Part shown: positions 1 to 64,000 of the stretch, piece after piece
How the letters are laid out: every line of letters starts with the position of its first letter
How positions within the stretch are numbered: the first letter of the stretch is position 1
NCBI GenBank assembly: GCA_902800025.1
Contig: CADCDA010000006.1
Location: forward strand, 1 to 64,000
Source: an uncultured Erysipelotrichaceae bacterium
GTDB lineage: Bacteria; Bacillota_I; Bacilli_A; RFN20; CAG-826
Direction of reading: 5' to 3'
Length of the DNA: 64,000 bases
Made by a program: the position numbers and the translations under genes
Notes under the pieces: model-generated
Told to the model about the DNA's origin: nothing
Database searches by the model: none
What the model saw: the letters and a program-made list of their open reading frames with translations, nothing else

Positions 1-934
1 CTCTATTGATCGTAACTTCCTTGACAACGAATACTTCTATTCCCTTACTAATGAAGATGATCGATATATTGCTCCAACAAGTTCTTCTCCTATAATTAAT
101 GGAAACACAGTTACATATGGAATATATCCTCAAACCGTATTAACGGATGAAGAACTAGTTTCTAATTTAGATAACGACGCTACAGAGCAAACAAATGGTT
201 GGTTCTTATATAGAGGAGAATATTACGCAAAAGTAAGTGCTACTCCATATGATTCAGACTATACATTTGATAACGGAACAACAATCGTAGAAGATACGAC
301 CTATTGGTTCAAATGTGAGCCTATCACATGGAATGTCCTTCCAAATACCAATGGTGAATACATCCTCTCTAGTGTTTTATTAGATGTGCATTGCTATTAT
401 GACTTTGAATCTGCTGGATATGAGTATGATGAATATAGAACAATTAACAACAAGAAGGTTTATCGCAATAACTACGAATACAGCGACATCCGTTCGTGGT
501 TAAATAATGAATTCTACAATTCAGCCTTTGCTTTAGGTAAAAGTCATATTCAAACAACAACTGTCGATAACAGCGCTTCCACAACCTTTTCAGATGAAAA
601 TTCTTATGCTAGTGAAGAAACAACTAAAGACAACGTGTTCTTACCAAGTTATAAGGATTACACCAATGGCAGTTATGGATTCTCAGCACCGGATAATCCA
701 GACGATGCAAGAAGATGCTGCAAAACAACCGATTGGGCTAGAGCAAGAGGCGCTTGGTATGATACCAGGTACTGGCCATATAATGGTGATTATTGGACTC
801 GTTCTCCTTCCAGCGAAGAATACGACGTCGTGAGTAGTGTCGCCTATACCGGTTGGGTCAAAGCATCTGAATGGAAGGTAGTCGACCAAGCGTGGGTCTG
901 TGTTCGCCCTGCTCTTTCAATTAAAATCTTATAG
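1..934 (+). CDS. DUF6273-type surface protein, C-terminal part (5' end outside window)
   Basis: The frame is open from the first base of the window, so the protein begins upstream; an internal Met at 386 is not the real start. About 310 residues are seen. The order YGIYPQ, then YWFKCEPITWNVL, then YSDIRSWLNNEFYNSAF, then DNVFLPSYKDY, then a WTRSP block and a closing VRPAL is the usual pattern of the DUF6273 family found at the ends of large cell-surface proteins of gut Bacillota. Its role is unknown. The gene ends without an obvious terminator of its own on this strand; the hairpin just downstream serves the opposite gene better. The family assignment rests on remembered motifs. Confidence 0.72.
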   Translation, partial: SIDRNFLDNEYFYSLTNEDDRYIAPTSSSPIINGNTVTYGIYPQTVLTDEELVSNLDNDATEQTNGWFLYRGEYYAKVSATPYDSDYTFDNGTTIVEDTTYWFKCEPITWNVLPNTNGEYILSSVLLDVHCYYDFESAGYEYDEYRTINNKKVYRNNYEYSDIRSWLNNEFYNSAFALGKSHIQTTTVDNSASTTFSDENSYASEETTKDNVFLPSYKDYTNGSYGFSAPDNPDDARRCCKTTDWARARGAWYDTRYWPYNGDYWTRSPSSEEYDVVSSVAYTGWVKASEWKVVDQAWVCVRPALSIKIL

Positions 935-954
935 TTTTAAGGAAAAGCAATCAT

Positions 955-979
955 AATTAAAAGCTCCTGTTAAGGAGCT
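955..979 (-). terminator. Rho-independent terminator for the minus-strand gene 982-1319
   Basis: On the minus strand AGCTCCT and AGGAGCT (7-bp stem, 4-nt loop) are followed by TTTTAATT. It lies directly after the stop of the frameshifted minus-strand gene. Confidence 0.6.
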
Positions 980-981
980 AG

Positions 982-1319
982 TTACTTGGACATTAAATCG
1001 TTTATTTCACCGTTAATGTCATAGATAGAGATGTTAATCCATTTACTCAATTGCTCGAGTTTAGTTGGGTTCATCTCTTTTAATTTGACTGGAGAGAGTA
1101 GTGTGATTTTTGGATCGTTTCTCCAATGATGGAGTGGACATACTCGCTGATGCGGTTAGCCTCAAACATTTCATCAGCGTACTTTTTCACAGTTTCCGCT
1201 CTATAGCCTTTTTCTTCTTTGAAGAATGATAAGTTATATAACCACCTAACTCTATCAAAGAAGGTTCCAAATTCGTGCCTCACTTCAGAGACAGTTAATG
1301 GATGTTCATACATGGACAT
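982..1319 (-). pseudogene. Small protein gene of unknown function with a frameshift
   Basis: From ATG 1319 (AAAGGAG just upstream on the minus strand) the frame gives 79 residues and stops at 1080. A different frame continues without interruption as ITLLSPVKLKEMNPTKLEQL and ends at TAA 982-984, right before a terminator. Joining the two frames near the AAAAA run around 1105-1112 gives a coherent protein of about 112 residues, mostly helical and charged. One missing base explains the break. I do not recognise the family. Either the gene is decayed or the homopolymer was misread; a programmed shift is unlikely because no X-XXY-YYZ heptamer sits in the correct frame. Confidence 0.6.
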
Positions 1320-1487
1320 AAGTGTTTCTCCTTTAATAAAACTATTACTGGTAACTCTCGTGCTACCTATATTTAACTTATAAGCTAACCTTTGCTGCTT
1401 ATGTCCGTGTAAGTAGTATACATAATCTTTTGTTTTATTGCTCTATTTTTTCTTTAAAAGCGACATATTAATAATGGAGGTTTTTAT

Positions 1488-1658
1488 ATGTCGAGCGAAG
1501 AAGAACATATTTGTTGCATTTGTGGTAAAAGATTTAAGGGTTATGGCCATAATCCGGATCCTGTAAAAGTTGAAGGCTGTTGTTGCGATGAGTGTAATGA
1601 AAAAATAGTATTGCCAGCAAGAGAAGAACAAATACGAAAAATAATAGAATCTTGGTAA
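1488..1658 (+). CDS. Small zinc-finger-like protein, 56 aa
   Basis: ATG 1488 follows a strong GGAGG at 1476-1480; the ORF encodes 56 residues beginning MSSEEEHICCICGKRF. Two cysteine pairs are seen, CCICGK near residue 9 and CCCDECN near residue 33, with the GYGHNPDPV segment between them. This layout resembles small treble-clef or zinc-knuckle proteins common in phages and conjugative elements of gut bacteria. It is followed at once by its own terminator, so it is a single-gene unit. No function can be assigned. Strong RBS, intact frame and terminator make it a convincing real gene despite its size. Confidence 0.7.
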   Translation: MSSEEEHICCICGKRFKGYGHNPDPVKVEGCCCDECNEKIVLPAREEQIRKIIESW

Positions 1659-1670
1659 AAAACTAAAAGA

Positions 1671-1694
1671 ACCACTTCAAAAGTGGTTTTTTAT
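1671..1694 (+). terminator. Rho-independent terminator after the zinc-finger gene
   Basis: ACCACTT and AAGTGGT form a 7-bp stem followed by TTTTTATTT. Confidence 0.75.
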
Positions 1695-1770
1695 TTGTCT
1701 CTTCAGTAGGGACCTTTTTATTAAATAAAAATTACATAATAAATCCAAATATTAATACAGGAGGCATTTT

Positions 1771-2106
1771 ATGCAAAAGTTACAAAAACAAAACGGAAAA
1801 AAACTACAGTTTCAATTAACTGATAGCGAAGAAAAAGTCTTGAGAGTTATTTATTATCAAGCAAAAGCAAAACTCGTCTGTAAAGACGGAGATTATTGTT
1901 CGGAAAACATTTTATTCACAAATAGAGTTGGTGAAGAATTAACTGGTTTTGCCGGTATTAAACTCACAAAGATTTTGCAAAGGTTGGTTTCTTTAAAACT
2001 TATTAAAACATACTACGCAAAGGATAAGTGTAGTGCTTACCGCCGTTATAGATATGTAAGAATCAATTGTAAAGCATTCGACGATAAATATTGTTGGTCA
2101 GACTAG
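1771..2106 (+). CDS. Possible winged-helix protein, 111 aa
   Basis: ATG 1771 is preceded by AGGAGGC at about 1759. The N-terminus is Gln/Lys rich. Residues 18-35 (LTDSEEKVLRVIYYQAKA) and residues 66-100 (LTKILQRLVSLKLIKTYY, then basic RRYRYVRIN) read like the recognition helix and wing of a winged-helix fold of the kind used to test whether a helix-turn-helix protein is paired with an element. Three Cys residues near the middle are unusual. No family is recognised, so DNA binding is an inference from the helix-turn-helix-wing spacing and basic character. Confidence 0.5.
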   Translation: MQKLQKQNGKKLQFQLTDSEEKVLRVIYYQAKAKLVCKDGDYCSENILFTNRVGEELTGFAGIKLTKILQRLVSLKLIKTYYAKDKCSAYRRYRYVRINCKAFDDKYCWSD

Positions 2107-2154
2107 CTTTAGGGAACACAAGTTCCTATTTTCTGATTTGTATTGGTGAAATTA

Positions 2155-2454
2155 ATGAAAAAAGCAGAAAAAAGATTTTATAGTGAAGGCAAAAAAGAAT
2201 ATCTATATTTTGTTGGCTCACATTTAGTGGGTGTTTTTAATGTTAATGATGAATGTATTTCTGAAATCTTAGCCTTAAAAGGCGATATGTTTAAAGTGAT
2301 TATAAATAAAAAAATATATTTATTAAGGATTTATATAAAAAAAGGAATTGGATTAATGTTTGAAATCGCAAATAACGACATCAACTTAACTAATCCAAAA
2401 ACTTACATAGTCCAAGCAAGAGAGTTAATCACAGAGATGGGTATTCAACTTTAA
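2155..2454 (+). CDS. Hypothetical protein, probably truncated by a frameshift
   Basis: ATG 2155 is chosen because GGTGA lies 6 nt upstream; an in-frame TTG at 2143 has no site. The product starts MKKAEKRFYSEGKK and ends ITEMGIQL. The middle is rich in beta strands (YLYFVGSHLVGVFNV, KVIINKKIYLLRIYI). It stops at TAA 2452-2454 within the sequence CTTTAAAATTT, and an open frame of 54 codons continues beyond in another frame (see next entry). I do not recognise the family. Confidence 0.5.
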   Translation: MKKAEKRFYSEGKKEYLYFVGSHLVGVFNVNDECISEILALKGDMFKVIINKKIYLLRIYIKKGIGLMFEIANNDINLTNPKTYIVQARELITEMGIQL

Positions 2455-2618
2455 AATTTGTTATTACTGATCTAAAAATCAACGAGTTCAATATTGGAGC
2501 TAGAGAATTTATTGCATGGCTTAATAACGAAAACCCAATAACCATAGAAAGTAGTGAATATGAGTCAATTGATACCTGGTATTTTACTTTAGATGCAGAA
2601 AATGAATTGTCTCAGTAG
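2454..2618 (+). pseudogene. Frameshifted 3' part of the preceding gene
   Basis: This frame reads KFVITDLKINEFNIGARE and continues to NELSQ, with a TAG stop at 2616-2618 followed two bases later by a terminator. It has no ATG, GTG or TTG start near its beginning and no ribosome site, so it is most simply the C-terminal part of the 2155-2454 gene after a one-base change in TTTAAAATTT. A fused product would have about 154 residues. Confidence 0.5.
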
Positions 2619-2620
2619 AA

Positions 2621-2647
2621 AGCCGAGTGAAATATCTCGGTTTTTTC
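2621..2647 (+). terminator. Rho-independent terminator (CCGAG type)
   Basis: CCGAG, 8-nt loop, CTCGG, then TTTTTTCTT. Almost the same hairpin recurs at 11459-11483 and 13722-13748, each time between an accessory gene and a repeat element or promoter. Confidence 0.75.
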
Positions 2648-2652
2648 TTATT

Positions 2653-2847
2653 CGCGAATGATTATAAACACGACATAATACGAATAGACAAAATTGTCCA
2701 AAAGCGGATAAGTGAGTTCAGCCAACTACAATTAGTGTAGTTGGCCAAAGTCACTTATCCAAAAGTGTCCAAAGTTGACTACTTAGATAATGGTGGTGCA
2801 GAAAACCCCAACATCACTCACTCTCCGGAGTGGGTTTTGGTTTTTTA
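2653..2847 (+). repeat. Palindromic repeat E1, complete copy; possible structured-RNA gene
   Basis: Starts with the conserved GCGAATGA and ACACGACATAATACGAATAG boxes (CATAAT resembles a -10). An imperfect hairpin follows: GGATAAGTGA at 2706-2715 pairs with TCACTTATCC at 2751-2760, and GCCAACTAC at 2721-2729 pairs with GTAGTTGGC at 2737-2745. The unit ends in a terminator at 2815-2847. There is no coding frame of note. The same layout occurs in E2 (4181-4371), and half copies lie at 7561, 9811, 10260 and 12771. Either a mobile palindromic element or a non-coding RNA gene would fit. Confidence 0.6.
2815..2847 (+). terminator. Terminator closing repeat E1
   Basis: ACTC, tetraloop TCCG, GAGT with flanking pairing, followed by a T-rich tail (GGGTTTTGGTTTTTT). 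Confidence 0.6.
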
Positions 2848-2861
2848 AGGGGTCTTTTTTT

Positions 2862-2900
2862 GTTGTCTCCAACGAGATTCGAACTCCCGACCTCCTCTAG
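2862..2900 (-). other. Possible 3' remnant of a tRNA gene (T-arm)
   Basis: On the minus strand GGAGGTCGGGAG, then TTCGAAT, then CTCGTTGG resembles a tRNA variable loop plus T-arm; CGGGA/TCTCG around GTTCGAA can pair with one G-T wobble. No D-arm, anticodon arm or 5' acceptor strand follows toward 2990, and no CCA is seen. Partial tRNA ends of this kind are commonly left as attachment sites of integrative elements. The call is tentative because the fragment is short. Confidence 0.35.
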
Positions 2901-3068
2901 CGAACGATAGTCATATTTATTAGCCCATATTCGTGTCACGTGGGTCATATTCTTTATAAATATATTAATTAATTATCTATTAAATAACGTCGCCCAGAAG
3001 GCCTGTTTTCATTGTCCCTCCAGGAGAGACCAGAACGTCCCTAAAAAATTACATAATGATGGTGTCGA
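2901..3068. other. Intergenic stretch without recognisable gene
   Basis: AT-rich DNA followed by a GC-richer patch (GGCCTG, CCTCCAGGAG) at about 3000-3030 that can form a small hairpin. I see no ORF, RNA or repeat E copy here. The promoter of the next three genes probably lies in the 3030-3065 part. Confidence 0.4.
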
Positions 3069-3082
3069 AAGGAGAAAATTGT

Positions 3083-3343
3083 ATGAAGAAGAAAAAGATT
3101 AAGTATATCAACTTCGACGGTGAGCTTGAGGGCACGGATATTAGATTAAAGATAGATGACGTGCGTATAAGCGGTATCGAAATGAGATCTGTGAATGTCG
3201 TTACTGAAGACTCTGATTATCTATTGTCGATGAAAGATGCGAGTCTTGAAAATATGGCCTTAGCGGTTACCAATAGAAAGACCAAAATGACAGATTATTA
3301 CTATGTAATACTTAAACCAGTTACGTTTGAAATTAAAAAATAA
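3083..3343 (+). CDS. Hypothetical protein, 86 aa, first of three
   Basis: ATG 3083 is chosen for AAGGAG at 3069-3074; upstream Met codons at 3056 and 3059 lie before the RBS. The product is short and acidic-basic alternating, with strands KYINFDGELEG, IRLKIDDVRISGIEM and ends VILKPVTFEIKK. It is followed within 20 nt by a second ORF of similar size, suggesting a co-transcribed set of small beta-rich proteins. No family recognised. Confidence 0.55.
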   Translation: MKKKKIKYINFDGELEGTDIRLKIDDVRISGIEMRSVNVVTEDSDYLLSMKDASLENMALAVTNRKTKMTDYYYVILKPVTFEIKK

Positions 3344-3360
3344 AAGGAGATTAAATTTAT

Positions 3361-3681
3361 ATGAGAAAAATTAATGCCTATGTGGGCGAATGTTTACCAG
3401 AAAACGTCGGTGTTATCATTGACGATTATCCAAATCAAGACGACAACAGCGAACTTGCGATTAATCTAGATCTTGGCGACTGTTTATTAAATTTTTTTAG
3501 AGAAATTAAAAAAGATGGATCAGTCGAATATGTTGTCATTAATGTCGATAAAAACAGCAAGAAATTGACCAGATATGTAGCTACTGAAACTAACCAAACA
3601 ATTGTTTCAACAGACTTAATTTCTGGCTTAAATAGTTTGTTTAATAGAATTCAAGTAGAAGCAGAAAGGGTGGCTTGTTAA
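3361..3681 (+). CDS. Hypothetical protein, 106 aa, second of three
   Basis: AAAGGAG at 3343-3349 precedes ATG 3361. Beta-rich sequence (GVIIDDYPNQ, LAINLDLGDCLLNFF, VEYVVINVDKN) followed by a C-terminal helix (LISGLNSLFNRIQVEAER). Its stop overlaps the region of the third gene's start, so the three are probably one operon. No family recognised. Confidence 0.55.
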   Translation: MRKINAYVGECLPENVGVIIDDYPNQDDNSELAINLDLGDCLLNFFREIKKDGSVEYVVINVDKNSKKLTRYVATETNQTIVSTDLISGLNSLFNRIQVEAERVAC

Positions 3682-3683
3682 AT

Positions 3684-4019
3684 ATGGCAAAGTTTGATTA
3701 CGAAGATTACCGAAGAATTATGGCGAATGCTTATGCTGAGCATGCAAAGAATACAAAAAGAGTTTACAGAAGAAAGCTGTCGGATGATTTAAAAATCATT
3801 GTTAAGATTGTTGGTAATGAAGTTGTTATCTATTCAATCTTTAAGGGAAATGTTTGTGTATCGTCTTTTGATAATAGCAACATCTCTTACTTACATCGAT
3901 ACTGGAATCATGAAACTAAAACAATGACCGTTTGTTATCCAGAATATCTTGATAGTTTCGAAGCAGAAGAAGATCAAGTTTTAATGTCTCTACCGAAGGG
4001 ACTGAATCAATCTAAATAA
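3684..4019 (+). CDS. Hypothetical protein, 111 aa, third of three
   Basis: ATG 3684 lies three bases after the preceding stop; AAAGGG sits 13 nt upstream, a little far, so TTG 3675 is a possible alternative start. An N-terminal helix with YEDYRRIMANAYAEHAKN is followed by beta strands (IIVKIVGNEVVIYSIFKG, SSFDNSNISYLHRYW). No family recognised. The next 100 bases carry no gene and then a strong terminator. Confidence 0.55.
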   Translation: MAKFDYEDYRRIMANAYAEHAKNTKRVYRRKLSDDLKIIVKIVGNEVVIYSIFKGNVCVSSFDNSNISYLHRYWNHETKTMTVCYPEYLDSFEAEEDQVLMSLPKGLNQSK

Positions 4020-4126
4020 ATGTCATAATAGTGGCGTAAGGTGTGAAAAAATTTTGTCTCAAATCATAACAGTCTAACCTTTCTTATTTCTTTACTTTCT
4101 TACACACATCTTACGTATACCTCCAG

Positions 4127-4165
4127 GCCGTCCGTTTCATTTCTTTTCCGGACGGCTTTTTCTTT
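4127..4165 (+). terminator. Strong Rho-independent terminator
   Basis: GCCGTCCG at 4127-4134 pairs with CGGACGGC at 4149-4156, followed by TTTTTCTTTT. It ends the transcription unit of the three small genes and directly precedes repeat E2. Confidence 0.85.
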
Positions 4166-4180
4166 TGCATTTTTATAGCT

Positions 4181-4371
4181 CGCGAATGGATTTGAACACG
4201 ACATAATACGGATAGAGACTTTTGTGCAATTCTTGATAGATGAGTTTGTATAACGACAAAAAGTGTCGTCGGCCAAACCCACTTATCCGGTTTTGCACAA
4301 AACGACTTATCCAAAATAGATTAGGCCTCCTTGTGAACTAGACGGGGTTCAGTTCAATGTGAGGTCTTTTC
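4181..4371 (+). repeat. Palindromic repeat E2, complete copy; possible structured-RNA gene
   Basis: Begins CGCGAATGG and the conserved ACACGACATAATACG box. Three nested stems follow: TTTTGTGCAA 4220-4229 with TTGCACAAAA 4293-4302; GATAGATGAGTTTG 4235-4248 with CAAACCCACTTATC 4274-4287 (mismatched); CGACA 4254-4258 with TGTCG 4264-4268. The unit closes with AGGCCTC (4323-4329) pairing with GAGGTCT near 4361 and then TTTCTTT, a terminator. No coding frame is convincing. Spacing of promoter-like box, hairpin and terminator matches E1 while primary sequence differs within the stems. Confidence 0.6.
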
Positions 4372-4385
4372 TTTATTAAAATATA

Positions 4386-4426
4386 AAAACCCTTTCCTGA
4401 AATATCACCTAAGAAAAGGGTTTTTA
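4386..4426 (-). terminator. Bidirectional terminator, mainly for the 817-aa surface protein
   Basis: AAACCCTTT and AAAAGGGTTT form a stem; T runs lie on both sides, so it can work in both directions. It sits about 20 bases after the stop of the minus-strand gene. Confidence 0.7.
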
Positions 4427-4445
4427 TTTGGATCAGTTTTTAAAC

Positions 4446-6899
4446 TTAGTCTCTTTTCTTCTTATAGATAAGGAAGATGAATGATATAGCGATAATGGTG
4501 GCAAGAGAGGTGACCACAATAATTACTTCAATTGAAGAATTATTTTGAATGTTATTACTAATAAATACTGATTTTGAAACGATTTCGTATGTATCTAAAT
4601 TTAATCTTTCGCCATTAGCATCTGCCCAAGCATTTAATCTTGCTCTTGCATTAGCATAACTACCATTAGTGCAGAACAGTTCTTTTTGATCATTATTTAA
4701 TGCGTTATAAGCAGTTCTTGCAGTTGCATAATAACTCTTAGCACCTTCTCCTGAAGAACGGCATGCGTTGGTGTCTGATTCGTTTTCTGTAGAAATGATA
4801 TCGACATCAAAATGTAAAGCAACACCGACGAACTCATTAACGTAGTCTGCGGTTGTTCTACTAAATCCAACATAGATAGTTGTATTAGCGGTTATAGCCA
4901 TATCTGTTCCTGCGTTTTGATGATCACCTGTCAGGCTATCATTTCCATACCATGTAGCAACAGATGTGTAATCTGGCATTGTATCTGGATATGGAAGAGT
5001 TAAGGAATCACCATTCTTAACATTGATTGGATCATGAGCGGTAGTGCCATTTGGATATAAGAATGTAACGGTGCGAAGAATTACGCCAGTGGCGGTAATA
5101 TCGATATTTCCAACAATGTGGAATTTATCAACTCTAACTGCACCCGTTTCACTGTTATATGTATATCCATCATCTAATACTAAGGCAAGTCCACCAACAG
5201 TAATAGCAATAGTGTTTGGTAAACCATATGAGGCACTTGGCACTAAAACAAATTCAAAGTGTAAATCTGCACTAGCTGTATAAGCTGGAGTGTCTTGTAA
5301 AGAACAGTTTGTCAAATGATATGTAACAGTAAATGTTCTATTATAAGTCGTTAAATTATTGCCTTCTCTTCCGAGGGCATATTCACCAGAATTTAATGTA
5401 AATCTACTATAGTTACTATTATTAACATCGCGAACAACAACGAAACCGACATCTAAATCATCATCATACCCAATATTGATTGTGACGATGTTTGTGGAAG
5501 AATAAGAAGTATCTTCATATTTAGCATATAAACTTGTATATGTCACATGGTAAATATAAATTCTGTCAGCCCTAACTGAAGAGCCATATAAATAAATACT
5601 ATTGGTATAATCTAAGCTTTGACCACAGAAAATAGCATATGATGTATTACCGGCGATAATACGACCTTGAACATATAATTTACCATATTGAAGAAGAACG
5701 CCATGGTGACTTGATGTAACTGTGGCGTTTGGTCCAATAAATACTTTTGCGTATGTATTATTTACAAGGATGGCTTTGCCATTAGTATCATCAGATGTAC
5801 TAATAACATTGACGTTATCTGAAATATTGACGACAGCATCATCGCTATTGTTGCCTCCATCGGCAACTACAACACCCGCTGCATGAGATCCAGTAATTGT
5901 ACCTCTACCATCAATGGTGATATCGCCACGGAGGTAAAGGAAATAACTACCCATAGTGATGGTGTTACTACCGATAGAGATAGTTCCATCAGAAGTTAAA
6001 ACGATATCTTGATTAGCTGTAAAGCTTGATAAAACATTCAATGTTGAAGGTGATGTAGCGTTGAATTTTGTTTGAATTTCACTTGCGGTATATGCGTTGC
6101 TTCCGTTAATTGTAGCAATTGCATCAACTGCTTCCATACTGAAACTTGTGAATGTCATATCACCACGGAAGTTTCCTGATGTTCCTGAAGATTCGACATA
6201 AACAAATAGTCCCATGTAAATTTCAATTGCTGACGGGGATGATGGTGTTCTTTCAACAACAAAAGAGAACTCGACATCGTGACTTTGAGTAGTGGAACGA
6301 GTATCACTCGCCAAACGATATTTTGAGTATGCTTTATTTGTGTTGCTAGCAAAGTCATTTTGGTGATAGAAGAAATTTTCTGGCATTATTTCTGTTTCTC
6401 CAAAATAGAATAATTCCATCGAATAGTCTGGGTTACCATTGCTAGCATTTCTATATGCTTCTAAAGAAACGGTTGCGTAGTATGTTCTTTTTTGCACTCC
6501 ACTTGGATAGACAAGAAAATGGAATGGAATATATGTAGCAACGAATCTTGTTTGACTACTCGCGGATAAAGAGAATTTACCAGTTGTTCCTTCATTTAAG
6601 GTAAATGGCATTTGTTGAGTTTTCCCAGGTGTGCTGTTATTGATTGATGTACTGTATGTAGCATAATCAGCACTTGCACCGTCTGTTGGATCTGAATTGT
6701 TTTCCCAACTTCTTCTAAAGCCGTCTTTACTTCCATAGTCATTAACTAGAGTAGGGATTGTAAGGTTTTGTGATGCTTTTTTGATATTTATCAAATCTCT
6801 AAATTCACCATTAGCATTTTTCATGCTTGGCGAAATAACATATAGTGAAAACAGAGAAAAGATAGATAATAGAAGTCCAAATTTTAATCCTTTTTTCAT
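4446..6899 (-). CDS. Large cell-surface protein with beta-helix-like middle, InlB_B-like repeat and C-terminal membrane anchor
   Basis: 817 residues. A signal anchor lies at residues 5-24 (LKFGLLLSIFSLFSLYVISP). Residues about 270-470 repeat ITMGSYFLYLRG, VVNISDNVNV and VFIGPNATVTS units, as in parallel beta-helix adhesins. Around residues 640-690 VTFLYPNGTTAHDPINVKNG and TIYVGFSR match the Listeria-Bacteroides (InlB B-type) repeat. Near 735-770 YYATARTAYNALNNDQKELF plus ANARARLNAWADANG is a module I associate with exported proteins of uncultured Bacilli. A final hydrophobic stretch (VIIVVTSLATIIAISFIFLIY) followed by KKKRD anchors it; no LPxTG is seen. Probable adhesin or wall-associated protein. 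Confidence 0.65.
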   Translation of the reverse strand: MKKGLKFGLLLSIFSLFSLYVISPSMKNANGEFRDLINIKKASQNLTIPTLVNDYGSKDGFRRSWENNSDPTDGASADYATYSTSINNSTPGKTQQMPFTLNEGTTGKFSLSASSQTRFVATYIPFHFLVYPSGVQKRTYYATVSLEAYRNASNGNPDYSMELFYFGETEIMPENFFYHQNDFASNTNKAYSKYRLASDTRSTTQSHDVEFSFVVERTPSSPSAIEIYMGLFVYVESSGTSGNFRGDMTFTSFSMEAVDAIATINGSNAYTASEIQTKFNATSPSTLNVLSSFTANQDIVLTSDGTISIGSNTITMGSYFLYLRGDITIDGRGTITGSHAAGVVVADGGNNSDDAVVNISDNVNVISTSDDTNGKAILVNNTYAKVFIGPNATVTSSHHGVLLQYGKLYVQGRIIAGNTSYAIFCGQSLDYTNSIYLYGSSVRADRIYIYHVTYTSLYAKYEDTSYSSTNIVTINIGYDDDLDVGFVVVRDVNNSNYSRFTLNSGEYALGREGNNLTTYNRTFTVTYHLTNCSLQDTPAYTASADLHFEFVLVPSASYGLPNTIAITVGGLALVLDDGYTYNSETGAVRVDKFHIVGNIDITATGVILRTVTFLYPNGTTAHDPINVKNGDSLTLPYPDTMPDYTSVATWYGNDSLTGDHQNAGTDMAITANTTIYVGFSRTTADYVNEFVGVALHFDVDIISTENESDTNACRSSGEGAKSYYATARTAYNALNNDQKELFCTNGSYANARARLNAWADANGERLNLDTYEIVSKSVFISNNIQNNSSIEVIIVVTSLATIIAISFIFLIYKKKRD

Positions 6900-6984
6900 A
6901 AATAGTCTCCTAAATAATCTTTATGATTAATTATATACTTTTGTTATTTATCTTTAAATAATTAATACGTGATATTATTAGATT

Positions 6985-7512
6985 ATGAATGATATTTTAG
7001 AAACAATAAAAAGCAGATTTGATCAACATTTATATAGACATGAAGGCATCAAATGGGATGATGTTTTAACTAAAATCAATAATCCCAAAACACTAGCTTC
7101 GATTAAATATATGGAAGAAACTGGTGGAGAAGTAGATGTTGCTTTTATTACACCATTAAATCTATTAATCATTTGTGATTTTTCTAAAGAAACACCTAAA
7201 GGTAGAAGAAGTCTTTGTTATGATGAGAAGGCTAGATTAAGTAGAAAGAAAAATGCTCCTATATCTAGTGCGATAGAAGAAGCAAACAAAAACGGCATTT
7301 TATTAATGGATTTAGATATTTATAATTTTTTACAAAATATCGAAGAATTTGATTTAGCAACATCAAGTTGGATAAAAACCCCGGAGAGTATTAGAAGCAA
7401 AGGTGGTGCTTTATTTTGTGAAAAAAGATATGGCCACATCTTCTATTTTCATAATAGCGCGGATTCATATTATTCAGTCCGTGGTTTTAGAGGATATATC
7501 CTTTTAAACTAA
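6985..7512 (+). CDS. DUF4256 family protein
   Basis: 175 residues. The family pattern is clear: ETIKSRFDQHLYRHEG near the start, MEETGGEVDV at 44, CDFSKETPKGRRSLCYDEKA at about 70, SRKKNAP, SSWIKTPESIRSKGGALFCE at about 125, then YGHIFYFHNSADSYYSVRGF. Function of the family is not established; it is usually a single-domain cytoplasmic protein. ATG 6985 has no Shine-Dalgarno; TATTAT ends about 8 bases before it, so the transcript could be leaderless. It stands alone, with its own terminator at 7532. Confidence 0.85.
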   Translation: MNDILETIKSRFDQHLYRHEGIKWDDVLTKINNPKTLASIKYMEETGGEVDVAFITPLNLLIICDFSKETPKGRRSLCYDEKARLSRKKNAPISSAIEEANKNGILLMDLDIYNFLQNIEEFDLATSSWIKTPESIRSKGGALFCEKRYGHIFYFHNSADSYYSVRGFRGYILLN

Positions 7513-7531
7513 TATTATTATTCAGAAACAG

Positions 7532-7558
7532 AGCCGGGTGTAAAAGCCTGGTTTTTCT
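7532..7558 (+). terminator. Terminator after DUF4256 gene
   Basis: GCCGGG, loop TGTAAAA, GCCTGG with a G-T pair, then TTTTTC. It directly abuts repeat E3, as the similar hairpin does at E1 and E5. Confidence 0.7.
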
Positions 7559-7560
7559 TG

Positions 7561-7639
7561 TTCGCGAATGACTTTAAACACGACATAATACGAATAGAGA
7601 CTTTTGTGCAATTCTTGATAAATGAGTTTGTGTAACTAC
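7561..7639 (+). repeat. Repeat E3, left half only
   Basis: Carries CGCGAATGA, ACACGACATAATACGAATAG, CTTTTGTGCAA and TGATAAATGAGTTTG, almost identical to the 5' half of E2. Similarity stops after TGTAACTAC, where E2 would enter its loop. No matching right arm TTGCACAA lies next to it. Confidence 0.6.
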
Positions 7640-7640
7640 A

Positions 7641-7802
7641 TTATTTAATATTGATGAAGATGAATACGATAATATTTTAAATAATACTATTAATTAAATA
7701 GAATTATTAATGTGAATATGTGGGATACTTTTTAAAAAAATAATAATAGAAAAACACCGCCCAATTTGAGTGGTGTAGTATTTAAAAATGTTACCTTTAG
7801 TG
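7641..7802. other. Short intergenic remnant
   Basis: A short open frame at 7641-7697 ends FNIDEDEYDNILNNTIN without a start codon or ribosome site and looks like the C-terminal scrap of a lost gene. The rest is AT-rich and holds the terminator of the opposite gene. Confidence 0.35.
7747..7776 (-). terminator. Terminator of the 643-aa exported protein gene
   Basis: On the minus strand ACACC, a 13-nt loop, GGTGT, then TTTTTC. Confidence 0.6.
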
Positions 7803-9734
7803 TTACAACCAATATATATCTGTGAAGTATAAGACTCCATCGACTAAGGCATAATCAATGCAAACTCTTCTTTCTTCATCATTGATCATTATATCGTAGT
7901 AGATTTGTGTGTCTGTTATTTTCTTAGTCTCATTGTTAATTGAATTAAAGACTTCTTGGATTGTATCGCTAGTAGCGTTTTCAATGTATGCAACTCTATG
8001 ATAGATAGAAGTGATTTCACCTTCGTAAGTTATTGGTGCAACATAGTCTTTGAAATTCTGATAAGTCGTAATCTGAATTAGAGCGTCAGATAAACTTGAA
8101 TTTACTTTCTTTTGTTGAGGTTGAATACTTAAAGTAAATTTACTAGTTTCGCTATCGACACTAATATACACTTCAATGTTATTGTAATCATAGTTAGACG
8201 TGATTGGTGTTCTTAAAATTCTAGAATATGGATCATCTGATGGGTTAACATAACCAATATCAGTGAATAACTTAACGATTTGATTAAGTTGTTCTTTACT
8301 GATTGAGTCTGCTATGATTTCTCCATATTCAACATAGAATGTACCACTTACAGCATCAGTGAAATCTGGAAGATTATATCCATAATAATGATTGCATTCA
8401 TTGATTGGTAAGTAATCATAGATTTTGTTTTCGGCAAGGGTAACTCTTAATTGATTACCCATATCATATAGTTTGTCCATATCAATTACTTCAAGGCTAT
8501 ATAAACCATCTTTGGTAGAAGCGGTGCCATATCCATCGTTAATTGTGACATTATAGTCATCACTGTCAAGATCATTGAAGTAATTTACATATTTCTCTTC
8601 CATAGTGGATTCTGAAGAAACCATAATTGTTACTTCAGTGCTCATTGGACTTTCTTTACTACCATTGAATTGATATTCAACATCTTCTAATTGGAAATCT
8701 GGGAAGGCAGTTGATAAATTAGCGGAAACTTCTGCAATTTTATCTTTTGGCCATGTTGATGTCCTCATATAAGGAATTTTAGTAGAATATGAATACTGTA
8801 CACTATACAAATTTCCAGGCATTTCCTTATAGTTAAATCCATAAGTATATGTTTCGGATTTATCTTCATTTTGCTTTTGCATATACGCGATTGTGCGGCC
8901 TTCTTGTTCAGTCGCCATTGTTGTAACGTATCCTTCTTGAGATACAAAAGAATAAATATTAATTAAATTATCTTCTAGGACGAGCGTTTGAACCATTGCT
9001 TCAAATTGTGATGAGCTGCTGAGATTATATCCACTTACTCCAGGATAAGGGAAATTACTTGGTGCGCGATAAGAGGTTAATGTTGCAACTTCTTCTTCAC
9101 TCCATGTTGTCTTTGTTTCAACATCAACGACTTCAGGCTCGTCTTCACAAGTAACGTTATAAGTAAGTCCAGTTAAAGTGTAAGTTTCTGAAAATGTAAA
9201 TACTTCAATAAAGACATAACGATATTTGCTTAAACCACCAAAATTTCTGCTTATCTTTTTCCCTTGTCCAGAAGCGTAATCTTCAATATGGAAGTATAAA
9301 TCGGTGTGAACTCCGCTATTGATATCATCAATTGTTAATGGATTACTAGAAGCATAAACCGCAAAATTAAGAGTGTGTGTTGTGGTTTCGCTCTCTTTTT
9401 CAAATTCACAGTAGATATTTGAGATACCTCTCATAGGATTAAGGTTAGTGAAATAAGCAATGTCATTTGCTTTTGTAGTAATATCGTATTCATTAACAAG
9501 AGAGAATCCTGTAAACTTGTTTGCAACTGTGTTGCCTTTTCCATCAATACAGTTAGCAGTTAAATCATCACCTTCATCGACAACGCTTTCTCTCACTAAT
9601 TCGAAATCTGTATTAGCTTTAGCCTTGATCGCAGCATTAAAGTCGTTATTTGAAAGCAAGACGACTCCTCCAGCGGCCGCCAAAGAAGCAATTGCGCATG
9701 CAGAAAGTAATAATAGTTTTTTCTTCATATTCAT
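7803..9734 (-). CDS. Exported protein of unknown function in the Nif11-array regulon
   Basis: 643 residues. The N-terminus MNMKKKLLLLSACAIASLAA followed by AGGVVLLSNNDF is a signal peptide; there is no lipobox Cys at the cleavage zone, so the product is probably released or retained by its charge. The rest is rich in Thr, Ser, Tyr and Asp and predicted mostly beta; residues 110-190 (TLNFAVYASSNPLTIDDI, YVFIEVFTFSETYTLTGLTY) resemble a carbohydrate-binding or fimbrial-like beta sandwich. No C-terminal anchor. ATG 9734 has AAAGGA 6 nt upstream. The promoter at 9757-9790 carries the same motif as the peptide precursors, so it is probably co-expressed with them. Function unknown. Confidence 0.6.
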   Translation of the reverse strand: MNMKKKLLLLSACAIASLAAAGGVVLLSNNDFNAAIKAKANTDFELVRESVVDEGDDLTANCIDGKGNTVANKFTGFSLVNEYDITTKANDIAYFTNLNPMRGISNIYCEFEKESETTTHTLNFAVYASSNPLTIDDINSGVHTDLYFHIEDYASGQGKKISRNFGGLSKYRYVFIEVFTFSETYTLTGLTYNVTCEDEPEVVDVETKTTWSEEEVATLTSYRAPSNFPYPGVSGYNLSSSSQFEAMVQTLVLEDNLINIYSFVSQEGYVTTMATEQEGRTIAYMQKQNEDKSETYTYGFNYKEMPGNLYSVQYSYSTKIPYMRTSTWPKDKIAEVSANLSTAFPDFQLEDVEYQFNGSKESPMSTEVTIMVSSESTMEEKYVNYFNDLDSDDYNVTINDGYGTASTKDGLYSLEVIDMDKLYDMGNQLRVTLAENKIYDYLPINECNHYYGYNLPDFTDAVSGTFYVEYGEIIADSISKEQLNQIVKLFTDIGYVNPSDDPYSRILRTPITSNYDYNNIEVYISVDSETSKFTLSIQPQQKKVNSSLSDALIQITTYQNFKDYVAPITYEGEITSIYHRVAYIENATSDTIQEVFNSINNETKKITDTQIYYDIMINDEERRVCIDYALVDGVLYFTDIYWL

Positions 9735-9756
9735 TCGTTTTCCTTTGCACGTTTTA

Positions 9757-9790
9757 TGCTATCACAATAATCGTCACAAAAGTGTCACAC
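9757..9790 (-). promoter_or_regulatory. TGTGRCA direct-repeat promoter, copy a (minus strand)
   Basis: Minus strand reads TGTGACACTTTTGTGACG followed by TTGTGATAGCAT, the same arrangement as the 12 plus-strand copies. It drives the 643-aa exported protein and makes it a member of the array regulon. Confidence 0.65.
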
Positions 9791-9810
9791 AAGAAATAAT
9801 AAAGTCTAAA

Positions 9811-9862
9811 GTCACTTATTTGAAATTGGACAAAACGACTTATCCAATATAGATGAGGCCTC
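9811..9862 (+). repeat. Repeat E4, right half only
   Basis: GTCACTTATT, then TTGGACAAAACGACTTATCC, then AGATGAGGCCTC matches the 3' half of E2 (TTGCACAAAACGACTTATCC, AGATTAGGCCTC). The arm TTGGACAA is complementary to the TTGTCCAA arm of E1 and E5, not to the TTGTGCAA arm of E2 and E3. Confidence 0.55.
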
Positions 9863-9878
9863 TATTGATATCTTTTCT

Positions 9879-9912
9879 TGTGGCACTTTTGTGACAATAC
9901 CTTGATATAATG
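9879..9912 (+). promoter_or_regulatory. TGTGRCA direct-repeat promoter, copy b
   Basis: TGTGGCACTTTTGTGACA at 9879-9896 followed by a good -10, TATAAT at 9906-9911. It precedes precursor 1. Confidence 0.75.
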
Positions 9913-9935
9913 AAAATAAATCAGGAGATATTGCC

Positions 9936-10220
9936 ATGAAAAAAGAATTATTAAAAGGATTAACACAAGAACAAATCAAAAAAATTAAAGCGTGCAAGAA
10001 TAGTGAAGAACTATTAGAGCTAGCCAGAGCTGAAGGAATAGAACTTACTGACGAACAACTCACCGCTATTAATGGTGGAGGTGCTTGTAGTGTTATTTCA
10101 GATATTGGTGATTATATCAATCCAAATGATTGTCCAAGATGTGGCAGTAATAATATTAAAGACAAAGGTACCTATTATATCTGCCAAAGCTGTGGCTACA
10201 AAATTGAAAATTACGATTAA
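9936..10220 (+). CDS. Nif11-type precursor peptide 1 with zinc-ribbon-like core
   Basis: 94 residues. Leader of about 48 residues (MKKELLKGLTQEQ, KACKNSEELLELARAEG, LTDEQLTAINGG) of the Nif11-like type ending in a double glycine, the usual cut site for C39-peptidase exporters. The core starts GACSVISDIGDYINPNDC and holds CPRCGS and CQSCGY, two CxxC knuckles 17 residues apart as in zinc ribbons, plus one extra Cys two residues after the GG. Same subfamily as precursors 2, 3, 4 and 7. AGGAGA lies upstream and a terminator follows, so it is monocistronic. Not known whether the mature peptide binds zinc or forms disulfides. Confidence 0.85.
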   Translation: MKKELLKGLTQEQIKKIKACKNSEELLELARAEGIELTDEQLTAINGGGACSVISDIGDYINPNDCPRCGSNNIKDKGTYYICQSCGYKIENYD

Positions 10221-10232
10221 TCAAACGAGTAT

Positions 10233-10257
10233 AACCGAGCATTGCTCGGTTTTTTCT
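10233..10257 (+). terminator. Terminator after precursor 1
   Basis: CCGAGC, loop ATT, GCTCGG, then TTTTTTCTT. Confidence 0.8.
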
Positions 10258-10259
10258 TG

Positions 10260-10319
10260 CTCGCGAATGATTATGAATACGACATAATACGAATAGAGGA
10301 AATTGTCCAAAAGCGGCTT
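10260..10319 (+). repeat. Repeat E5, left half only
   Basis: CTCGCGAATGA, TACGACATAATACGAATAG and AAATTGTCCAAAAGCGG match the left part of E1; similarity ends at GCGGCTTTT. Precursor 1 is therefore bracketed by a right half (E4) and a left half (E5). Confidence 0.6.
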
Positions 10320-10376
10320 TTAAATCTTTAAAAAACGTCTGTTTATGATAAAATTATGATATAACGAGGTATTTTT

Positions 10377-10625
10377 ATGGCAATTATCAGACCAAGTGCG
10401 GATTTAAGAAATAGATACAAAGAAATAAGCGAACTATGTAAAACTACTGGCCAACCAGTTTATATAACGGTTAATGGTAGAGAAGATACCGCAATCATTG
10501 ATTCAAAAGTTTTAGATGAACTTTATCAAACAATCAAATTGATGCAAGAAATAAACCAAGGAATTGCGGACGTTAATTCTGGAAGAGTTATGTCCTTAAA
10601 AGACGCTAAAAAGAAATTACTATGA
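10377..10625 (+). CDS. Type II antitoxin, Phd/YefM family
   Basis: 82 residues. IRPSADLRNRYKEISELCK is the Phd/YefM N-terminal DNA-binding helix-strand pattern, followed by PVYITVNGREDTAIIDSK, typical of this family, then a C-terminal helix ending DAKKKLL that wraps the toxin. It should bind its own operator and neutralise the toxin encoded next. The stop overlaps the toxin start (ATGA at 10622-10625), the usual coupling. A TATAAC -10 lies at about 10358 and AACGAGG serves as ribosome site. Confidence 0.88.
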   Translation: MAIIRPSADLRNRYKEISELCKTTGQPVYITVNGREDTAIIDSKVLDELYQTIKLMQEINQGIADVNSGRVMSLKDAKKKLL

Positions 10626-11458
10626 CGTATAAAATCATTATCACTAATAGTGCTTATTCTGATCTTGAAAGCATTAAACTTTATATTGCTAAAGATAATT
10701 TAGAAATCGCTAAACAATATATCCTTAAAATATTTGATAGATTCGAACAATTAGAAGCTTTCCCTTATAGCGGACTTAAAATAGCTAATTCTTTTTTTGA
10801 TTATGCAAAAGCATACTATTTAATTTGCGTAAATCACGTTGCTATTTATCAAATCAACGAACTTGCAAAATGTGTTTATATTTTAAGAGTCTTACCTCAT
10901 TATCAAGATTGGAAAAATATCGTTAACAAAGATGTTCTTTGTAATAAACAAATCATTATTGAAAACGATAGATTGCAAATTGTCAGAATGGACCAATCAA
11001 TGTACTACGATATTTATAAAAACTCGCAAGATGGTAATAATTGTAAATTTGTTCCCGATGAAGTATTTAATTCACTGGAAGAAACTAGTGAAGTGGTTAA
11101 CCAAATTATCAATTGTTATGATAATGAGGATGGCCCATTTGTCTACGCGGTATTAAGAAAGAAAGACGACATTAATCTTGGTTATGTCCAATTAGTGAAA
11201 ATAGAAGAAGGATGGGAAATCGGTTATCACATTGCTGAGATTTATACCGGCAATGGTTACGCCACTGAAGCTGCTAATCTATTTTTGGATTACATAAAAA
11301 ATAACACGAATCTCAAACAAATAATCGGTATCGCTTTAGCGGCTAATAAAGCCAGCAGAAGAGTGCTAGAGAAATGTGGGTTTGAATTGATATATGAAGG
11401 TACTGGATTATATCAAGGAAGAAAAAGGAAAATCATTAAAGCAATTAAACATTTATAA
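10622..11458 (+). CDS. ParE/RelE-family toxin fused to a GNAT acetyltransferase
   Basis: 278 residues in one uninterrupted frame. Residues 1 to about 104 (YKIIITNSAYSDLESIKLYI, FEQLEAFPYSGLKI, YAKAYYLICVNHVAIYQI, VYILRVLPHYQDW) are a ParE/RelE-fold toxin. Residues about 110-278 (VRMDQSMYYDIYKNSQDG, GYVQLVKIEEGWEIGYHI, GNGYATEAANLFLDYI, KASRRVLEKCGFELIYEG) are a RimJ/RimL-type GNAT domain with the acetyl-CoA loop and the NKASRRVLEKCGF motif. ParE toxins act on gyrase, RelE on ribosomes; the GNAT domain could acetylate tRNA, protein or the toxin partner. Which activity matters is unknown. Translationally coupled to the Phd/YefM antitoxin. Confidence 0.82.
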   Translation: MTYKIIITNSAYSDLESIKLYIAKDNLEIAKQYILKIFDRFEQLEAFPYSGLKIANSFFDYAKAYYLICVNHVAIYQINELAKCVYILRVLPHYQDWKNIVNKDVLCNKQIIIENDRLQIVRMDQSMYYDIYKNSQDGNNCKFVPDEVFNSLEETSEVVNQIINCYDNEDGPFVYAVLRKKDDINLGYVQLVKIEEGWEIGYHIAEIYTGNGYATEAANLFLDYIKNNTNLKQIIGIALAANKASRRVLEKCGFELIYEGTGLYQGRKRKIIKAIKHL

Positions 11459-11483
11459 GCCGAGTGAAATATCTCGGTTTTTT
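11459..11483 (+). terminator. Terminator after the toxin-GNAT gene
   Basis: GCCGAG, loop TGAAATAT, CTCGG, TTTTTT; nearly identical to the hairpin at 2621-2647. The precursor promoter starts in its T run. Confidence 0.8.
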
Positions 11484-11516
11484 GTGACACATCTGTGACA
11501 AATGCTATGGTAACAT
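11483..11516 (+). promoter_or_regulatory. TGTGRCA direct-repeat promoter, copy c
   Basis: TGTGACACATCTGTGACA followed by TATGGTAACAT. Drives the four-gene precursor operon 2-5. Confidence 0.75.
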
Positions 11517-11541
11517 CTAATTAACTAGGAGAACTTTGAAC

Positions 11542-11835
11542 ATGAAACAAGATTTATTAAAAGGTCTAACTGACGAACAAATCGCTAAAGTAAAAGCATG
11601 TAAGGGTAGTGAAGAACTCTTAGCATTAGCAAAAAAAGAAGGCATTGAATTATCTAATGAACAACTTGCCGCTGTAAGTGGTGGTGGTGTTTGTAGCGCT
11701 GTTTCAAGTTTTGGCGATTCTTTAAATCCATTTGATTGCCCAAAATGTGGTGCTAATCGCCCTATAAAAGATGGCAAAAAGTTGACTTGCGAAAAGTGTG
11801 GCTACGTTTGGACTGATAACAGTTCCCCCATTTAA
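11542..11835 (+). CDS. Nif11-type precursor peptide 2 with zinc-ribbon-like core
   Basis: 97 residues from ATG 11542; an in-frame TTG at 11536 lies too close to GGAGA. Leader MKQDLLKGLTDEQ to LAAVSGG, core GVCSAVSSFGDSLNPFDC with CPKCGA and CEKCGY knuckles, then VWTDNSSPI, slightly longer than its relatives. First gene of the operon 2-3-4-5, with 25 bases to the next start. No modification enzyme is encoded nearby. Confidence 0.85.
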   Translation: MKQDLLKGLTDEQIAKVKACKGSEELLALAKKEGIELSNEQLAAVSGGGVCSAVSSFGDSLNPFDCPKCGANRPIKDGKKLTCEKCGYVWTDNSSPI

Positions 11836-11860
11836 TAGTTAACAAAGGAGAATTTTGAAC

Positions 11861-12151
11861 ATGAAAAAAGAATTACTTAAAGGCTTAACAGAAGAACAAA
11901 TCGCTAGAGTTAAAGCTTGTAAAAGTCATGAAGAACTCTTAGCATTAGCAAAAGCTGAAGGCGTTGAATTAACCGATGAACAACTCACTGCTATTAGTGG
12001 TGGTGGTATCTGTAGTGTTGCGTCAGAATTTGGAGAAAATTTAACATTTACTCCTTATAATTGCCACCACTGTGGTTCTAACGATGTTGATGTAGATGGT
12101 AACAACTACACTTGCAAAAAGTGTGGTCACAAATGGACAGTTAACGATTAG
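11861..12151 (+). CDS. Nif11-type precursor peptide 3 with zinc-ribbon-like core
   Basis: 96 residues. Leader MKKELLKGLTEEQ to LTAISGG. Core starts GICSVASEFGENLTFTPY; first knuckle is CHHCGS, replacing the usual Pro by His, second is CKKCGH, then KWTVND. It has its own GGAGA 10 nt upstream but no promoter motif, so it is read from the upstream promoter. The aromatic after the last Cys pair (KW) is shared with most other cores. Confidence 0.85.
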   Translation: MKKELLKGLTEEQIARVKACKSHEELLALAKAEGVELTDEQLTAISGGGICSVASEFGENLTFTPYNCHHCGSNDVDVDGNNYTCKKCGHKWTVND

Positions 12152-12193
12152 ATATAACAATAATATTTTTTAACAACAAAGGAGATTTTAAAA

Positions 12194-12481
12194 ATGAATA
12201 AGGAATTATTAAAAGGTCTAACCAAAGAACAAATTGAAAAAGTTAAAGCATGTAAGAATAGTGATGAACTCTTAGCACTAGCTAAAGCTGAAGGCGTTGA
12301 ATTAACAAACGAACAACTCACCGCTATTAGTGGTGGCGGTGCTTGTAGCGTTGCTTCAGATATTGGAGATTTTTTCAATCCGTTTGATTGCCCAGAATGT
12401 GGCAGCAACAAAGTTGAAGCAGTTAAAGGTAAGGGCAATCTATTCGAATGCAAAAGCTGCGGATTTAGATGGAGAGAGTAA
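12194..12481 (+). CDS. Nif11-type precursor peptide 4 with zinc-ribbon-like core
   Basis: 95 residues. Leader MNKELLKGLTKEQ to LTAISGG. Core GACSVASDIGDFFNPFDC, knuckles CPECGS and CKSCGF, ending RWRE. Third gene of the operon. Same subfamily as 1, 2, 3 and 7 (Cys two residues after GG, SDIGD-NPFDCP motif). Confidence 0.85.
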   Translation: MNKELLKGLTKEQIEKVKACKNSDELLALAKAEGVELTNEQLTAISGGGACSVASDIGDFFNPFDCPECGSNKVEAVKGKGNLFECKSCGFRWRE

Positions 12482-12489
12482 GAGATTCT

Positions 12490-12759
12490 ATGAAAGAAGA
12501 ATTATTAAAAGGTTTAACAGAAGAACAAATTGCTAAAGTCAAAACTTGCAAAACCCAAGAAGAATTATTAAAACTTGCAAAAGCTGAAGGCGTTGAATTA
12601 ACTAGTGAACAAATTGAAGCTGTCAGCGGTGGTGGATGCTTATCTAGTATGAAATGCCCAAATTGTGGTTCGAAAGATTTTAGAAAGTTGCCAAATTATC
12701 AAATAAGCGGATGCTCATCTTATCAATGTAATCAATGTGGTCACGAGTGGTCTCTATAA
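12490..12759 (+). CDS. Nif11-type precursor peptide 5 with zinc-ribbon-like core
   Basis: 89 residues from ATG 12490, aligned with the other leaders; an in-frame ATG at 12469 would overlap gene 4 by 13 bases. Leader MKEELLKGLTEEQ to IEAVSGG. Shorter core GCLSSMKCPNCGSKD, second knuckle CNQCGH with EWSL, and an extra Cys in SGCSSYQ. Last gene of the operon; 8 bases separate it from gene 4. Confidence 0.83.
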   Translation: MKEELLKGLTEEQIAKVKTCKTQEELLKLAKAEGVELTSEQIEAVSGGGCLSSMKCPNCGSKDFRKLPNYQISGCSSYQCNQCGHEWSL

Positions 12760-12770
12760 TATAGACACAA

Positions 12771-12837
12771 TAAGTGAGTTAACAAAACATTGTTAAAAGG
12801 TGAACTATACATCAAAAAAATTTATCCAGAATATATT
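12771..12837 (+). repeat. Degraded repeat E copy (right half)
   Basis: AATAAGTGAGTTAACA and TTTATCCAGAATATATTAG resemble the inner left arm and the right end of E1 and E2. The terminator that follows, AGACCTC/GGGGTC, is in the place of the E2 terminator. Confidence 0.4.
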
Positions 12838-12860
12838 AGACCTCTTCGGGGGTCTTTTTT
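12838..12860 (+). terminator. Terminator after precursor operon 2-5
   Basis: GACCTC, tetraloop TTCG, GGGGTC, then TTTTTT. Confidence 0.8.
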
Positions 12861-12895
12861 GTGGCACTTTTGTGACAACAATTATGATAGGATAT
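12860..12895 (+). promoter_or_regulatory. TGTGRCA direct-repeat promoter, copy d
   Basis: TGTGGCACTTTTGTGACA followed by TATGATAGGATAT. Precedes precursor 6. Confidence 0.75.
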
Positions 12896-12919
12896 GTTTG
12901 ATAAAGGAGAACCTTACAT

Positions 12920-13204
12920 ATGAAAAAAGATTTATTAAAAGGCTTAACCAAAGAACAAATCGCTAAAGTTAAAGCGTGTAAAAACCAAGACGAAATCTTG
13001 GCTTTAGCAAAAAAAGAAGGCGTTGATCTTTCAGAAGAACAACTCGCAGCAGTCAGTGGAGGAGGATGCTTTTCCACAACTAAGTGTCCAGAATGTGGTT
13101 GCACAAAACATCATAAACAAACGGATTATGTTGGGCCAGGTGGTTCAATTGCTCGTACATTCTATATTTGCGATAATTGCGGCCATAGGTGGCTAGAAAA
13201 CTAA
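12920..13204 (+). CDS. Nif11-type precursor peptide 6 with zinc-ribbon-like core
   Basis: 94 residues. Leader MKKDLLKGLTKEQ to LAAVSGG. Core GCFSTTKCPECGCTKHHK has an extra Cys in the first knuckle; a Gly/Pro linker YVGPGGSIARTF precedes CDNCGHRW. It is monocistronic with its own promoter and terminator. Two adjacent His near the first knuckle could also be metal ligands. Confidence 0.85.
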   Translation: MKKDLLKGLTKEQIAKVKACKNQDEILALAKKEGVDLSEEQLAAVSGGGCFSTTKCPECGCTKHHKQTDYVGPGGSIARTFYICDNCGHRWLEN

Positions 13205-13205
13205 T

Positions 13206-13229
13206 AAGCCCTTTGGGGCTTTTATTTTC
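13206..13229 (+). terminator. Terminator after precursor 6
   Basis: AAGCCC, loop TTTG, GGGCTT, then TTATTTT. Confidence 0.75.
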
Positions 13230-13307
13230 AGATATCCCATGTATTGATGATTGTGGAAATCATTTTATCTGTATAATCGACTAATTCTTCAACAGTCTTT
13301 TCTTTTG

Positions 13308-13341
13308 TGTGGCACATTTGTGACAAATAGTGTGATAACAT
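13308..13341 (+). promoter_or_regulatory. TGTGRCA direct-repeat promoter, copy e
   Basis: TGTGGCACATTTGTGACA followed by GTGTGATAACAT, the consensus form. Precedes precursor 7. Confidence 0.78.
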
Positions 13342-13367
13342 AAAATCAACAAAGGAGAACTTTGAAC

Positions 13368-13655
13368 ATGAGAGAAGATTTATTAAAAGGCTTAACCAAA
13401 GAACAAATCGCTAAAGTTAAAGCGTGTAAAAATAGTGAAGAACTTTTAGCGTTAGCAAAAGAAGAAGGCATTGAACTAACCGATGAACAACTCAAGGCCA
13501 TCAGTGGCGGCGGCGCTTGTAGTGTTGTTTCAGATATCGGAGATAAAATCAATCCTTTTGATTGCCCATTTTGCGGTTATAACGGCCGCTTTGATAAGGA
13601 CGGCAATGTTGTCACTTGTCCAAAATGTGGAAAATCTTGGAGAGATAACGGTTAA
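13368..13655 (+). CDS. Nif11-type precursor peptide 7 with zinc-ribbon-like core
   Basis: 95 residues. Leader MREDLLKGLTKEQ to LKAISGG. Core GACSVVSDIGDKINPFDC, knuckles CPFCGY and CPKCGK, then SWRDNG. The SDIGD-NPFDCP stretch is nearly identical to precursors 1 and 4, showing recent duplication, while the segment between the knuckles has diverged. Confidence 0.85.
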   Translation: MREDLLKGLTKEQIAKVKACKNSEELLALAKEEGIELTDEQLKAISGGGACSVVSDIGDKINPFDCPFCGYNGRFDKDGNVVTCPKCGKSWRDNG

Positions 13656-13721
13656 TTTTTAAAGCTTTTAGATATTCGAAAATAAGTATCTCGAATGCAA
13701 AAAAAGAATAAGCCTCTAAAA

Positions 13722-13748
13722 AGCCGAGTGTAAAAGCTCGGTTTTTTT
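13722..13748 (+). terminator. Terminator after precursor 7
   Basis: AGCCGAG, loop TGTAAA, AGCTCGG with TTTTTTT. Confidence 0.78.
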
Positions 13749-13749
13749 G

Positions 13750-13783
13750 TGTGGCACATTTGTGACAACCGATGTGATATTCT
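13750..13783 (+). promoter_or_regulatory. TGTGRCA direct-repeat promoter, copy f
   Basis: TGTGGCACATTTGTGACA followed by GATGTGATATTCT. Precedes precursors 8 and 9. Confidence 0.75.
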
Positions 13784-13809
13784 AAATCGACCAAAGGGGA
13801 ACTATGAGC

Positions 13810-14100
13810 ATGAAAAAAGAATTATTAAATGGCTTAAGCGAAGAACAAATTGTAAAGATTAAATCTTGCAAAAACCAAGAAGAGATTTTAAAACTTGCTA
13901 GAGAAGAAGGCGTTGAACTTTCCGAAGAACAATTAGCTGCAGTTAATGGTGGTTGTGGCAAACCAAGTTCACCATGCCATTGTCCTAAATGCAAATCACA
14001 TAATATTCATTTTCAATTTGATAATGATGACATTATTGATTTCAGCCCTGCTTATGATTGTGAATGTTATGATTGTGGTTATAAATGGAAAAAAGAATAA
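13810..14100 (+). CDS. Nif11-type precursor peptide 8 with zinc-ribbon-like core
   Basis: 96 residues from ATG 13810 (a second ATG lies in frame at 13804). Leader MKKELLNGLSEEQ to LAAVNGG. Core starts directly with Cys, CGKPSSPCHCPKCKS, and ends CECYDCGYKWKKE: six or more Cys, richer than the SDIGD type, with an acidic FDNDDIIDF linker. First gene of a two-gene unit. Confidence 0.84.
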   Translation: MKKELLNGLSEEQIVKIKSCKNQEEILKLAREEGVELSEEQLAAVNGGCGKPSSPCHCPKCKSHNIHFQFDNDDIIDFSPAYDCECYDCGYKWKKE

Positions 14101-14115
14101 TTTTAGGAGACTATC

Positions 14116-14385
14116 ATGAATAAGGAATTATTAAAAGGTTTAACTGAAGAACAAATCGCAAAAGTAAAAAAATGCAAAAACGGTGATGAACTATTAGCGT
14201 TAGCAAAATCTGAAGGTATTCAACTTACCGATGAACAACTTGCCGCTGTTAGTGGTGGATGTTTGTTAGAAAGCACCCCAACCTTTACTTGCCCAAAATG
14301 TGGTTCAACAGAAGTGTGGGGCCATGATATGGGCAATTACTGGGATTGTATCTGCAGCAAATGCAAACATCACTGGTACGATTAA
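14116..14385 (+). CDS. Nif11-type precursor peptide 9 with zinc-ribbon-like core
   Basis: 89 residues. Leader MNKELLKGLTEEQ to LAAVSGG. Core CLLESTPTFTCPKCGSTEV, second part CICSKCKHHWYD. The STPTFTCPKCGS motif is shared with precursors 13 and 14, so these three form a second subfamily. GGAGA lies 6 nt upstream; the gene follows precursor 8 by 15 bases. Confidence 0.84.
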   Translation: MNKELLKGLTEEQIAKVKKCKNGDELLALAKSEGIQLTDEQLAAVSGGCLLESTPTFTCPKCGSTEVWGHDMGNYWDCICSKCKHHWYD

Positions 14386-14421
14386 TAAACAATTAAGTCA
14401 CCTTATGGTGAATCGATAAGA

Positions 14422-14460
14422 TAAAAGTAGACATGTTTAAAAGTGTTGTCTACTTTTTCT
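14422..14460 (+). terminator. Long-stem terminator after precursor 9
   Basis: AAAAGTAGACA pairs with TGTCTACTTTT across a loop of about 13 nt, followed by TCTTT. Confidence 0.75.
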
Positions 14461-14496
14461 TTAAACAAAATTGGAATAATACGGATATAGGATTTG

Positions 14497-14530
14497 TGTG
14501 GCACATTTGTGACAATTAGTGTGATAACAT
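14497..14530 (+). promoter_or_regulatory. TGTGRCA direct-repeat promoter, copy g
   Basis: TGTGGCACATTTGTGACA followed by GTGTGATAACAT. A scrap of repeat E (AATAATACGGATATAGG) lies just upstream at 14474-14490. Precedes precursor 10. Confidence 0.78.
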
Positions 14531-14555
14531 CTAATTACCTTAGGAGAAATTTGAT

Positions 14556-14852
14556 ATGAGAGAAGAATTATTAAAAGGATTAACAGAAGAACAAATCGCA
14601 AAAGTTAAAGCCTGCAAAAGCAGTGATGAACTTTTAGCTTTAGCCCAACAAGAAGGCGTTGAATTAACAGATGAACAATTAAGAATTGTTAGTGGTGGTG
14701 GAAAAGACTATTGTCAATCTACACCAAACGATCCGTGTATGTATTGTGGATCAAAAGACGTCAAATATAAAAGACAAAGCACCGGCGTTTTATTTGATTA
14801 CCAATTCGAATGCACATGTAGAACATGCGGACGCACCTTTTATATTTTCTAA
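14556..14852 (+). CDS. Nif11-type precursor peptide 10 with zinc-ribbon-like core
   Basis: 98 residues. Leader MREELLKGLTEEQ to LRIVSGG. Core GKDYCQSTPNDPCMYCGSKD, ending ECTCRTCGRTFYIF: first knuckle CMYC, second CRTC, two extra Cys. Hydrophobic C-terminus, unlike the charged ends of most others. Monocistronic. Confidence 0.83.
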   Translation: MREELLKGLTEEQIAKVKACKSSDELLALAQQEGVELTDEQLRIVSGGGKDYCQSTPNDPCMYCGSKDVKYKRQSTGVLFDYQFECTCRTCGRTFYIF

Positions 14853-14880
14853 TCAATAAATAATCATTTATCTAAGATAT

Positions 14881-14903
14881 AAGCCGTTTGATAACGGCTT
14901 TTT
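14881..14903 (+). terminator. Terminator after precursor 10
   Basis: AAGCCGT, loop TTGATA, ACGGCTT, TTTT. Confidence 0.75.
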
Positions 14904-14946
14904 ATGTTTATTAACAACACTGGTCTTGCTGTGACTATAAATCGAG

Positions 14947-14980
14947 TGTGGCAGGTTTGTGACAGTCTGTGTGATATTAT
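14947..14980 (+). promoter_or_regulatory. TGTGRCA direct-repeat promoter, copy h
   Basis: TGTGGCAGGTTTGTGACA followed by TGTGTGATATTAT. The spacer between the two repeats differs (GG), yet the 11-bp period is kept. Precedes precursor 11. Confidence 0.75.
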
Positions 14981-15006
14981 CAAAATAGCAAAGGAGAACC
15001 TTGAAC

Positions 15007-15297
15007 ATGAAAAGAAATTTATTAAAAGGTTTAAGCGAAGAACAAGTCGCCAAAATTAAAGCTTGTAAGAATAACGAAGAATTATTAGCATTAGCGAAAA
15101 AAGAAGGCGTTGAATTAACTGATGAACAATTAGCTGCGGTTACTGGTGGATGTGGAACTTACACAGTTAGGTGCCCAAAATGTGGCAGTAACATCATCGT
15201 TGAAGATTGCGTAGGACCAAAAGATTATTACTGCAATAACTGCGGGCATGAATTCAATGACAACCTTTGGGAAGATTTTAAAAATCTTGTTAGTTAA
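15007..15297 (+). CDS. Nif11-type precursor peptide 11 with zinc-ribbon-like core
   Basis: 96 residues from ATG 15007. Leader MKRNLLKGLSEEQ to LAAVTGG. Core CGTYTVRCPKCGSNIIVEDC with a lone Cys between knuckles, then YYCNNCGHEF and a 14-residue tail NDNLWEDFKNLVS that may be a short amphipathic helix; no other precursor has such a tail. Confidence 0.84.
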   Translation: MKRNLLKGLSEEQVAKIKACKNNEELLALAKKEGVELTDEQLAAVTGGCGTYTVRCPKCGSNIIVEDCVGPKDYYCNNCGHEFNDNLWEDFKNLVS

Positions 15298-15302
15298 TAA
15301 AT

Positions 15303-15340
15303 CGTTGTCCAAATAAAAGACGTTTAAACGACTTTATCTT
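15303..15340 (+). repeat. Degraded fragment resembling repeat E
   Basis: TTGTCCAAATAAAAG and AAACGACTTTATCTTA recall the TTGTCCAAAAG and AAACGACTTATCC parts of E1, E4 and E5. Too short to be sure. Confidence 0.25.
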
Positions 15341-15341
15341 A

Positions 15342-15375
15342 TGTGACACATTTGTGACAACTAGTGTGATAACAT
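15342..15375 (+). promoter_or_regulatory. TGTGRCA direct-repeat promoter, copy i
   Basis: TGTGACACATTTGTGACA followed by GTGTGATAACAT. Precedes precursor 12. Confidence 0.77.
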
Positions 15376-15401
15376 AAAATCAACAAAGGAGAACTTTGAA
15401 T

Positions 15402-15689
15402 ATGAGAGAAGAATTATTAAAAGGTTTAACTGAAGAACAAATTGCTAAATTAAACGCGTGTAAGAGTCAAGAAGAGATACTTAAACTCGCCAAAGAAGAA
15501 GGTATTGAACTTAGCGGAGAACAACTAGAAGCTGTCAATGGCGGATGTGGAAAAAGCAAAGAATGGTATGAAATTGATGAGATGCAATGTCCTGAATGCT
15601 TGAATAGACACTGCATGGAAAAAGTATCAGAAGCATGGTATAGATGCAAGTATTGCAACAAAATTACAGTTAATAAAAATCTTGAATAG
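15402..15689 (+). CDS. Nif11-type precursor peptide 12 with divergent zinc-ribbon-like core
   Basis: 95 residues from ATG 15402. Leader MREELLKGLTEEQ to LEAVNGG. Core CGKSKEWYEIDEMQCPECLN, a lone Cys in HCMEK, then RCKYCNKITVNKNLE. The Gly that normally follows the CxxC knuckles is lost in both, and the closing Trp is absent, so this core is the most divergent of the full-length set. Confidence 0.82.
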   Translation: MREELLKGLTEEQIAKLNACKSQEEILKLAKEEGIELSGEQLEAVNGGCGKSKEWYEIDEMQCPECLNRHCMEKVSEAWYRCKYCNKITVNKNLE

Positions 15690-15703
15690 TTTATAATAAG
15701 TAT

Positions 15704-15729
15704 AGCTGGGTATTAAACCCAGCTTTTTG
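15704..15729 (+). terminator. Terminator after precursor 12
   Basis: AGCTGGG, loop TATTAAA, CCCAGCT, TTTTGT. Confidence 0.78.
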
Positions 15730-15755
15730 TTTGGATTTATTCGTCATAGATGTAG

Positions 15756-15790
15756 TGTGGCACTTTTGTGACAGCACGTGTGTACAATAT
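15756..15790 (+). promoter_or_regulatory. TGTGRCA direct-repeat promoter, copy j
   Basis: TGTGGCACTTTTGTGACA followed by TGTGTACAATAT; here the -10 is TACAAT. It drives an exported protein rather than a precursor. Confidence 0.75.
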
Positions 15791-15818
15791 ATGCGACTTA
15801 TTGAAGGAGAACATTATT

Positions 15819-16475
15819 ATGACGAAGAAAATAATAACATTATTATCTGTTGCATCAGTTACTGCTGTAACACTAATTGGATTAACTGCCATTAACTTAA
15901 GAGAGCCAAATATTTCTTTTGTTTCTTATGCAGAACCAAAGAGTCTTCTTTTTGATTCTGCTTTGGCTAGCACATACATGAGGGGCGGCAATGTTTACGA
16001 CAAAAAAACCATTCCAGCAGACGAAGATCATAGTGATATAAAAATTATGTGTCTAGGTGTGAAATCTTATGGCGGTGGACAATTCTGTTATACTGGAGAA
16101 AATCAAATAGGGAAGACATTAACGATTATAGTTGGAGTTAATAATTTGCAATCTGCCTCATTTACCTTTAAAAGCAATTATGCAAATGTTATCGATCCAA
16201 ATGAAATAGGCTTTAATGCGATTGCAAAATTTCATGGTGAAAAATTTGATTTTACTTACCCAGATTCATCTTCTTGGTCTCCTGTTATATTTTCACATGA
16301 GTTTGAGAGTAGCGACGTTGAACGCAATGTCAATAAGACTCTTACATGGAACAAAACAACAGAAGTTGGTGTTGCTAGATATATTCAGTTTAAGTTTACA
16401 CTTGTCAGCGATACTCGATCCTCCGAATATGTTCCGTTGAATTTGGTCAGTTTCACTCTTACTTGGTCGTGCTAA
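15819..16475 (+). CDS. Exported protein of unknown function inside the precursor array
   Basis: 218 residues from ATG 15819 (GAAGGAG 10 nt upstream; earlier in-frame codons lie inside the promoter). Signal peptide at residues 4-23 (KIITLLSVASVTAVTLIGLT), no lipobox, then a beta-rich domain (IGKTLTIIVGVNNLQSASFT, ARYIQFKFTLVSDT, VPLNLVSFTLTWSC) reminiscent of beta-sandwich carbohydrate-binding folds and of the N-terminal part of the 643-aa exported protein. It shares their promoter motif. It could be a partner or receptor of the peptides; this is inference only. Confidence 0.6.
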   Translation: MTKKIITLLSVASVTAVTLIGLTAINLREPNISFVSYAEPKSLLFDSALASTYMRGGNVYDKKTIPADEDHSDIKIMCLGVKSYGGGQFCYTGENQIGKTLTIIVGVNNLQSASFTFKSNYANVIDPNEIGFNAIAKFHGEKFDFTYPDSSSWSPVIFSHEFESSDVERNVNKTLTWNKTTEVGVARYIQFKFTLVSDTRSSEYVPLNLVSFTLTWSC

Positions 16476-16535
16476 TTAGTGTTAAACCACACATAGATAA
16501 AGCCAAAATAACTTATTCATTTTATAATTGTTAAC

Positions 16536-17489
16536 ATGAAAGTAAAGAAAGTTTGCGCATTAATCGCCACTTCAATCGCGGCAACTTTTGCTGCGTCTTG
16601 TAATCAAACAACTTCTAAAAAGAACATCTATGTCGCGTGGAGCAATAAACAAGATAGCTATAGCTTTATTTCCACCATTAAGACGATTGAAGCAATCGGA
16701 TGTAACCCTGTTGTTTTAGATATGGTTCGTTCCACTGATTTATCTTATAAAGAAGATAACACATTAATTGATGCGGTTGATGAACACGGCATCCTTCTTT
16801 CTAACTTAGCTAAAGAAGTAAAGGCCAATGTTTGGACGCATTCTAATGTTGAAGAAATCGCTAAAGATGTCGACTGCATTATTTTCCCAGGCGGATCAGA
16901 TATCTGCCCAACCTTATGGAAAGATGAAGGGGAGTGGCACGGTATTGAAGGAGATACAGATTATTCTGCGGAAAGAGACGTATCAGATTATTTACTCATG
17001 TCATATTGTTTAGAAAAAGATATTCCGATGTTTGCTATATGTCGTGGAATGCAAATGCTATCTGTTGTATCTGGGGCTAGCATGATTAACGACATCCCAA
17101 CTTATTTTGCTTCATTAGGGAAAGATGATAATGAAACGCATCGAGACAGCGATAAAAAAGTTTTTGCGGCTCATGATGTTCAAATAACAGATACATCATC
17201 TTTGTTATATGAAATAACAAATACAGGAACACTTAAAAATGTTCCTTCTTGGCATCACCAAGGTGTTTTATCGATTAGTGGCACTAAGTTAGCTATTACC
17301 GCTGAAACAATTACTGATGGGGTAAGAATTATTGAAGGAGTGGAAAGAAAAGACCTTTCTTTCTGCTTGGGAGTGCAATTTCATCCAGAAGTCGCAGTTA
17401 GGAAGATTATTGAAAAAGAAGCAGATGCTTCTAATTATATGGACTTAGAGTCTGCTTCATCATTTTTTAAAGCGCTTATCAAAAAATAG
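16536..17489 (+). CDS. Lipoprotein of the peptidase C26 / class I glutamine amidotransferase-like family
   Basis: 317 residues. Signal peptide with lipobox AASC (Cys at about 22), so the protein is lipid-anchored outside the membrane. The GATase-like domain shows IIFPGGSDICP near 110, nucleophile Cys in MFAICRGMQML near 168, a WHHQG segment, and catalytic His-Glu in VQFHPEVA near 288. The family includes PuuD-type gamma-glutamyl-GABA hydrolases; an exported lipoprotein form is uncommon. Substrate unknown. TATAAT ends about 8 bases before ATG 16536 and no Shine-Dalgarno is seen, so the mRNA is probably leaderless. Lies between two regulon promoters but has its own. Confidence 0.8.
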   Translation: MKVKKVCALIATSIAATFAASCNQTTSKKNIYVAWSNKQDSYSFISTIKTIEAIGCNPVVLDMVRSTDLSYKEDNTLIDAVDEHGILLSNLAKEVKANVWTHSNVEEIAKDVDCIIFPGGSDICPTLWKDEGEWHGIEGDTDYSAERDVSDYLLMSYCLEKDIPMFAICRGMQMLSVVSGASMINDIPTYFASLGKDDNETHRDSDKKVFAAHDVQITDTSSLLYEITNTGTLKNVPSWHHQGVLSISGTKLAITAETITDGVRIIEGVERKDLSFCLGVQFHPEVAVRKIIEKEADASNYMDLESASSFFKALIKK

Positions 17490-17491
17490 CG

Positions 17492-17526
17492 TGTGACACC
17501 TTTGTGACAACCAATATGTTAAGTTA
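17492..17526 (+). promoter_or_regulatory. TGTGRCA direct-repeat promoter, copy k
   Basis: TGTGACACCTTTGTGACA followed by TATGTTAAGTTAT. Starts just after the stop of the C26 lipoprotein gene. Precedes precursor 13. Confidence 0.73.
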
Positions 17527-17550
17527 TGATTAGTAGATGAGAACTTAAAT

Positions 17551-17829
17551 ATGAAAGAAGAATTATTAAAAGGATTAAGCGAAGAGCAAATCGCTAAAGC
17601 GAAAGCTTGTAAAAATCAAGAAGAATTATTAGCGTTAGCCAAAGCTGAAGGTGTTCAACTTAACGATGAGCAACTTGCCGCTGTTAGTGGTGGTGGTTTA
17701 TGTATGAGCACCCCAACCTTTACTTGCCCAAAATGTGGGTCCACAAACGTTTCTGCTTATAACCAAACTGGTCCAGCAATAGTCTGGTTTTGTACTTGTA
17801 AAGATTGCAAACACAAGTGGACAGTTTGA
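17551..17829 (+). CDS. Nif11-type precursor peptide 13 with zinc-ribbon-like core
   Basis: 92 residues, TGA stop. Leader MKEELLKGLSEEQ with one change (KAKACKNQEE), ending LAAVSGG. Core GLCMSTPTFTCPKCGSTNV, then WFCTCKDCKHKWTV. Close relative of precursors 9 and 14 (STPTFTCPKCGS). Separated from the main array by the two exported-protein genes. Confidence 0.84.
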   Translation: MKEELLKGLSEEQIAKAKACKNQEELLALAKAEGVQLNDEQLAAVSGGGLCMSTPTFTCPKCGSTNVSAYNQTGPAIVWFCTCKDCKHKWTV

Positions 17830-17911
17830 TTAAAGAATTTTCTTTAATTGGTCAAAGACGGTTTAAAGTTGTACGGGAATATCTTCACATGAAAAACTAG
17901 GTGAAATGTAT

Positions 17912-18001
17912 ATGGCTGCTGATCGAGTAGTATACGATGACGTCGCTGAGTTTATGAATGATGTTAGCGAACAAGTTGTTCCACCGAGCATTTATCAATA
18001 A
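17912..18001 (+). CDS. Very short ORF or C-terminal remnant, 29 aa
   Basis: ATG 17912 follows AGGTGA by 6 nt and encodes MAADRVVYDDVAEFMNDVSE and a short end PPSIYQ. The frame is open further upstream to about 17866 without a start. It looks like the C-terminal scrap of a larger lost protein; translation as a micro-protein is possible. A terminator follows closely. Confidence 0.3.
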   Translation: MAADRVVYDDVAEFMNDVSEQVVPPSIYQ

Positions 18002-18009
18002 AAATTTAT

Positions 18010-18035
18010 AAGGCCTAATCAAGGCCTTTTCTTTT
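18010..18035 (+). terminator. Terminator
   Basis: AAGGCCT, loop AATC, AAGGCCTT, then TTCTTTT. Confidence 0.7.
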
Positions 18036-18066
18036 ATCGAATATGATTGGTATATATAATATTTGT

Positions 18067-18615
18067 ATGAATGAAAAAGAAAGGCTAATCACTGATCGCC
18101 TTATACTACGTAAATTTAAAAGAGAAGATGCTGAACCGATGTATAGAAATTGGGGTAGTGACCCCGAAGTTGCTAAGTACACTCTTTGGACTGCTCATGA
18201 AAGTGTTGAAGTAACAAAAAAACTCGTCGATATGTGGCTAGAAGAATATGAAGATCCAAAAACGGCTCGTTTTGTTATTACCTTGAAAGGTAGTGATGAA
18301 CCAATAGGGTCAATCGATATTGTAAATATTAAAGATAATGTTCCAGAAATCGGTTATTGTCTAACTAGAAAATATTGGAATAAGGGCATTATGACTGAAG
18401 CGTGTAAAGCGTTTATTAATTATCTATTTGAATTAGGCTATTCAAAGATTCTCATAAGAGCGGACGTTAGAAACACCGGAAGCAATAGAGTTATTGAAAA
18501 ATGTGGGTTTGTTTTCACTCATAAGGAAATGATTGAATGCCGTTCAGAAGCTAGTCCAGAATCCGCCGAAGTCAACTGGTACGAATTGCAAAATAATTTG
18601 TTATATTCTCGATAA
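18067..18615 (+). CDS. GNAT acetyltransferase, RimJ/RimL type
   Basis: 182 residues from ATG 18067. LITDRLILRKFKREDAEPMY is the family N-terminus, followed by EIGYCLTRKYWNKGIMTEAC (acetyl-CoA loop) and RADVRNTGSNRVIEKCGFVF. Members acetylate ribosomal proteins or small molecules; the substrate is unknown. TATAAT at 18055-18060 ends six bases before the ATG, so the mRNA is leaderless; an in-frame ATG at 18043 lies upstream of the -10 and is rejected. Monocistronic with a terminator at 18682. Confidence 0.85.
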   Translation: MNEKERLITDRLILRKFKREDAEPMYRNWGSDPEVAKYTLWTAHESVEVTKKLVDMWLEEYEDPKTARFVITLKGSDEPIGSIDIVNIKDNVPEIGYCLTRKYWNKGIMTEACKAFINYLFELGYSKILIRADVRNTGSNRVIEKCGFVFTHKEMIECRSEASPESAEVNWYELQNNLLYSR

Positions 18616-18681
18616 AGACGACCAATCATTTATTGACCAAATATGTTCGTTTAGTTCTAAGGAATTATTAAAATAATTCAT

Positions 18682-18719
18682 AAAGCCTCTAAGCAAATAA
18701 ATGCAATAGGGGCTTTTTA
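18682..18719 (+). terminator. Terminator after the GNAT gene
   Basis: AAAGCCTCT and AGGGGCTTT form a stem with a loop of about 19 nt, followed by TT. Confidence 0.6.
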
Positions 18720-18821
18720 CTTATCCTTCATATCTTCAAATGCTTTTATTTATAAATTATTTTTGCAATAATAATTATATAAAAGTCGACATTTAAATAT
18801 ATTTTGTTTCATCATTGTTTT

Positions 18822-21362
18822 ATGAAAAAGATTTGGATTGTTATTGTCAATATCTTAATCATGGCCTCCATGGTGGCTTTCGTTTTCGTTTATTCAAACA
18901 TTGAAAATAAGCGAACAATTAATAGACAAATAGACCACTTCCAAAGCGGAACAGTAACAATGGAACAAGTCACTGAAAACTATTTAGAAGGTGAACAACG
19001 TATATGTGATGTTTGGGCTAATTATATCAATAGTGAAGATATGACCATACAAGAAGCCACGTCTTTTATTCACATTTCTCATGTTTTATCGTATGCTTCA
19101 GCGCATCTTATTTATAAAGACACTCTAACTGGACTATCTACTAGAGAAAGCATTATTCATCCTGGTGATTATAATGTCTCTTATTCAAGTATTGGACTAT
19201 TTGGTGATATGAGTTGGATTGATTCAAATATTGGAGAATCAATTAATATTTCTCATGCCTACACTAATCCAATAAACGGAGAACAATCTATTGCTTTCTG
19301 TAATTTTATTACACTTAGCGATTCTGGTAATCCAAGAGATGCGATTTTACTACGTGTCTTACCTGTATCAGAACTAATGAGAAAATGGGTCTTTCATAAA
19401 GAATTTGAAAAAGCCGAACTTTCAATCATCGATATGAATGGTGATTACATCATTCAAGGTTACTCGTATGAAAACTCTAACTTCTTTGAGTTCTATAGAA
19501 CTTATAATTCGACTAGTCCTGCTTCATATCAAGAATTAATTAAGACAATTACCACATCAGAAACGGCCGGAACTTTCATGATGAATAACTCAAATCGCGA
19601 AAGCTGTATTTTATCGTACACTCCTTTTGGTGCGGGTGGTGGATGGATATTTTTAAGTATGATGCCTGAAAAGTATTTGAATGTTAATACAGAAAACTGG
19701 CTATTAATTGGAGTGGTTTCTGGTGGTTTAGTGGCCTTATTTATCTTTGACCTTATTGTCATGCTTTATTTCAATAAGAGACTTCAAATTTCTGCAGAAG
19801 AAGCTGATGTCGCTAACAGAGCGAAAACCAAGTTCTTATCAACGATGTCTCATGATATTCGTACCCCAATGAATGCGATTATTGGTTTAACGACAATTTC
19901 AGAAAAGAATATTGATGATAAGAAGTCTGTTAAAGAAAATCTCCATAAGATAGAACTTGCTAGTAATCACTTATTGACTTTGATTAACGATATTTTAGAT
20001 ATATCTAAAGTTGAAAGTGGAAAACTTAACTTAGTGCCACAAACTTTCTCTCTTGTTGAGATGGTTGAAAACTTAATGAATATTTCTCAACCGATGATCA
20101 AAGAGAAAAATATCGATTTCAATTTCCGCGTTAGTAAGGTTGAAAAAGAATACTTATATGCGGATGTTTTAAGATTAAATCAAATTTATATCAACATTCT
20201 TTCTAACGCGGTTAAGTATACTGAACCTGGCGGCAAAGTCAGTGTTGATTTGATTGAAGAAAATAGTCAAAAACCTAACTGTGTTAGATTGACATATATC
20301 GTCTCTGATACTGGTATTGGAATGACTCCAGAATTTATGGCCAATATGTATCAAGCGTTCTCTAGACAAACAGATAGTCGTGTTAATAGTATCCAAGGAA
20401 CAGGACTTGGTTTAGCAATCACCAAACAAATGGTGGACCTTATGGAAGGTACGATTGATTGCCAAAGTGAACCAGGAAAAGGAACGACCTTTAAAGTCGT
20501 GTTAGATATTCCAGTTGCAGAAAAGCAATTAGAAGAAATGAAATTTGATAAACCAATCGATGTTTTAATCGCTGATGACGATGAAGTGCTTTTAAATACT
20601 GCAGTCGACACGATGAACTCGCTTGGATTAAATGTTGATATTGCTAGAAGTGGTGAAGAGGCTCTTAAAAAGAGCAAGAATAGACATAACGAAGGCAAAG
20701 ATTATCAAATCGTTATTGTCGACTTGAAGATGCCTGATATCGATGGAATTGAAACAATTAAACGAATTCATAAAGAAATTGACTCTAACACTCCTGCGTT
20801 ACTCATTTCAGCTTATGATTATTCTGATGTTGAAAAGAGTGCGAAAGACGCGGGTGCTAGTGGATTCTTAAGTAAACCTTTATTCCGTTCAACCTTATAT
20901 AATAAGATTAATGAAATCTTAGGAACTGATACGAAAGTTATTGAACAAGAAAATGATAATTCTGATTTACAAGGTATCAATATTCTTGTTACTGAAGATA
21001 ACGATATTAACTGGGAAATTATCTCTACTTTATTAGAGATGTATGGCATTACTTCAGAGCGTGCTGAAAACGGACGCGTCTGTTTAGATAAGATGAAAGA
21101 AGTTGAAAAAGATAAGTATTTACTTATCTTTATGGATATTCAAATGCCAGAAATGAATGGCTTAGATGCGACTAGAGCAATTCGTAAATTAGATGATCCA
21201 TATGCATCAAATATTCCAATTATCGCGATGACTTCTGACGCGTTCTCTGAGAATGTTGCAGAGTGTTTAAACGCCGGAATGAACGGACATATTGCTAAAC
21301 CAATTGATATTAAACTTGTGCTTAAAGAAATTCGTAGAGTTAAGGAGGAATCCAAAAAATGA
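18822..21362 (+). CDS. Hybrid sensor histidine kinase with two receiver domains
   Basis: 846 residues from ATG 18822. Membrane helix at about 4-24, an extracytoplasmic sensor of about 265 residues, second helix at about 293-315 ([20 protein letters not shown]), HisKA with [18 protein letters not shown] (phospho-accepting His 344), HATPase_c with [19 protein letters not shown] and GTGLGLAI, receiver 1 with Asp 634 in [13 protein letters not shown], receiver 2 with Asp 772 in [13 protein letters not shown]. The stop overlaps the next start by ATGA, so it is coupled to a solute-binding lipoprotein; downstream lie a REC-EAL protein and an HPt, giving a complete phosphorelay. No DNA-binding output is seen in the unit. 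Confidence 0.92.
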
Positions 21363-22636
21363 AAAAAATAATGTGCACATTAATGACTGTCTTTTCAGTC
21401 GCCTTATTAGCATCTTGCAATAAGGGGGGTGGAGGAAGCAGCGATGAATTTGCTCCTTCCATGGACGCTGACACTCATTGCTCAATTAGAATAGTGGGAG
21501 ACTATGATAACTTCCCTGAATTGATGAATCGATTTAAAGAATTTAATGCTTACTATCCAAATGTTCAGCTAAACTATCAAAAAATCAGCGGCAATTATAA
21601 GGAAATGATTGCGACAGTTCTAGAAGGAAATGACAAGCCAAATATCTTCTTTTCATCGACTTGGATGTTAGAAGATGAAGCTTATGCTTCAATCGTTAAT
21701 CATATGGAAGATTTATCTGATTCTTCTCTGAAGATTAATTTAAGTTGTATTCGTCAAGGACTCATTAAAAGTGTTAATAACTTAATGGTGCCTCTATTTG
21801 GTAGATCCTATGGAATGCTTGTAAATAATGATTTATTTGAAAAAGAGGGACTTGAAGTTCCAACAACTTGGAATGAATTATTGAGTGTTTGTAGTGCTTT
21901 CCGTGAAAAAGGATATACAAGTCCATTAATGGGATATAGTAAAAAAGAAGATAACTGCGGTTTGATGACGACAATTGCCTATCCTGCTGCGATTGCTTCT
22001 ATAGCGAATAGTCCAGACGCGATTGAACTCGCTAATAAGCCAGATTCACGTGCAGGTGAATATATGCGTGCAGCGTTTAACGCAGTCGATCAACTCAAGA
22101 AAAATAACTGCTTTAATCTTACAGAATGTGATTCAATAGACGATAACTATAACTTAGTTATTATGCGCTTCTTTGAAGGAGATGTTCCAATGATGGTTTG
22201 TGCAGATGACACTCCTTCAGGAACTAGAAAGCGTGAAGAAAGATCACAAGCATTTATTGATCATCCATTCTCCTATTCATATAACCCAATTCCTTTAACT
22301 GATAAGGGTGGATATTTCATCGATACTCCTTCAAAACTTTTATCAGTTAATAAGTATTGCGAAAATTTAGATATGACTAATGAATTTATGAGATTCTTAG
22401 TCACTAATAAAGCACTTAACGCGATGGCGTATGAAAAGAACTTGCTTTCATCAACAAAAGAAATTTCTTTTGAATCCATTTACGCTCCATTTGGAGATGT
22501 TACTCCTGAATATACTTATTCTCCAGAGGGACTTGGAATCACAGGAACAGTTAAAGCTCAAATTAGAAAATTAGCGTTTAAAGTCGCTACTGGAGCTATG
22601 ACGGTTGATGAAGCTGTTGCAGCGTATGGAGAATAA
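21359..22636 (+). CDS. Extracellular solute-binding lipoprotein of the sensory operon
   Basis: 425 residues. Signal peptide with lipobox LASC (Cys at 20), then a Gly/Ser-rich linker ([10 protein letters not shown]). Family 1 ABC solute-binding features: [71 protein letters not shown]. There is no permease or ATPase gene next to it; instead it overlaps the hybrid kinase by 4 bases and is followed 11 bases later by the REC-EAL gene, so it most likely presents a ligand to the kinase sensor rather than feeding a transporter. AAGGAGG precedes ATG 21359. Confidence 0.85.
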
Positions 22637-22647
22637 GGAATATAAAA

Positions 22648-24336
22648 ATGGCGAATTCTAAATCTAGTAATTTCTCAGTTAAAAGAACAGTTTTAGTCGT
22701 TGATGATGAAGAGATCAATTTAGAGATCATGTCTACCATCTTAGAGGATTCTTTTAACGTCCTTAAAGCGAGCGATGGGAAAGAAGCTATTGATATTCTT
22801 CTTAAAGAAGAACAAAAGATTGATATTGTTCTTTTGGATATCTTTATGCCGATGGATGGAAGAGATGTACTAAGAGTTAGACAAGAAAACAAAAAGCTAA
22901 AAAGAATCCCATTTATTGTTTGTACAAGCGATAAAAATATCGAAGAAGAGTGTTTCCATTTAGGGGTTAATGATTTCATTAAAAAACCATATGAAAACCC
23001 AGATATCATCGTCGCTCGAATTAAAAGAATGATTGAACTATACGAAGATAGATCAATCTTAAAAGAAGTTGAAAGAGATAAGCTCACAAACTTATATAAC
23101 ATTGAATTCTTCAAAAAATATGCGAAGCAATTCGATGATAGTTTCCCTAACTTACCTAAAGATATGCTAGCGATATCTATTAATCGATTTAGATTAATAA
23201 CCGAATTATATGGTAGGGAACTCGCTGATAAGCTTTTAATCGTCGTATCTAATTTATTAGGGCAATGTATTCTTAATCGTAATGGATTACTTGGAAAAGA
23301 CACCGGTAGTACTTTTTTGATTTATTGTGAACACCAAGACGATTATAGTGAACTACCAGGCGTATTAACAAGATCCTTAAAAGAAGTTTCTGGAGATATC
23401 AATGTCACTTTTATGATTGGTGTTTATCCAAATGTCGACCCTTCTATCGATAAAGATATCGTTGTTGAAAGAACAAAAGCGACTGCAGATACAATTAGTA
23501 ACGACTTCACTAAAGTGGTCGCGATTTATAATCAAGAGAATCAAGAAAAGACTCTTCATAGAGAAGAATTGATTGACGCTTTTACTCAGGCTTTAGAAGA
23601 AGAACAATTTAAATTATATTTCCAACCAAAATATCAAATTCAATGTGATAAACCATTTATTTCTAGTGCGGAAGTATTAATCAGGTGGATTAGTCCAAAG
23701 TTTGGCTTTGTTTCCCCTGGCGAATTCATTAATCTATTCGAAACAAATGGATTAATCGGTAAGCTTGATGCTTACATTATGAAAAAGTCCGCAGAATATA
23801 TGCGTTCATGGAAAGAGAAATATGGTTTAGAAGTGCCGTTATCTATTAACTTATCTAGAGTAGATATCTATCGTCCAAATTTAGTGGAAGAAATTATTGG
23901 CTACGTTGACTCTAATGACGTCTCTAGGGACAAATACTATATTGAGATTACTGAATCCGCTTTTGTGGAAGATAGTGAGTCTGTAGTCCCAATCATTGAA
24001 AAGATCAAAGAAAACGGCTTTAAAATTGAAATTGATGATTTTGGTAGTGGATATTCTTCTTTCAACTCTCTAGCGGATCTTCCTTTTGATGTTTTAAAGA
24101 TTGATATGGGATTTATCCGTGCGATGGATAGAAATCCAAAAGTTAAAGGAATCATTAAGATGATTATTAACTTAGCAAAAGCGATGGATGCGATTACGGT
24201 CGCTGAAGGGGTTGAAACTAAAGAACAATACGAATTCTTAAAAGAAAGTGGCTGCGATGTTATTCAAGGTTATTATTTCTCTAAGCCATTACCATTAAAT
24301 GAATTCGAAGAATTAATCACTAAGGAGATGAAATAG
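22648..24336 (+). CDS. Response regulator with degenerate GGDEF and EAL domains
   Basis: 562 residues. Receiver at about 13-130 (VLVVDDEEINLEIMSTIL, phospho-Asp in IDIVLLDIFMPMDGRD). GGDEF-like domain at about 145-300 starts DKLTNLYNIEFFKKY but the signature is GKDTGSTFL, so cyclase activity is not expected. EAL domain at about 310-560 keeps EVLIRW, INLSRVD, YIEITESAF, IDDFGSGYSSF, DVLKIDMGFI, AEGVET and IQGYYFSKPL, all key metal and c-di-GMP contacts, so it should be an active c-di-GMP phosphodiesterase controlled by phosphorylation. The HPt gene follows directly. Confidence 0.9.
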   Translation: MANSKSSNFSVKRTVLVVDDEEINLEIMSTILEDSFNVLKASDGKEAIDILLKEEQKIDIVLLDIFMPMDGRDVLRVRQENKKLKRIPFIVCTSDKNIEEECFHLGVNDFIKKPYENPDIIVARIKRMIELYEDRSILKEVERDKLTNLYNIEFFKKYAKQFDDSFPNLPKDMLAISINRFRLITELYGRELADKLLIVVSNLLGQCILNRNGLLGKDTGSTFLIYCEHQDDYSELPGVLTRSLKEVSGDINVTFMIGVYPNVDPSIDKDIVVERTKATADTISNDFTKVVAIYNQENQEKTLHREELIDAFTQALEEEQFKLYFQPKYQIQCDKPFISSAEVLIRWISPKFGFVSPGEFINLFETNGLIGKLDAYIMKKSAEYMRSWKEKYGLEVPLSINLSRVDIYRPNLVEEIIGYVDSNDVSRDKYYIEITESAFVEDSESVVPIIEKIKENGFKIEIDDFGSGYSSFNSLADLPFDVLKIDMGFIRAMDRNPKVKGIIKMIINLAKAMDAITVAEGVETKEQYEFLKESGCDVIQGYYFSKPLPLNEFEELITKEMK

Positions 24337-24687
24337 ATGAACGTTAAGCAATTCTACACCGATATAAAAGGCAACTATAATAGCGCTTTAGCGATTATGA
24401 TGAATGATGTTTTTATTGCGAAGATGCTCACTAAATTTATGGATAATAATATCTATGAACAAATCATTTCCTCTTACGAGAATAAAGACTATCGCGCTTT
24501 ATTTGCCGCTAGCCACTCCTATAAAGGAGTCACTGGCAATTTAGCGTTAACACCTTTATTTGAACTCGCTTCTACGATTACCGAAGCGACAAGAAATAGC
24601 GATGATGTTAATCTCGACAAAGAAATCCAAGAATTAAAAGAGCAATATTCTTTGGTGAAAGAAAAATATTTAGAGCATATCGCCTAA
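24337..24687 (+). CDS. HPt phosphotransfer protein
   Basis: 116 residues, starting one base after the preceding stop with GGAGATG upstream. Helical throughout; ALFAASHSYKGVTGNLAL carries the phospho-accepting His of HPt domains and the usual K-G-x-x-G spacing. It can pass phosphate between the hybrid kinase and the REC-EAL protein of the same operon. The closing helix KEQYSLVKEKYLEHIA is typical of free-standing HPt proteins. Confidence 0.85.
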   Translation: MNVKQFYTDIKGNYNSALAIMMNDVFIAKMLTKFMDNNIYEQIISSYENKDYRALFAASHSYKGVTGNLALTPLFELASTITEATRNSDDVNLDKEIQELKEQYSLVKEKYLEHIA

Positions 24688-24707
24688 TAGTTTGAATAGC
24701 AAAAATG

Positions 24708-24730
24708 ACTAGCAACTGCTAGTTTTTTTC
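24708..24730 (+). terminator. Terminator of the phosphorelay operon
   Basis: ACTAGC, loop AACT, GCTAGT, then TTTTTT. Confidence 0.78.
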
Positions 24731-24734
24731 TTTT

Positions 24735-24774
24735 TGTGGCACATTTGTGACAGTCAACGTGATAATGTATAATC
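24735..24774 (+). promoter_or_regulatory. TGTGRCA direct-repeat promoter, copy l
   Basis: TGTGGCACATTTGTGACA followed by ACGTGATAATGTATAAT. Two -10 candidates, GATAAT and TATAAT, overlap. Precedes precursors 14 and 15. Confidence 0.77.
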
Positions 24775-24794
24775 AACAAAGGAGAACTTTGAAT

Positions 24795-25082
24795 ATGAGA
24801 GAAGATTTATTAAAAGGTTTAACTGACGAGCAAATCGCCAAAGTTAAAGCGTGCAAAAACCAAGAAGAGGTTTTAAAACTTGCAAAAGAACAAGGAATTG
24901 AATTAACAAGCGAACAATTAGCCGCGGTTAGTGGTGGTGGCCTTTGTAGAAGCACACCTTCATTTACATGTCCAAAATGTGGCTCATCAAAAGTTAAATC
25001 AAAATATTATGAGAACAGTATAAATACATGGTATGGAAATGACTGTCAAGAATGTGGATTCCACTGGAATGTTGATGCTTAG
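24795..25082 (+). CDS. Nif11-type precursor peptide 14 with zinc-ribbon-like core
   Basis: 95 residues from ATG 24795. Leader MREDLLKGLTDEQ to LAAVSGG. Core GLCRSTPSFTCPKCGSSKV, second knuckle CQECGFHWNVDA; NSINTW in the linker. Related to precursors 9 and 13 although it lies about 7 kb away, beyond the phosphorelay operon, which shows that the array was split or extended by later insertion. Confidence 0.84.
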   Translation: MREDLLKGLTDEQIAKVKACKNQEEVLKLAKEQGIELTSEQLAAVSGGGLCRSTPSFTCPKCGSSKVKSKYYENSINTWYGNDCQECGFHWNVDA

Positions 25083-25099
25083 TTTTGGGAGTAACAAAC

Positions 25100-25303
25100 A
25101 TGTTTAGAGACGAATTATTCAGAGGATACACTGACGAACAAATTAAAAGAGCAAAAGCTTGTAGAACAACCGACGAACTTTTAGAATTAGCAAGAGCAGA
25201 AGGCGTCCAATTAACTGAAGATCAATTAGGCGCTATTTCTGGTGGTGCTTGTTCATCCGATAACAACAAAGATGAAAATGGCAAAAGAAAAATCGATTCA
25301 TAA
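25100..25303 (+). CDS. Nif11-type precursor peptide 15 without zinc ribbon
   Basis: 67 residues from ATG 25100 (GGGAG 8 nt upstream). Leader MFRDELFRGYTDEQ, RAKACRTTDELLELARAEG, DQLGAISGG is recognisable but diverged (R for K at several places). The core is only 18 residues, ACSSDNNKDENGKRKIDS, with one Cys and many charges. Either a degenerate precursor, a different product class, or a leader-bearing decoy. It follows precursor 14 in the same unit. Confidence 0.78.
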   Translation: MFRDELFRGYTDEQIKRAKACRTTDELLELARAEGVQLTEDQLGAISGGACSSDNNKDENGKRKIDS

Positions 25304-25337
25304 TTAAACTAGTCTAAAGATGATAAAATATTAGGAC

Positions 25338-25361
25338 ACCATCCTTTAGGATGGTTTTCTA
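25338..25361 (+). terminator. Terminator after precursors 14-15
   Basis: ACCATCC, loop TTTA, GGATGGT, TTTCT. Confidence 0.72.
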
Positions 25362-25391
25362 ATAAAACGTATCTAATTTATAAAAATTATT

Positions 25392-26585
25392 ATGAGAAAA
25401 AAAGAAGTTTTAACATTAATGTATAGAGACCTTGAGGTTCTATCTTTTTCTGTGGATTATAAAAAAAGCAGAATCGAATTTTTAGAAAAGTTAGAACACT
25501 TTGAAAGAGCTCCTTATGGAATAAATGAAAATACTCCTGACATTTCCATGAAACTGCTTAGATTTTTTAATAGTAGATCAATTCCTTCTACTAGATATGA
25601 CTATGAAGATATCCTTAAAGCAACAGGATGCGAAAATGGCTTTGAATTATCTTTTAGGGGTCATGGTTTATCGCTTTCTAACCATTATTGGTTTAAAAGA
25701 AAAGGCGAAAATTATAAATATGCGGACATCAACTTTTTCACCAATAAGTGGGATGATAGCTTTGCTAGAGCGGTCCTATCTCGCGATTATGAAGCATTAA
25801 AACATTGTGATTTAAATGTTCCAGATATCGTTACTCCTGGTTGGGGATCAAAGGGATGGATTTTTGATGACGGACCCAAACTTTATAAATTTGGTATTGC
25901 TAAAGACAGCCCAGAAGAAGCTATTGCTGAAGCACTTGCTTCTAAAATAGCAGCAAAATTATTTAATGAAGGCGAATATTTAAATTACGAATTAAAGCAA
26001 TATAATGGCCAATATGCATCGGTTTCTTCTCCAATAGTGGGAATTAATGAAGAGCTTATCCCTCTTTCAAATGCGGTTGATCCGGGATTATATCTTATCT
26101 ATCGCTCAAGGAGTACAGACAAAACTCAATCAAAAGTATTTTTTGATCGTCTCGATAATTGTGCGGTGCCAGGAATTCGTGAATTCTTTATCAAGGTATC
26201 TTGTTTTAGAGACTTATGTTTCGTCAGTGATTTACACTTTGATAACATCTCTATAATTAGAGACCTTACAACTGGAAAATTAAGGCTCGCACCTTTATTT
26301 GACTTGGGCGGTGCGTTTGGAAGTTCTAAAACAGGACGAGAAACAATTCGATCAGCGAATAGAGCAACTTTGTTTATGATTTATTTCATGTTTAGTGACC
26401 TTGATCCAGAATGGGATTATTCATGGTATGACCCAAAAAGATTAGAAGGCTCTAAAGAATTAATCGAAGAATATTTATCTAAAAGTGAATTTTATAATCA
26501 CGACATTATCGAATGTATTTTTGAGATCTTTGATCATCAAAAAGCGGTCCTTGATGAATTCGCAAAAAATAGTAAGAAAAAATAA
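25392..26585 (+). CDS. HipA-like protein kinase
   Basis: 397 residues. The N-terminal 130 residues are unfamiliar; the C-terminal part shows WGSKGWIFDDGPKLYKFG, SPEEAIAEALASKIAAKLFN, LCFVSDLHFDNISIIRD and LRLAPLFDLGGAFGS. The DxHxxN catalytic loop and the PLFDxG metal-binding motif are those of HipA/CtkA-type Ser/Thr kinases. No HipB-like antitoxin is adjacent. Targets of relatives include aminoacyl-tRNA synthetases; here the substrate is unknown. ATG 25392 has no Shine-Dalgarno; TATAAA ends about 8 bases before it, so the mRNA may be leaderless. Confidence 0.75.
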   Translation: MRKKEVLTLMYRDLEVLSFSVDYKKSRIEFLEKLEHFERAPYGINENTPDISMKLLRFFNSRSIPSTRYDYEDILKATGCENGFELSFRGHGLSLSNHYWFKRKGENYKYADINFFTNKWDDSFARAVLSRDYEALKHCDLNVPDIVTPGWGSKGWIFDDGPKLYKFGIAKDSPEEAIAEALASKIAAKLFNEGEYLNYELKQYNGQYASVSSPIVGINEELIPLSNAVDPGLYLIYRSRSTDKTQSKVFFDRLDNCAVPGIREFFIKVSCFRDLCFVSDLHFDNISIIRDLTTGKLRLAPLFDLGGAFGSSKTGRETIRSANRATLFMIYFMFSDLDPEWDYSWYDPKRLEGSKELIEEYLSKSEFYNHDIIECIFEIFDHQKAVLDEFAKNSKKK

Positions 26586-26596
26586 AATGTTCAGAG

Positions 26597-26629
26597 TGTG
26601 ACACTTCTGTGACAACTGGTGAGTATAAT
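26597..26629 (+). promoter_or_regulatory. TGTGRCA direct-repeat promoter, copy m
   Basis: TGTGACACTTCTGTGACA followed by TATAAT at 26624-26629. It faces the transporter operon but a terminator lies in between. Confidence 0.75.
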
Positions 26630-26635
26630 GGACCT

Positions 26636-26690
26636 CAGTAGTTAAATACACTATGAGCGAAGGAAACGTCGAAAGTTCGGCGTTTTTTTG
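26636..26690 (+). ncRNA. Putative short RNA or attenuated leader ahead of the transporter operon
   Basis: A transcript from copy m would start near 26636 and reach a terminator by 26690, about 55 nt later. There is no Shine-Dalgarno; an ATG at 26653 opens a 27-codon frame running through the hairpin (starts MSEGNVESSAFF, contains CIVC), which I consider weak. It may be a regulatory RNA or an attenuator controlling read-through into the exporter genes. Confidence 0.4.
26664..26690 (+). terminator. Terminator or attenuator before the transporter operon
   Basis: ACGTCGAA pairs with TTCGGCGT (G-T pairs), 2-nt loop, then TTTTTTT. Confidence 0.7.
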
Positions 26691-26729
26691 TCATATTAAC
26701 TTTAAACAATGTATTGTTTGTGGTAAAAT

Positions 26730-27128
26730 ATGCTAAACAAAATGAAAAAAGAAAACGTCAGCCTTTCAAATCAAGAAGAATTTAATAAGCGTTTGCAAAA
26801 AACTTCTCCAGTGACTTGGGTTGTTTTATTTATCACAATTGCAATATTGATTGGTTTTTTTGCTTGGGGTTTCTTTTTCAAAATGGTCGATAAAATAATT
26901 GGTACCGCTAAAGTTGTTAGTGGTCAAGTTACGCTTGTTGTTAAAGCAAATGACTATAGCAAATTAGCAGTTGATCAAAAGGTCTATATTTCTGATCAAG
27001 AAGGCAAGATTGATTCTATCGTCGATGGTGAACCAGTGGTTTCTGGATTTACCTTAGCGGATGGTGAATACGATTATAAAGTAGTCGTTAAAGAAATTAG
27101 ACCAATTGATTTCTTACTTGGTAAATAA
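26730..27128 (+). CDS. Small HlyD-like membrane protein of the peptide export operon
   Basis: 132 residues. Cytoplasmic start, one membrane helix at about 29-53 (VTWVVLFITIAILIGFFAWG), then a beta-rich external domain (VDKIIGTAKVVSGQVTLVVK, VDQKVYISDQEGKIDSIV). The position, one helix and beta barrel resemble a much shortened HlyD/NHLM membrane-fusion subunit lacking the coiled-coil hairpin, as expected where no outer membrane exists. TAAAAT abuts the ATG, so the mRNA may be leaderless. First gene of the eight-gene operon. Confidence 0.7.
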   Translation: MLNKMKKENVSLSNQEEFNKRLQKTSPVTWVVLFITIAILIGFFAWGFFFKMVDKIIGTAKVVSGQVTLVVKANDYSKLAVDQKVYISDQEGKIDSIVDGEPVVSGFTLADGEYDYKVVVKEIRPIDFLLGK

Positions 27129-27129
27129 G

Positions 27130-29298
27130 ATGAAAGATATAAAAAAGCCAGTAAATAAAGGAGTTGCGAACACTCCAATTATCATGCAATTAGAAGCCCT
27201 TGAATGTGGAGCGGCTTCTTTAGCTATGGTTATGGCTTATTACGGCAAATGGGTTGCTCTTGAACAAGTCCGTGTCGATTGTGGTGTTTCCCGTAATGGT
27301 AGTAACGCGAAAAATATTTTAAGAGCTGCTAAAAAATATGGATTTAAGACTAAAGGATGCGCTTATAACATCGATAAGTTGAAAAAAGTTGGTAAATTCC
27401 CTGCGATTATTCACTGGGGTGGAGCGCACTTCGTTGTCCTTAATGGTTTTAGAGGAAATAAAGCAATCATTAATGACCCTGCAAAGGGATTAGTGAAAGT
27501 TGATTTAAAAACTTTTGATACCTTCTTTACCGGTATTTATCTAGAAATCGAACCTGATGAAGGCTTTGTTCCAGGTGGAAAAAGAAAGTCTATTCTTACA
27601 TTTGCGAAGAAAAGACTTAAGGGCGCATTTGCTTTAATCGCGTTCTTTGCAATTACAACGATTGTTTTCTATCTCTTTGGAATTATTAATCCGGTGATGA
27701 GTCAGGTGTTTGTTGACTACCTACTAAGTGGAAATAATCCGGACTGGTTACTGCCGTTTATTTTAGTTTTTGCTGGAATTGGTTTATTACAAGTCATAGT
27801 GACCGCAGTCCAAGCCTTATATCAGTTTAAAATTAGAGGAAAACTCGATTTAATTGGTTCGACAACATATATTTGGAAAATCTTAAGATTGCCAATCGAA
27901 TTCTTCTCTCAAAGAATGGTTGGCGACTTACAAAGTAGACAATCAGAAAACGCATCTATTGCGGAAACATTAGTTAACGTCTTTGCACCTTTATTATTCA
28001 ACACAATTATGATTGTTGTTTATTTGGTGTTCATGATTGGCAAGAGCTGGATTCTTACTCTTGTTGGTGTTGTTACTGTTGTTTTAAACGCTTTCATTTC
28101 TCAATACATCGCAAAAGTTAGAGTCAACATTTCTAGAGTTCAATCAAGAGATAACGCTAGACTTGCTGCGATGACTTCTAAAGGTATCGAAATGATTGAA
28201 ACCATTAAATCAAACGGTGCAGAGGAATCATATTTTGATTCTTGGTCTGAAGTTCAAGATAGCGTGACTAAGGGTAAAACAAAAATGGCAAGAACAAATC
28301 AGTTCTTAGGCTTAGTTCCTGCTTTTATCTCCTTGCTTGCTAACTACTCCGTTTTAATTTTAGGTGTTTACTACACAATTGTTGGTCAATTCACAATCGG
28401 TTCTATTTTAGCTTTCCAAGGCTTATTAACTGCCTTCTTAACACCTGCAACTACACTTATCACTAGTGGACAAACACTTCAAGAAATGCGCACATCCATG
28501 GAAAGAGTGGATGACGTTCTTGAATATCCATTAGATGCGAACGCGACACGTGAAATTGAAACTGATGATTATTCCAAGATTAAAGGTAACCTTATTTTAA
28601 AAGATATAACCTTTGGTTATTCTAGATTAGATCGTCCAATTTTAAGCAATTTCAATCTTGAAATTAAACAAGGACAAAAGATTGCAATCGTCGGTACCAC
28701 TGGTAGTGGTAAATCCACATTATCCAAACTTATTTCTGGATTATATTCACCATGGTCTGGCGAGATTATCTTCAATGGAAAGAAAATGGAAGAAATCGAT
28801 CATGAAATCTTTACATCTTCTATCGCGGTTGTCGACCAAGACATTACCTTATTTGAAGATACAATTATGAACAACATCAAGATGTGGGATGAATCTATTG
28901 AAGACTACGAAGCTATTATGGCGTGTAATGACGCGCAAATACATAATCAAATCATTTCTCGTGATGGTGGGTATAACGCCCCTGTTTTAGAAGGTGGTAA
29001 AAACTTCTCTGGTGGAGAAAAACAAAGACTTGAAATCGCTCGTTCTTTGGCGGCAGATCCAAGTATTATCATTTTGGATGAAGCGACAAGTGCGTTAGAC
29101 GCTAAAACTGAGTTTGATGTTGTTAAAGCAATTAAAGCAAGAGGTATTACAACAATTGTTATCGCTCATAGATTATCAACGATTAGAGATGCTGATTTAA
29201 TCGTGGTTCTTGAAAGAGGACATATTGTTGAACAAGGAAATCATGATGAGTTAATGGCCTTAAAAGGTTCTTATTATGATTTAGTTACAAACGAATAA
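27130..29298 (+). CDS. C39-peptidase ABC exporter (NHLM type), leader-cleaving
   Basis: 722 residues from ATG 27130, one base after the preceding stop. Residues 15-150 are a C39 peptidase with Cys 26 (ALECGAASLAMVMAYYG), His 100 (HWGGAHFVVLNG) and Asp 116 (IINDPAKG), all three catalytic residues present. Six-helix permease at about 160-450, ATPase with GTTGSGKST at 522, LSGGEKQ-like FSGGEKQRLEIARSLA and IIILDEATSALD. Such enzymes cut double-glycine leaders and pump the core peptide out; here the 15 Nif11-type leaders ending in GG are the obvious substrates. Confidence 0.92.
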   Translation: MKDIKKPVNKGVANTPIIMQLEALECGAASLAMVMAYYGKWVALEQVRVDCGVSRNGSNAKNILRAAKKYGFKTKGCAYNIDKLKKVGKFPAIIHWGGAHFVVLNGFRGNKAIINDPAKGLVKVDLKTFDTFFTGIYLEIEPDEGFVPGGKRKSILTFAKKRLKGAFALIAFFAITTIVFYLFGIINPVMSQVFVDYLLSGNNPDWLLPFILVFAGIGLLQVIVTAVQALYQFKIRGKLDLIGSTTYIWKILRLPIEFFSQRMVGDLQSRQSENASIAETLVNVFAPLLFNTIMIVVYLVFMIGKSWILTLVGVVTVVLNAFISQYIAKVRVNISRVQSRDNARLAAMTSKGIEMIETIKSNGAEESYFDSWSEVQDSVTKGKTKMARTNQFLGLVPAFISLLANYSVLILGVYYTIVGQFTIGSILAFQGLLTAFLTPATTLITSGQTLQEMRTSMERVDDVLEYPLDANATREIETDDYSKIKGNLILKDITFGYSRLDRPILSNFNLEIKQGQKIAIVGTTGSGKSTLSKLISGLYSPWSGEIIFNGKKMEEIDHEIFTSSIAVVDQDITLFEDTIMNNIKMWDESIEDYEAIMACNDAQIHNQIISRDGGYNAPVLEGGKNFSGGEKQRLEIARSLAADPSIIILDEATSALDAKTEFDVVKAIKARGITTIVIAHRLSTIRDADLIVVLERGHIVEQGNHDELMALKGSYYDLVTNE

Positions 29299-29312
29299 GA
29301 AAGGAGTAAAAG

Positions 29313-31496
29313 ATGGGCTGGTTTGAAGAGCAAGTTAAAACTAGAAAGAAACTCGATGCGAAAACATTCGAAGAATCTTTTATGTCGCTCGCTGGAATTA
29401 GCGTTCCAAATAAAGAAAAGCTCAGCGATGAAGCGATTAGAGAAAACTATGCAATTTCTCAAATCCTTTCCCATTTCCATCACCAAATGGTGGATATTCC
29501 TGATTCCATTAAGACTTTTAATGACAAACTCAATTATGTTTTAAATCAAGTTGATATCGAATATCGTAAAGTTGAATTAAATGAATCTTATGTGGGTGAT
29601 GGTAGTTCTCCTTTACTCATGTTCACTTTCTTCAACAACATCCCAGTTGTTTTATTCCCTAAAGGAAAAGATAAGTATTATTACATTAACTATTCAACAG
29701 GCAAAAGAGTGTATATTGAAGCTTCTTTAGTCAATAGAATTGAACTTGAAGTTTATAACTTCTATAGACCACTTCCAAGCACAAAAGTATCAATAAAAGA
29801 ATATGCGAGATACATTTCTAAATCGGTTCGTCCTATCGATATTATTTTATTAGTACTTTTCTCGGCCGCTGCTTCAGGCGTTGGCTTACTCGTTCCATAT
29901 TTAACCAAGATTTTAACTGGAGATGTCACAATTAGTAAAAACATCTCACAATTCCTTTTGGTGTCGATTTATGTTGTAGCAGCAGCAACAGGCCTGTTAT
30001 TAGTAAATGCGATAAAAGCATATGTTAACTCGGTAATTAGTATAAAGATTGAAAAATCGGTTACACAAGCAACGATGACGCGTGTCTTATCGTTACCAGC
30101 TTCATTCTTTAAAAAGTATAATACCGGAGAACTCTCGGTTAGATTCGCTAGCGTTACTCGACTTGCAGGCACGATTATTAATGGTATCTTTGTTACCTTA
30201 ATTTCTGTTGTTATGTCGCTCGCATATTTATTCCAATTAGTGAGCTTTGCTCCAGTACTAATTCTTCCAGTTGTTTTGATTCTTGTTGTAAATACTGGAT
30301 TCTCGATCTTTGCTTCCTTGCTTCAAAGAAAATATAGTGAAAAACAATTACGACTTTCTTCTAAAGAAGCCGGTGTCACTTATGAAATGATTAACGGAAT
30401 TCAAAAGATTAGATTATCAGGCTCTGAAAAAAGAGTGTTCGCTAAATGGGCAACCACATATTCAAAGTCAGCGAAAGTTAGATATAATCCACCTCTCGTT
30501 CTTCGTTTATCAACTGCGATTTCTTTATTAATCACATTACTTGGCAATATCGCTTTATATTATATTGCTGTTAAGAATAACGTCGCAGTGAGCGATTATA
30601 TGGCGTTTACTTCAAGCTATGGCGTCTTATCTGGTGCTTTCTCTTCTGTTGTTGCGATGGTAGGAGTTATCTTTACCATTCAACCAATTTACGATATGGC
30701 TAGACCAATCTTAGAGGCCGAACCAGAAGCTAAACTTGGAAAGATCAAGCTCAATGAAATTCACGGAAATATCAAATTAGAAAACGTCTCCTTTAGATAT
30801 AATGAAGGTGGACCATTAATTGTTAATAATATGTCATTAGACATTAAAGAAGGCGAATATATCGCTATTGTTGGACAAACTGGATGTGGCAAATCAACTT
30901 TAGTGAGATTGATGCTCGGATTTGAAAAACCAGTTGAAGGTAAAGTCTTATTTGATAATATTAATATTGAAGATGTCGACCTTTCTTCACTTAGAAGAAA
31001 TATTGGCACAGTTATGCAAAATGGTGTCTTATTCCACGCGGATATCTTCTCTAACATCATCATTTCTTGTCCAACCTTAAAAGAAGAAGATGCTTGGGCT
31101 GCTGCAGAAATCGCTAATATCGCGGATGATATCAGAGATATGCCTATGGGTATGAAGACTGTTATTTCTGAAGGCCAAGGCGGCATTTCTGGTGGTCAAA
31201 AGCAAAGAATTATGATTGCTAGAGCAATTGTTCATAAACCAAAGGTTTTGATCTTTGATGAAGCGACAAGTGCTTTGGATAATAAAACTCAGAAGAGTAT
31301 TTCAGATTCTATCAGTAGACTTAACTGTACAAGAATTGTTATCGCTCACCGTTTATCAACAATCAAGAGCGCGGATCGCATTATCATGCTTGAGGGCGGA
31401 AGGATTATTGAAACCGGTAATTATCAAGAATTAATTGATAAGAAGGGCAAGTTTGCTGAATTAGTTGAAAGGCAAAGATTAGATAATAACAAATAG
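29313..31496 (+). CDS. Second NHLM-type ABC exporter without peptidase
   Basis: 727 residues, GAAAGGAG upstream of ATG 29313. An N-terminal cytoplasmic region of about 165 residues (ILSHFHHQMVDIPDSIKTFN, VELNESYVGDGSSPLLMFTF) replaces the C39 domain; then six helices and an ATPase with GQTGCGKST at about 521, ISGGQKQRIMIARAIV and LIFDEATSALD. In NHLM clusters the two ABC proteins form a pair, presumably a heterodimer. Located directly behind the C39 exporter. Confidence 0.9.
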   Translation: MGWFEEQVKTRKKLDAKTFEESFMSLAGISVPNKEKLSDEAIRENYAISQILSHFHHQMVDIPDSIKTFNDKLNYVLNQVDIEYRKVELNESYVGDGSSPLLMFTFFNNIPVVLFPKGKDKYYYINYSTGKRVYIEASLVNRIELEVYNFYRPLPSTKVSIKEYARYISKSVRPIDIILLVLFSAAASGVGLLVPYLTKILTGDVTISKNISQFLLVSIYVVAAATGLLLVNAIKAYVNSVISIKIEKSVTQATMTRVLSLPASFFKKYNTGELSVRFASVTRLAGTIINGIFVTLISVVMSLAYLFQLVSFAPVLILPVVLILVVNTGFSIFASLLQRKYSEKQLRLSSKEAGVTYEMINGIQKIRLSGSEKRVFAKWATTYSKSAKVRYNPPLVLRLSTAISLLITLLGNIALYYIAVKNNVAVSDYMAFTSSYGVLSGAFSSVVAMVGVIFTIQPIYDMARPILEAEPEAKLGKIKLNEIHGNIKLENVSFRYNEGGPLIVNNMSLDIKEGEYIAIVGQTGCGKSTLVRLMLGFEKPVEGKVLFDNINIEDVDLSSLRRNIGTVMQNGVLFHADIFSNIIISCPTLKEEDAWAAAEIANIADDIRDMPMGMKTVISEGQGGISGGQKQRIMIARAIVHKPKVLIFDEATSALDNKTQKSISDSISRLNCTRIVIAHRLSTIKSADRIIMLEGGRIIETGNYQELIDKKGKFAELVERQRLDNNK

Positions 31497-31507
31497 TGGA
31501 GGTTCAT

Positions 31508-31801
31508 ATGAAACATAGTATTGAAAACGGAACATTAACCATTTTCTTAGAAGGGGAACTCAACTCCTACAATTCTGAAGAAACAGAAAAGGAAATTGAT
31601 ACAATCCTTTCAAAGGGTGGATTTAAATCTATTAGATTAGATATGGACAATTTAGTCTATATCTCATCCGCAGGCTTACGTATTATCGTAAGAATTAAAC
31701 AAAGATATGATGACACAATATTAGTCAAAGTCCCTAGTGGAGTTTACGATGTCTTTGATATGGTAGGCTTCTCAAATTTAATAAAGATCGAAAGAAAATA
31801 A
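31508..31801 (+). CDS. STAS-domain anti-sigma factor antagonist
   Basis: 97 residues from ATG 31508 (GGAGG upstream; GTG 31496 rejected). LTIFLEGELNSYNSEETEKE, IRLDMDNLVYISSAGLRIIV and YDVFDMVGFSNLIKI are the STAS fold; the Ser in ISSAGLR is where SpoIIAA/RsbV proteins are phosphorylated. Likely partner of the phosphatase-kinase encoded three genes on. Confidence 0.88.
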   Translation: MKHSIENGTLTIFLEGELNSYNSEETEKEIDTILSKGGFKSIRLDMDNLVYISSAGLRIIVRIKQRYDDTILVKVPSGVYDVFDMVGFSNLIKIERK

Positions 31802-31810
31802 TAGAGTTCA

Positions 31811-32965
31811 ATGAGACACGTTTTAAATGGTGATATTTTAACCATATTCTTAGAAGGAGAACTCAATTCCTATAACGCTGAGTCGATTGGCGCAGAAATA
31901 GACGGAATTATTAAAGGCAAAAGTTTTAAGAATCTAGTTTTAGATTTGGAAAGACTCCGCTATATTTCTAGTGCTGGATTAAGAGTTGTCCTTAAACTAA
32001 AACAACAATTTGATAACTTATCAATTATCAATGCTTCTTTAGAAGTTTATGATGTTTTCCAAATGACTGGTTTTACCAGCATGTTAAACATCTCAAAAGC
32101 TTTAAGAAAAATCGACATTAATGGCGCAGAAGTCATTGGTGATGGATTCTTTTCTACTGTTTATCGCCTGGATAAAGACACAATTGTTAAAGTCTTTAAC
32201 CGCACAAGTGATCCAGAGCAAATCGAAAGAGAATTACGTTTAGCAAAAGAAGCATTTATTCTTGGAGTTCCAACCGCTATATCTTTTGATATTGTTAAAG
32301 CTGGAGACAAGCTAGGCGTTGTCTTTGAAATGCTTGACTGTATGTCGCTTAAAACAGCGGTTTTAACTGACACGAATAGATATCCTGAATATTTGAAAAA
32401 GTATGCAGACCTTCTTAAGAAGATAAACACTACTGAATGCTTTAACCCAATAATTCCAAACATTAAAGAGAAATATTTGGAAAAAGTGGAATATGTTAAA
32501 CCATTCTTAGAAGAAAAATATTATTCAAAAGTTAAGAAATTAATTGAATCAATTGAAGAAAGAAAAACATTTGTTCATGGTGATTGTCATTTTAAAAACA
32601 TCATGGTCCAAAATGGTGAGTTATTACTAATTGATATGGACACTTTATCAGTTGGCCATCCAATCTTTGAACTCGCCGCGATATGCGCACCTTATTGCTT
32701 GTTTAATGAAGATGATCCAGGCAATAGCGAAAAGTTCTTTGGAGTTACTGAAGAACAAGCTAACGGACTATATAATGCCCTTCTCAATACCTATTTCGGT
32801 AAAGACGATAAGGATATTAAAAACAAAATTAGACTTGTTGCTTATCTCCATATGGTGTGGTGGAACCGCATCAACGAACCAACCAACAACAAAAGACTTG
32901 AAGGATGTAGAAGTCGTTTATATAAGCTCCTTGACGAATATAACGACTTAGATATTGGTATATAA
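31811..32965 (+). CDS. STAS domain fused to an APH-like kinase
   Basis: 384 residues. Residues 1-97 repeat the STAS protein upstream (LTIFLEGELNSYNAESIGAE, YISSAGLRVVLKLKQ). Residues 105-384 are an aminoglycoside-phosphotransferase/choline-kinase-like fold: GDGFFSTVYRLDKDTIVKVF (nucleotide loop and Lys), FVHGDCHFKNIMVQNG (catalytic Asp and Asn), LLLIDMDTLSVGHPIFELA (metal-binding Asp). No other antibiotic-resistance hallmark. A kinase joined to a STAS domain could set the phosphorylation state in the partner switch or act on a small molecule. Starts 10 bases after the first STAS gene. Confidence 0.85.
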   Translation: MRHVLNGDILTIFLEGELNSYNAESIGAEIDGIIKGKSFKNLVLDLERLRYISSAGLRVVLKLKQQFDNLSIINASLEVYDVFQMTGFTSMLNISKALRKIDINGAEVIGDGFFSTVYRLDKDTIVKVFNRTSDPEQIERELRLAKEAFILGVPTAISFDIVKAGDKLGVVFEMLDCMSLKTAVLTDTNRYPEYLKKYADLLKKINTTECFNPIIPNIKEKYLEKVEYVKPFLEEKYYSKVKKLIESIEERKTFVHGDCHFKNIMVQNGELLLIDMDTLSVGHPIFELAAICAPYCLFNEDDPGNSEKFFGVTEEQANGLYNALLNTYFGKDDKDIKNKIRLVAYLHMVWWNRINEPTNNKRLEGCRSRLYKLLDEYNDLDIGI

Positions 32966-32966
32966 T

Positions 32967-34826
32967 ATGGCAAATAAAAACATTTCTTACCAAGATGCAT
33001 ATTATAAAAACGAAGCTGACGCGAATCGATACATGAGCTATGTAAACGCCGCTGCCGGTATCCTTGCACTTATTATTTGGGTGCTATATTTAGTTAAGGT
33101 ATTTACTATCCCTGATCATTTTTATCTTGCGGTTTGTATTTTATTCCCTGTTATCTCAGTAATAATGCTTGTTCCATTATTTTTTGTTAAAACAAAAATG
33201 ATTTGGAAGCCTGGATATAAATATTTCATCCTTTTTTCCCTTTTAGCGGTCATCATCGCTTTAAATATTGCGATTCCAAAACATAGTTTGTTGTTTTGGC
33301 CATTTGCGGTCTTAATCGCGAACCATTACTATAATCCTCGTATTGGAAGAGTTATTTTCGGAATTAGCATTATTTCTATGCTCCTTTGCTTATATATAGG
33401 CATGTTCTTTGGCGAATTTGATGAAAACCTTTTCGGTGGTGGTGTTGTTATGCCAGACGGATCGGTTGGCACCGTTGAAACGTTTGAAGAAAGGTGGCAA
33501 CTGCTTCATAACTTAATGCTTAGTGGCAATAACCGTTATATCAAAGTTTTGGTGTATTATTTCTTCCCACGTGCGATGATTATCACCTTGTTCTTTATGG
33601 TTTCTAACCTTTTAAATAGAAGAACATATTTACTTCTAGACAAAGAAATAAGAATCCACGACGAACAAGAAAAGGCGAAAACCGAATTGAACGTTGCTAA
33701 AGAAATTCAACTCAATACTTTGCCAGAAGAAATCGTTGACTCTAAAGATGTTGAAATCGTCGGTGAATTAAAAGCCGCAAAAGAAGTCGGTGGAGACCTT
33801 TATGATTATTTAGATATCGATGAAGACCATGTCGCTGTTCTTATTGGTGATGTTTCTGGAAAAGGCGTTCCAGCAGCGATGTTTATGATGAAAACCATTA
33901 CCTCTTTTAGAGATTTTGCTGCTCCTAATAAAACCCCATCTGAAATTTTAAGAGAAGTCAACTCATCAATCTTTAAAGGAAATAAAAAGAGCATGTTTGT
34001 AACATGCTTCTTAGCGATTTTAGATAAGAAAAATGGCAAAGTGGTTTACGCGAACGCTGGTCATAATCCTCCAATTATTGGCTCGGATAAAAAATTCCAT
34101 TATTTAAAATGCAAATCAGGATTTTTACTTGGTTGTATGAAAGATGCGATTGTTAGCGACGAAGAAATTACTTTAAGACCAGGAGAAAGTATTACTTTAT
34201 ATACAGACGGCATTACTGAGGCTAGAGATATAAATGGTAACTTCTTTGGCGAAGAAAGATTATTAAATATCTTTAATAAACAAAATTACACATTCTCGGT
34301 TGAACTCCATCACGCGATTAAAGATGGAGTTGCTAATTTCGTTCAAGACGCTCCTCAAAGCGACGACATTACCTTTGTGACAATGAAATTCCAAGGTAGT
34401 GATTATTCTTATCAAGAAAAATCATTCGACGCGAAGATGGAAAACGTTCCTGAGATGCTTAATTTTATTAGTGACTTTGGAAAAGGATTTAATTTCCCAG
34501 AAGACTTTAGAAATAAATTAGTCATCGTCGGAGATGAATTATTCTCCAACATCATCAAGCACGGCTATGAAGATAATGGTGGAGTGATTTTTGTTCGCTT
34601 ACTATTTGATAAAGATAAAAACGAATTTGCTTTAACGGTTATTGATAAGGCAAAACCATTTAACCAATTAGAAGTCAATAATCCTGAAGTTGGAAGCGAC
34701 GCGAAAACTCAAACCATTGGTGGACTTGGAATCATGATCGTTAAAAAGATTATGACTGAATACGCTTACGATCGAATTAACGACAAGAATATCCTTGTTT
34801 TAAAGAAGAGCTTCGAATCAAAATAG
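32967..34826 (+). CDS. Membrane SpoIIE-type phosphatase fused to an RsbW-like ATPase
   Basis: 619 residues from ATG 32967, just behind the preceding TAA. About six membrane helices in residues 25-215, a short coiled coil (IRIHDEQEKAKTELNVAKEI), PP2C/SpoIIE domain at about 235-470 (VGGDLYDYLDIDEDHVAVLI, GDVSGKGVPAAMFMMK, TLYTDGITEARD, SDDITFVTMKF) with its metal-binding Asp residues, and a C-terminal GHKL ATPase (VIVGDELFSNIIKHGYEDNG, GGLGIMIVKKIM). Phosphatase and anti-sigma kinase of a partner switch are normally separate proteins (RsbU/RsbW). Both STAS proteins upstream are likely substrates. Confidence 0.88.
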   Translation: MANKNISYQDAYYKNEADANRYMSYVNAAAGILALIIWVLYLVKVFTIPDHFYLAVCILFPVISVIMLVPLFFVKTKMIWKPGYKYFILFSLLAVIIALNIAIPKHSLLFWPFAVLIANHYYNPRIGRVIFGISIISMLLCLYIGMFFGEFDENLFGGGVVMPDGSVGTVETFEERWQLLHNLMLSGNNRYIKVLVYYFFPRAMIITLFFMVSNLLNRRTYLLLDKEIRIHDEQEKAKTELNVAKEIQLNTLPEEIVDSKDVEIVGELKAAKEVGGDLYDYLDIDEDHVAVLIGDVSGKGVPAAMFMMKTITSFRDFAAPNKTPSEILREVNSSIFKGNKKSMFVTCFLAILDKKNGKVVYANAGHNPPIIGSDKKFHYLKCKSGFLLGCMKDAIVSDEEITLRPGESITLYTDGITEARDINGNFFGEERLLNIFNKQNYTFSVELHHAIKDGVANFVQDAPQSDDITFVTMKFQGSDYSYQEKSFDAKMENVPEMLNFISDFGKGFNFPEDFRNKLVIVGDELFSNIIKHGYEDNGGVIFVRLLFDKDKNEFALTVIDKAKPFNQLEVNNPEVGSDAKTQTIGGLGIMIVKKIMTEYAYDRINDKNILVLKKSFESK

Positions 34827-34854
34827 TGGCTTTCTTATATGATAATTACGAATT

Positions 34855-35934
34855 ATGTTTAAAGAATATATATTACAAAACTGGGCATTAATCCTTATAT
34901 TACTTGCGTTTGTTATTTCTTTGATAACAACAGTTTTCTTACGCAAGAAAACGATTATACGTATGTATATTTTAATCGCTGTGATTTTTGTCCTTTCGAT
35001 TATCGTTTTCCTCGAATTCTATTTTGCGGGAAAAGCAGAATATCGAACCGCAAGAACAGTTTTGATGTCTATAAGATATAGTGCGACGCCATTTATTATC
35101 GCTCTTATTATTTATACTCTAGTTAAAAGGATGCGCTGGTTTATTTTTCTACCAGCGGTAGCGGTCTTAATATTAAACATCGTTTCTATTTTTACTGGTA
35201 TCGTTTCAAGTATCGACGCTAATGACACATTAGTTAGAGGACCATTATGGACGATTCCATATATCGCTGTTGGACTTTATAGTGCTGTCCTCATTTATTT
35301 ATTGATTAGGAGAAGCAATAAGAGATTAATAGAAATTGTTCCAATCATCTTCCTAGCGTTTTCTTTAGGATCTGGATTGGTGTTACCATTTGTTTTCCGT
35401 GAAGCATATGCTTCTATTTTCTGTGTTACTATTGCAATTGCTTTATTTGCGTATTATGAATTCTCGGTCCTTTCTTTAACAAAGAAAGATTCATTAACAG
35501 GACTTCTTAATCGTCATGCTTATTATGCAGATATTAGTAACGATCCAAAAAGCATTACCGCTTTAATATCAATTGATATGAATGGATTAAAAGAAATTAA
35601 TGATAATGATGGCCATGCGGCAGGAGATGAAGCGCTTATCACTCTCGCTCTATGCTTTATGCGCCCACTAAAAAATAAACAATCTGGCTATCGTGTCGGT
35701 GGAGATGAATTTATTATCGTCTGTCGTAAAACACCTGAAGAAGATGTTCTCCAATTAGTGGAGAAAATCAAAAAATATGTTTCAGAAACCAAATATACAT
35801 GCTCAATTGGTTACGCTATAAATCCTGATGGCAGTAAACCAATCGCTGAACTTTTAAAAGAGTCAGACGAAATGATGTATTCCGAAAAAGACAGATTCTA
35901 TATTGAATCTGGTAAGAACAGAAGGCATAGTTAA
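34855..35934 (+). CDS. Membrane diguanylate cyclase (GGDEF)
   Basis: 359 residues. Six or seven membrane helices in the first 205 residues, then GGDEF domain: KKDSLTGLLNRHAYY, ISIDMNGLKEINDNDGHAAG, YRVGGDEFIIVCRK (signature at residue 282) and TCSIGYAIN. The active-site motif is intact; the RxxD inhibitory site five residues ahead is absent (NKQS), so no product inhibition is expected. GATAAT lies directly ahead of ATG 34855, so it could also be made from a leaderless promoter of its own, although it is only 28 bases behind the phosphatase gene. Confidence 0.9.
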   Translation: MFKEYILQNWALILILLAFVISLITTVFLRKKTIIRMYILIAVIFVLSIIVFLEFYFAGKAEYRTARTVLMSIRYSATPFIIALIIYTLVKRMRWFIFLPAVAVLILNIVSIFTGIVSSIDANDTLVRGPLWTIPYIAVGLYSAVLIYLLIRRSNKRLIEIVPIIFLAFSLGSGLVLPFVFREAYASIFCVTIAIALFAYYEFSVLSLTKKDSLTGLLNRHAYYADISNDPKSITALISIDMNGLKEINDNDGHAAGDEALITLALCFMRPLKNKQSGYRVGGDEFIIVCRKTPEEDVLQLVEKIKKYVSETKYTCSIGYAINPDGSKPIAELLKESDEMMYSEKDRFYIESGKNRRHS

Positions 35935-36010
35935 ATTGGTCATTTCATAATTGAGTATTTATTTTATTCACTTATATTTGATAATCTATTATTAGAAAGA
36001 AGGTTTATTA

Positions 36011-36466
36011 ATGAAAAACAAACTCTCATTATGGGCAATTATTATCTTAATTGCGACCATTGTCTCAGCAATTCTCTTAGTAACCACAATTGCTGTTACC
36101 GCTGTTGGAACTGCCGCCGTTGGAGCAGCAGCCAAACAAGCCGCTATTGACACAGGTTCTACACCAGATGAAGCACAATTAATTGCAACAGTCACTGTCT
36201 CTGCAATTATTACTGCCTTAGTTATCGGATCAATCTTCGATGTCCTCAAGATTATCGGTGGATTCATGTTCTCACTTAAAGGCAGATGGGGAGTCTTCTG
36301 CATCGTCGTTTCTTTACTCTCAGCTGCAGGCTCTTTATGGCAACTCATTAGTGACATTACAAATAAAGCTGGCACAGGATCAATTATCCTTGCTGTCGTT
36401 GGCTTAGTTGTTAGCTTAGTACTCTGTGTTGCATGCTTTATGCACAGAAAAGAAAACCAACAATAA
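36011..36466 (+). CDS. Small membrane protein, 151 aa
   Basis: AGAAAGAAGG precedes ATG 36011. Four hydrophobic stretches (about residues 7-31, 58-80, 88-112 and 121-143), with Ala-rich linker AVGTAAVGAAAKQAAIDTG between the first two. No motif recognised. Terminator shared with the convergent gene follows. Confidence 0.65.
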   Translation: MKNKLSLWAIIILIATIVSAILLVTTIAVTAVGTAAVGAAAKQAAIDTGSTPDEAQLIATVTVSAIITALVIGSIFDVLKIIGGFMFSLKGRWGVFCIVVSLLSAAGSLWQLISDITNKAGTGSIILAVVGLVVSLVLCVACFMHRKENQQ

Positions 36467-36480
36467 TTTGGCGCATAATG

Positions 36481-36510
36481 AAAGGGGCCGTTTGATTGGT
36501 CCCTTTTCTT
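36481..36510 (+). terminator. Bidirectional terminator between convergent genes
   Basis: AAAGGGGCC pairs with GGTCCCTTT, loop about 8 nt, with T runs on both strands. Confidence 0.65.
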
Positions 36511-36519
36511 ATACTCAAA

Positions 36520-38103
36520 TTATTTCTTTTGGATCTTTCCTTTATTCTTTCCTTTAGAAGCGTGAGATAAGTAACTAACGCCTTGGTTTTCCGCCATACG
36601 TTTGGTGTATTCTTCAGCTTCAACTTTAGTGTCGAATAATTTGATTACTTTATCGCTACCCGCTCTAAAGACTTGCCATTTATTATCGCTTGCGCGTTTA
36701 GAGATGTGATAAGAAGCGTTTTTCTTTGGTTCTTTTGGGGTTTCTTCTTTTTTGGCGGCAGCCTTCTTGGCTGGTGCTTTTTTCTCTTCGGTTTTCTTAG
36801 GAGCAGCTTTCTTAGGAGTCTTTTTCTCTTCAACTGGTTTTTCTTCAACTGGTTGAGCTTCTTCAGTAGGTTCTTCGTTATTTTCTTCTACTGGAGTCTC
36901 TTCTTTAGCTTCTTCAGCAGGCTCTTCTGTTGCAACATCAGCGATAATAGCAGCAGTAGCGACTTCTTCTTTAGCTTCTGCCTCTTTGGCCTCTTCTTGT
37001 TTATCTTCCTCTACTGGTTCTTCAGCAGGCTCTTCTTCAACCTTTTCTTCTTCCTCTGGTTGAGCTTCTTCATTTGTTTCTTCTTTTTGTTCAACTTTTT
37101 TGTTCTTTTTTAAAGCGACAACTACGACCGCTAAAACAAATGTTAAGGCCGCAAAAGCAAATCCGATATAGGCATAGATATGAGTGGTGAGTGAAACACT
37201 AGGAATTAGACTTGCCATAAATGGAACGGCAAAGGCGGCGCCTGAAGCAAATAACACTGCGATGATCGCTAAAACGATTAATAAAACACTACTTGGTTCT
37301 TTATCTTCTTCGTCTTTCTTACCTAGTTTAACGCTGATACTATCGCGTCCAACTGTATAAGCAAATGTTGATGAGAGAAGTAAAACGACAAATAAACTTA
37401 GGGTAATAACTAATAGCATTTCATTTAATCCAGTGAAGTTGCCTGTCATGATTTGACCTAGCATGCCAAGGAAAGAATGTCCTGGAGTGGTGGTTACACC
37501 ATCAATAACGACAACTGGCATAAGAACGAATACAGATGCTGCTAGTCCTGAAGCCATTAAGCAAATTCTTAAAATCTTATTAACTGTTGGTTTCTCACTT
37601 GATAAATAGAAATTAACACCAGATAAAATAGCGGTTAATCCACCTAAACCTAATCCTAAGTACGCTCCAATTTCTGGAACGAGGCCAGAGGTTGCATCTT
37701 TTGTGTATAAAAATGTCACAAACAAAGTGAAGAAGGCGATTAAAACATAGGACATTCTCAAAGAATCGTTTGTAATTCTTTTTTCATATCTTTCTTTATT
37801 GATATTAGCAATATCAACAATCAACTTAATAGCTAATACAAGTCCGCTTATATATGTGACTAGATACAAAATAATAACAATTAGTGTGAAGAAGAATTGT
37901 CCAAGGTATGCAGATGGATTGCCTGATTGTCCAATGCCTTTAAAGAATTCAATTAATCTATTGATTTGCGATGCAAATGTGACGAGAGTTCCGTTATCAT
38001 TTGCAACATTTAGTAAACCAATTAAAACTAACCCAGTAAGTGAAGCAATTAAAGCCGCTACTGAAACGATAATTCGAGGGGTCTTTGTCTTTTCTAAATT
38101 CAT
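36520..38103 (-). CDS. Multi-spanning membrane protein with Glu-rich linker and C-terminal DUF2188 domain
   Basis: 527 residues. About nine membrane helices up to residue 335, then about 120 residues of Glu/Ala/Val/Pro repeats (EEAQPEEEEKVEEEPAEE and similar), a Lys/Ala-rich basic tract (KKAAPKKTEEKKAPAKK) and a final domain ASYHISKRASDNKWQVFRAG with EAEEYTKRMAENQGVSYLSH, the DUF2188 pattern. The acidic and basic low-complexity parts suggest electrostatic contacts with nucleic acid or wall polymers. Function unknown. Confidence 0.7.
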   Translation of the reverse strand: MNLEKTKTPRIIVSVAALIASLTGLVLIGLLNVANDNGTLVTFASQINRLIEFFKGIGQSGNPSAYLGQFFFTLIVIILYLVTYISGLVLAIKLIVDIANINKERYEKRITNDSLRMSYVLIAFFTLFVTFLYTKDATSGLVPEIGAYLGLGLGGLTAILSGVNFYLSSEKPTVNKILRICLMASGLAASVFVLMPVVVIDGVTTTPGHSFLGMLGQIMTGNFTGLNEMLLVITLSLFVVLLLSSTFAYTVGRDSISVKLGKKDEEDKEPSSVLLIVLAIIAVLFASGAAFAVPFMASLIPSVSLTTHIYAYIGFAFAALTFVLAVVVVALKKNKKVEQKEETNEEAQPEEEEKVEEEPAEEPVEEDKQEEAKEAEAKEEVATAAIIADVATEEPAEEAKEETPVEENNEEPTEEAQPVEEKPVEEKKTPKKAAPKKTEEKKAPAKKAAAKKEETPKEPKKNASYHISKRASDNKWQVFRAGSDKVIKLFDTKVEAEEYTKRMAENQGVSYLSHASKGKNKGKIQKK

Positions 38104-38161
38104 AATATTATCCTCATTTTTTTACATTCTATCACATAATTTTTCCTATGCGTGACTAATA

Positions 38162-38461
38162 TTACGCTACGATTACGCTATTCTTTTCTCTGGATTTATT
38201 AACAAAATACATAATTAAGTCAGCGGAAACAAAAGAGAAATTGATAACATAAATCATAAATACCCACCAGTCAGTAGCCCACACAAATGTGGTGGAGACG
38301 AACTTAGAAGTAATTCCTGCTAGATAACCTAAGTCAATTAGACAAAGGAATAGCAGGCTTTTTCCTTTTGTGGTTTTTGTTCTGATTGATTTCAATAAAT
38401 TAAATGGCCAACTAATACCAAATAAAACAAGCATTGTGGCTTCTAAGATTTTCGCTACCAT
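38162..38461 (-). CDS. Small membrane protein, PQ-loop/SemiSWEET-like
   Basis: 99 residues with three helices. MLVLFGISWPFNLLKSIRTK and SLLFLCLIDLGYLAGITSKF resemble the P-x-x-x-K and following helix of PQ-loop small transporters, but the PQ dipeptide itself is replaced. Located 58 bases behind the start of the large membrane protein gene, on the same strand and upstream of it. Confidence 0.5.
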   Translation of the reverse strand: MVAKILEATMLVLFGISWPFNLLKSIRTKTTKGKSLLFLCLIDLGYLAGITSKFVSTTFVWATDWWVFMIYVINFSFVSADLIMYFVNKSREKNSVIVA

Positions 38462-38657
38462 AATTTGTTCCTCTTTATTAACTTTGCAATTATATCATAT
38501 TGTTTTAAGCGAATTAAATTTGCTTACATTACTCTATGAATGCTTACAACAAAATAAAAGAGCAAAGTTTTTCTTGGATAATTACTAAGTTTTTATTTAT
38601 TATAAAAAAGAACAAATTCGAGGAAATCTATTTCGGATAAGAATTTATAATTGAATT

Positions 38658-40655
38658 ATGAGAAACAAGAAATTAATTCCATTTATATTGCTTTTATTAG
38701 GAGCCTTTTCTTTCGCGTCGTGTACTTTAAATAACCCTCTTGATCCAGGAAAACAAGACCCAGCAGATCCGACCGACCCAGTAGACCCTGATCCAACTGA
38801 TCCAACCGATCCAGATCCAACTGACCCAGACCCTGAAGATCCTGATCCAGAAACACCTTCTTCAATTGGGAATACCATCCTCCACTGTTTCAATTGGAAT
38901 ATGAATAATATTAAAAGCAATCTTTCTAGTATTAAAGACGCTGGATTTAATATGATTCAAATCTCACCAATGCAACCTCAAAAAGACCCATATAATGGAA
39001 ACTGGAGAGATCAGTGGTGGAAACTATATCAACCATTAGGGTTTAAAGTTGCAACTGGAAACGAAAATAAACTTGGCACCAAAGACGAATTAATTTCTCT
39101 ATGCTCTGAAGCTGAAAAATTAGGAATTGATGTCATAGTTGATGTCGTTGCTAACCATTTATCAAGTTCTAATAAAAAACTAGCGTACGCAGTTAAAAGC
39201 TTTGAACCAGATATTTATAACAACAACCTCATTCATGAAACAGGCAAATCAATTGATGATGATGTGATATGGGGAAATATGGGAGAGTTATGCGATCTTA
39301 AAACTGAAGATTCACGTGTTCAAGCAAGAGTCCTTTCTTTATTAAAAGAATACGTTGATTGTGGAATTGATGGTTTTAGATTTGACGCTGCTAAACATAT
39401 TGAAACCGAATACGATAGTGAACAATATAGATCTAATTTCTGGAAGAATACTTTAGACCAAGCGAAGAGTTATGCTTTAAGTCAATATGATAGAGAACTA
39501 TTCTCTTATGGAGAAATTTTAGGAAGCGCTGGACCTGGAAGAAAATATAGTTTCTATACATGCAGAATGGGTATCACTGACAGTGATCAGGGTTCGAATG
39601 TTTTAAAAGCCGCTAGAGGGTCTACTTCGTTTGTGTCAAATACATACAACACGAAAGAAAGCCCATCAAATTTAGTTTTATGGGCTGAGTCCCATGATAC
39701 TTATTCTAATTCTTGGGGTGAGTCAAAAGACGATTCTATTAGCACGATTCAAAAAGGCTATGTGATGCAAGCCTCTAGAAAAGATGCTTCAATTCTCTAC
39801 TTTGCTCGACCACAAAATAATACGAATCTTGGTCAAGTTGGAGATACAAGTTTTAAGAATGATGAAGTTAAAGCAATTAATACTTTCAATAAAAAATATG
39901 CAACCAAGAGTGAAAATGTAACCGCTAATAACGGATGCTTTGTTAATGTTAGAGGAAGCTCTGGTGCCGCTATTGTGAGATTAAGTGGATCAAGTACTAG
40001 AATTGAAGTTCCAGGACTTGCTGATGGTAAGTACCTCGATTTAATTAGTAATAATGAATTCACTGTTAGCGATGGTGCAGTTTCTATACCAAGTAATGCG
40101 ACATATTGCATATTAACAAGTGATGCTGAAGAGGAAGTATCAGTTCCAACATTAAACGTTAAATATGAGGAAGTATATTCTACTTCACAAACCATTACAG
40201 TTACCGCTGAACACGCCGATTCAGTCACTTATTCTTTGAATAATGGACAAGAAGTAACTTTAAGTGGCTCAAATATCGTTTTACCAAATACATTAGAAAA
40301 CGGAAAAGTTTCTTTGAAAATCAAAGCTAAAAACAATTATGGTTCTACTTCTCAAATCTTAAATATGGTTAAGACTGACGCGTTAGTGAACAAAGAACTC
40401 ATTATCACTGATATTGATCCGAATTATACTTATTATCTTTGGACTTGGGGAAAACAGTCTGGTAAATGGAGAGAAGTAGTGATGGAAAGTAGCATGATTG
40501 GATGTGACTTAGAAGGAGACAACATGTTTATTATTGTTAAATTCGATAAGAATGTGACTGTTCCAGACTGGGGTAAGAAAGTAAATCAAACCGAAAACAT
40601 CTCAAAAACCCAAAGAGTGTATTGTTATAACGATTTGGAGATTGCTCAACAATAA
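38658..40655 (+). CDS. Secreted alpha-amylase lipoprotein (GH13)
   Basis: 665 residues. Lipobox ASC (Cys about 22) and a 45-residue Pro/Asp/Thr linker (DPTDPTDPDPTDPDP repeats) that spans the wall, then a GH13 barrel: FNMIQISPMQ, GIDVIVDVVANHL, GIDGFRFDAAKHIE (nucleophile Asp), LFSYGEIL (acid Glu), LWAESHDTY (third Asp), followed by a beta C-terminal domain and an extra module of about 120 residues ending in WTWGKQSGKWREVVM, perhaps starch-binding. TATAAT lies seven bases before ATG 38658, so the mRNA is leaderless. Confidence 0.9.
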   Translation: MRNKKLIPFILLLLGAFSFASCTLNNPLDPGKQDPADPTDPVDPDPTDPTDPDPTDPDPEDPDPETPSSIGNTILHCFNWNMNNIKSNLSSIKDAGFNMIQISPMQPQKDPYNGNWRDQWWKLYQPLGFKVATGNENKLGTKDELISLCSEAEKLGIDVIVDVVANHLSSSNKKLAYAVKSFEPDIYNNNLIHETGKSIDDDVIWGNMGELCDLKTEDSRVQARVLSLLKEYVDCGIDGFRFDAAKHIETEYDSEQYRSNFWKNTLDQAKSYALSQYDRELFSYGEILGSAGPGRKYSFYTCRMGITDSDQGSNVLKAARGSTSFVSNTYNTKESPSNLVLWAESHDTYSNSWGESKDDSISTIQKGYVMQASRKDASILYFARPQNNTNLGQVGDTSFKNDEVKAINTFNKKYATKSENVTANNGCFVNVRGSSGAAIVRLSGSSTRIEVPGLADGKYLDLISNNEFTVSDGAVSIPSNATYCILTSDAEEEVSVPTLNVKYEEVYSTSQTITVTAEHADSVTYSLNNGQEVTLSGSNIVLPNTLENGKVSLKIKAKNNYGSTSQILNMVKTDALVNKELIITDIDPNYTYYLWTWGKQSGKWREVVMESSMIGCDLEGDNMFIIVKFDKNVTVPDWGKKVNQTENISKTQRVYCYNDLEIAQQ

Positions 40656-40670
40656 AAAATACATATAATT

Positions 40671-40695
40671 GGCCAGGAAAACCTGGTCTTTTATT
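40671..40695 (+). terminator. Terminator after amylase
   Basis: GGCCAGG, loop AAAA, CCTGGTC, TTTTATT. Confidence 0.75.
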
Positions 40696-40843
40696 ATGTG
40701 TACATTATGATACTTAAATTATATTAATTATATTAATAAATATGTTATGCGCGATGATATTTTACCTAAATATCGATTTTTTCGAATTTATTTGTTAGTT
40801 TATGTATTTTTATGTATAATGTGTATGAAAGGAGAAAAAAGCT

Positions 40844-41215
40844 ATGATTAAATGGTTTAATGTCAAAGCGAAAAATGGTGTTGCTTCCTTATATTCAAAC
40901 AACATCACACTAAACACCACAGCGATGTATCCATTCGAAGATGCACACAAAGTACAAGTTGGAATGGATGATAACGGCAACATCGTCATCCAACCACTAA
41001 GTAAGGCCGTAGTGGAATCAGGTGATTTAGATGAAAGCTGTTTGCTTAAGCTTGAAAGACACAAGAGCTTTGCAAGAATTTCATCCACATCGTTAATGAA
41101 GCAAATTGGGGAAGTGATTGGAGTGTCACTTTCTAAAGTCCCAGTTCAATATGAAACATCTTGGGATCCAGAAGCAAACGTCTTAACGATATTAGTCAAG
41201 GAGGGCCAAAAGTAA
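40844..41215 (+). CDS. Hypothetical protein, 123 aa, upstream of flotillin
   Basis: AAAGGAG 8 nt before ATG 40844 and a TATAAT at about 40815. N-terminal half VKAKNGVASLYSNNITLNTT and VQVGMDDNGNIVIQPLS is beta-rich, C-terminal half helical. Not recognised. It lies 73 bases before the flotillin gene and may be co-transcribed; I see no NfeD-like helix. Confidence 0.6.
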   Translation: MIKWFNVKAKNGVASLYSNNITLNTTAMYPFEDAHKVQVGMDDNGNIVIQPLSKAVVESGDLDESCLLKLERHKSFARISSTSLMKQIGEVIGVSLSKVPVQYETSWDPEANVLTILVKEGQK

Positions 41216-41288
41216 CATTATAAACAGGGTGTTACTTGGTTCCCCTAAAAAACAATCAGGATAATATGAAGAAAAGGAGGGCAAAACT

Positions 41289-42764
41289 ATGTTATGGATT
41301 TGGATTATTATCAGTGTAGCAGCGTTAGTTTTATTAATTATTTTCTTAGCCTGCTCATACACAAAGGCTGGTCCAGATGAAGCAATTATGATCTCTGGAT
41401 TAGGCAAGAGAAAAATATTAAGAGGCCAAGCCGGATGGCGATTACCATTCTTACAAAGAAAAGATCGTCTATCACTCAAAGTGTTCCAGGTTGATATTAA
41501 AACTCGTGAACCAATTCCAACACATGAGTTTATCAACATTAATGTTGATGGAGTCGCGAACTTAAAGATTTCTAGCGATCCTGAACTCCTCGAAAGAGCG
41601 TTTGAAGCCACTCTTGGAATGAATCAAGAAGACTTGATTGAACAAGTCAAACAAGTTCTTGAAGGAAACATGAGAGAAATTGTTGGAACAGTTGGTATTC
41701 GTGAACTTGTACAAGACCGTAAAGGTGTTGCTACTAAAGTTCAAGAAAATGTCATTCCAGACATGGGTAAACTAGGTATTGAACTAGTGAACTTCAACAT
41801 TCAAAATTTCTCTGATCGCAATAATGTTATTGAAAACCTCGGTATTGATAACATCTCTCAAATTTCTAAAGAAGCTGCAATTGCTAAAGCAAACGCTGAA
41901 AGAGATGTCAGTATCGCAAGAGCGAAAGCTGCTCAAGACGCAAATGAAGCTGAAGTCAATTCAAAGACTGTCATTGTTCAAAAGAATACAGAATACGCTT
42001 TAAAAGAGGCAGCATTAAAGATTCAAACAGATACCGCTAAAGCGGATGCTGATGCAGCGTATAAGATTCAAGAACAAAAAAGACAAGAAGAAATCAATGT
42101 TGCGACAACCAACGCGGAAATCTCAAAGAGAGAACGCGAAGTTGAACTCGGAAACAAAGAAGTTGAATTAGCAGAGAAGAAACTCGCTGCTTCTATCAAT
42201 AAGAAAGCGGATGCTGAAAAATACGCAACCGAAAAGGCTGCTGAAGCAGAGCTCTTTAAGAGAAAAGCAGCTGCGGATGCTGAACTCGTTGAAGCACAAA
42301 GAAAAGCTGAGATTAAGAAAGTCGCAGCAGAAGCTGAAAAGACAGCAAGAGAACAAGCTGCAACTGCAGTGAGAATTGAAGCAGATGCTAATAAGGAAGC
42401 TGCATTAGCAGAAGCCAAAGGCATTGAGGCCAAAGGCCAAGCAGAAGCTGATGCCATCAAAGCAAAAGCGGATGCGATGAAATCATATAATGATGCTGCA
42501 ACTTTAAAACTCATCTTAGAGAGCAACGTCTTACCAGAAACTGTTAGAGCATACGCAGAACCAATTGCGGCTGCACTTGCTCAAATTGATGGAATTACAA
42601 TGTATGGCGAAGGAAACGAAGCAAAGCTTGTCAGTGAAATTCAACAACATGGCGATCAAATCTTTGAAGGGTTAAATAAGACCTTAGGAATTGATCTCAA
42701 ATCATTACTACTTGGTTATTTTGGAACGAAAGTGGTGAGTAATAAAACCACAAGTGCCCAATAA
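41289..42764 (+). CDS. floT: Flotillin / YqiK-family SPFH protein
   Basis: 491 residues. Membrane helix 4-24 (WIIISVAALVLLIIFLAC), then an SPFH domain (FQVDIKTREPIPTHEFININ, SFEATLGM-like ERAFEATLGMNQEDLIEQVK), then over 200 residues of Ala/Glu/Lys-rich coiled coil (ATEKAAEAELFKRKAAADAE), and a short tail. This is the bacterial flotillin arrangement; members scaffold membrane microdomains in the envelope. AAGGAGGG precedes the ATG. Long A+E+K coiled coil also explains several open antisense frames, which are not genes. Confidence 0.9.
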   Translation: MLWIWIIISVAALVLLIIFLACSYTKAGPDEAIMISGLGKRKILRGQAGWRLPFLQRKDRLSLKVFQVDIKTREPIPTHEFININVDGVANLKISSDPELLERAFEATLGMNQEDLIEQVKQVLEGNMREIVGTVGIRELVQDRKGVATKVQENVIPDMGKLGIELVNFNIQNFSDRNNVIENLGIDNISQISKEAAIAKANAERDVSIARAKAAQDANEAEVNSKTVIVQKNTEYALKEAALKIQTDTAKADADAAYKIQEQKRQEEINVATTNAEISKREREVELGNKEVELAEKKLAASINKKADAEKYATEKAAEAELFKRKAAADAELVEAQRKAEIKKVAAEAEKTAREQAATAVRIEADANKEAALAEAKGIEAKGQAEADAIKAKADAMKSYNDAATLKLILESNVLPETVRAYAEPIAAALAQIDGITMYGEGNEAKLVSEIQQHGDQIFEGLNKTLGIDLKSLLLGYFGTKVVSNKTTSAQ

Positions 42765-42971
42765 ACTAAACTAGCTAGATGCGCAATATCCCTGCTTCAT
42801 GGTGGGGATATTGTTGCATTATAGACCCAAAGATTTCATCCGAAAGACTTGAAAAGTTGGTTTTTAATCAAATTTAATTAAATAGGACGAGATTAATTTC
42901 TTGGTCTTTTTTGTTGAAAATATTATTAGACCCTCTTTACTTATGGTAAAATCAAATAATAGGAATTAACT

Positions 42972-44270
42972 ATGAGTTATTATACAGGCTTAACTTTGTT
43001 GCTTGTTCTTCTTATGGTGGCGATGATTATCCACGTCATCAGCCATTCTGGCTTTAACAGAAGACAAAAAGGATGGTTTATCGCTACTTTTGCAACAATC
43101 ATATTCTGCTCGTTAGCAGAATTCGCTCTTCACTGTGGTTATTACGATCCAATATATAAGATTCCTCTTACAATATTAACAGTTTTACAATTTGCAATCG
43201 CTCCTTGCTTTGCAATGTTATTTGCTGGTGCTCTAGGCCTTAAATATCAAAAAAGAATTGTTCTTATTACACTTGCAATTTGTTTAATCATCGGAATCGT
43301 GTGCGCTCCATTTGGGTGGGTGTTCTATTTTGATGATACTGGTTATCATCGTGGACCAGCGTTCCTTGTTTACGAAGTAACTTATTTCGCAAGCTTGATT
43401 TACATTATCGGAACATTGTTCATTGTTGGTCGAAAATTTAAACACAGAGATATTGGCACAATCATAATGGTTTTAGTAGTCCTAGCTGCTGGTATCATCC
43501 CAATGTCGATTTATGCTTTGCATATCGCTTATTTAGCAGTTGGTATAGCAGCCTGTCTATGTTACGTTTTCTATAACGATCTTGTGCAACAAGATACCAA
43601 AGAGGAACTCGTTGAAAAGCAACAAAAGATTACGGAGATGCAAGAGCAGATTATCGCTCGACTCGCTAGCTTGATTGAAAGCCGAGATACCGAAACTGGA
43701 ATGCACGTTGCTCGAACTAGTGCTTATGTTAAAACACTTGCTGAAGACGCACTTGCTAGTGGAGTGTACACTGATCAGATTAACGACCACTTTATCGAAC
43801 TTCTAACTATGTTAGCGCCGATGCATGACGTCGGTAAGATTCTCGTCTCAGATAAGATTTTAAGAAAACCAGGAAAACTCACTCCTGAAGAATATGAAGA
43901 GATTAAAAAGCACGCTTCTGTTGGTGGAACAGTTGTTAAACAAATTTTAGATGGTATCGCTGACGAAGAGCATATTCAATTTGCAATCGATATTGCAACT
44001 GGACACCATGAAAGATGGGATGGTAGTGGTTATCCAAATAAACTTAAAGAAAACGAGATTTCTTTATCTGCCAGAATTATGGCAATTGCCGATGTCTTTG
44101 ACGCTTTAGTGTCAAAAAGATGTTATAAAGAAGCAATTCCAACAAGTGAAGCTTTTGAAATCATTAAAGAAGAATCAGGAACACATTTTGATCCAAAACT
44201 AGTAGAAGTGTTCCTTGCTCATAAAGAAAAATACGAAGAAATCAATTCGTCCATTACTGATAAAAACTAA
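42972..44270 (+). CDS. Membrane HD-GYP domain phosphodiesterase
   Basis: 432 residues. Seven membrane helices in the first 205 residues, similar to the 7TM histidine-kinase type sensor, a coiled coil (EELVEKQQKITEMQEQIIAR), then HD-GYP: ESRDTETGMHVARTSAYVKT, MHDVGKILVSDKIL, HHERWDGSGYP, ARIMAIADVFDALVS. The HD and GYP motifs are complete, so c-di-GMP hydrolysis is expected. With the GGDEF and EAL proteins this is the third c-di-GMP enzyme in the window. Confidence 0.92.
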   Translation: MSYYTGLTLLLVLLMVAMIIHVISHSGFNRRQKGWFIATFATIIFCSLAEFALHCGYYDPIYKIPLTILTVLQFAIAPCFAMLFAGALGLKYQKRIVLITLAICLIIGIVCAPFGWVFYFDDTGYHRGPAFLVYEVTYFASLIYIIGTLFIVGRKFKHRDIGTIIMVLVVLAAGIIPMSIYALHIAYLAVGIAACLCYVFYNDLVQQDTKEELVEKQQKITEMQEQIIARLASLIESRDTETGMHVARTSAYVKTLAEDALASGVYTDQINDHFIELLTMLAPMHDVGKILVSDKILRKPGKLTPEEYEEIKKHASVGGTVVKQILDGIADEEHIQFAIDIATGHHERWDGSGYPNKLKENEISLSARIMAIADVFDALVSKRCYKEAIPTSEAFEIIKEESGTHFDPKLVEVFLAHKEKYEEINSSITDKN

Positions 44271-44284
44271 TCGAGGTTATAAAT

Positions 44285-44728
44285 ATGAAACGCAATCTAT
44301 TAACTCCTGTCTTAACGGTTTTCCTTTTAGGAGGATGCCTATTAGGATGTTCAAACCCAAGTAAAGGGGCGACAAACTCTATTGAGCTACCAGACGCTTT
44401 TAAGAACACTAATTTTGCTTATGCTGGCTATGATCCAGGAGTCGCATTATTATTTGATGAAAACAAAACTCCAGAGATTGATAATGTTTCTACCCACGTC
44501 GATTTTTATAAAGTTGAATGTGATATTAAGCCACTTGCTCAAAAAGGGAATATGTATTTCCTTTATTTCAAGGTTACTGACCAAATTATTGATGATGGTT
44601 ATTTAAAAAATAACACAGAGTACAAATTCTGGCTTTCATATGAAAACTCAACATACTTCTGTGGCTTATCATTAAATGATGAATCATTAACCGAACCAAC
44701 CATTACTTTAATGGAAGGTACTCTATAA
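44285..44728 (+). CDS. Small lipoprotein of unknown function
   Basis: 147 residues. Signal peptide with lipobox LLGC (Cys about 22). Rest hydrophilic, beta-rich (VDFYKVECDIKPLAQKG, MYFLYFKVTDQIIDDG). Starts 15 bases after the HD-GYP gene, with GAGGTTAT as ribosome site, so co-transcribed; it may sense or stabilise the membrane part of that protein. Confidence 0.6.
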   Translation: MKRNLLTPVLTVFLLGGCLLGCSNPSKGATNSIELPDAFKNTNFAYAGYDPGVALLFDENKTPEIDNVSTHVDFYKVECDIKPLAQKGNMYFLYFKVTDQIIDDGYLKNNTEYKFWLSYENSTYFCGLSLNDESLTEPTITLMEGTL

Positions 44729-44755
44729 TTTTTAAATAAGGTATAAAATATATAT

Positions 44756-45469
44756 ATGGTTGTTTCAATTATTCTCCTATGTCTAGGGGCAGTGATGTCG
44801 ACTGTTTTTATCGTCAGCAAAGTTATTAACTATTCTTTAAAGACGATTATTTTTAAGACTATTGCTTCTTTATTCTTTGTCGCTTTGGCGATTGTTATTT
44901 TTGCTACGAATCCTCAAGGGCATTTCTACTTTAAGTTATTTACAGTTTTAGGATTGTTCTTTGGCTTATTAGGAGATGTCCTATTGGGCTTTAAATATAT
45001 CACGACAAAAACTAAGAAGATTTGGATCTTAGCGGGTATGTTTGCTTTTGCGATTGGACATATCTTCTATTTCTCGGGATTATTAATCGATTTCTATGTT
45101 CCAGGAAATACCTTATTTATTGTTCTTCCATTCACTTTACCAGTGGCGATTATTTCCATTTACTTATTTGTCGCTAGAAAAGTGGGAATTAACTTTGGAA
45201 AAGGAATGTTCTTCTTTGGATTATTTTATCTATATTGCTTAACAACAATGTTATCAACATCACTTTCGATGGTGTGTCTCCATAAGTTTGGTATTACAAC
45301 CTTGGTGATGTTCTTCTCTGGTGCAATATGCTTTGCCACTAGTGACTTTATGCTTACTGGCGCGTATTTCAAAGAAGGACAAAGACCAAAAGCCTATATG
45401 GCGATATATTCTGTGTTTTATTACGTCGCTCAATTTGTTATCGCGTTCTCTTTGTTCTTCCTAGTGTAG
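44756..45469 (+). CDS. YhhN/TMEM86-family membrane protein
   Basis: 237 residues, eight helices. GLLGDVLLG near residue 75, FAIGHIFYFSGLL near 102 and SDFMLTGAYFKEGQRPKAYM near 200 are the conserved Asp/Gly and polar positions of the YhhN family, whose eukaryotic members hydrolyse lysoplasmalogen. TATAAAATATATATATG at the start suggests a leaderless mRNA. Confidence 0.8.
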   Translation: MVVSIILLCLGAVMSTVFIVSKVINYSLKTIIFKTIASLFFVALAIVIFATNPQGHFYFKLFTVLGLFFGLLGDVLLGFKYITTKTKKIWILAGMFAFAIGHIFYFSGLLIDFYVPGNTLFIVLPFTLPVAIISIYLFVARKVGINFGKGMFFFGLFYLYCLTTMLSTSLSMVCLHKFGITTLVMFFSGAICFATSDFMLTGAYFKEGQRPKAYMAIYSVFYYVAQFVIAFSLFFLV

Positions 45470-45497
45470 AAATACACAACATAAAACTTTTTACATC

Positions 45498-46379
45498 ATG
45501 AGCAAAATATTTGTATCAGGACTTACTAATATAGAGACTTCACTTAATGTGAATTCTTTTCCTATTGAGTATTCTCCAATTGAATATCCTTTCTTTGGCG
45601 TATCTTCTTCGGTCTCGGGAGTTGGATATAACATTTCAAAAGCATTAAAGGTTTTAAAGGACGATGTAAGTTTATTTACGATTGTTGGAGAAGATAATAG
45701 TGGAGAAATAGCTTTATCCACTCTTAATAAAGATAGGATTGATACAATTATTCAAAAAGTTCAAAAGACCGCGGAAAGTGTGGTCTTGGTGGATAAAGAA
45801 GGCAAAAGAAAAATCTACTGCGATCTTAAAAACCTTCAAGAAATCCACTCTTTTGATTTTAAAGTTAATCCTAAAGAATTTGAATTAGCGGTTCTTACAA
45901 ACATTAATTTCAGTAGACCATTAATTAAGTTGTTCAAGGATAGTGGTGTGACTACCGCTAGTGATGTACATGTTTTAAGAAATATTGATGATGAATATAA
46001 CAAAGAGTTTTTGGAAAACTCAGATATTCTCTTCCTTTCTAACGAAGGATGTTTAGGAAACGAAGCAGAATTTATAAAGAGTATTCAACAAACATATCAT
46101 AACAAGATTGTTGTTATTGGTTGCGGCGAAGAAGGTGCTTTGGCGTTTGATGGTAAAGAATATTATTATGAAAAAGCTGTCGCTCCTTTGGGCATAAAAA
46201 ACACTGTTGGAGCAGGTGACGCCTTATTCTCTTCTTTTATTCATTATTTTTTGAAAACAAAAGATATTCAAAAATCTTTGAAATTCGCAGTGACCTTTGC
46301 GGGAATAAAAATATCTTCTTCAGGAGGAGCAGAAGGCTTCGCTAAAGAAGATGAAGTTTTAAAATATATTAACCGTTAA
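45498..46379 (+). CDS. PfkB-family carbohydrate kinase
   Basis: 293 residues. FVSGLTNIETSLNVNSFPIE at the N-terminus, GVGYNISKALKVLKDDVSLF (sugar-binding GG-like region with VG), and KNTVGAGDALFSSFIHYFLK (anion hole GAGD with catalytic Asp) are PfkB features. The substrate, a sugar or nucleoside, is not clear. The 3' end overlaps the convergent transporter gene by 21 bases. Confidence 0.85.
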   Translation: MSKIFVSGLTNIETSLNVNSFPIEYSPIEYPFFGVSSSVSGVGYNISKALKVLKDDVSLFTIVGEDNSGEIALSTLNKDRIDTIIQKVQKTAESVVLVDKEGKRKIYCDLKNLQEIHSFDFKVNPKEFELAVLTNINFSRPLIKLFKDSGVTTASDVHVLRNIDDEYNKEFLENSDILFLSNEGCLGNEAEFIKSIQQTYHNKIVVIGCGEEGALAFDGKEYYYEKAVAPLGIKNTVGAGDALFSSFIHYFLKTKDIQKSLKFAVTFAGIKISSSGGAEGFAKEDEVLKYINR

Positions 46380-47660
46380 TAGCAACATCGCCAGCGTAAC
46401 GGTGATAATTGGGAGCGAGATAATCGCTCCATATTTTATAAAGTCCACAAATGTGTACTTTGTGTCATGCTTATTTACTAAGTTAGTGAACATAATACCT
46501 GCTAGAGCGCCAGTAGGAGTGAGGAACGCTCCGATGTTACTACCAACGATTGATGCAAATGTTGCAGCTTTAGTGGTACATAAGTTAGAAAATAAGATAC
46601 TCATAGGAATATTGTTGATTAAGTTACTCGCTAAAAATGAAGAATAGCCATAAGTCCATATAATGTTTTCGTTTCCTAATATTTCTTGAATCTTTACTGA
46701 GATACCTTGATAGTTTAACGCGACAACGATAACAAACATTGATAAGAAGAATGGAATTAATTGATAAGGGAGCTTTTTAGCGGAACCTAATAAATAGTTC
46801 CAATTCTTTTTAGTGATTAAGCACATTAATAAAGCACAAACGATTAAGGAACCAGCGCATATCGCAGAGACTGTCCACATTTCAACATTGATATAACTAG
46901 ATATCACCAAGAACACTAAACAGATAGCAAGGTGGACTAAACCAATTATTAAAGCGACTTTGTTTTCAATTTTGTGATCGCCTTCTCCAATTTGGATCGG
47001 TTCTTTGAGTTTGTTTTTGAATATCAATAGTAACAACAAGAATTCAGTAATACCAGCAGTAATAGTGGGCAACGCCATAACTTTGAAATAGTCAAAGAAA
47101 GTGAAGCCTGCTGAAGTTGCTAGATAGATATTTGTTGGATTACCAATAATAAGCATCATTGACCACGTATTAGCAGCAGTGAATTCTGCAACTAAATATG
47201 GAATAGGATTAATTTTAGCGTTCTTACAAAAGAAACAAATAAAAGGGGTGAATGTCAAAATGACTATGTCATTTGATGTGAATATTGTAAGCGCGGACAC
47301 AAGCGCATATAGCGTTATAAATAAAGTGAACTGATTTTTCTTCGCTTTATGAGCGGCGACGCTTGCTAAATAACTAAATAATCCAACTTCATCAAGGAAG
47401 ATTGATAGTAAAGTCATAGAAAAGAATAGAACAAGAATCTTAAGTGGGTTCACTGAATTGTTGTTCACTAGTTGAGCGCCGACTTCTTGAATCGGAGCAA
47501 AAGAAAAGGCGAGTAAAATAATCGCGCCTAATAAAGCAATTATCCAATATGTTCCTAGTTTTATTTTCCCTAGTCTAATCTCTGGGAATAAGAGTATTGA
47601 TAGGGTTACTAGTAAGAATGTAATAGCAGAAATAACAATTGTTGGTATCATAAAATCCAA
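46359..47660 (-). CDS. ArsB/NhaD-type (SLC13-like) membrane transporter
   Basis: 433 residues, 11-12 helices. SMTLLSIFLDEVGLFSYLAS, FTSNDIVILTFTPFICFFCK, VAEFTAANTWSMMLIIGNPT and ATFASIVGSNIGAFLTPTGA are the ion-transporter superfamily hairpin motifs of ArsB/NhaD/CitMHS proteins. Ion specificity (arsenite, Na+/H+, or dicarboxylate) cannot be read here; no ArsR or ArsC gene is adjacent. Confidence 0.8.
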   Translation of the reverse strand: MDFMIPTIVISAITFLLVTLSILLFPEIRLGKIKLGTYWIIALLGAIILLAFSFAPIQEVGAQLVNNNSVNPLKILVLFFSMTLLSIFLDEVGLFSYLASVAAHKAKKNQFTLFITLYALVSALTIFTSNDIVILTFTPFICFFCKNAKINPIPYLVAEFTAANTWSMMLIIGNPTNIYLATSAGFTFFDYFKVMALPTITAGITEFLLLLLIFKNKLKEPIQIGEGDHKIENKVALIIGLVHLAICLVFLVISSYINVEMWTVSAICAGSLIVCALLMCLITKKNWNYLLGSAKKLPYQLIPFFLSMFVIVVALNYQGISVKIQEILGNENIIWTYGYSSFLASNLINNIPMSILFSNLCTTKAATFASIVGSNIGAFLTPTGALAGIMFTNLVNKHDTKYTFVDFIKYGAIISLPIITVTLAMLLLTVNIF

Positions 47661-47710
47661 CCGATATTATCTACCTTTTCATTTGGATAGTAAATCAAAA
47701 TAAAAAATAA

Positions 47711-48463
47711 TTATTTTTTGATAAATTTATAAAGAATTTGTCTATTATAAAGTTCTTTTTCTTTAATAGTGGAAATGTTTTCGTCAGAAAGACGAATCAA
47801 AATTCCTTCTTCGTCGTTTAGTGATTCTTTATTAAACGAAGCTTTCTTGTAATTTGATGTTACTTCAATCATTGTTTCATCATCTTCAATTGATAAAATG
47901 GATTGCTCGTTTATATCGAACGATTTTTCAAAAGAAGCGCTTTCTTGATGGCTAATGGATGTTTTTGCGTCATTTCCTAAATTAAAAACAAGATTACTAG
48001 TTAAAGAAATAGGTGTTGGAATATCCGCCATAACGCGATAATCCACTAGTAAGACATTATCTGATTCCCCAAAAGAATAAGAGATATAGTAGTTTACATT
48101 ATTTGGAAGTCCATCCATCATTTTCTTCTTTCCAAAAATGTACATGATTGAAAAGACCTTCTTATCCATATATGGACGAGATTGGAAGCAGTAATTGGAA
48201 ACGACGTATCTTTCGTCTTTTTTATATTCCTTATCGTTATGTACAAAAACTTTGGAGTTATCAGTCAATTCAATTGGTTTACCAAGAATATTTTTTTGAT
48301 CTAGGAAATCAACCGTTTTTTCAGGAGATAGTGTAACTTTTTTATCATTAAAATAGATATCTCTTATTGAAGCCCCTATGGGGGAAAAGATAATCCTTAG
48401 TCCTCGCTCATTATCAACTTCGAGCAAATTGAGTTTATTAATGATGTGCGTTTTGTATTTCAT
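47711..48463 (-). CDS. Aldose-1-epimerase-like protein, divergent
   Basis: 250 residues from ATG 48463. NLLEVDNERGLRIIFSPIGA and SIRDIYFNDKKVTLS match the start of galactose-mutarotase folds, and SNLVFNLGNDAKTSISHQ the conserved FNLxG strand. The catalytic His/Glu pair of GalM is not clear and the C-terminal third is shortened and does not align, so the enzyme may be inactive or changed in specificity. Upstream ATG at 48469 is a TTG. Confidence 0.6.
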   Translation of the reverse strand: MKYKTHIINKLNLLEVDNERGLRIIFSPIGASIRDIYFNDKKVTLSPEKTVDFLDQKNILGKPIELTDNSKVFVHNDKEYKKDERYVVSNYCFQSRPYMDKKVFSIMYIFGKKKMMDGLPNNVNYYISYSFGESDNVLLVDYRVMADIPTPISLTSNLVFNLGNDAKTSISHQESASFEKSFDINEQSILSIEDDETMIEVTSNYKKASFNKESLNDEEGILIRLSDENISTIKEKELYNRQILYKFIKK

Positions 48464-48563
48464 AAACAAAATTCTTTTCTAATAATATCATCTTATTGTT
48501 TCTATAAATAATAAATTCAGTGCTAAAATATTTTTGCTTAAATGCATTTACTATGAGGTGCTT

Positions 48564-51416
48564 ATGAAAAAGAAATCTTTTGTTACGGCCGTGTTTACTG
48601 CTGCATTAATGAGCCTTTCTTTGGTGGCATGTGGCGGAAATACCGGACCATCGGCTTCTTTAGAGGTGAATGAAACCTCCATCACGGTGGGTGTGAAGGA
48701 CACATATCAAATCAAATACAAAGTCACTCCATCAGATAGTGAAGTCATCTTTAGTGATTATGATACTTCTCTTATCAGTGTTAGTGATACTGGCTTAATT
48801 AAAGGTTTAGCGGTTGGCAACACAAACGTCAAAATCTCAATTAAAGATACAACAATCGCGAAAACTATTCCTGTTAAAATTGAAAACAGTGTTCACCCAG
48901 TCGATATCGATGTTGATGATCCACCAGAAATCGAAGGTGAAGGTATTTATATCCATTATTATCGTAAAGATGGTAAATATACCGGATGGAATCTTTGGTT
49001 ATGGGAAGGCGGACATGATGGTGCGCAATTTGATTTCAATGGCAAAGATAATTGGGGTGTTATCGCCGCTTATCCGCTTACTACTTGGGAAAATCCAACT
49101 CTTAATCAATTAGGATTCATTATTAGAAAAGGTGAGTGGGAATCAAAAGATGTCGACGCAGATAGATTCGTTGATTTCTCATTATATGAAAAAGATGAAA
49201 ATGGCATTTATCATATTTATTTAAAAATGCAAGATTCTAATATCTATATTGACGATGAAGGCAATATGAGAGGCAAGATTGAAATGGCGACCTTTGCGAA
49301 TATGAAAAAGATCGCGATTAGAACTAACCTCAAGATGTTGACTTATTCATTAAAGGTCGATGGAACAGAAGTTTATAAAGAAAATAACGCTGGCAAAGTG
49401 ACATATGCAAACTTTGCTTTACCAAACGGTGAAAGCGTTGACTTCCTTAAGGAATATGTCGTTGATGTTACCGTTGAAAACGGAGATCAATTATCAGCGA
49501 CTGTTTCAAAGATGGGATTATATCAAACAGAAGAATTTGGTAATTTATTCAACTATGACGGCGAATTAGGCGCTATTTATACATCTCAAAAGACCACATT
49601 TAGAGTTTGGTCACCATTCTCTACAAGCATTACATTAAATGTTTATAACACTGGTACACCAGCAGCGTTAGGTGGAAGTGATACTCCTGTCTTAACCGTT
49701 GACATGGTTAAAGGTGAAAAAGGTGTTTTCTCTGTTGAAGTAGACGGAGACTTAGCAGGCAAATATTATACTTACGTTGTTAACAATGCCTCATTCAAAA
49801 ACAAAGAAATCGTTGACCCATACGCAAAATCTTGTGGTGTTAATGGTGTTAGAGGAATGATTGTTAACTTCGCAATCACTAATCCTGCAGGATGGGATGA
49901 GATTGATTATCTCCCATATGATAGAAAAGAACTCACTATCTATGAAACCCATGTTGCTGATGTCACATCAAGTGAAACATGGACTGGAACCGAGGCTAAT
50001 AGAAAACTCTTTAAGGGTATGTATGAAAGCGGAACAACTTACACAAAAGATGGTAAGACTGTTTCTACTGGTTTTGATCATATTAAAGAATTAGGCGTTA
50101 ACGCTGTTCAAATTATTCCATTCTTCGATCAAGCGAATGACGAAGTCAATATGACATTTAACTGGGGCTACAACCCACTTAACTACAACGCTCTTGAAGG
50201 TGGCTATTCATCTGATCCATATAACGGATATGCGAGAATTAGAGAATTTAAAGAGTTAGTTAAAGAATATAACAAAGCTGGTATCGAAATTATTATGGAC
50301 GTCGTTTATAACCACGTTGCAGGAGCAGCAGGAAGTAACTTTGATGTCTTATTACCAGGCTATTATTATCGTTATACAGCGGCTGGCACATTATCTAATG
50401 GTTCAGGCTGTGGAAATGAAACTGCATCAGAAAACTACATGATGAGAAAATTCATGATCGATTCAGTTAAGTTCTGGGCTAAAGAGTATAAGCTTGGTGG
50501 ATTCAGATTTGACTTAATGGGATTACATGATTTAGACACCATGGAAATGCTCACCGCTGAAGCCAAAAAGATTAATGAGCACATTACAATCTTTGGTGAA
50601 CCTTGGACTGGTGGAACTTCTCCATTACCAGAAGCTAAATCCGCAAAACAAATCAATGGTAATAAATACGTTGGTTATGGTGCGTTTAACGATCAAATGA
50701 GAGACGCTCTTATTAAAGGTGGCTTATCAGCAGCGACAGATGTCGGCTGGATTGCTAATACCCAAAGCTCTATTGGTGTTCAAGATTTGAACAAACTTGT
50801 CGCTGGTATTCAAGGTGCAACTTTAGGTTCAGTCAACATTCCTGATCCTAATAAGACTGTTAACTATGTTACATGTCACGATAACTACACTTTATACGAT
50901 CGTATCATTGCCACAAAGAAATTTACCGATAGTGATAAAGAAACAATCGCAAAGATGAATGTCTTAGCAAACTCCATTGTTTTCACTTCACAAGGCACAT
51001 CCTTCATGCTAGCGGGTGAAGAATTCTTAAGAACTAAAGGTGGAGATCATAACTCCTATATGTCTAGCTATAAAGTTAATGAACTCGACTATGCGCTTAA
51101 GATTGAACACTTAGACATGTTTGAAACATATAAGCAATTAATCTCTCTTAAACAAAAGAATAAGGGACTTCATTTAGAACAAGCAGGCGCTTCCTCGATT
51201 GGTGTTTCATATTCAACTAACTACAGTTGTTTCGATTACAGAATTACAGACGGAAATACTCAATACATTATCATTCACGCTAATGGATTAGAAACAACAA
51301 AATCATTTGATTTATCCGGATATAGTTTATATTGGTCAACACTTCACGGAAAAGATAGAACACTCGGTGCTCAAATCATTCCAGAAGCATTTGAAACAAT
51401 CATTGCCTATAAGTAG
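48564..51416 (+). CDS. pulA: Secreted type I pullulanase lipoprotein (GH13)
   Basis: 950 residues from ATG 48564 (GAGGTG upstream). Lipobox VAC (Cys about 23), Big_2-like domain about 30-110 (LEVNETSITVGVKDTYQIKY), a carbohydrate-binding module about 125-230 (YIHYYRKDGKYTGWNLWLWE), CBM48 about 330-430, then the GH13 barrel: FNWGYNPLNY (variant of the YNWGYDP pullulanase motif), IIMDVVYNHV, GGFRFDLMG (nucleophile Asp), IFGEPWTGG (acid Glu), VNYVTCHDNYTLYD. Debranches alpha-1,6 bonds in starch or pullulan at the cell surface and supplies the maltodextrin transporter downstream. Confidence 0.93.
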   Translation: MKKKSFVTAVFTAALMSLSLVACGGNTGPSASLEVNETSITVGVKDTYQIKYKVTPSDSEVIFSDYDTSLISVSDTGLIKGLAVGNTNVKISIKDTTIAKTIPVKIENSVHPVDIDVDDPPEIEGEGIYIHYYRKDGKYTGWNLWLWEGGHDGAQFDFNGKDNWGVIAAYPLTTWENPTLNQLGFIIRKGEWESKDVDADRFVDFSLYEKDENGIYHIYLKMQDSNIYIDDEGNMRGKIEMATFANMKKIAIRTNLKMLTYSLKVDGTEVYKENNAGKVTYANFALPNGESVDFLKEYVVDVTVENGDQLSATVSKMGLYQTEEFGNLFNYDGELGAIYTSQKTTFRVWSPFSTSITLNVYNTGTPAALGGSDTPVLTVDMVKGEKGVFSVEVDGDLAGKYYTYVVNNASFKNKEIVDPYAKSCGVNGVRGMIVNFAITNPAGWDEIDYLPYDRKELTIYETHVADVTSSETWTGTEANRKLFKGMYESGTTYTKDGKTVSTGFDHIKELGVNAVQIIPFFDQANDEVNMTFNWGYNPLNYNALEGGYSSDPYNGYARIREFKELVKEYNKAGIEIIMDVVYNHVAGAAGSNFDVLLPGYYYRYTAAGTLSNGSGCGNETASENYMMRKFMIDSVKFWAKEYKLGGFRFDLMGLHDLDTMEMLTAEAKKINEHITIFGEPWTGGTSPLPEAKSAKQINGNKYVGYGAFNDQMRDALIKGGLSAATDVGWIANTQSSIGVQDLNKLVAGIQGATLGSVNIPDPNKTVNYVTCHDNYTLYDRIIATKKFTDSDKETIAKMNVLANSIVFTSQGTSFMLAGEEFLRTKGGDHNSYMSSYKVNELDYALKIEHLDMFETYKQLISLKQKNKGLHLEQAGASSIGVSYSTNYSCFDYRITDGNTQYIIIHANGLETTKSFDLSGYSLYWSTLHGKDRTLGAQIIPEAFETIIAYK

Positions 51417-51439
51417 GATATAATTAATAACAAATAAGT

Positions 51440-51463
51440 AGGGGAATTTATTCCCCTTTTATT
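51440..51463 (+). terminator. Terminator after pullulanase
   Basis: AGGGGAAT, 2-nt loop, ATTCCCCT, TTT. Confidence 0.75.
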
Positions 51464-51483
51464 TTTCGAAAAAGAAGACCTTA

Positions 51484-51540
51484 ATGTAAACAATTCTTTG
51501 CACATATAAATGTGGAATAAAAAAAGCTTGTAAACAAATA
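51484..51540 (+). promoter_or_regulatory. Possible operator for the transporter operon (TGTAAACAA pair)
   Basis: TGTAAACAATTC at about 51486 and TTGTAAACAAATATG at about 51529 are direct repeats about 44 bases apart, upstream of the likely promoter (TATATTAAAATATAT near 51565). They resemble half of the CcpA cre element or a LacI-family operator; the match is partial. Confidence 0.35.
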
Positions 51541-51658
51541 TGTTGTAATTGTTGGAAATTATATTAAAATATATAGCGTGGATATGCAAATTAGCTAATT
51601 TAAAAACGTCGGTTTTTTTTGACGCTTATTTGCTAAATTTTGATGAAAGGAGTTTATC

Positions 51659-53284
51659 ATGAAAATCAAAAGAATCCTTATGGTCTCATGTTTAGCTTCC
51701 GGCTTACTTCTTACAGCCTGTGGCCCTAAGAGTAGCGGTGGCGGATCTAGCGGACCAATCCCAATTGATCCAACTGTTCCAGAAGAAGCTCGTGGAACAT
51801 ACGCGATCACAATGTGGGGCTCTGAAGTAGAAGGTGTCGAAGAATTATTCAAAGAACAAATTCAAGATTTCTGCGAATTAAACCCAGGCTTAACAATCAA
51901 CGTTACCTATGAAGCAGTTTCTGAAAAAGACTCTGCTGCAAAAGTTTTAGCAGACGTTGACGCCGCTGCTGACCTTTACTGCTTCGCTCAAGACCAATTC
52001 GCTGATTTGGTTCAAGGTGCTGCACTTAGCCGTTTAGGTAAAGTTGCACAAGACGCAATTACAGCAAATAACGACGCAGGTTCAGTTGCTGCAGTTACAT
52101 CTGGCGATTATTTATACGCCTACCCAATGACAGCTGATAACGGCTACTTCATGTATTATGACAATACAGTCGTTAAAGCAAATCATTTAAACAGTTTAGA
52201 AGATATTCTTGCTGACTGCGTTGCAGCAGAAAGAACATTCTCAATGGAAACATCTACCTCTGCTTGGTATCTTGCTTCATTCTTCTTTGGCACAGGCTGT
52301 GTCAGTGAATGGACAACAGATGACGAAGGTGAATTCGTTGCTGCAAATGATACATTCAACTCACCACAAGGTCTCATCGCTATGAGAGGAATGCAACATT
52401 TAGTTAAATCTGAATATTACGTTTCTTCTTCAAACGCTGCTGAACAATTCGCCGCTGCTAGACAAGCCGCTGTCGTCGTCTCTGGTACATGGGATTACGA
52501 TAAGGCAGTTGAAGCTTTAGGTGAAAAACTCGGTGTTGCCGAATTACCAAGCTTTACAGTTGACGGACAATCCTACCATCTAGGTAGCTATTCCGGTAAC
52601 AAACTTCTTGGTGTCAAACCAACAACAGATGTTAAGAGAGCCCGTGTTTTATCTACATTAGCCCTTTACTTAACAAGCCAAGATTGCCAAGAAGAAAGAT
52701 TTGATGCAGTTTCTTGGGGACCATCCAACAAGGTCGTCGCTCAAATGGACAAAGTTACTGCTAACCCAGCACTTGCTGCATTATTAAAACAAGCTCAATA
52801 TGCTAAACCACAAGGCCAAATTCCAGGCGCATGGTGGGATTTCGCAAAAGTTTTAGGCACAGTTGCTGCTGAAGCTGCACAAGATGATACAGCCGCTTTA
52901 CAAGCTGGCTTAACAAGCTATGCTGAATCTATCGATAAGGTTCTTCACCCAACAGAACAACCAGTTTGGGCATTAGTTGGAAACTTCTCACGTGATAGTA
53001 ACAACTGGTGGAACGCTGCAACCGCTAAGAGAATGACTGAAGGCGAAAGTGGAAAATGGTCTACTACAGTCGCTTTAGCTGCCGACGATGAATTCAAAGT
53101 TTGTAAGATTAATTCTACAACCGTTCTTGAATGGGCATATGGTGCTAGCGCAGTTGACCAAACCGCTTCCACAGCTGCTGCTGCATTCGATTTAACTGGT
53201 GATAACATTAAAGTTCTTACCGCTGGTAGTTACTTAATCGTTATGACTGGCACAGGCGTTGAATTACGCTCCGCTATTGCATAA
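51659..53284 (+). CDS. malE: Maltodextrin-type solute-binding lipoprotein with C-terminal extra domain
   Basis: 541 residues, GAAAGGAG upstream. Lipobox TAC (Cys about 20), Gly/Ser linker, then family 1 solute-binding protein features (YAITMWGSEVEGVEELFKEQ, VLADVDAAADLYCFAQDQF, YAYPMTADNGYFMYYDNTVV, LFFGTG-type SFFFGTGCVSEW). About 90 residues at the C-terminus beyond the usual length (WALVGNFSRDSNNWWNAATA, SYLIVMTGTGVELRSA) look like a SusE/CBM-type starch-binding domain. First gene of the transport operon; hairpin before the next gene. Confidence 0.88.
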   Translation: MKIKRILMVSCLASGLLLTACGPKSSGGGSSGPIPIDPTVPEEARGTYAITMWGSEVEGVEELFKEQIQDFCELNPGLTINVTYEAVSEKDSAAKVLADVDAAADLYCFAQDQFADLVQGAALSRLGKVAQDAITANNDAGSVAAVTSGDYLYAYPMTADNGYFMYYDNTVVKANHLNSLEDILADCVAAERTFSMETSTSAWYLASFFFGTGCVSEWTTDDEGEFVAANDTFNSPQGLIAMRGMQHLVKSEYYVSSSNAAEQFAAARQAAVVVSGTWDYDKAVEALGEKLGVAELPSFTVDGQSYHLGSYSGNKLLGVKPTTDVKRARVLSTLALYLTSQDCQEERFDAVSWGPSNKVVAQMDKVTANPALAALLKQAQYAKPQGQIPGAWWDFAKVLGTVAAEAAQDDTAALQAGLTSYAESIDKVLHPTEQPVWALVGNFSRDSNNWWNAATAKRMTEGESGKWSTTVALAADDEFKVCKINSTTVLEWAYGASAVDQTASTAAAAFDLTGDNIKVLTAGSYLIVMTGTGVELRSAIA

Positions 53285-53303
53285 TTAGCAATTTAGATTT
53301 TTA

Positions 53304-53341
53304 GGTTGGGGTCTCACATGAGACTCCAGCCTTCTTTTTTT
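53304..53341 (+). terminator. Intercistronic hairpin between the binding-protein and permease genes
   Basis: GGTTGGGGTCTC, loop ACAT, GAGACTCCAGCC with a T-rich tail CTTCTTTTTTT. A long stem with U-run, so partial termination is expected and the binding protein should outnumber the permease. Confidence 0.7.
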
Positions 53342-53362
53342 GAAAGGAGAAAGGAACATTTT

Positions 53363-55042
53363 ATGAAAAAATATAGTTCGCTTGAATATTTAAGGCTAAC
53401 TAAGATTCAAAGATTTTTTTATAAGATTGCTTGCTTTTTCGTAGGGATTCCTCAATTCTTCAAAAAGATTGGACTTGCCATTGTTAAATTCGCTAAGAAA
53501 TTTGGCATTGGCGTTAAAGATGAATTTAAAGATCTTGTCATGACTTTTGTTAATGGTGATTACAAGACAAGAATCTCATATGCAATTATGGGATTTGGCT
53601 CTTTTACCAGAAAACAATATGGCCGTGGCATTTTATTTTTCTTGTTTGAGGCTATATTTATTGTTTATATGGCTCTCGCAGGCGGATATTGGATTTCGAT
53701 GTTACCTTCTTTAGGTAAAATTGGTCCTCACCAAGAATATGATCCTATTTGGGACGTTTGGGTTCCAGCTTATGGAGATAACTCATTTAAAATCTTACTT
53801 TATTCCGTCTTAACTATTTTCTTCATCGTGGCCTTTATTTACACATGGAGATTAAACATTAAACAAAATAGAATTTCTGAAGAGATTATTGGCTCAATGC
53901 CAAAAAGATGTCTTGAAAAAGAAAAGAAACAAAAGATTGTTGAACTCAAAAAGAACAATCCTGATTTGTCTACAGAAGAATTATCGCAAAAGACAAAAGA
54001 GATTGAAGACGAATACAATCAAAAGATCGAAGAAGTTCCATCAAAACCTCTTAAAAGCACAAAAGATGACGTTATGTCACTTATCGACAACGAATTCCAT
54101 AAAACATTATTGGCCTTACCAGTAACTGGTATTTTGATTTTCACAGTCATGCCAATCATCTTTATGATTCTCGTTGCATTTACAAACTATTCCGGACAAG
54201 CTAATGGTTATACAAACCATTTATTCCACTGGGTTGGAATGGATAACTTTAACACAGTGTTAGTTTGGAGTAATAGTGGTGGCGCAAGTTTCTCTGCAAC
54301 ATTTGGAGAAGTTCTTGCTTGGACACTCATGTGGGCGTTCTTTGCAACATTCTCTAACTATTTCTTAGGAATGATTGTCGCTATGATTATTAATAAGAAA
54401 GGCATTAAATTGAAAAAATGGTGGAGAACAGTTTTAGTTCTTACAATTGCTATTCCTCAATTTATTTCCCTCTTATACGTTAACAAAATGTTCTCATATA
54501 CCGGTGTCATTAATGGTGTTATCACCAACTTAGGTGGTACCCCAGTTCACTTTATGGATGACTATGCTGAACCATGGGTTTCTAGATTAACCGTTATTCT
54601 AGTTAACATTTGGATTGGTATTCCATATTTGATGTTAATCGCTACTGGTATTTTAATGAATATTCCTGCCGACCTATACGAATCCGCTCAAATCGATGGA
54701 GCGAATGTTTTCCAACAATATATGAAGATTACTCTTCCATATATGTTATTCGTTACAGGTCCATACCTATTAACTAGCTTCACGGGTAATATGAATAACT
54801 TCAATGTCATATTCCTGCTTACGGGTGGTGCTCCGACTATGATCAACACCCCACCAAATGCTGCTAGTGTTGGTAGTACAGACTTATTAATTACTTGGTT
54901 ATTTAAGATTACGACTACAGCTGGAAGTAAATACTACTTAGCGTCAGTTATTGGTATCTTAGTCTTCCTTGTTGTCGCTATTATCTCAATTATTGTTTAT
55001 AACATCATTCCAAGTAACAAGAACGAGGAGGATTTCCAATAA
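53363..55042 (+). CDS. malF: MalF-like ABC permease with charged cytoplasmic insert
   Basis: 559 residues from ATG 53363 (AAAGGAGAAAGGA upstream). N-terminal amphipathic region and two early helices, then a coiled charged segment of about 70 residues (KRCLEKEKKQKIVELKKNNP, SQKTKEIEDEYNQKIEEVPS) not found in standard MalF, then the permease core with LMLIATGILMNIPADLYESA and IDGANVFQQYMKITLPYM (EAA loop with G). The insert is much longer than usual linkers. Forms the translocation channel with the next gene product. Confidence 0.85.
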   Translation: MKKYSSLEYLRLTKIQRFFYKIACFFVGIPQFFKKIGLAIVKFAKKFGIGVKDEFKDLVMTFVNGDYKTRISYAIMGFGSFTRKQYGRGILFFLFEAIFIVYMALAGGYWISMLPSLGKIGPHQEYDPIWDVWVPAYGDNSFKILLYSVLTIFFIVAFIYTWRLNIKQNRISEEIIGSMPKRCLEKEKKQKIVELKKNNPDLSTEELSQKTKEIEDEYNQKIEEVPSKPLKSTKDDVMSLIDNEFHKTLLALPVTGILIFTVMPIIFMILVAFTNYSGQANGYTNHLFHWVGMDNFNTVLVWSNSGGASFSATFGEVLAWTLMWAFFATFSNYFLGMIVAMIINKKGIKLKKWWRTVLVLTIAIPQFISLLYVNKMFSYTGVINGVITNLGGTPVHFMDDYAEPWVSRLTVILVNIWIGIPYLMLIATGILMNIPADLYESAQIDGANVFQQYMKITLPYMLFVTGPYLLTSFTGNMNNFNVIFLLTGGAPTMINTPPNAASVGSTDLLITWLFKITTTAGSKYYLASVIGILVFLVVAIISIIVYNIIPSNKNEEDFQ

Positions 55043-55956
55043 TGGCAGAAGAATTATTGAATACAAATACTCCAGAAGTAGTTGAACATAAAAAAGATAA
55101 ACGTCACATGGGCTTAACAGCCTCTAGAACGATATCTAATACAGTTATTTATTTCATCCTTGTTATTATGACTGTTGTGTGGCTCGTTCCATTTATCTTC
55201 TTAGTGCTTCAATCATTCCGTGTTGAATCAACTGGTATGGTTGGATATATCATTCCTGAACAATGGGGATTTAACAATTATGTTAATTTATTTACTAACA
55301 CTAAATTCCCTAAATGGTTCATGAACACATTTATCATCGCACTAGCTACCGCTGCTTTACAAACAATCATCGTCTTATGTATGTCATATACATTATCAAG
55401 ACTTAGATTCGGTGGTAGAAAGTTCTTAATGAACTTCATGCTTGTTCTTGGCATGTTCCCAGGTATGTTAACCATGATTATTCTCTATCGTGTCTTAGCA
55501 GACCTTCACATGACCCAACAAAACTCAATACCTGGTTTAATCTTAGTCTATGCCGCTAGTAGTGGTATGGGTTATTACGTATCTAAAGGTTTCTTTGATA
55601 CATTACCAAAAAGCTTAGACGAAGCTGCTAGAGTTGATGGCGCTAATAGAGCGCAAGTTCTTCTCAAAGTCATCCTTCCATTATCTAAGCCAATCGTTAT
55701 TTACACTTTATTGACCGCATTTATGGGTCCATGGGGCGACTTCGCATTCGCTTCATATATCGCGTTCAACAATTCTAATGGTATGAACGTCGCTGTCGGT
55801 TTGAATTCCTTAATTTCAACCCCAGCATCCATCGGTAAGAATTACACGATGTTCTGTGCTGGTGGTGTGGTGGTTGCTATTCCGATTACAGTGCTATTCT
55901 TGTTCTTACAGAAATATTATGTTGAAGGCGTCACCGGCGGTGCCGTCAAAGGTTAG
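55042..55956 (+). CDS. malG: MalG-like ABC permease
   Basis: 304 residues; start overlaps the preceding stop (TAATG). Six helices with EAA loop SLDEAARVDGANRAQVLLKV and closing KYYVEGVTGGAVKG, typical of MalG. Partner of the MalF-like protein. Confidence 0.9.
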   Translation: MAEELLNTNTPEVVEHKKDKRHMGLTASRTISNTVIYFILVIMTVVWLVPFIFLVLQSFRVESTGMVGYIIPEQWGFNNYVNLFTNTKFPKWFMNTFIIALATAALQTIIVLCMSYTLSRLRFGGRKFLMNFMLVLGMFPGMLTMIILYRVLADLHMTQQNSIPGLILVYAASSGMGYYVSKGFFDTLPKSLDEAARVDGANRAQVLLKVILPLSKPIVIYTLLTAFMGPWGDFAFASYIAFNNSNGMNVAVGLNSLISTPASIGKNYTMFCAGGVVVAIPITVLFLFLQKYYVEGVTGGAVKG

Positions 55957-55967
55957 GAGGCTATATT

Positions 55968-57095
55968 ATGGCTCAAGTAAAATTGACAAATGTAAAGAAA
56001 ATATATCAAGGAAACGTTGTTGCTGTTCATGATTTTAACTTGGACATTCAGGATAAAGAATTTATCGTCTTCGTCGGTCCTTCTGGATGTGGTAAATCCA
56101 CAACATTAAGAATGGTTGCTGGACTTGAAGAAATTTCTGAAGGTACAGTTGAAATCGATGGCGAAGTCGTCAATGACTTACAACCAAAAGATCGTCACAT
56201 TTCCATGGTATTCCAAAACTACGCCTTATATCCTCATTTAACAGTCTTTGAGAATATGGCGTTCCCTCTTCGTTTACTCAGACCAAAAATGAGCAACAAA
56301 GAGATTTATGATCGAGTCACAAGCGCTGCCGAAGTCTTAGGCATTACTGAATATTTGACTCGTAAACCAAAAGCCCTTTCCGGCGGACAAAGACAACGTG
56401 TCGCCATTGGTAGAGCAATGGTTAAGGACTGTAAAGTCTTCTTAATGGACGAACCATTATCAAACTTAGATGCAAAGCTTCGTAACCAAATGAGAGCGGA
56501 AATTATTCTCTTAAGAAAGAGAATCAATACCACATTCATTTATGTTACACACGATCAAACAGAAGCTATGACTCTCGGTGATAGAATCGTCATTATGAAA
56601 GATGGTTATATTATGCAAGTTGGTACTCCAACTGAAGTTTTCGATGAACCAGCGAACTTATTCGTCGCTCAATTCATCGGCGCCCCAATGATGAATACAG
56701 TCAAATGTCAACTCATCAAAGAAGGCAAGAAATACTTCGTTAATCCTTATGGAGTTAAATTAGAAGTCGATGGTGAAAAGGCTCAAATCCTCGCTGATAA
56801 TGGTGTGGAAACACGCGATATTATCTTAGGATTTAGACCAGAACACGTTGATATCGTTAAAGAAAACGGCATTCCTGTTTCCGTTTTAGTTAACGAAATG
56901 ATGGGTAGTGAAATTCACCTCCACGTTTTAACTTCTGATAACGCCAAACTCATTGTCAGAGTTCCAACTGTTAGATTAACAAAAGAAGAAAGAGAAGGCT
57001 TAACTGCTGGTAAAGAATTACAAATTAGTTTCCCAGGCAAAGTTATGCACTTCTTCGATCCAGAAACTGAAAAATCACTTTTAGTTAAAGAATAA
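55968..57095 (+). CDS. msmX: Sugar ABC transporter ATP-binding protein, MsmX/UgpC type
   Basis: 375 residues, AGGAGG upstream of ATG 55968. FVGPSGCGKSTTLRMVAGLE (Walker A), LSGGQRQRVAIGRAMV, VFLMDEPLSNLDAK, YVTHDQTEAMTLGDRIVIM, and a C-terminal TOBE-type regulatory domain (LGFRPEHVDIVKENG, FPGKVMHFFDPETEKS). MsmX-like ATPases often serve several oligosaccharide importers. Confidence 0.93.
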   Translation: MAQVKLTNVKKIYQGNVVAVHDFNLDIQDKEFIVFVGPSGCGKSTTLRMVAGLEEISEGTVEIDGEVVNDLQPKDRHISMVFQNYALYPHLTVFENMAFPLRLLRPKMSNKEIYDRVTSAAEVLGITEYLTRKPKALSGGQRQRVAIGRAMVKDCKVFLMDEPLSNLDAKLRNQMRAEIILLRKRINTTFIYVTHDQTEAMTLGDRIVIMKDGYIMQVGTPTEVFDEPANLFVAQFIGAPMMNTVKCQLIKEGKKYFVNPYGVKLEVDGEKAQILADNGVETRDIILGFRPEHVDIVKENGIPVSVLVNEMMGSEIHLHVLTSDNAKLIVRVPTVRLTKEEREGLTAGKELQISFPGKVMHFFDPETEKSLLVKE

Positions 57096-57113
57096 AGAAA
57101 GGAGAAAACACAC

Positions 57114-57620
57114 ATGAAAAAAGTATTAGCTTTTCTAAAATCTAATATTGCGTTTTTTGTCATTGTTGCGATTTCTCTAATCTTTTATTTAATTGCCATT
57201 GTTGGTGGTGATTATCAAACTACCGAATTCTTTGGCGAAGTTAAGCATTATCAATTTATAACAGGTATCCAAGATGGTGTCGGATTAGCGTTCCTTTACG
57301 TTATTATCCCTGCTATTTGCTTGGCTGCGATTGTGTGCTTAAACTTCTTCAAGCCAAAGAAAAGAGATGGAAAATTAGCTACTGTCTTTGTTGCCTTATT
57401 TATTGGTATCGCAACAATTGCTGGAGCGTTATTACTTTTAATTCCATTCGCGTTATTTAAAGACGCTAACGTGAATTACACTCAGATTTCTGACTGGAAA
57501 GCAATTACTGCAGATGTCTATTATGTAAAAGTGTATAATTTCCCACTTCTCTCAATGGTTATTAGTCTTATTGCTACGATTGTTTTAGGATGTTATACAT
57601 CCGCTACTTTATCAGAATAG
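57114..57620 (+). CDS. Membrane protein of the sugar-transport operon, 168 aa
   Basis: GAAAGGAG 9 nt before ATG 57114. Four helices (FVIVAISLIFYLIAIVGG, LAFLYVIIPAICLAAIVCLN, VFVALFIGIATIAGALLLLI, SMVISLIATIVLGCYTSATL). No family recognised; in this operon it may belong to transport or envelope function. Confidence 0.65.
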   Translation: MKKVLAFLKSNIAFFVIVAISLIFYLIAIVGGDYQTTEFFGEVKHYQFITGIQDGVGLAFLYVIIPAICLAAIVCLNFFKPKKRDGKLATVFVALFIGIATIAGALLLLIPFALFKDANVNYTQISDWKAITADVYYVKVYNFPLLSMVISLIATIVLGCYTSATLSE

Positions 57621-57632
57621 GAGGGTTCTTAT

Positions 57633-58835
57633 ATGAAAATTAAAAAATTAGCATTATTACTTTCTTCTATTTTGTTGTCTAGTTGCTCTCTTGGAGCGGA
57701 AACCGTTAGCAAAGATGAATTCAAAAGAATTCTAAACGATGAAATTAAACCAACCGTTATTGAAAGTATTAAAACTAGCAAAGATGATTACACCGTTATT
57801 GAAGGTAGAAGAAATGTCAGTTTAAAGACATATATCGAAACCACCTATTCCGGTGACACCGCTGATTATGACATGTTCTTTAATGAAAAAAAGTTAGATC
57901 AAGAACTCTTGATGATGTATAGCAAGACCATCACTAGTTATGCCACAAAAGAAATCATCACTAGTGCGGGTGTTAAAGCATTTTCTGATGTTGAAAAAGT
58001 AATTGATATTGAAGATTACGCTTTAATAAACACTGAAGACCATCATCTTAAGACCGTTAAAGACAAGTATCACACTCTTATTAGAACCGACTATCTTTCT
58101 ATCGAACTTGATACTTTAACTGGAAGAATCAGCACTGCTGAAATTATTGTCGACGACAATATCTTCGAGTTTGGTTCTACAAAGATTACCTATGACAAGT
58201 TCACAGAAAAAGACGATTCCGAAGAAGAGGAAGAGGAAGATATTGAAAATCCAGTCATCTCTTTAGCGGGTACCGAATGGACACTTGAAGACACCATCAG
58301 TGGTAATAAGAAGTCTGTTGTTACTTTCGTTGAAGACCTCGATAAAATCGCTAGTAAGAACGTTGTTGTTGGAACTATCGTATGTGGCGAAGAAACACAT
58401 GAACTATTTATCTTCGAAAAAGGTGATGGCTCTTATAACTTTGAAGTAAGAGAAACAACCCAAACTGAAGAATCAACAATTCTTAGCGATGTCGCATATG
58501 ATAAGTCCGTCTCTGGATTTATCGAAACAGTCATCACCCCAGAAGTGAACAATTACTTCGCTCTAGCGAGCGTCACTGAATGGGATGAAGAAGTCGTCGA
58601 ATCATACGCCAGTGCCTTTAACTTCATTAAGGACACAATTGATAGCAACAAAACAATTGAAATCCTTAAGCGTGTTTCAGGTATCGCTTATCGAGTCAAT
58701 GATAACGGTGATTTGAAAGAAGCTATCGTCTCTAAATTAGACGAAGAAACCAAAACAAGAAGAATTACCGATGTCGCTCAAAGACATGGATTTAACGGTA
58801 ATGAAATCTATACTTACGAATTCTTAGGTTTCTAA
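57633..58835 (+). CDS. Lipoprotein of unknown function in the sugar operon
   Basis: 400 residues. Signal peptide ending LLSSC (Cys about 19). Beta-rich body; an acidic stretch DDSEEEEEEDIENP near residue 200 separates two similar-sized halves. It is close behind the previous gene with GGAGGG. No enzymatic motif recognised. Terminator follows at 58862. Confidence 0.65.
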   Translation: MKIKKLALLLSSILLSSCSLGAETVSKDEFKRILNDEIKPTVIESIKTSKDDYTVIEGRRNVSLKTYIETTYSGDTADYDMFFNEKKLDQELLMMYSKTITSYATKEIITSAGVKAFSDVEKVIDIEDYALINTEDHHLKTVKDKYHTLIRTDYLSIELDTLTGRISTAEIIVDDNIFEFGSTKITYDKFTEKDDSEEEEEEDIENPVISLAGTEWTLEDTISGNKKSVVTFVEDLDKIASKNVVVGTIVCGEETHELFIFEKGDGSYNFEVRETTQTEESTILSDVAYDKSVSGFIETVITPEVNNYFALASVTEWDEEVVESYASAFNFIKDTIDSNKTIEILKRVSGIAYRVNDNGDLKEAIVSKLDEETKTRRITDVAQRHGFNGNEIYTYEFLGF

Positions 58836-58861
58836 GGATATTCGAGTAAGTTATAAAAACT

Positions 58862-58893
58862 AGAGTCTCATATTTTTGAGACTCTTTTTTTGA
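58862..58893 (+). terminator. Terminator of the transport operon
   Basis: AGAGTCTCA, loop about 6 nt, TGAGACTCT, TTTTTTT. Confidence 0.8.
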
Positions 58894-58984
58894 TTGTTAG
58901 GGCCTATAATTTCTATAAATATATTACAAATATATTTCATTTTACTTAATTATTTGGTATGTTTATGGTGAGTGAGGATTACAT

Positions 58985-60793
58985 ATGAAAAATGAATTCA
59001 TTGTGAATATTATTCATCGTCCTGAATTAGCGCCAGAATACGCTGCTAAGACAAGCGGAAAAGATCCTAAGGAAGTTGTTAAAGAATCGTTAGGTATTTT
59101 CCTTTTTCAACAAGAAGCTGCTCATAAAAACGGATTAAAAACTACAATTCACGTGACATATGCTTCTTTATTTAATGACGATTTGGTGGAAATCGTCAAA
59201 GAACATCACGATAAATATGGTGATGAAATCGCTTTATCTCTTCTTGGCTTACCATGCCCAGAATTCAAAGAGAAATATAAAACAGAAGACTTCTGTATTT
59301 GGATGTTCTCTAAAGAAGATAAAGAAAAGATCATTGATGATGTCTTTGGATTATTCCATAAGAAGTTTGGTTTCTATCCAGAAAGCACAGGAAGCTATTT
59401 CTTGGATGCTTACACAATTAACTACATGAAAAAGAAATATCCATCAGTGAAATGTGCGGTTGCGACATGTTGGGAAGAAGGTTCTAAAGCCTATCATACA
59501 TGTAACAACTCTTGGTACACATTCATGGATGGTGGACCATGGAACCCATGGATTCCTTCTAAAATTAATTCTCATTGCCCAGCTTATAGTAAAGACGATG
59601 ATAGTGGTATCGTCGCTATTCCACATTTAAGTAGAGACTTACTCGCGTGTTTTGACGGTAACGGTTCTAACTTTGGAACTCATCCTCAAAATGTCATTCG
59701 TGGAATGATTTATTACAAAGACAAAAACGGAAGATGGCAATACCCATATTTATATAATTTAATCGATGAGTATCGTCATTTAGGAAAATATAATGATGGC
59801 TATTCCTACAACATGATGTTTGTGGGACCAGGTTGGTTGAACAAAAAAGGTAGATGGGAAGCTCCATACGAATTACTCGCTCAATCTTATGAAGACGCGA
59901 TGAAATATTATGGTGAACTTAAGAAAAAAGGCGAACTTATTGATATGACCATGAGTGAATTCGCTGATTACTATCGTAAGAAACACCCAGACTATAACAC
60001 TCCAGAATGTGCTTTATGGAAAGACATTCTTTATGGAAGCAATAAGCAATATTTCTGGTATGTTGATCCATATATGAGAACATGCTTAGACTTCAACCAA
60101 GGTGGTGCGATGATTGATTTAAGACCATACGCTGCTCGAGTTCCATTTGAAGTCGGTATTGGTACAGACCACGTTTATGACGCAACCTATCCATATCTTA
60201 TTCAAGCTAATTACCGCGCTGGATTCTTCACCCATTATGCGGGTGCAGGCACCAATAAAAGCTGCCAAGTCACTTATAAAGGTGAAACAGCAGACTTATG
60301 TTTAACTCGTACGATGGCGAAATATGAAAAAGTTGGAGAAGATGTTGTTATTACAACTAATCCAGTCGACTTATTACTCGGCGGAGAAAAGATTATCGTT
60401 CAATCAGTGTTTACTTTTGAACACGGCAAATCAATTCTCAAAGTTGAAAGAAAACTCTTAAGTGAAGTTAAAGAACCAGTAACATTCACTGAATATATGA
60501 CAGGTGGATTTGGTAATAACGAATATCAAGCTGACTTAAGCAAAGTTACCTTAAGAGTGGATTCTAAAAAAATGGATTACCTTTATAAAGGTAGAAAAAT
60601 TAAAGTTGAAAACGCGAAGGAAGCAGAAGTTGTTATTCCTGATATTCAAACCTCAATTGTCTTAACTGGCAATGGTGATTATCTCGAAGTTGAAGAAGGT
60701 ATTGCCTTCTCACCTGCTTATCACCTTAGAAGCGCGAAAGCATTAACCAAAGGAGGGCTTATCACATGTCTCAATCTAAGAAAGGCCGCTTAA
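58985..60793 (+). CDS. Putative cytoplasmic carbohydrate-active enzyme with deacetylase/GH57-like barrel
   Basis: 602 residues, no signal peptide. N-terminal 300 residues (FIVNIIHRPELAPEYAAKTS, GLKTTIHVTYASLFNDDLVE, EIALSLLGLPCPEFKEKYKT) read like the beta/alpha barrel shared by NodB polysaccharide deacetylases and GH57-type glycosidases; GGPWNPWIPSKINSHCPAYS and MMFVGPGWLNKKGRWEAPYE follow. The C-terminal half is beta-rich. Family placement is uncertain and catalytic residues cannot be named with confidence. Its end overlaps the following zinc-ribbon gene by 28 bases, so the two are coupled and lie in a galactan locus. Confidence 0.5.
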   Translation: MKNEFIVNIIHRPELAPEYAAKTSGKDPKEVVKESLGIFLFQQEAAHKNGLKTTIHVTYASLFNDDLVEIVKEHHDKYGDEIALSLLGLPCPEFKEKYKTEDFCIWMFSKEDKEKIIDDVFGLFHKKFGFYPESTGSYFLDAYTINYMKKKYPSVKCAVATCWEEGSKAYHTCNNSWYTFMDGGPWNPWIPSKINSHCPAYSKDDDSGIVAIPHLSRDLLACFDGNGSNFGTHPQNVIRGMIYYKDKNGRWQYPYLYNLIDEYRHLGKYNDGYSYNMMFVGPGWLNKKGRWEAPYELLAQSYEDAMKYYGELKKKGELIDMTMSEFADYYRKKHPDYNTPECALWKDILYGSNKQYFWYVDPYMRTCLDFNQGGAMIDLRPYAARVPFEVGIGTDHVYDATYPYLIQANYRAGFFTHYAGAGTNKSCQVTYKGETADLCLTRTMAKYEKVGEDVVITTNPVDLLLGGEKIIVQSVFTFEHGKSILKVERKLLSEVKEPVTFTEYMTGGFGNNEYQADLSKVTLRVDSKKMDYLYKGRKIKVENAKEAEVVIPDIQTSIVLTGNGDYLEVEEGIAFSPAYHLRSAKALTKGGLITCLNLRKAA

Positions 60794-61017
60794 ACTATCG
60801 TTGTCCTGCATGTTTCATGCGTGAAATCGACATGGATATGTTCTATGACGAAGAAAAAGATGAATATTATTGCTTAAGATGCGGATATCATGGAAACGAA
60901 GAAGATGTCCTTCGTCTTAACGAACAAGCGAGATATCGCTACAAGATGATTAATAAAAGAGTCACTGATTTTGGAGAGGATAATGAACCTCTTAAGTTCG
61001 AGGATAATGACAAATGA
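60766..61017 (+). CDS. Small zinc-ribbon protein, 83 aa
   Basis: ATG 60766 inside the end of the preceding gene with AAAGGAGGG as ribosome site. RCPACFMREIDMDMFYDEEK and YYCLRCGYHGNEEDVLRLNE give two CxxC knuckles, a zinc ribbon; the basic middle (RYRYKMINKRVTDFG) could contact nucleic acid. No signal peptide, no GG leader, so unrelated to the Nif11 set except in the knuckles. Start of the GH53 gene overlaps its stop (ATGA). Confidence 0.7.
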   Translation: MSQSKKGRLNYRCPACFMREIDMDMFYDEEKDEYYCLRCGYHGNEEDVLRLNEQARYRYKMINKRVTDFGEDNEPLKFEDNDK

Positions 61018-62126
61018 TTTTAGGTATTGATGTTTCTACCTACTTAGAGCAACAAAGAATTGCTCATTCAAAATATTATAAAGACGGAAAAGAAGTCGAT
61101 CCTTTCGCTTTATTTAAGCAAAATGGTGTTTCAATAATCCGTACAAGAATCTGGAATAACCCATATAGTGAAAATGGTGAACCTTATTTAGCAGGCACCT
61201 GTGATTTAAAAAACTTTATTGAGTTAGCAGAAATGCTTAAAAAATATGGTTTCCATCATCTAGTGGATTTCCATTATTCAGACTTCTGGGCCGATCCTGC
61301 AAAACAGTTCCTTCCAAAAGCGTGGGAATCATTATCTTATGAAGAAATTGTTAAGGCGGTTTATGATTTCACTAAAGAGAGTTTATTAGAAATCAAAAAG
61401 CACGACATTCCAGTAGATATGATTCAAGTTGGAAACGAAATCACTAACGGAATGCTTTGGCCATATGGTCACCTTGAAGAAGGAAAAGAAAGACAAGCTT
61501 CTTTTGATCGCTACGCAAGCTTTTTAAAGGCTGGTATCAAAGCGTGTCATGAAGTTTTGCCTAATGCAAAAATAGTTTTACATTTAGAAAGAAGCTACGA
61601 TCAAGATGCATATCGTGAAATTATTTCTAATTTATTAGAAAGAAAAGTTGAAATCGATATTGTTGGTTCATCATATTATCCATTCTGGCATCACGATTTT
61701 AAAGAATACTTCGCTAACATGGATATGGTGCAAAAAGAATTCCATCTTCCAGTGATGAACGCCGAACTCGGTTTCCCGTTTACTGTTCTTGATTATAAAA
61801 AAGATGAAGACGGAAAAGCCAAACACTTAGTGATTAACGCCGATAATATTGAAGACTTCTTAAAAATGATGCCTTATTATCCAGACAAAGAAGGACAAAG
61901 AAAGTTTGTTAGAGAATTTATTAGACTCGCTAAAGAGCACGGTTTAATCGCTGTTAACTATTGGGAACCATTATGGATTCCTGGTGAAGGAATTTGTTGG
62001 GCGAGTGATGAAGGACAAAAATATCAACACAGCAACTCTAAAGATACACGTAACGAATGGGCTAACCAGTGCTTATTCGATTATGAAGGAAACGCTTTAC
62101 CAGCGTTAGACGAATACAAAATCTAA
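61014..62126 (+). CDS. ganB: Intracellular GH53 endo-beta-1,4-galactanase
   Basis: 370 residues, no signal peptide. GIDVSTYLEQQRI, GVSIIRTRIWNNPY, VDFHYSDFWADPAKQFLPKA, DMIQVGNEITNGMLWPYG (acid/base Glu in NEIT), VGSSYYPFWHHDFKEY and MNAELGFPF (nucleophile Glu) are GH53. The cytoplasmic location suggests it acts on imported galacto-oligosaccharides. The start overlaps the zinc-ribbon stop by 4 bases. Confidence 0.92.
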   Translation: MILGIDVSTYLEQQRIAHSKYYKDGKEVDPFALFKQNGVSIIRTRIWNNPYSENGEPYLAGTCDLKNFIELAEMLKKYGFHHLVDFHYSDFWADPAKQFLPKAWESLSYEEIVKAVYDFTKESLLEIKKHDIPVDMIQVGNEITNGMLWPYGHLEEGKERQASFDRYASFLKAGIKACHEVLPNAKIVLHLERSYDQDAYREIISNLLERKVEIDIVGSSYYPFWHHDFKEYFANMDMVQKEFHLPVMNAELGFPFTVLDYKKDEDGKAKHLVINADNIEDFLKMMPYYPDKEGQRKFVREFIRLAKEHGLIAVNYWEPLWIPGEGICWASDEGQKYQHSNSKDTRNEWANQCLFDYEGNALPALDEYKI

Positions 62127-62127
62127 T

Positions 62128-62622
62128 ATGAAAAAATTAGAAAAGAACTACTTAACTATTTTATTAGCGGTATTTATCGCGATTTTAGTTGCGGCAGTCT
62201 TTTCTCTTATCTACGCTTTGGTGGATATCGCTATTAAAGGTACCATCTTAGATAACATTTTAGAACTTATTTATATGTGCGTTCATATCGTCGCTACTGT
62301 TTTAGCAATTTCATTCGCCTTGAAGGCTATTAAAAGCCCTAAAGGTTCACATATCATGAAAACACTCATGGTGAATGAAGATGGAACAGATATAAACAAG
62401 TTTTCTCGAGTGGTGACTATTATCTTATCGACTCTTGGTTTAGCAGGTGGAATATATTTCTTACTCGTAATATGTGGAGTACCTCTTCCATATTTCCATT
62501 TCCCAATTACCTTGATACTCGATTTGATTAATACCCCATTATCGATATTTATCGTTGGATTATTCTTTATTTTTTATCCATATATTTATTTCAATTGTTA
62601 TCACAAGGAGGAACAAGAATGA
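62128..62622 (+). CDS. Membrane protein of the galactan locus, 164 aa
   Basis: ATG 62128 is one base behind the TAA of ganB. Four helices (LTILLAVFIAILVAAVFSLI, IYMCVHIVATVLAISFALK, IILSTLGLAGGIYFLLVICG, LSIFIVGLFFIFYPYIYF). No family recognised. The stop overlaps the following start region. Confidence 0.65.
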   Translation: MKKLEKNYLTILLAVFIAILVAAVFSLIYALVDIAIKGTILDNILELIYMCVHIVATVLAISFALKAIKSPKGSHIMKTLMVNEDGTDINKFSRVVTIILSTLGLAGGIYFLLVICGVPLPYFHFPITLILDLINTPLSIFIVGLFFIFYPYIYFNCYHKEEQE

Positions 62623-64000
62623 AAAAGTTTGGAAAATTGTTATTTTCATCGCTACTAATGTTAGGTTTATTATCTTGTGGCGGTAATCAAGGAGGAACAA
62701 CACCTCCTGAACCAGATCCAGAGATTCCTGAAATCGTCAGAACCTACGAGAAGATTGAAAGTGCTACACTTTACACCAAGAAAGTTGAAAACATGTCAAA
62801 CGACTTCATTATGGGCATGGACGCATCTAGTGTTATTTCGTTAGAAAATAGCGGTGTGAAGTTCTACGACTTTAATGGAAAAGAAGAAGATGTATTTAAA
62901 GTCTTATCTGATAACGGTGTCAACTATATCCGTGTTCGTATTTGGAATGATCCATTTGATAAGAATGGTCACGGATACGGCGGAGGAAACTGTGATATTA
63001 ATACTGCGATTGCAATTGGTAAAAGAGCGACCGCCAATAAAATGAAGCTCTTAGTTAATTTCCATTATTCTGATTTCTGGGCTGATCCAGCTAAACAAAT
63101 GGTTCCAAAAGCTTGGAAAGAAATGGAAATCATGGATAAATGCGAAGCTTTATATGAATACACTAAAGAATCATTACAAAAATTAAGACATGAAGGCATT
63201 GCTGTTGGCATGGTTCAAGTCGGTAATGAAACTAGTGGTGGAAAGATGGCTGGAGAAACTCGTTTTTCTTACTTTGCAGCTTTATTTAATGAAGGCGCTA
63301 AAGCGGTTAGAGAAATTTATCCAGACGCTTTAGTGGCATGTCACTTTGCTAACCCAGAAAAAACAAATAACTACTATGACTGGGCCGCGAAGATGAATCA
63401 ATATAATGTTGATTATGATGTCTTTGGTAGTTCTTACTATCCATATTGGCACGGAACACTAGAAAACTTAGGTACTGTCTTATCAACAATTGCGACAACC
63501 TATAATAAGAAAACAATGGTGTTAGAAACATCATATGCATTTACCACTGAAGATACCGATTACTTTGGAAACACAATCGGAACAGGTGGAGGAATTGCTA
63601 AACCTTATCCATTTTCTATTGCTGGACAAGCAAACTGCATTAGAGATATCGTCGATACAGTTGTTAATCACTGCACAAATGGTATCGGTGTTTGCTATTG
63701 GGAAGGCACATGGATTTCTGTTGGTGGTGCTAATTATGACGAAAACCTCGCTAAATGGGAACAATATGGTTCTGGCTGGGCTAGTAGTTATGCGGCCGAA
63801 TATGATCCAAACGATGCTGGTAAATGGTATGGTGGAACTGCAGTTGATAACCAAGCATTTTTTGATAAAACTGGACATCCACTTGAATCACTTAAAGTAT
63901 TAAATAACGTTAGATTTGGTAACGACGCTCCTAAATATGTTGACGGTGTTCAAAATGCTGAAGTGAGTTATTACACTTACGAAGACTTCACTTTACCAGA
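62619..64000 (+). CDS. Secreted GH53 endo-beta-1,4-galactanase lipoprotein (3' end outside window)
   Basis: 461 residues seen; the frame is open to the last base. ATG 62619 has AAGGAGG upstream and overlaps the preceding stop by 4 bases. Lipobox LSC (Cys about 20), Pro/Glu linker, then GH53 domain: MDASSVISLENSGVKFYD, GVNYIRVRIWNDPFDKNG, VNFHYSDFWADPAKQMVPKA, GMVQVGNETSGGKM (acid/base Glu), SSYYPYWHGTLENLG, MVLETSYAF (nucleophile Glu). After about residue 420 a beta-rich module begins (GNDAPKYVDGVQNAEVSYYT). Extracellular partner of the intracellular enzyme. Confidence 0.92.
   Translation, partial: MKKFGKLLFSSLLMLGLLSCGGNQGGTTPPEPDPEIPEIVRTYEKIESATLYTKKVENMSNDFIMGMDASSVISLENSGVKFYDFNGKEEDVFKVLSDNGVNYIRVRIWNDPFDKNGHGYGGGNCDINTAIAIGKRATANKMKLLVNFHYSDFWADPAKQMVPKAWKEMEIMDKCEALYEYTKESLQKLRHEGIAVGMVQVGNETSGGKMAGETRFSYFAALFNEGAKAVREIYPDALVACHFANPEKTNNYYDWAAKMNQYNVDYDVFGSSYYPYWHGTLENLGTVLSTIATTYNKKTMVLETSYAFTTEDTDYFGNTIGTGGGIAKPYPFSIAGQANCIRDIVDTVVNHCTNGIGVCYWEGTWISVGGANYDENLAKWEQYGSGWASSYAAEYDPNDAGKWYGGTAVDNQAFFDKTGHPLESLKVLNNVRFGNDAPKYVDGVQNAEVSYYTYEDFTLP

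Follow-up and report, generated by a model that had tools for sequence, protein, structure and literature searches.

A STAS domain fused to an APH-type kinase in Bacilli: a conserved, apparently new variant of the STAS partner switch

Introduction

STAS partner switches are known mainly for releasing transcription factors. The locus described here raises the question of what such a switch may govern when its STAS domain is part of an enzyme. It lies in a 64,000-nucleotide stretch of DNA from an uncultured Erysipelotrichaceae bacterium, which is called the window below. One frame of the window joins a STAS domain to an APH-like kinase, and it is surrounded by genes for a free STAS protein, a membrane protein with both phosphatase and kinase domains, an NHLP-type exporter with Nif11-type leader peptides, and a diguanylate cyclase (Table 1). 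The STAS-APH module is a real and conserved variant of the STAS partner switch, and apparently a new one.

Table 1. Position of the STAS-APH fusion and of the features around it in the window
Feature	Coordinates	Strand	Remarks
Two Nif11-type leader peptides	24747..25303	+	precede the exporter genes; further ones at 9936-17829
Short membrane protein, 132 aa	26730..27128	+	resembles the N-terminus only of the NHLP HlyD protein
NHLP-type ABC exporter with C39 peptidase	27106..29298	+	TIGR03796, 836.7 bits, under the cut-off of 853.3
NHLP-type ABC exporter permease/ATPase	29313..31496	+	TIGR03797, 641.5 bits, under the cut-off of 709.4
Free STAS protein of 97 aa with an intact ISSAGLR loop	31508..31801	+	probably copied from the STAS half of the fusion
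STAS-APH fusion, 384 aa	31811..32965	+	STAS 1-97, APH-like kinase about 100-380
Membrane-anchored PP2C/SpoIIE phosphatase with GHKL (HATPase_c_2) kinase, 619 aa	32967..34826	+	directly downstream of the fusion
Membrane GGDEF diguanylate cyclase	34855..35934	+	possible second output

The fusion protein and its spread

The fusion is read from a single uninterrupted frame, whose strand and coordinates are as first described. Both halves score above their Pfam cut-offs, the STAS domain (PF01740) at residues 6-98 with 51.5 bits against 22.6 and the kinase domain (PF01636, APH) at residues 107-296 with 56.1 bits against 23.2, and both are present in all 34 members scanned, which belong to several families of Bacilli. 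The earlier note, which had described a STAS domain and an APH-like kinase in one protein, is borne out in this respect, and the relatives conserve the fusion rather than encoding STAS and kinase as separate genes throughout. The protein narrowly passes TIGR00377, the model for anti-sigma antagonists of the RsbV/SpoIIAA type (56.1 bits, cut-off 53.45); antagonists of that type are single-domain STAS proteins, and here the APH domain is attached in 34/34 relatives.

The contention that a STAS protein with its own kinase differs from RsbV and SpoIIAA also holds, the catalytic kinase domain being real and conserved. As had been noticed before, neither the HGDCHFKN loop (256-263) nor the metal site DMD (275-277) is disrupted, and among relatives the motifs HGDxHxKN and DMD are invariant, as are residues K127, E141, H256, D258, N263, D275 and D277. 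In the STAS loop, S53, S54, G56, L57 and R58 are invariant in all 54 fusion sequences. Judged by sequence, S54 is the likely phosphosite of the fusion STAS; it aligns with the phosphorylated S56 of SypA in our own alignment, for which the SypA motif was taken from primers in PMC10120452. The GELD motif reads GELN in most fusion members, with the customary Asp replaced by Asn, so docking details may differ.

The AlphaFold model of the fusion, whose input alignment contained some rows from loci found in related genomes, is confident throughout (pLDDT 93.3, pTM 0.81). Its STAS half superposes on SpoIIAA as complexed with SpoIIAB (1th8_B) with Z 15.3 and 1.6 Å over 97 residues. Its APH half superposes on aminoglycoside, choline and macrolide kinases with Z of about 14-16; the nearest solved folds are mostly small-molecule kinases, and the structure of LxmKY is among the matches (Z 14.1). 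At the sequence level, the kinase half comes nearest to the NCBIfam model TIGR02172, with 103.9 bits far under the cut-off of 228.2, and there is weak similarity to the protein-kinase-like families SrkA, RIO1 and Bud32.

Several other identities were considered and rejected. An aminoglycoside resistance enzyme is not supported by APH(6)-I, which scores 14.6 bits against an NCBIfam equivalog cut-off of 325, and the kinase is also fused to STAS. For a phage or plasmid gene, the search gave no phage match and two plasmid matches, both weak and partial, and for a defence system PADLOC gave no match to the fusion or to its PP2C-GHKL partner.

Full-length fusions were recovered as 54 distinct sequences with the frame open across both domains, which argues against a frameshift, a read-through or an assembly artefact. 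The fusion occurs in 50 loci of GTDB genomes, mainly from rumen and gut Bacilli, and a profile search that covered the bacterium's own phylum found it in several further families of the class; a scan across every species of GTDB picks up only close relatives. APH-only homologues are present in two larger genomes. One locus (L049) holds two divergent STAS-APH paralogues, at 6371-7492 and 9001-10152, with 42% and 62% identity to the window copy, and another (L050) holds paralogues paired in the same way. In a further locus (L109/L073, G332:C4), STAS-APH and PP2C-GHKL are interrupted by several stops or frameshifts, pointing to a decaying copy or to assembly errors.

The PP2C-GHKL neighbour

The protein encoded after the fusion scores 175 bits with Pfam SpoIIE and 68.9 bits with HATPase_c_2. 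Its best structural match is the RsbU-RsbW portion of Rv1364c (Z 26.6; rmsd 12.5, two domains), and its residues 479-617 match SpoIIAB with Z 17.1. Among 42-43 such neighbours, the catalytic Glu/Asn pair of the GHKL domain, E524/N528 (numbered from the ATG at 32967), and the metal-site Asp residues of the PP2C domain are invariant, so that catalytic or phosphosite residues are invariant in all three enzymes of the module.

A same-strand PP2C-GHKL gene lies within 6 kb of the fusion in 45 of the 60 loci with enough flank, a set in which some places were fetched twice. Part of the remaining 15 are contig ends, and in one genome (G009) the two genes are really about 100 kb apart. Counted anywhere in the genome, a PP2C-GHKL protein is found in 21/21 fusion genomes versus 7/38 fusion-free ones (Fisher p 2e-10, phylogeny ignored). 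In another genome (G042, locus L116/L023), GHKL, STAS and APH form one 525-aa ORF, which is followed by a free STAS. Across the relatives' loci the fusion is linked to switch genes and not to any metabolic gene, and because it usually adjoins a membrane kinase/phosphatase, it resembles an enzyme under the control of a signalling circuit whose usual target is transcription. The neighbour is expected to be both the writer and the eraser of the phosphoserine at S54.

The free STAS protein

A gap-free alignment of 97 residues between the free and the fused STAS scores 244, against -21 ± 11 for shuffled sequences (z about 25), and the two share 47% identity over 96 residues. This likeness upholds one part of the earlier note, which regarded the N-terminal 97 residues of the fusion as a duplicate of the free protein; the direction of copying is more likely the reverse. 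In a tree of 83 STAS domains, a supported group (99/97) within the fused domains unites 15 fusion-adjacent free STAS proteins from the window's lineage, among them that of the window, and older free STAS proteins from distant loci fall outside the fused group. Since the free STAS is nested among fused ones, the fusion is likely older and its STAS domain the source from which this lineage's free protein was copied. The alternatives survive the AU test (p 0.07 and 0.09), so this order of events is likely but not proven. A free STAS gene lies within 6 kb in 21 of the 45 loci that hold both the fusion and the PP2C-GHKL gene; the other 24 (of the 60) have none within that distance.

Proposed mechanism

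We consider it rather probable that the fusion is the effector of a partner-switching module in which the output enzyme, the APH kinase, is attached to the STAS domain itself and the free STAS protein is a competitor. The membrane PP2C-GHKL protein would phosphorylate and dephosphorylate S54 of the fusion, and docking of STAS on GHKL would depend on the state of S54. In this way the state of S54 would, we infer, free, position or activate the attached APH-fold kinase, which would then phosphorylate a substrate of its own, probably a small molecule or a peptide. The free STAS protein would compete for the same kinase and phosphatase and thereby tune the switch.

We take the main output to be the APH domain itself, with the GGDEF protein next door and the exporter as possible alternatives; the GGDEF gene is not a conserved neighbour of the fusion in the relatives' loci compared. 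A classical anti-sigma role is unlikely, since a search of the 95% complete genome found no sigma factor of the SigB/SigF type, RpoD-like and SigH-like factors being the only ones found, and it is doubtful that the fusion is an "antagonist", as it had been called, in the anti-sigma sense.

The STAS domain is here permanently joined to a small-molecule-type kinase, and several families of Bacilli have inherited it together with its GHKL/PP2C partner. If the proposed mechanism is true, such a protein would show a STAS switch directly gating an enzyme and would connect the switch with peptide export in rumen bacteria. Thanks to the relative with GHKL, STAS and APH in a single chain, the model can be tested on one purified protein.

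Genomic context and alternative explanations

In the window's genus the module is located behind an NHLP/Nif11 exporter, and in the window itself the free STAS gene comes straight after the exporter gene. Such an exporter is present in 12 of the 45 loci with fusion and PP2C-GHKL gene. Among the genomes sampled it is restricted to those with the fusion (13/13), and within the genus it occurs in 11/14 fusion genomes versus 0/5 fusion-free ones (p 0.005). The description of NHLP clusters by Haft 2010 (PMC2887384) makes no mention of STAS, anti-sigma or phosphatase proteins in connection with them. A tentative extension of the preferred reading, which we hold possible but doubtful, is an enzyme-output switch in which the GHKL/PP2C membrane protein directly gates the STAS-fused APH-type kinase, whose targets in this genus would be Nif11-leader peptides bound for export or some other molecule linked to the product.

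Like LxmK of the lexapeptide pathway, the APH domain might more specifically be a RiPP tailoring kinase, here one that phosphorylates Nif11-leader peptides and is gated by the STAS switch, but this is unlikely. The adjoining exporter genes and many leader peptides, the confinement of the exporter to fusion genomes and the match to LxmKY are what this proposal would explain, but many relatives carry the module without exporter and leaders (G008, G016, G028, G033, G034, G042 and G055, for example), and dozens of small-molecule kinases match the fold equally well.

The exporter region has features of its own. The window encodes about 15 Nif11-type leader peptides (9936-17829 and 24747-25303), whose cores resemble small zinc ribbons (CxxC...CxxC), which is not the usual cargo of an NHLP exporter. 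The short membrane protein matches only the first 50 or so residues of the 421-aa NHLP HlyD family, and its relatives are similar in length, as of a shortened adaptor. A HipA_C-like protein (25392-26585, +), has a weak Pfam score (15 bits) and 37.8 bits to PDC-M03A of PADLOC; in loci of the same genus it remains close to the exporter, with about 54% identity. The same genome holds a second partner-switch locus (L130, G000:C8, 7820-12053, -) with a PP2C-GHKL protein and a free STAS, and with a MATE-type transporter that has a C-terminal RsbW-like GHKL domain, beside a 2315-aa NRPS; there, a STAS switch again stands together with a peptide natural product system.

The tight linkage of the fusion to its partner, the natural GHKL-STAS-APH chain and the association with the switch rather than with any metabolic gene would also suit a feedback role, in which the APH kinase phosphorylates the PP2C-GHKL protein or other signalling proteins and two kinases serve one circuit. 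The APH fold mostly serves small molecules, however, and we regard such a role as improbable.

The earlier note had suggested that the APH domain phosphorylates the neighbouring free STAS protein; as a protein kinase, it could also act on its own STAS domain. The two genes adjoin, the ISSAGLR loop is common to both proteins, the catalytic loop is intact, and the weak similarity to SrkA, RIO1 and Bud32 points the same way. This role is nevertheless disfavoured, and in our judgement quite improbable: the nearest solved folds are mostly small-molecule kinases, and the likely kinase of the fusion STAS is the GHKL domain, because the adjoining gene encodes a dedicated PP2C-GHKL protein whose catalytic residues are invariant, 24/60 loci have it and the fusion with no free STAS nearby, and a GHKL-STAS-APH chain occurs naturally. 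It is most improbable that the STAS domains are MlaB-like subunits binding and controlling ABC exporter ATPases, for although MlaB is a precedent for a STAS protein binding an ABC ATPase (its partner being MlaF, with the phosphomimic T52E weakening the binding; PMC7367683) and a STAS gene immediately follows the exporter gene, most fusion loci are without an exporter, the STAS fold is of the SpoIIAA type with a SpoIIAB-type partner encoded next door, and the window STAS gives no MlaB family match.

Comparison with known systems

The literature searched yielded no description of a STAS-APH fusion or of TIGR02172. The APH-fold kinases of TIGR02172 and PF01636 are the closest sequence family of the fusion's kinase half, and their family models span the kinase only; an APH kinase is absent from all the precedents compared (HsbR, SypE, CrsR, CapS and MlaB). 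The reading preferred here, a STAS domain that is switched by the PP2C-GHKL protein and carries its own enzyme, has the STAS fold, the phospho-loop, the GHKL kinase and the PP2C phosphatase in common with the SpoIIAA/SpoIIAB/SpoIIE and RsbV/RsbW/RsbU switches. It differs from them in that the STAS domain has an enzyme attached, a single membrane protein combines kinase and phosphatase, and a cognate sigma factor was not found.

In the HsbR-HsbA-HsbD system of Pseudomonas aeruginosa and the SypE-SypA system of Vibrio fischeri, as is proposed for the window, one protein with both PP2C phosphatase and GHKL kinase acts on a STAS protein. CrsR, like HsbR and SypE, combines kinase and phosphatase, and the target of each is a single-domain STAS protein. 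HsbR and SypE receive their input through a receiver domain, in place of which the window protein has a membrane domain. Phosphorylated HsbA binds the diguanylate cyclase HsbD (PMC6482189), a precedent for a GGDEF output, and the window module has a GGDEF gene downstream. Rv1364c (PDB 3ke6), the best structural match to the PP2C-GHKL neighbour, is a precedent for several switch domains in one chain, although, unlike the window module, it is without an APH kinase. In CapK-CapS (EMBO J 2026), as far as the available part of the paper goes, PP2C is not described, and, as is proposed for the window, a GHKL kinase switches a STAS domain to which an output domain is joined; the output of CapS is a DNA-binding wHTH (PMC13373217), whereas that of the window protein is an enzyme.
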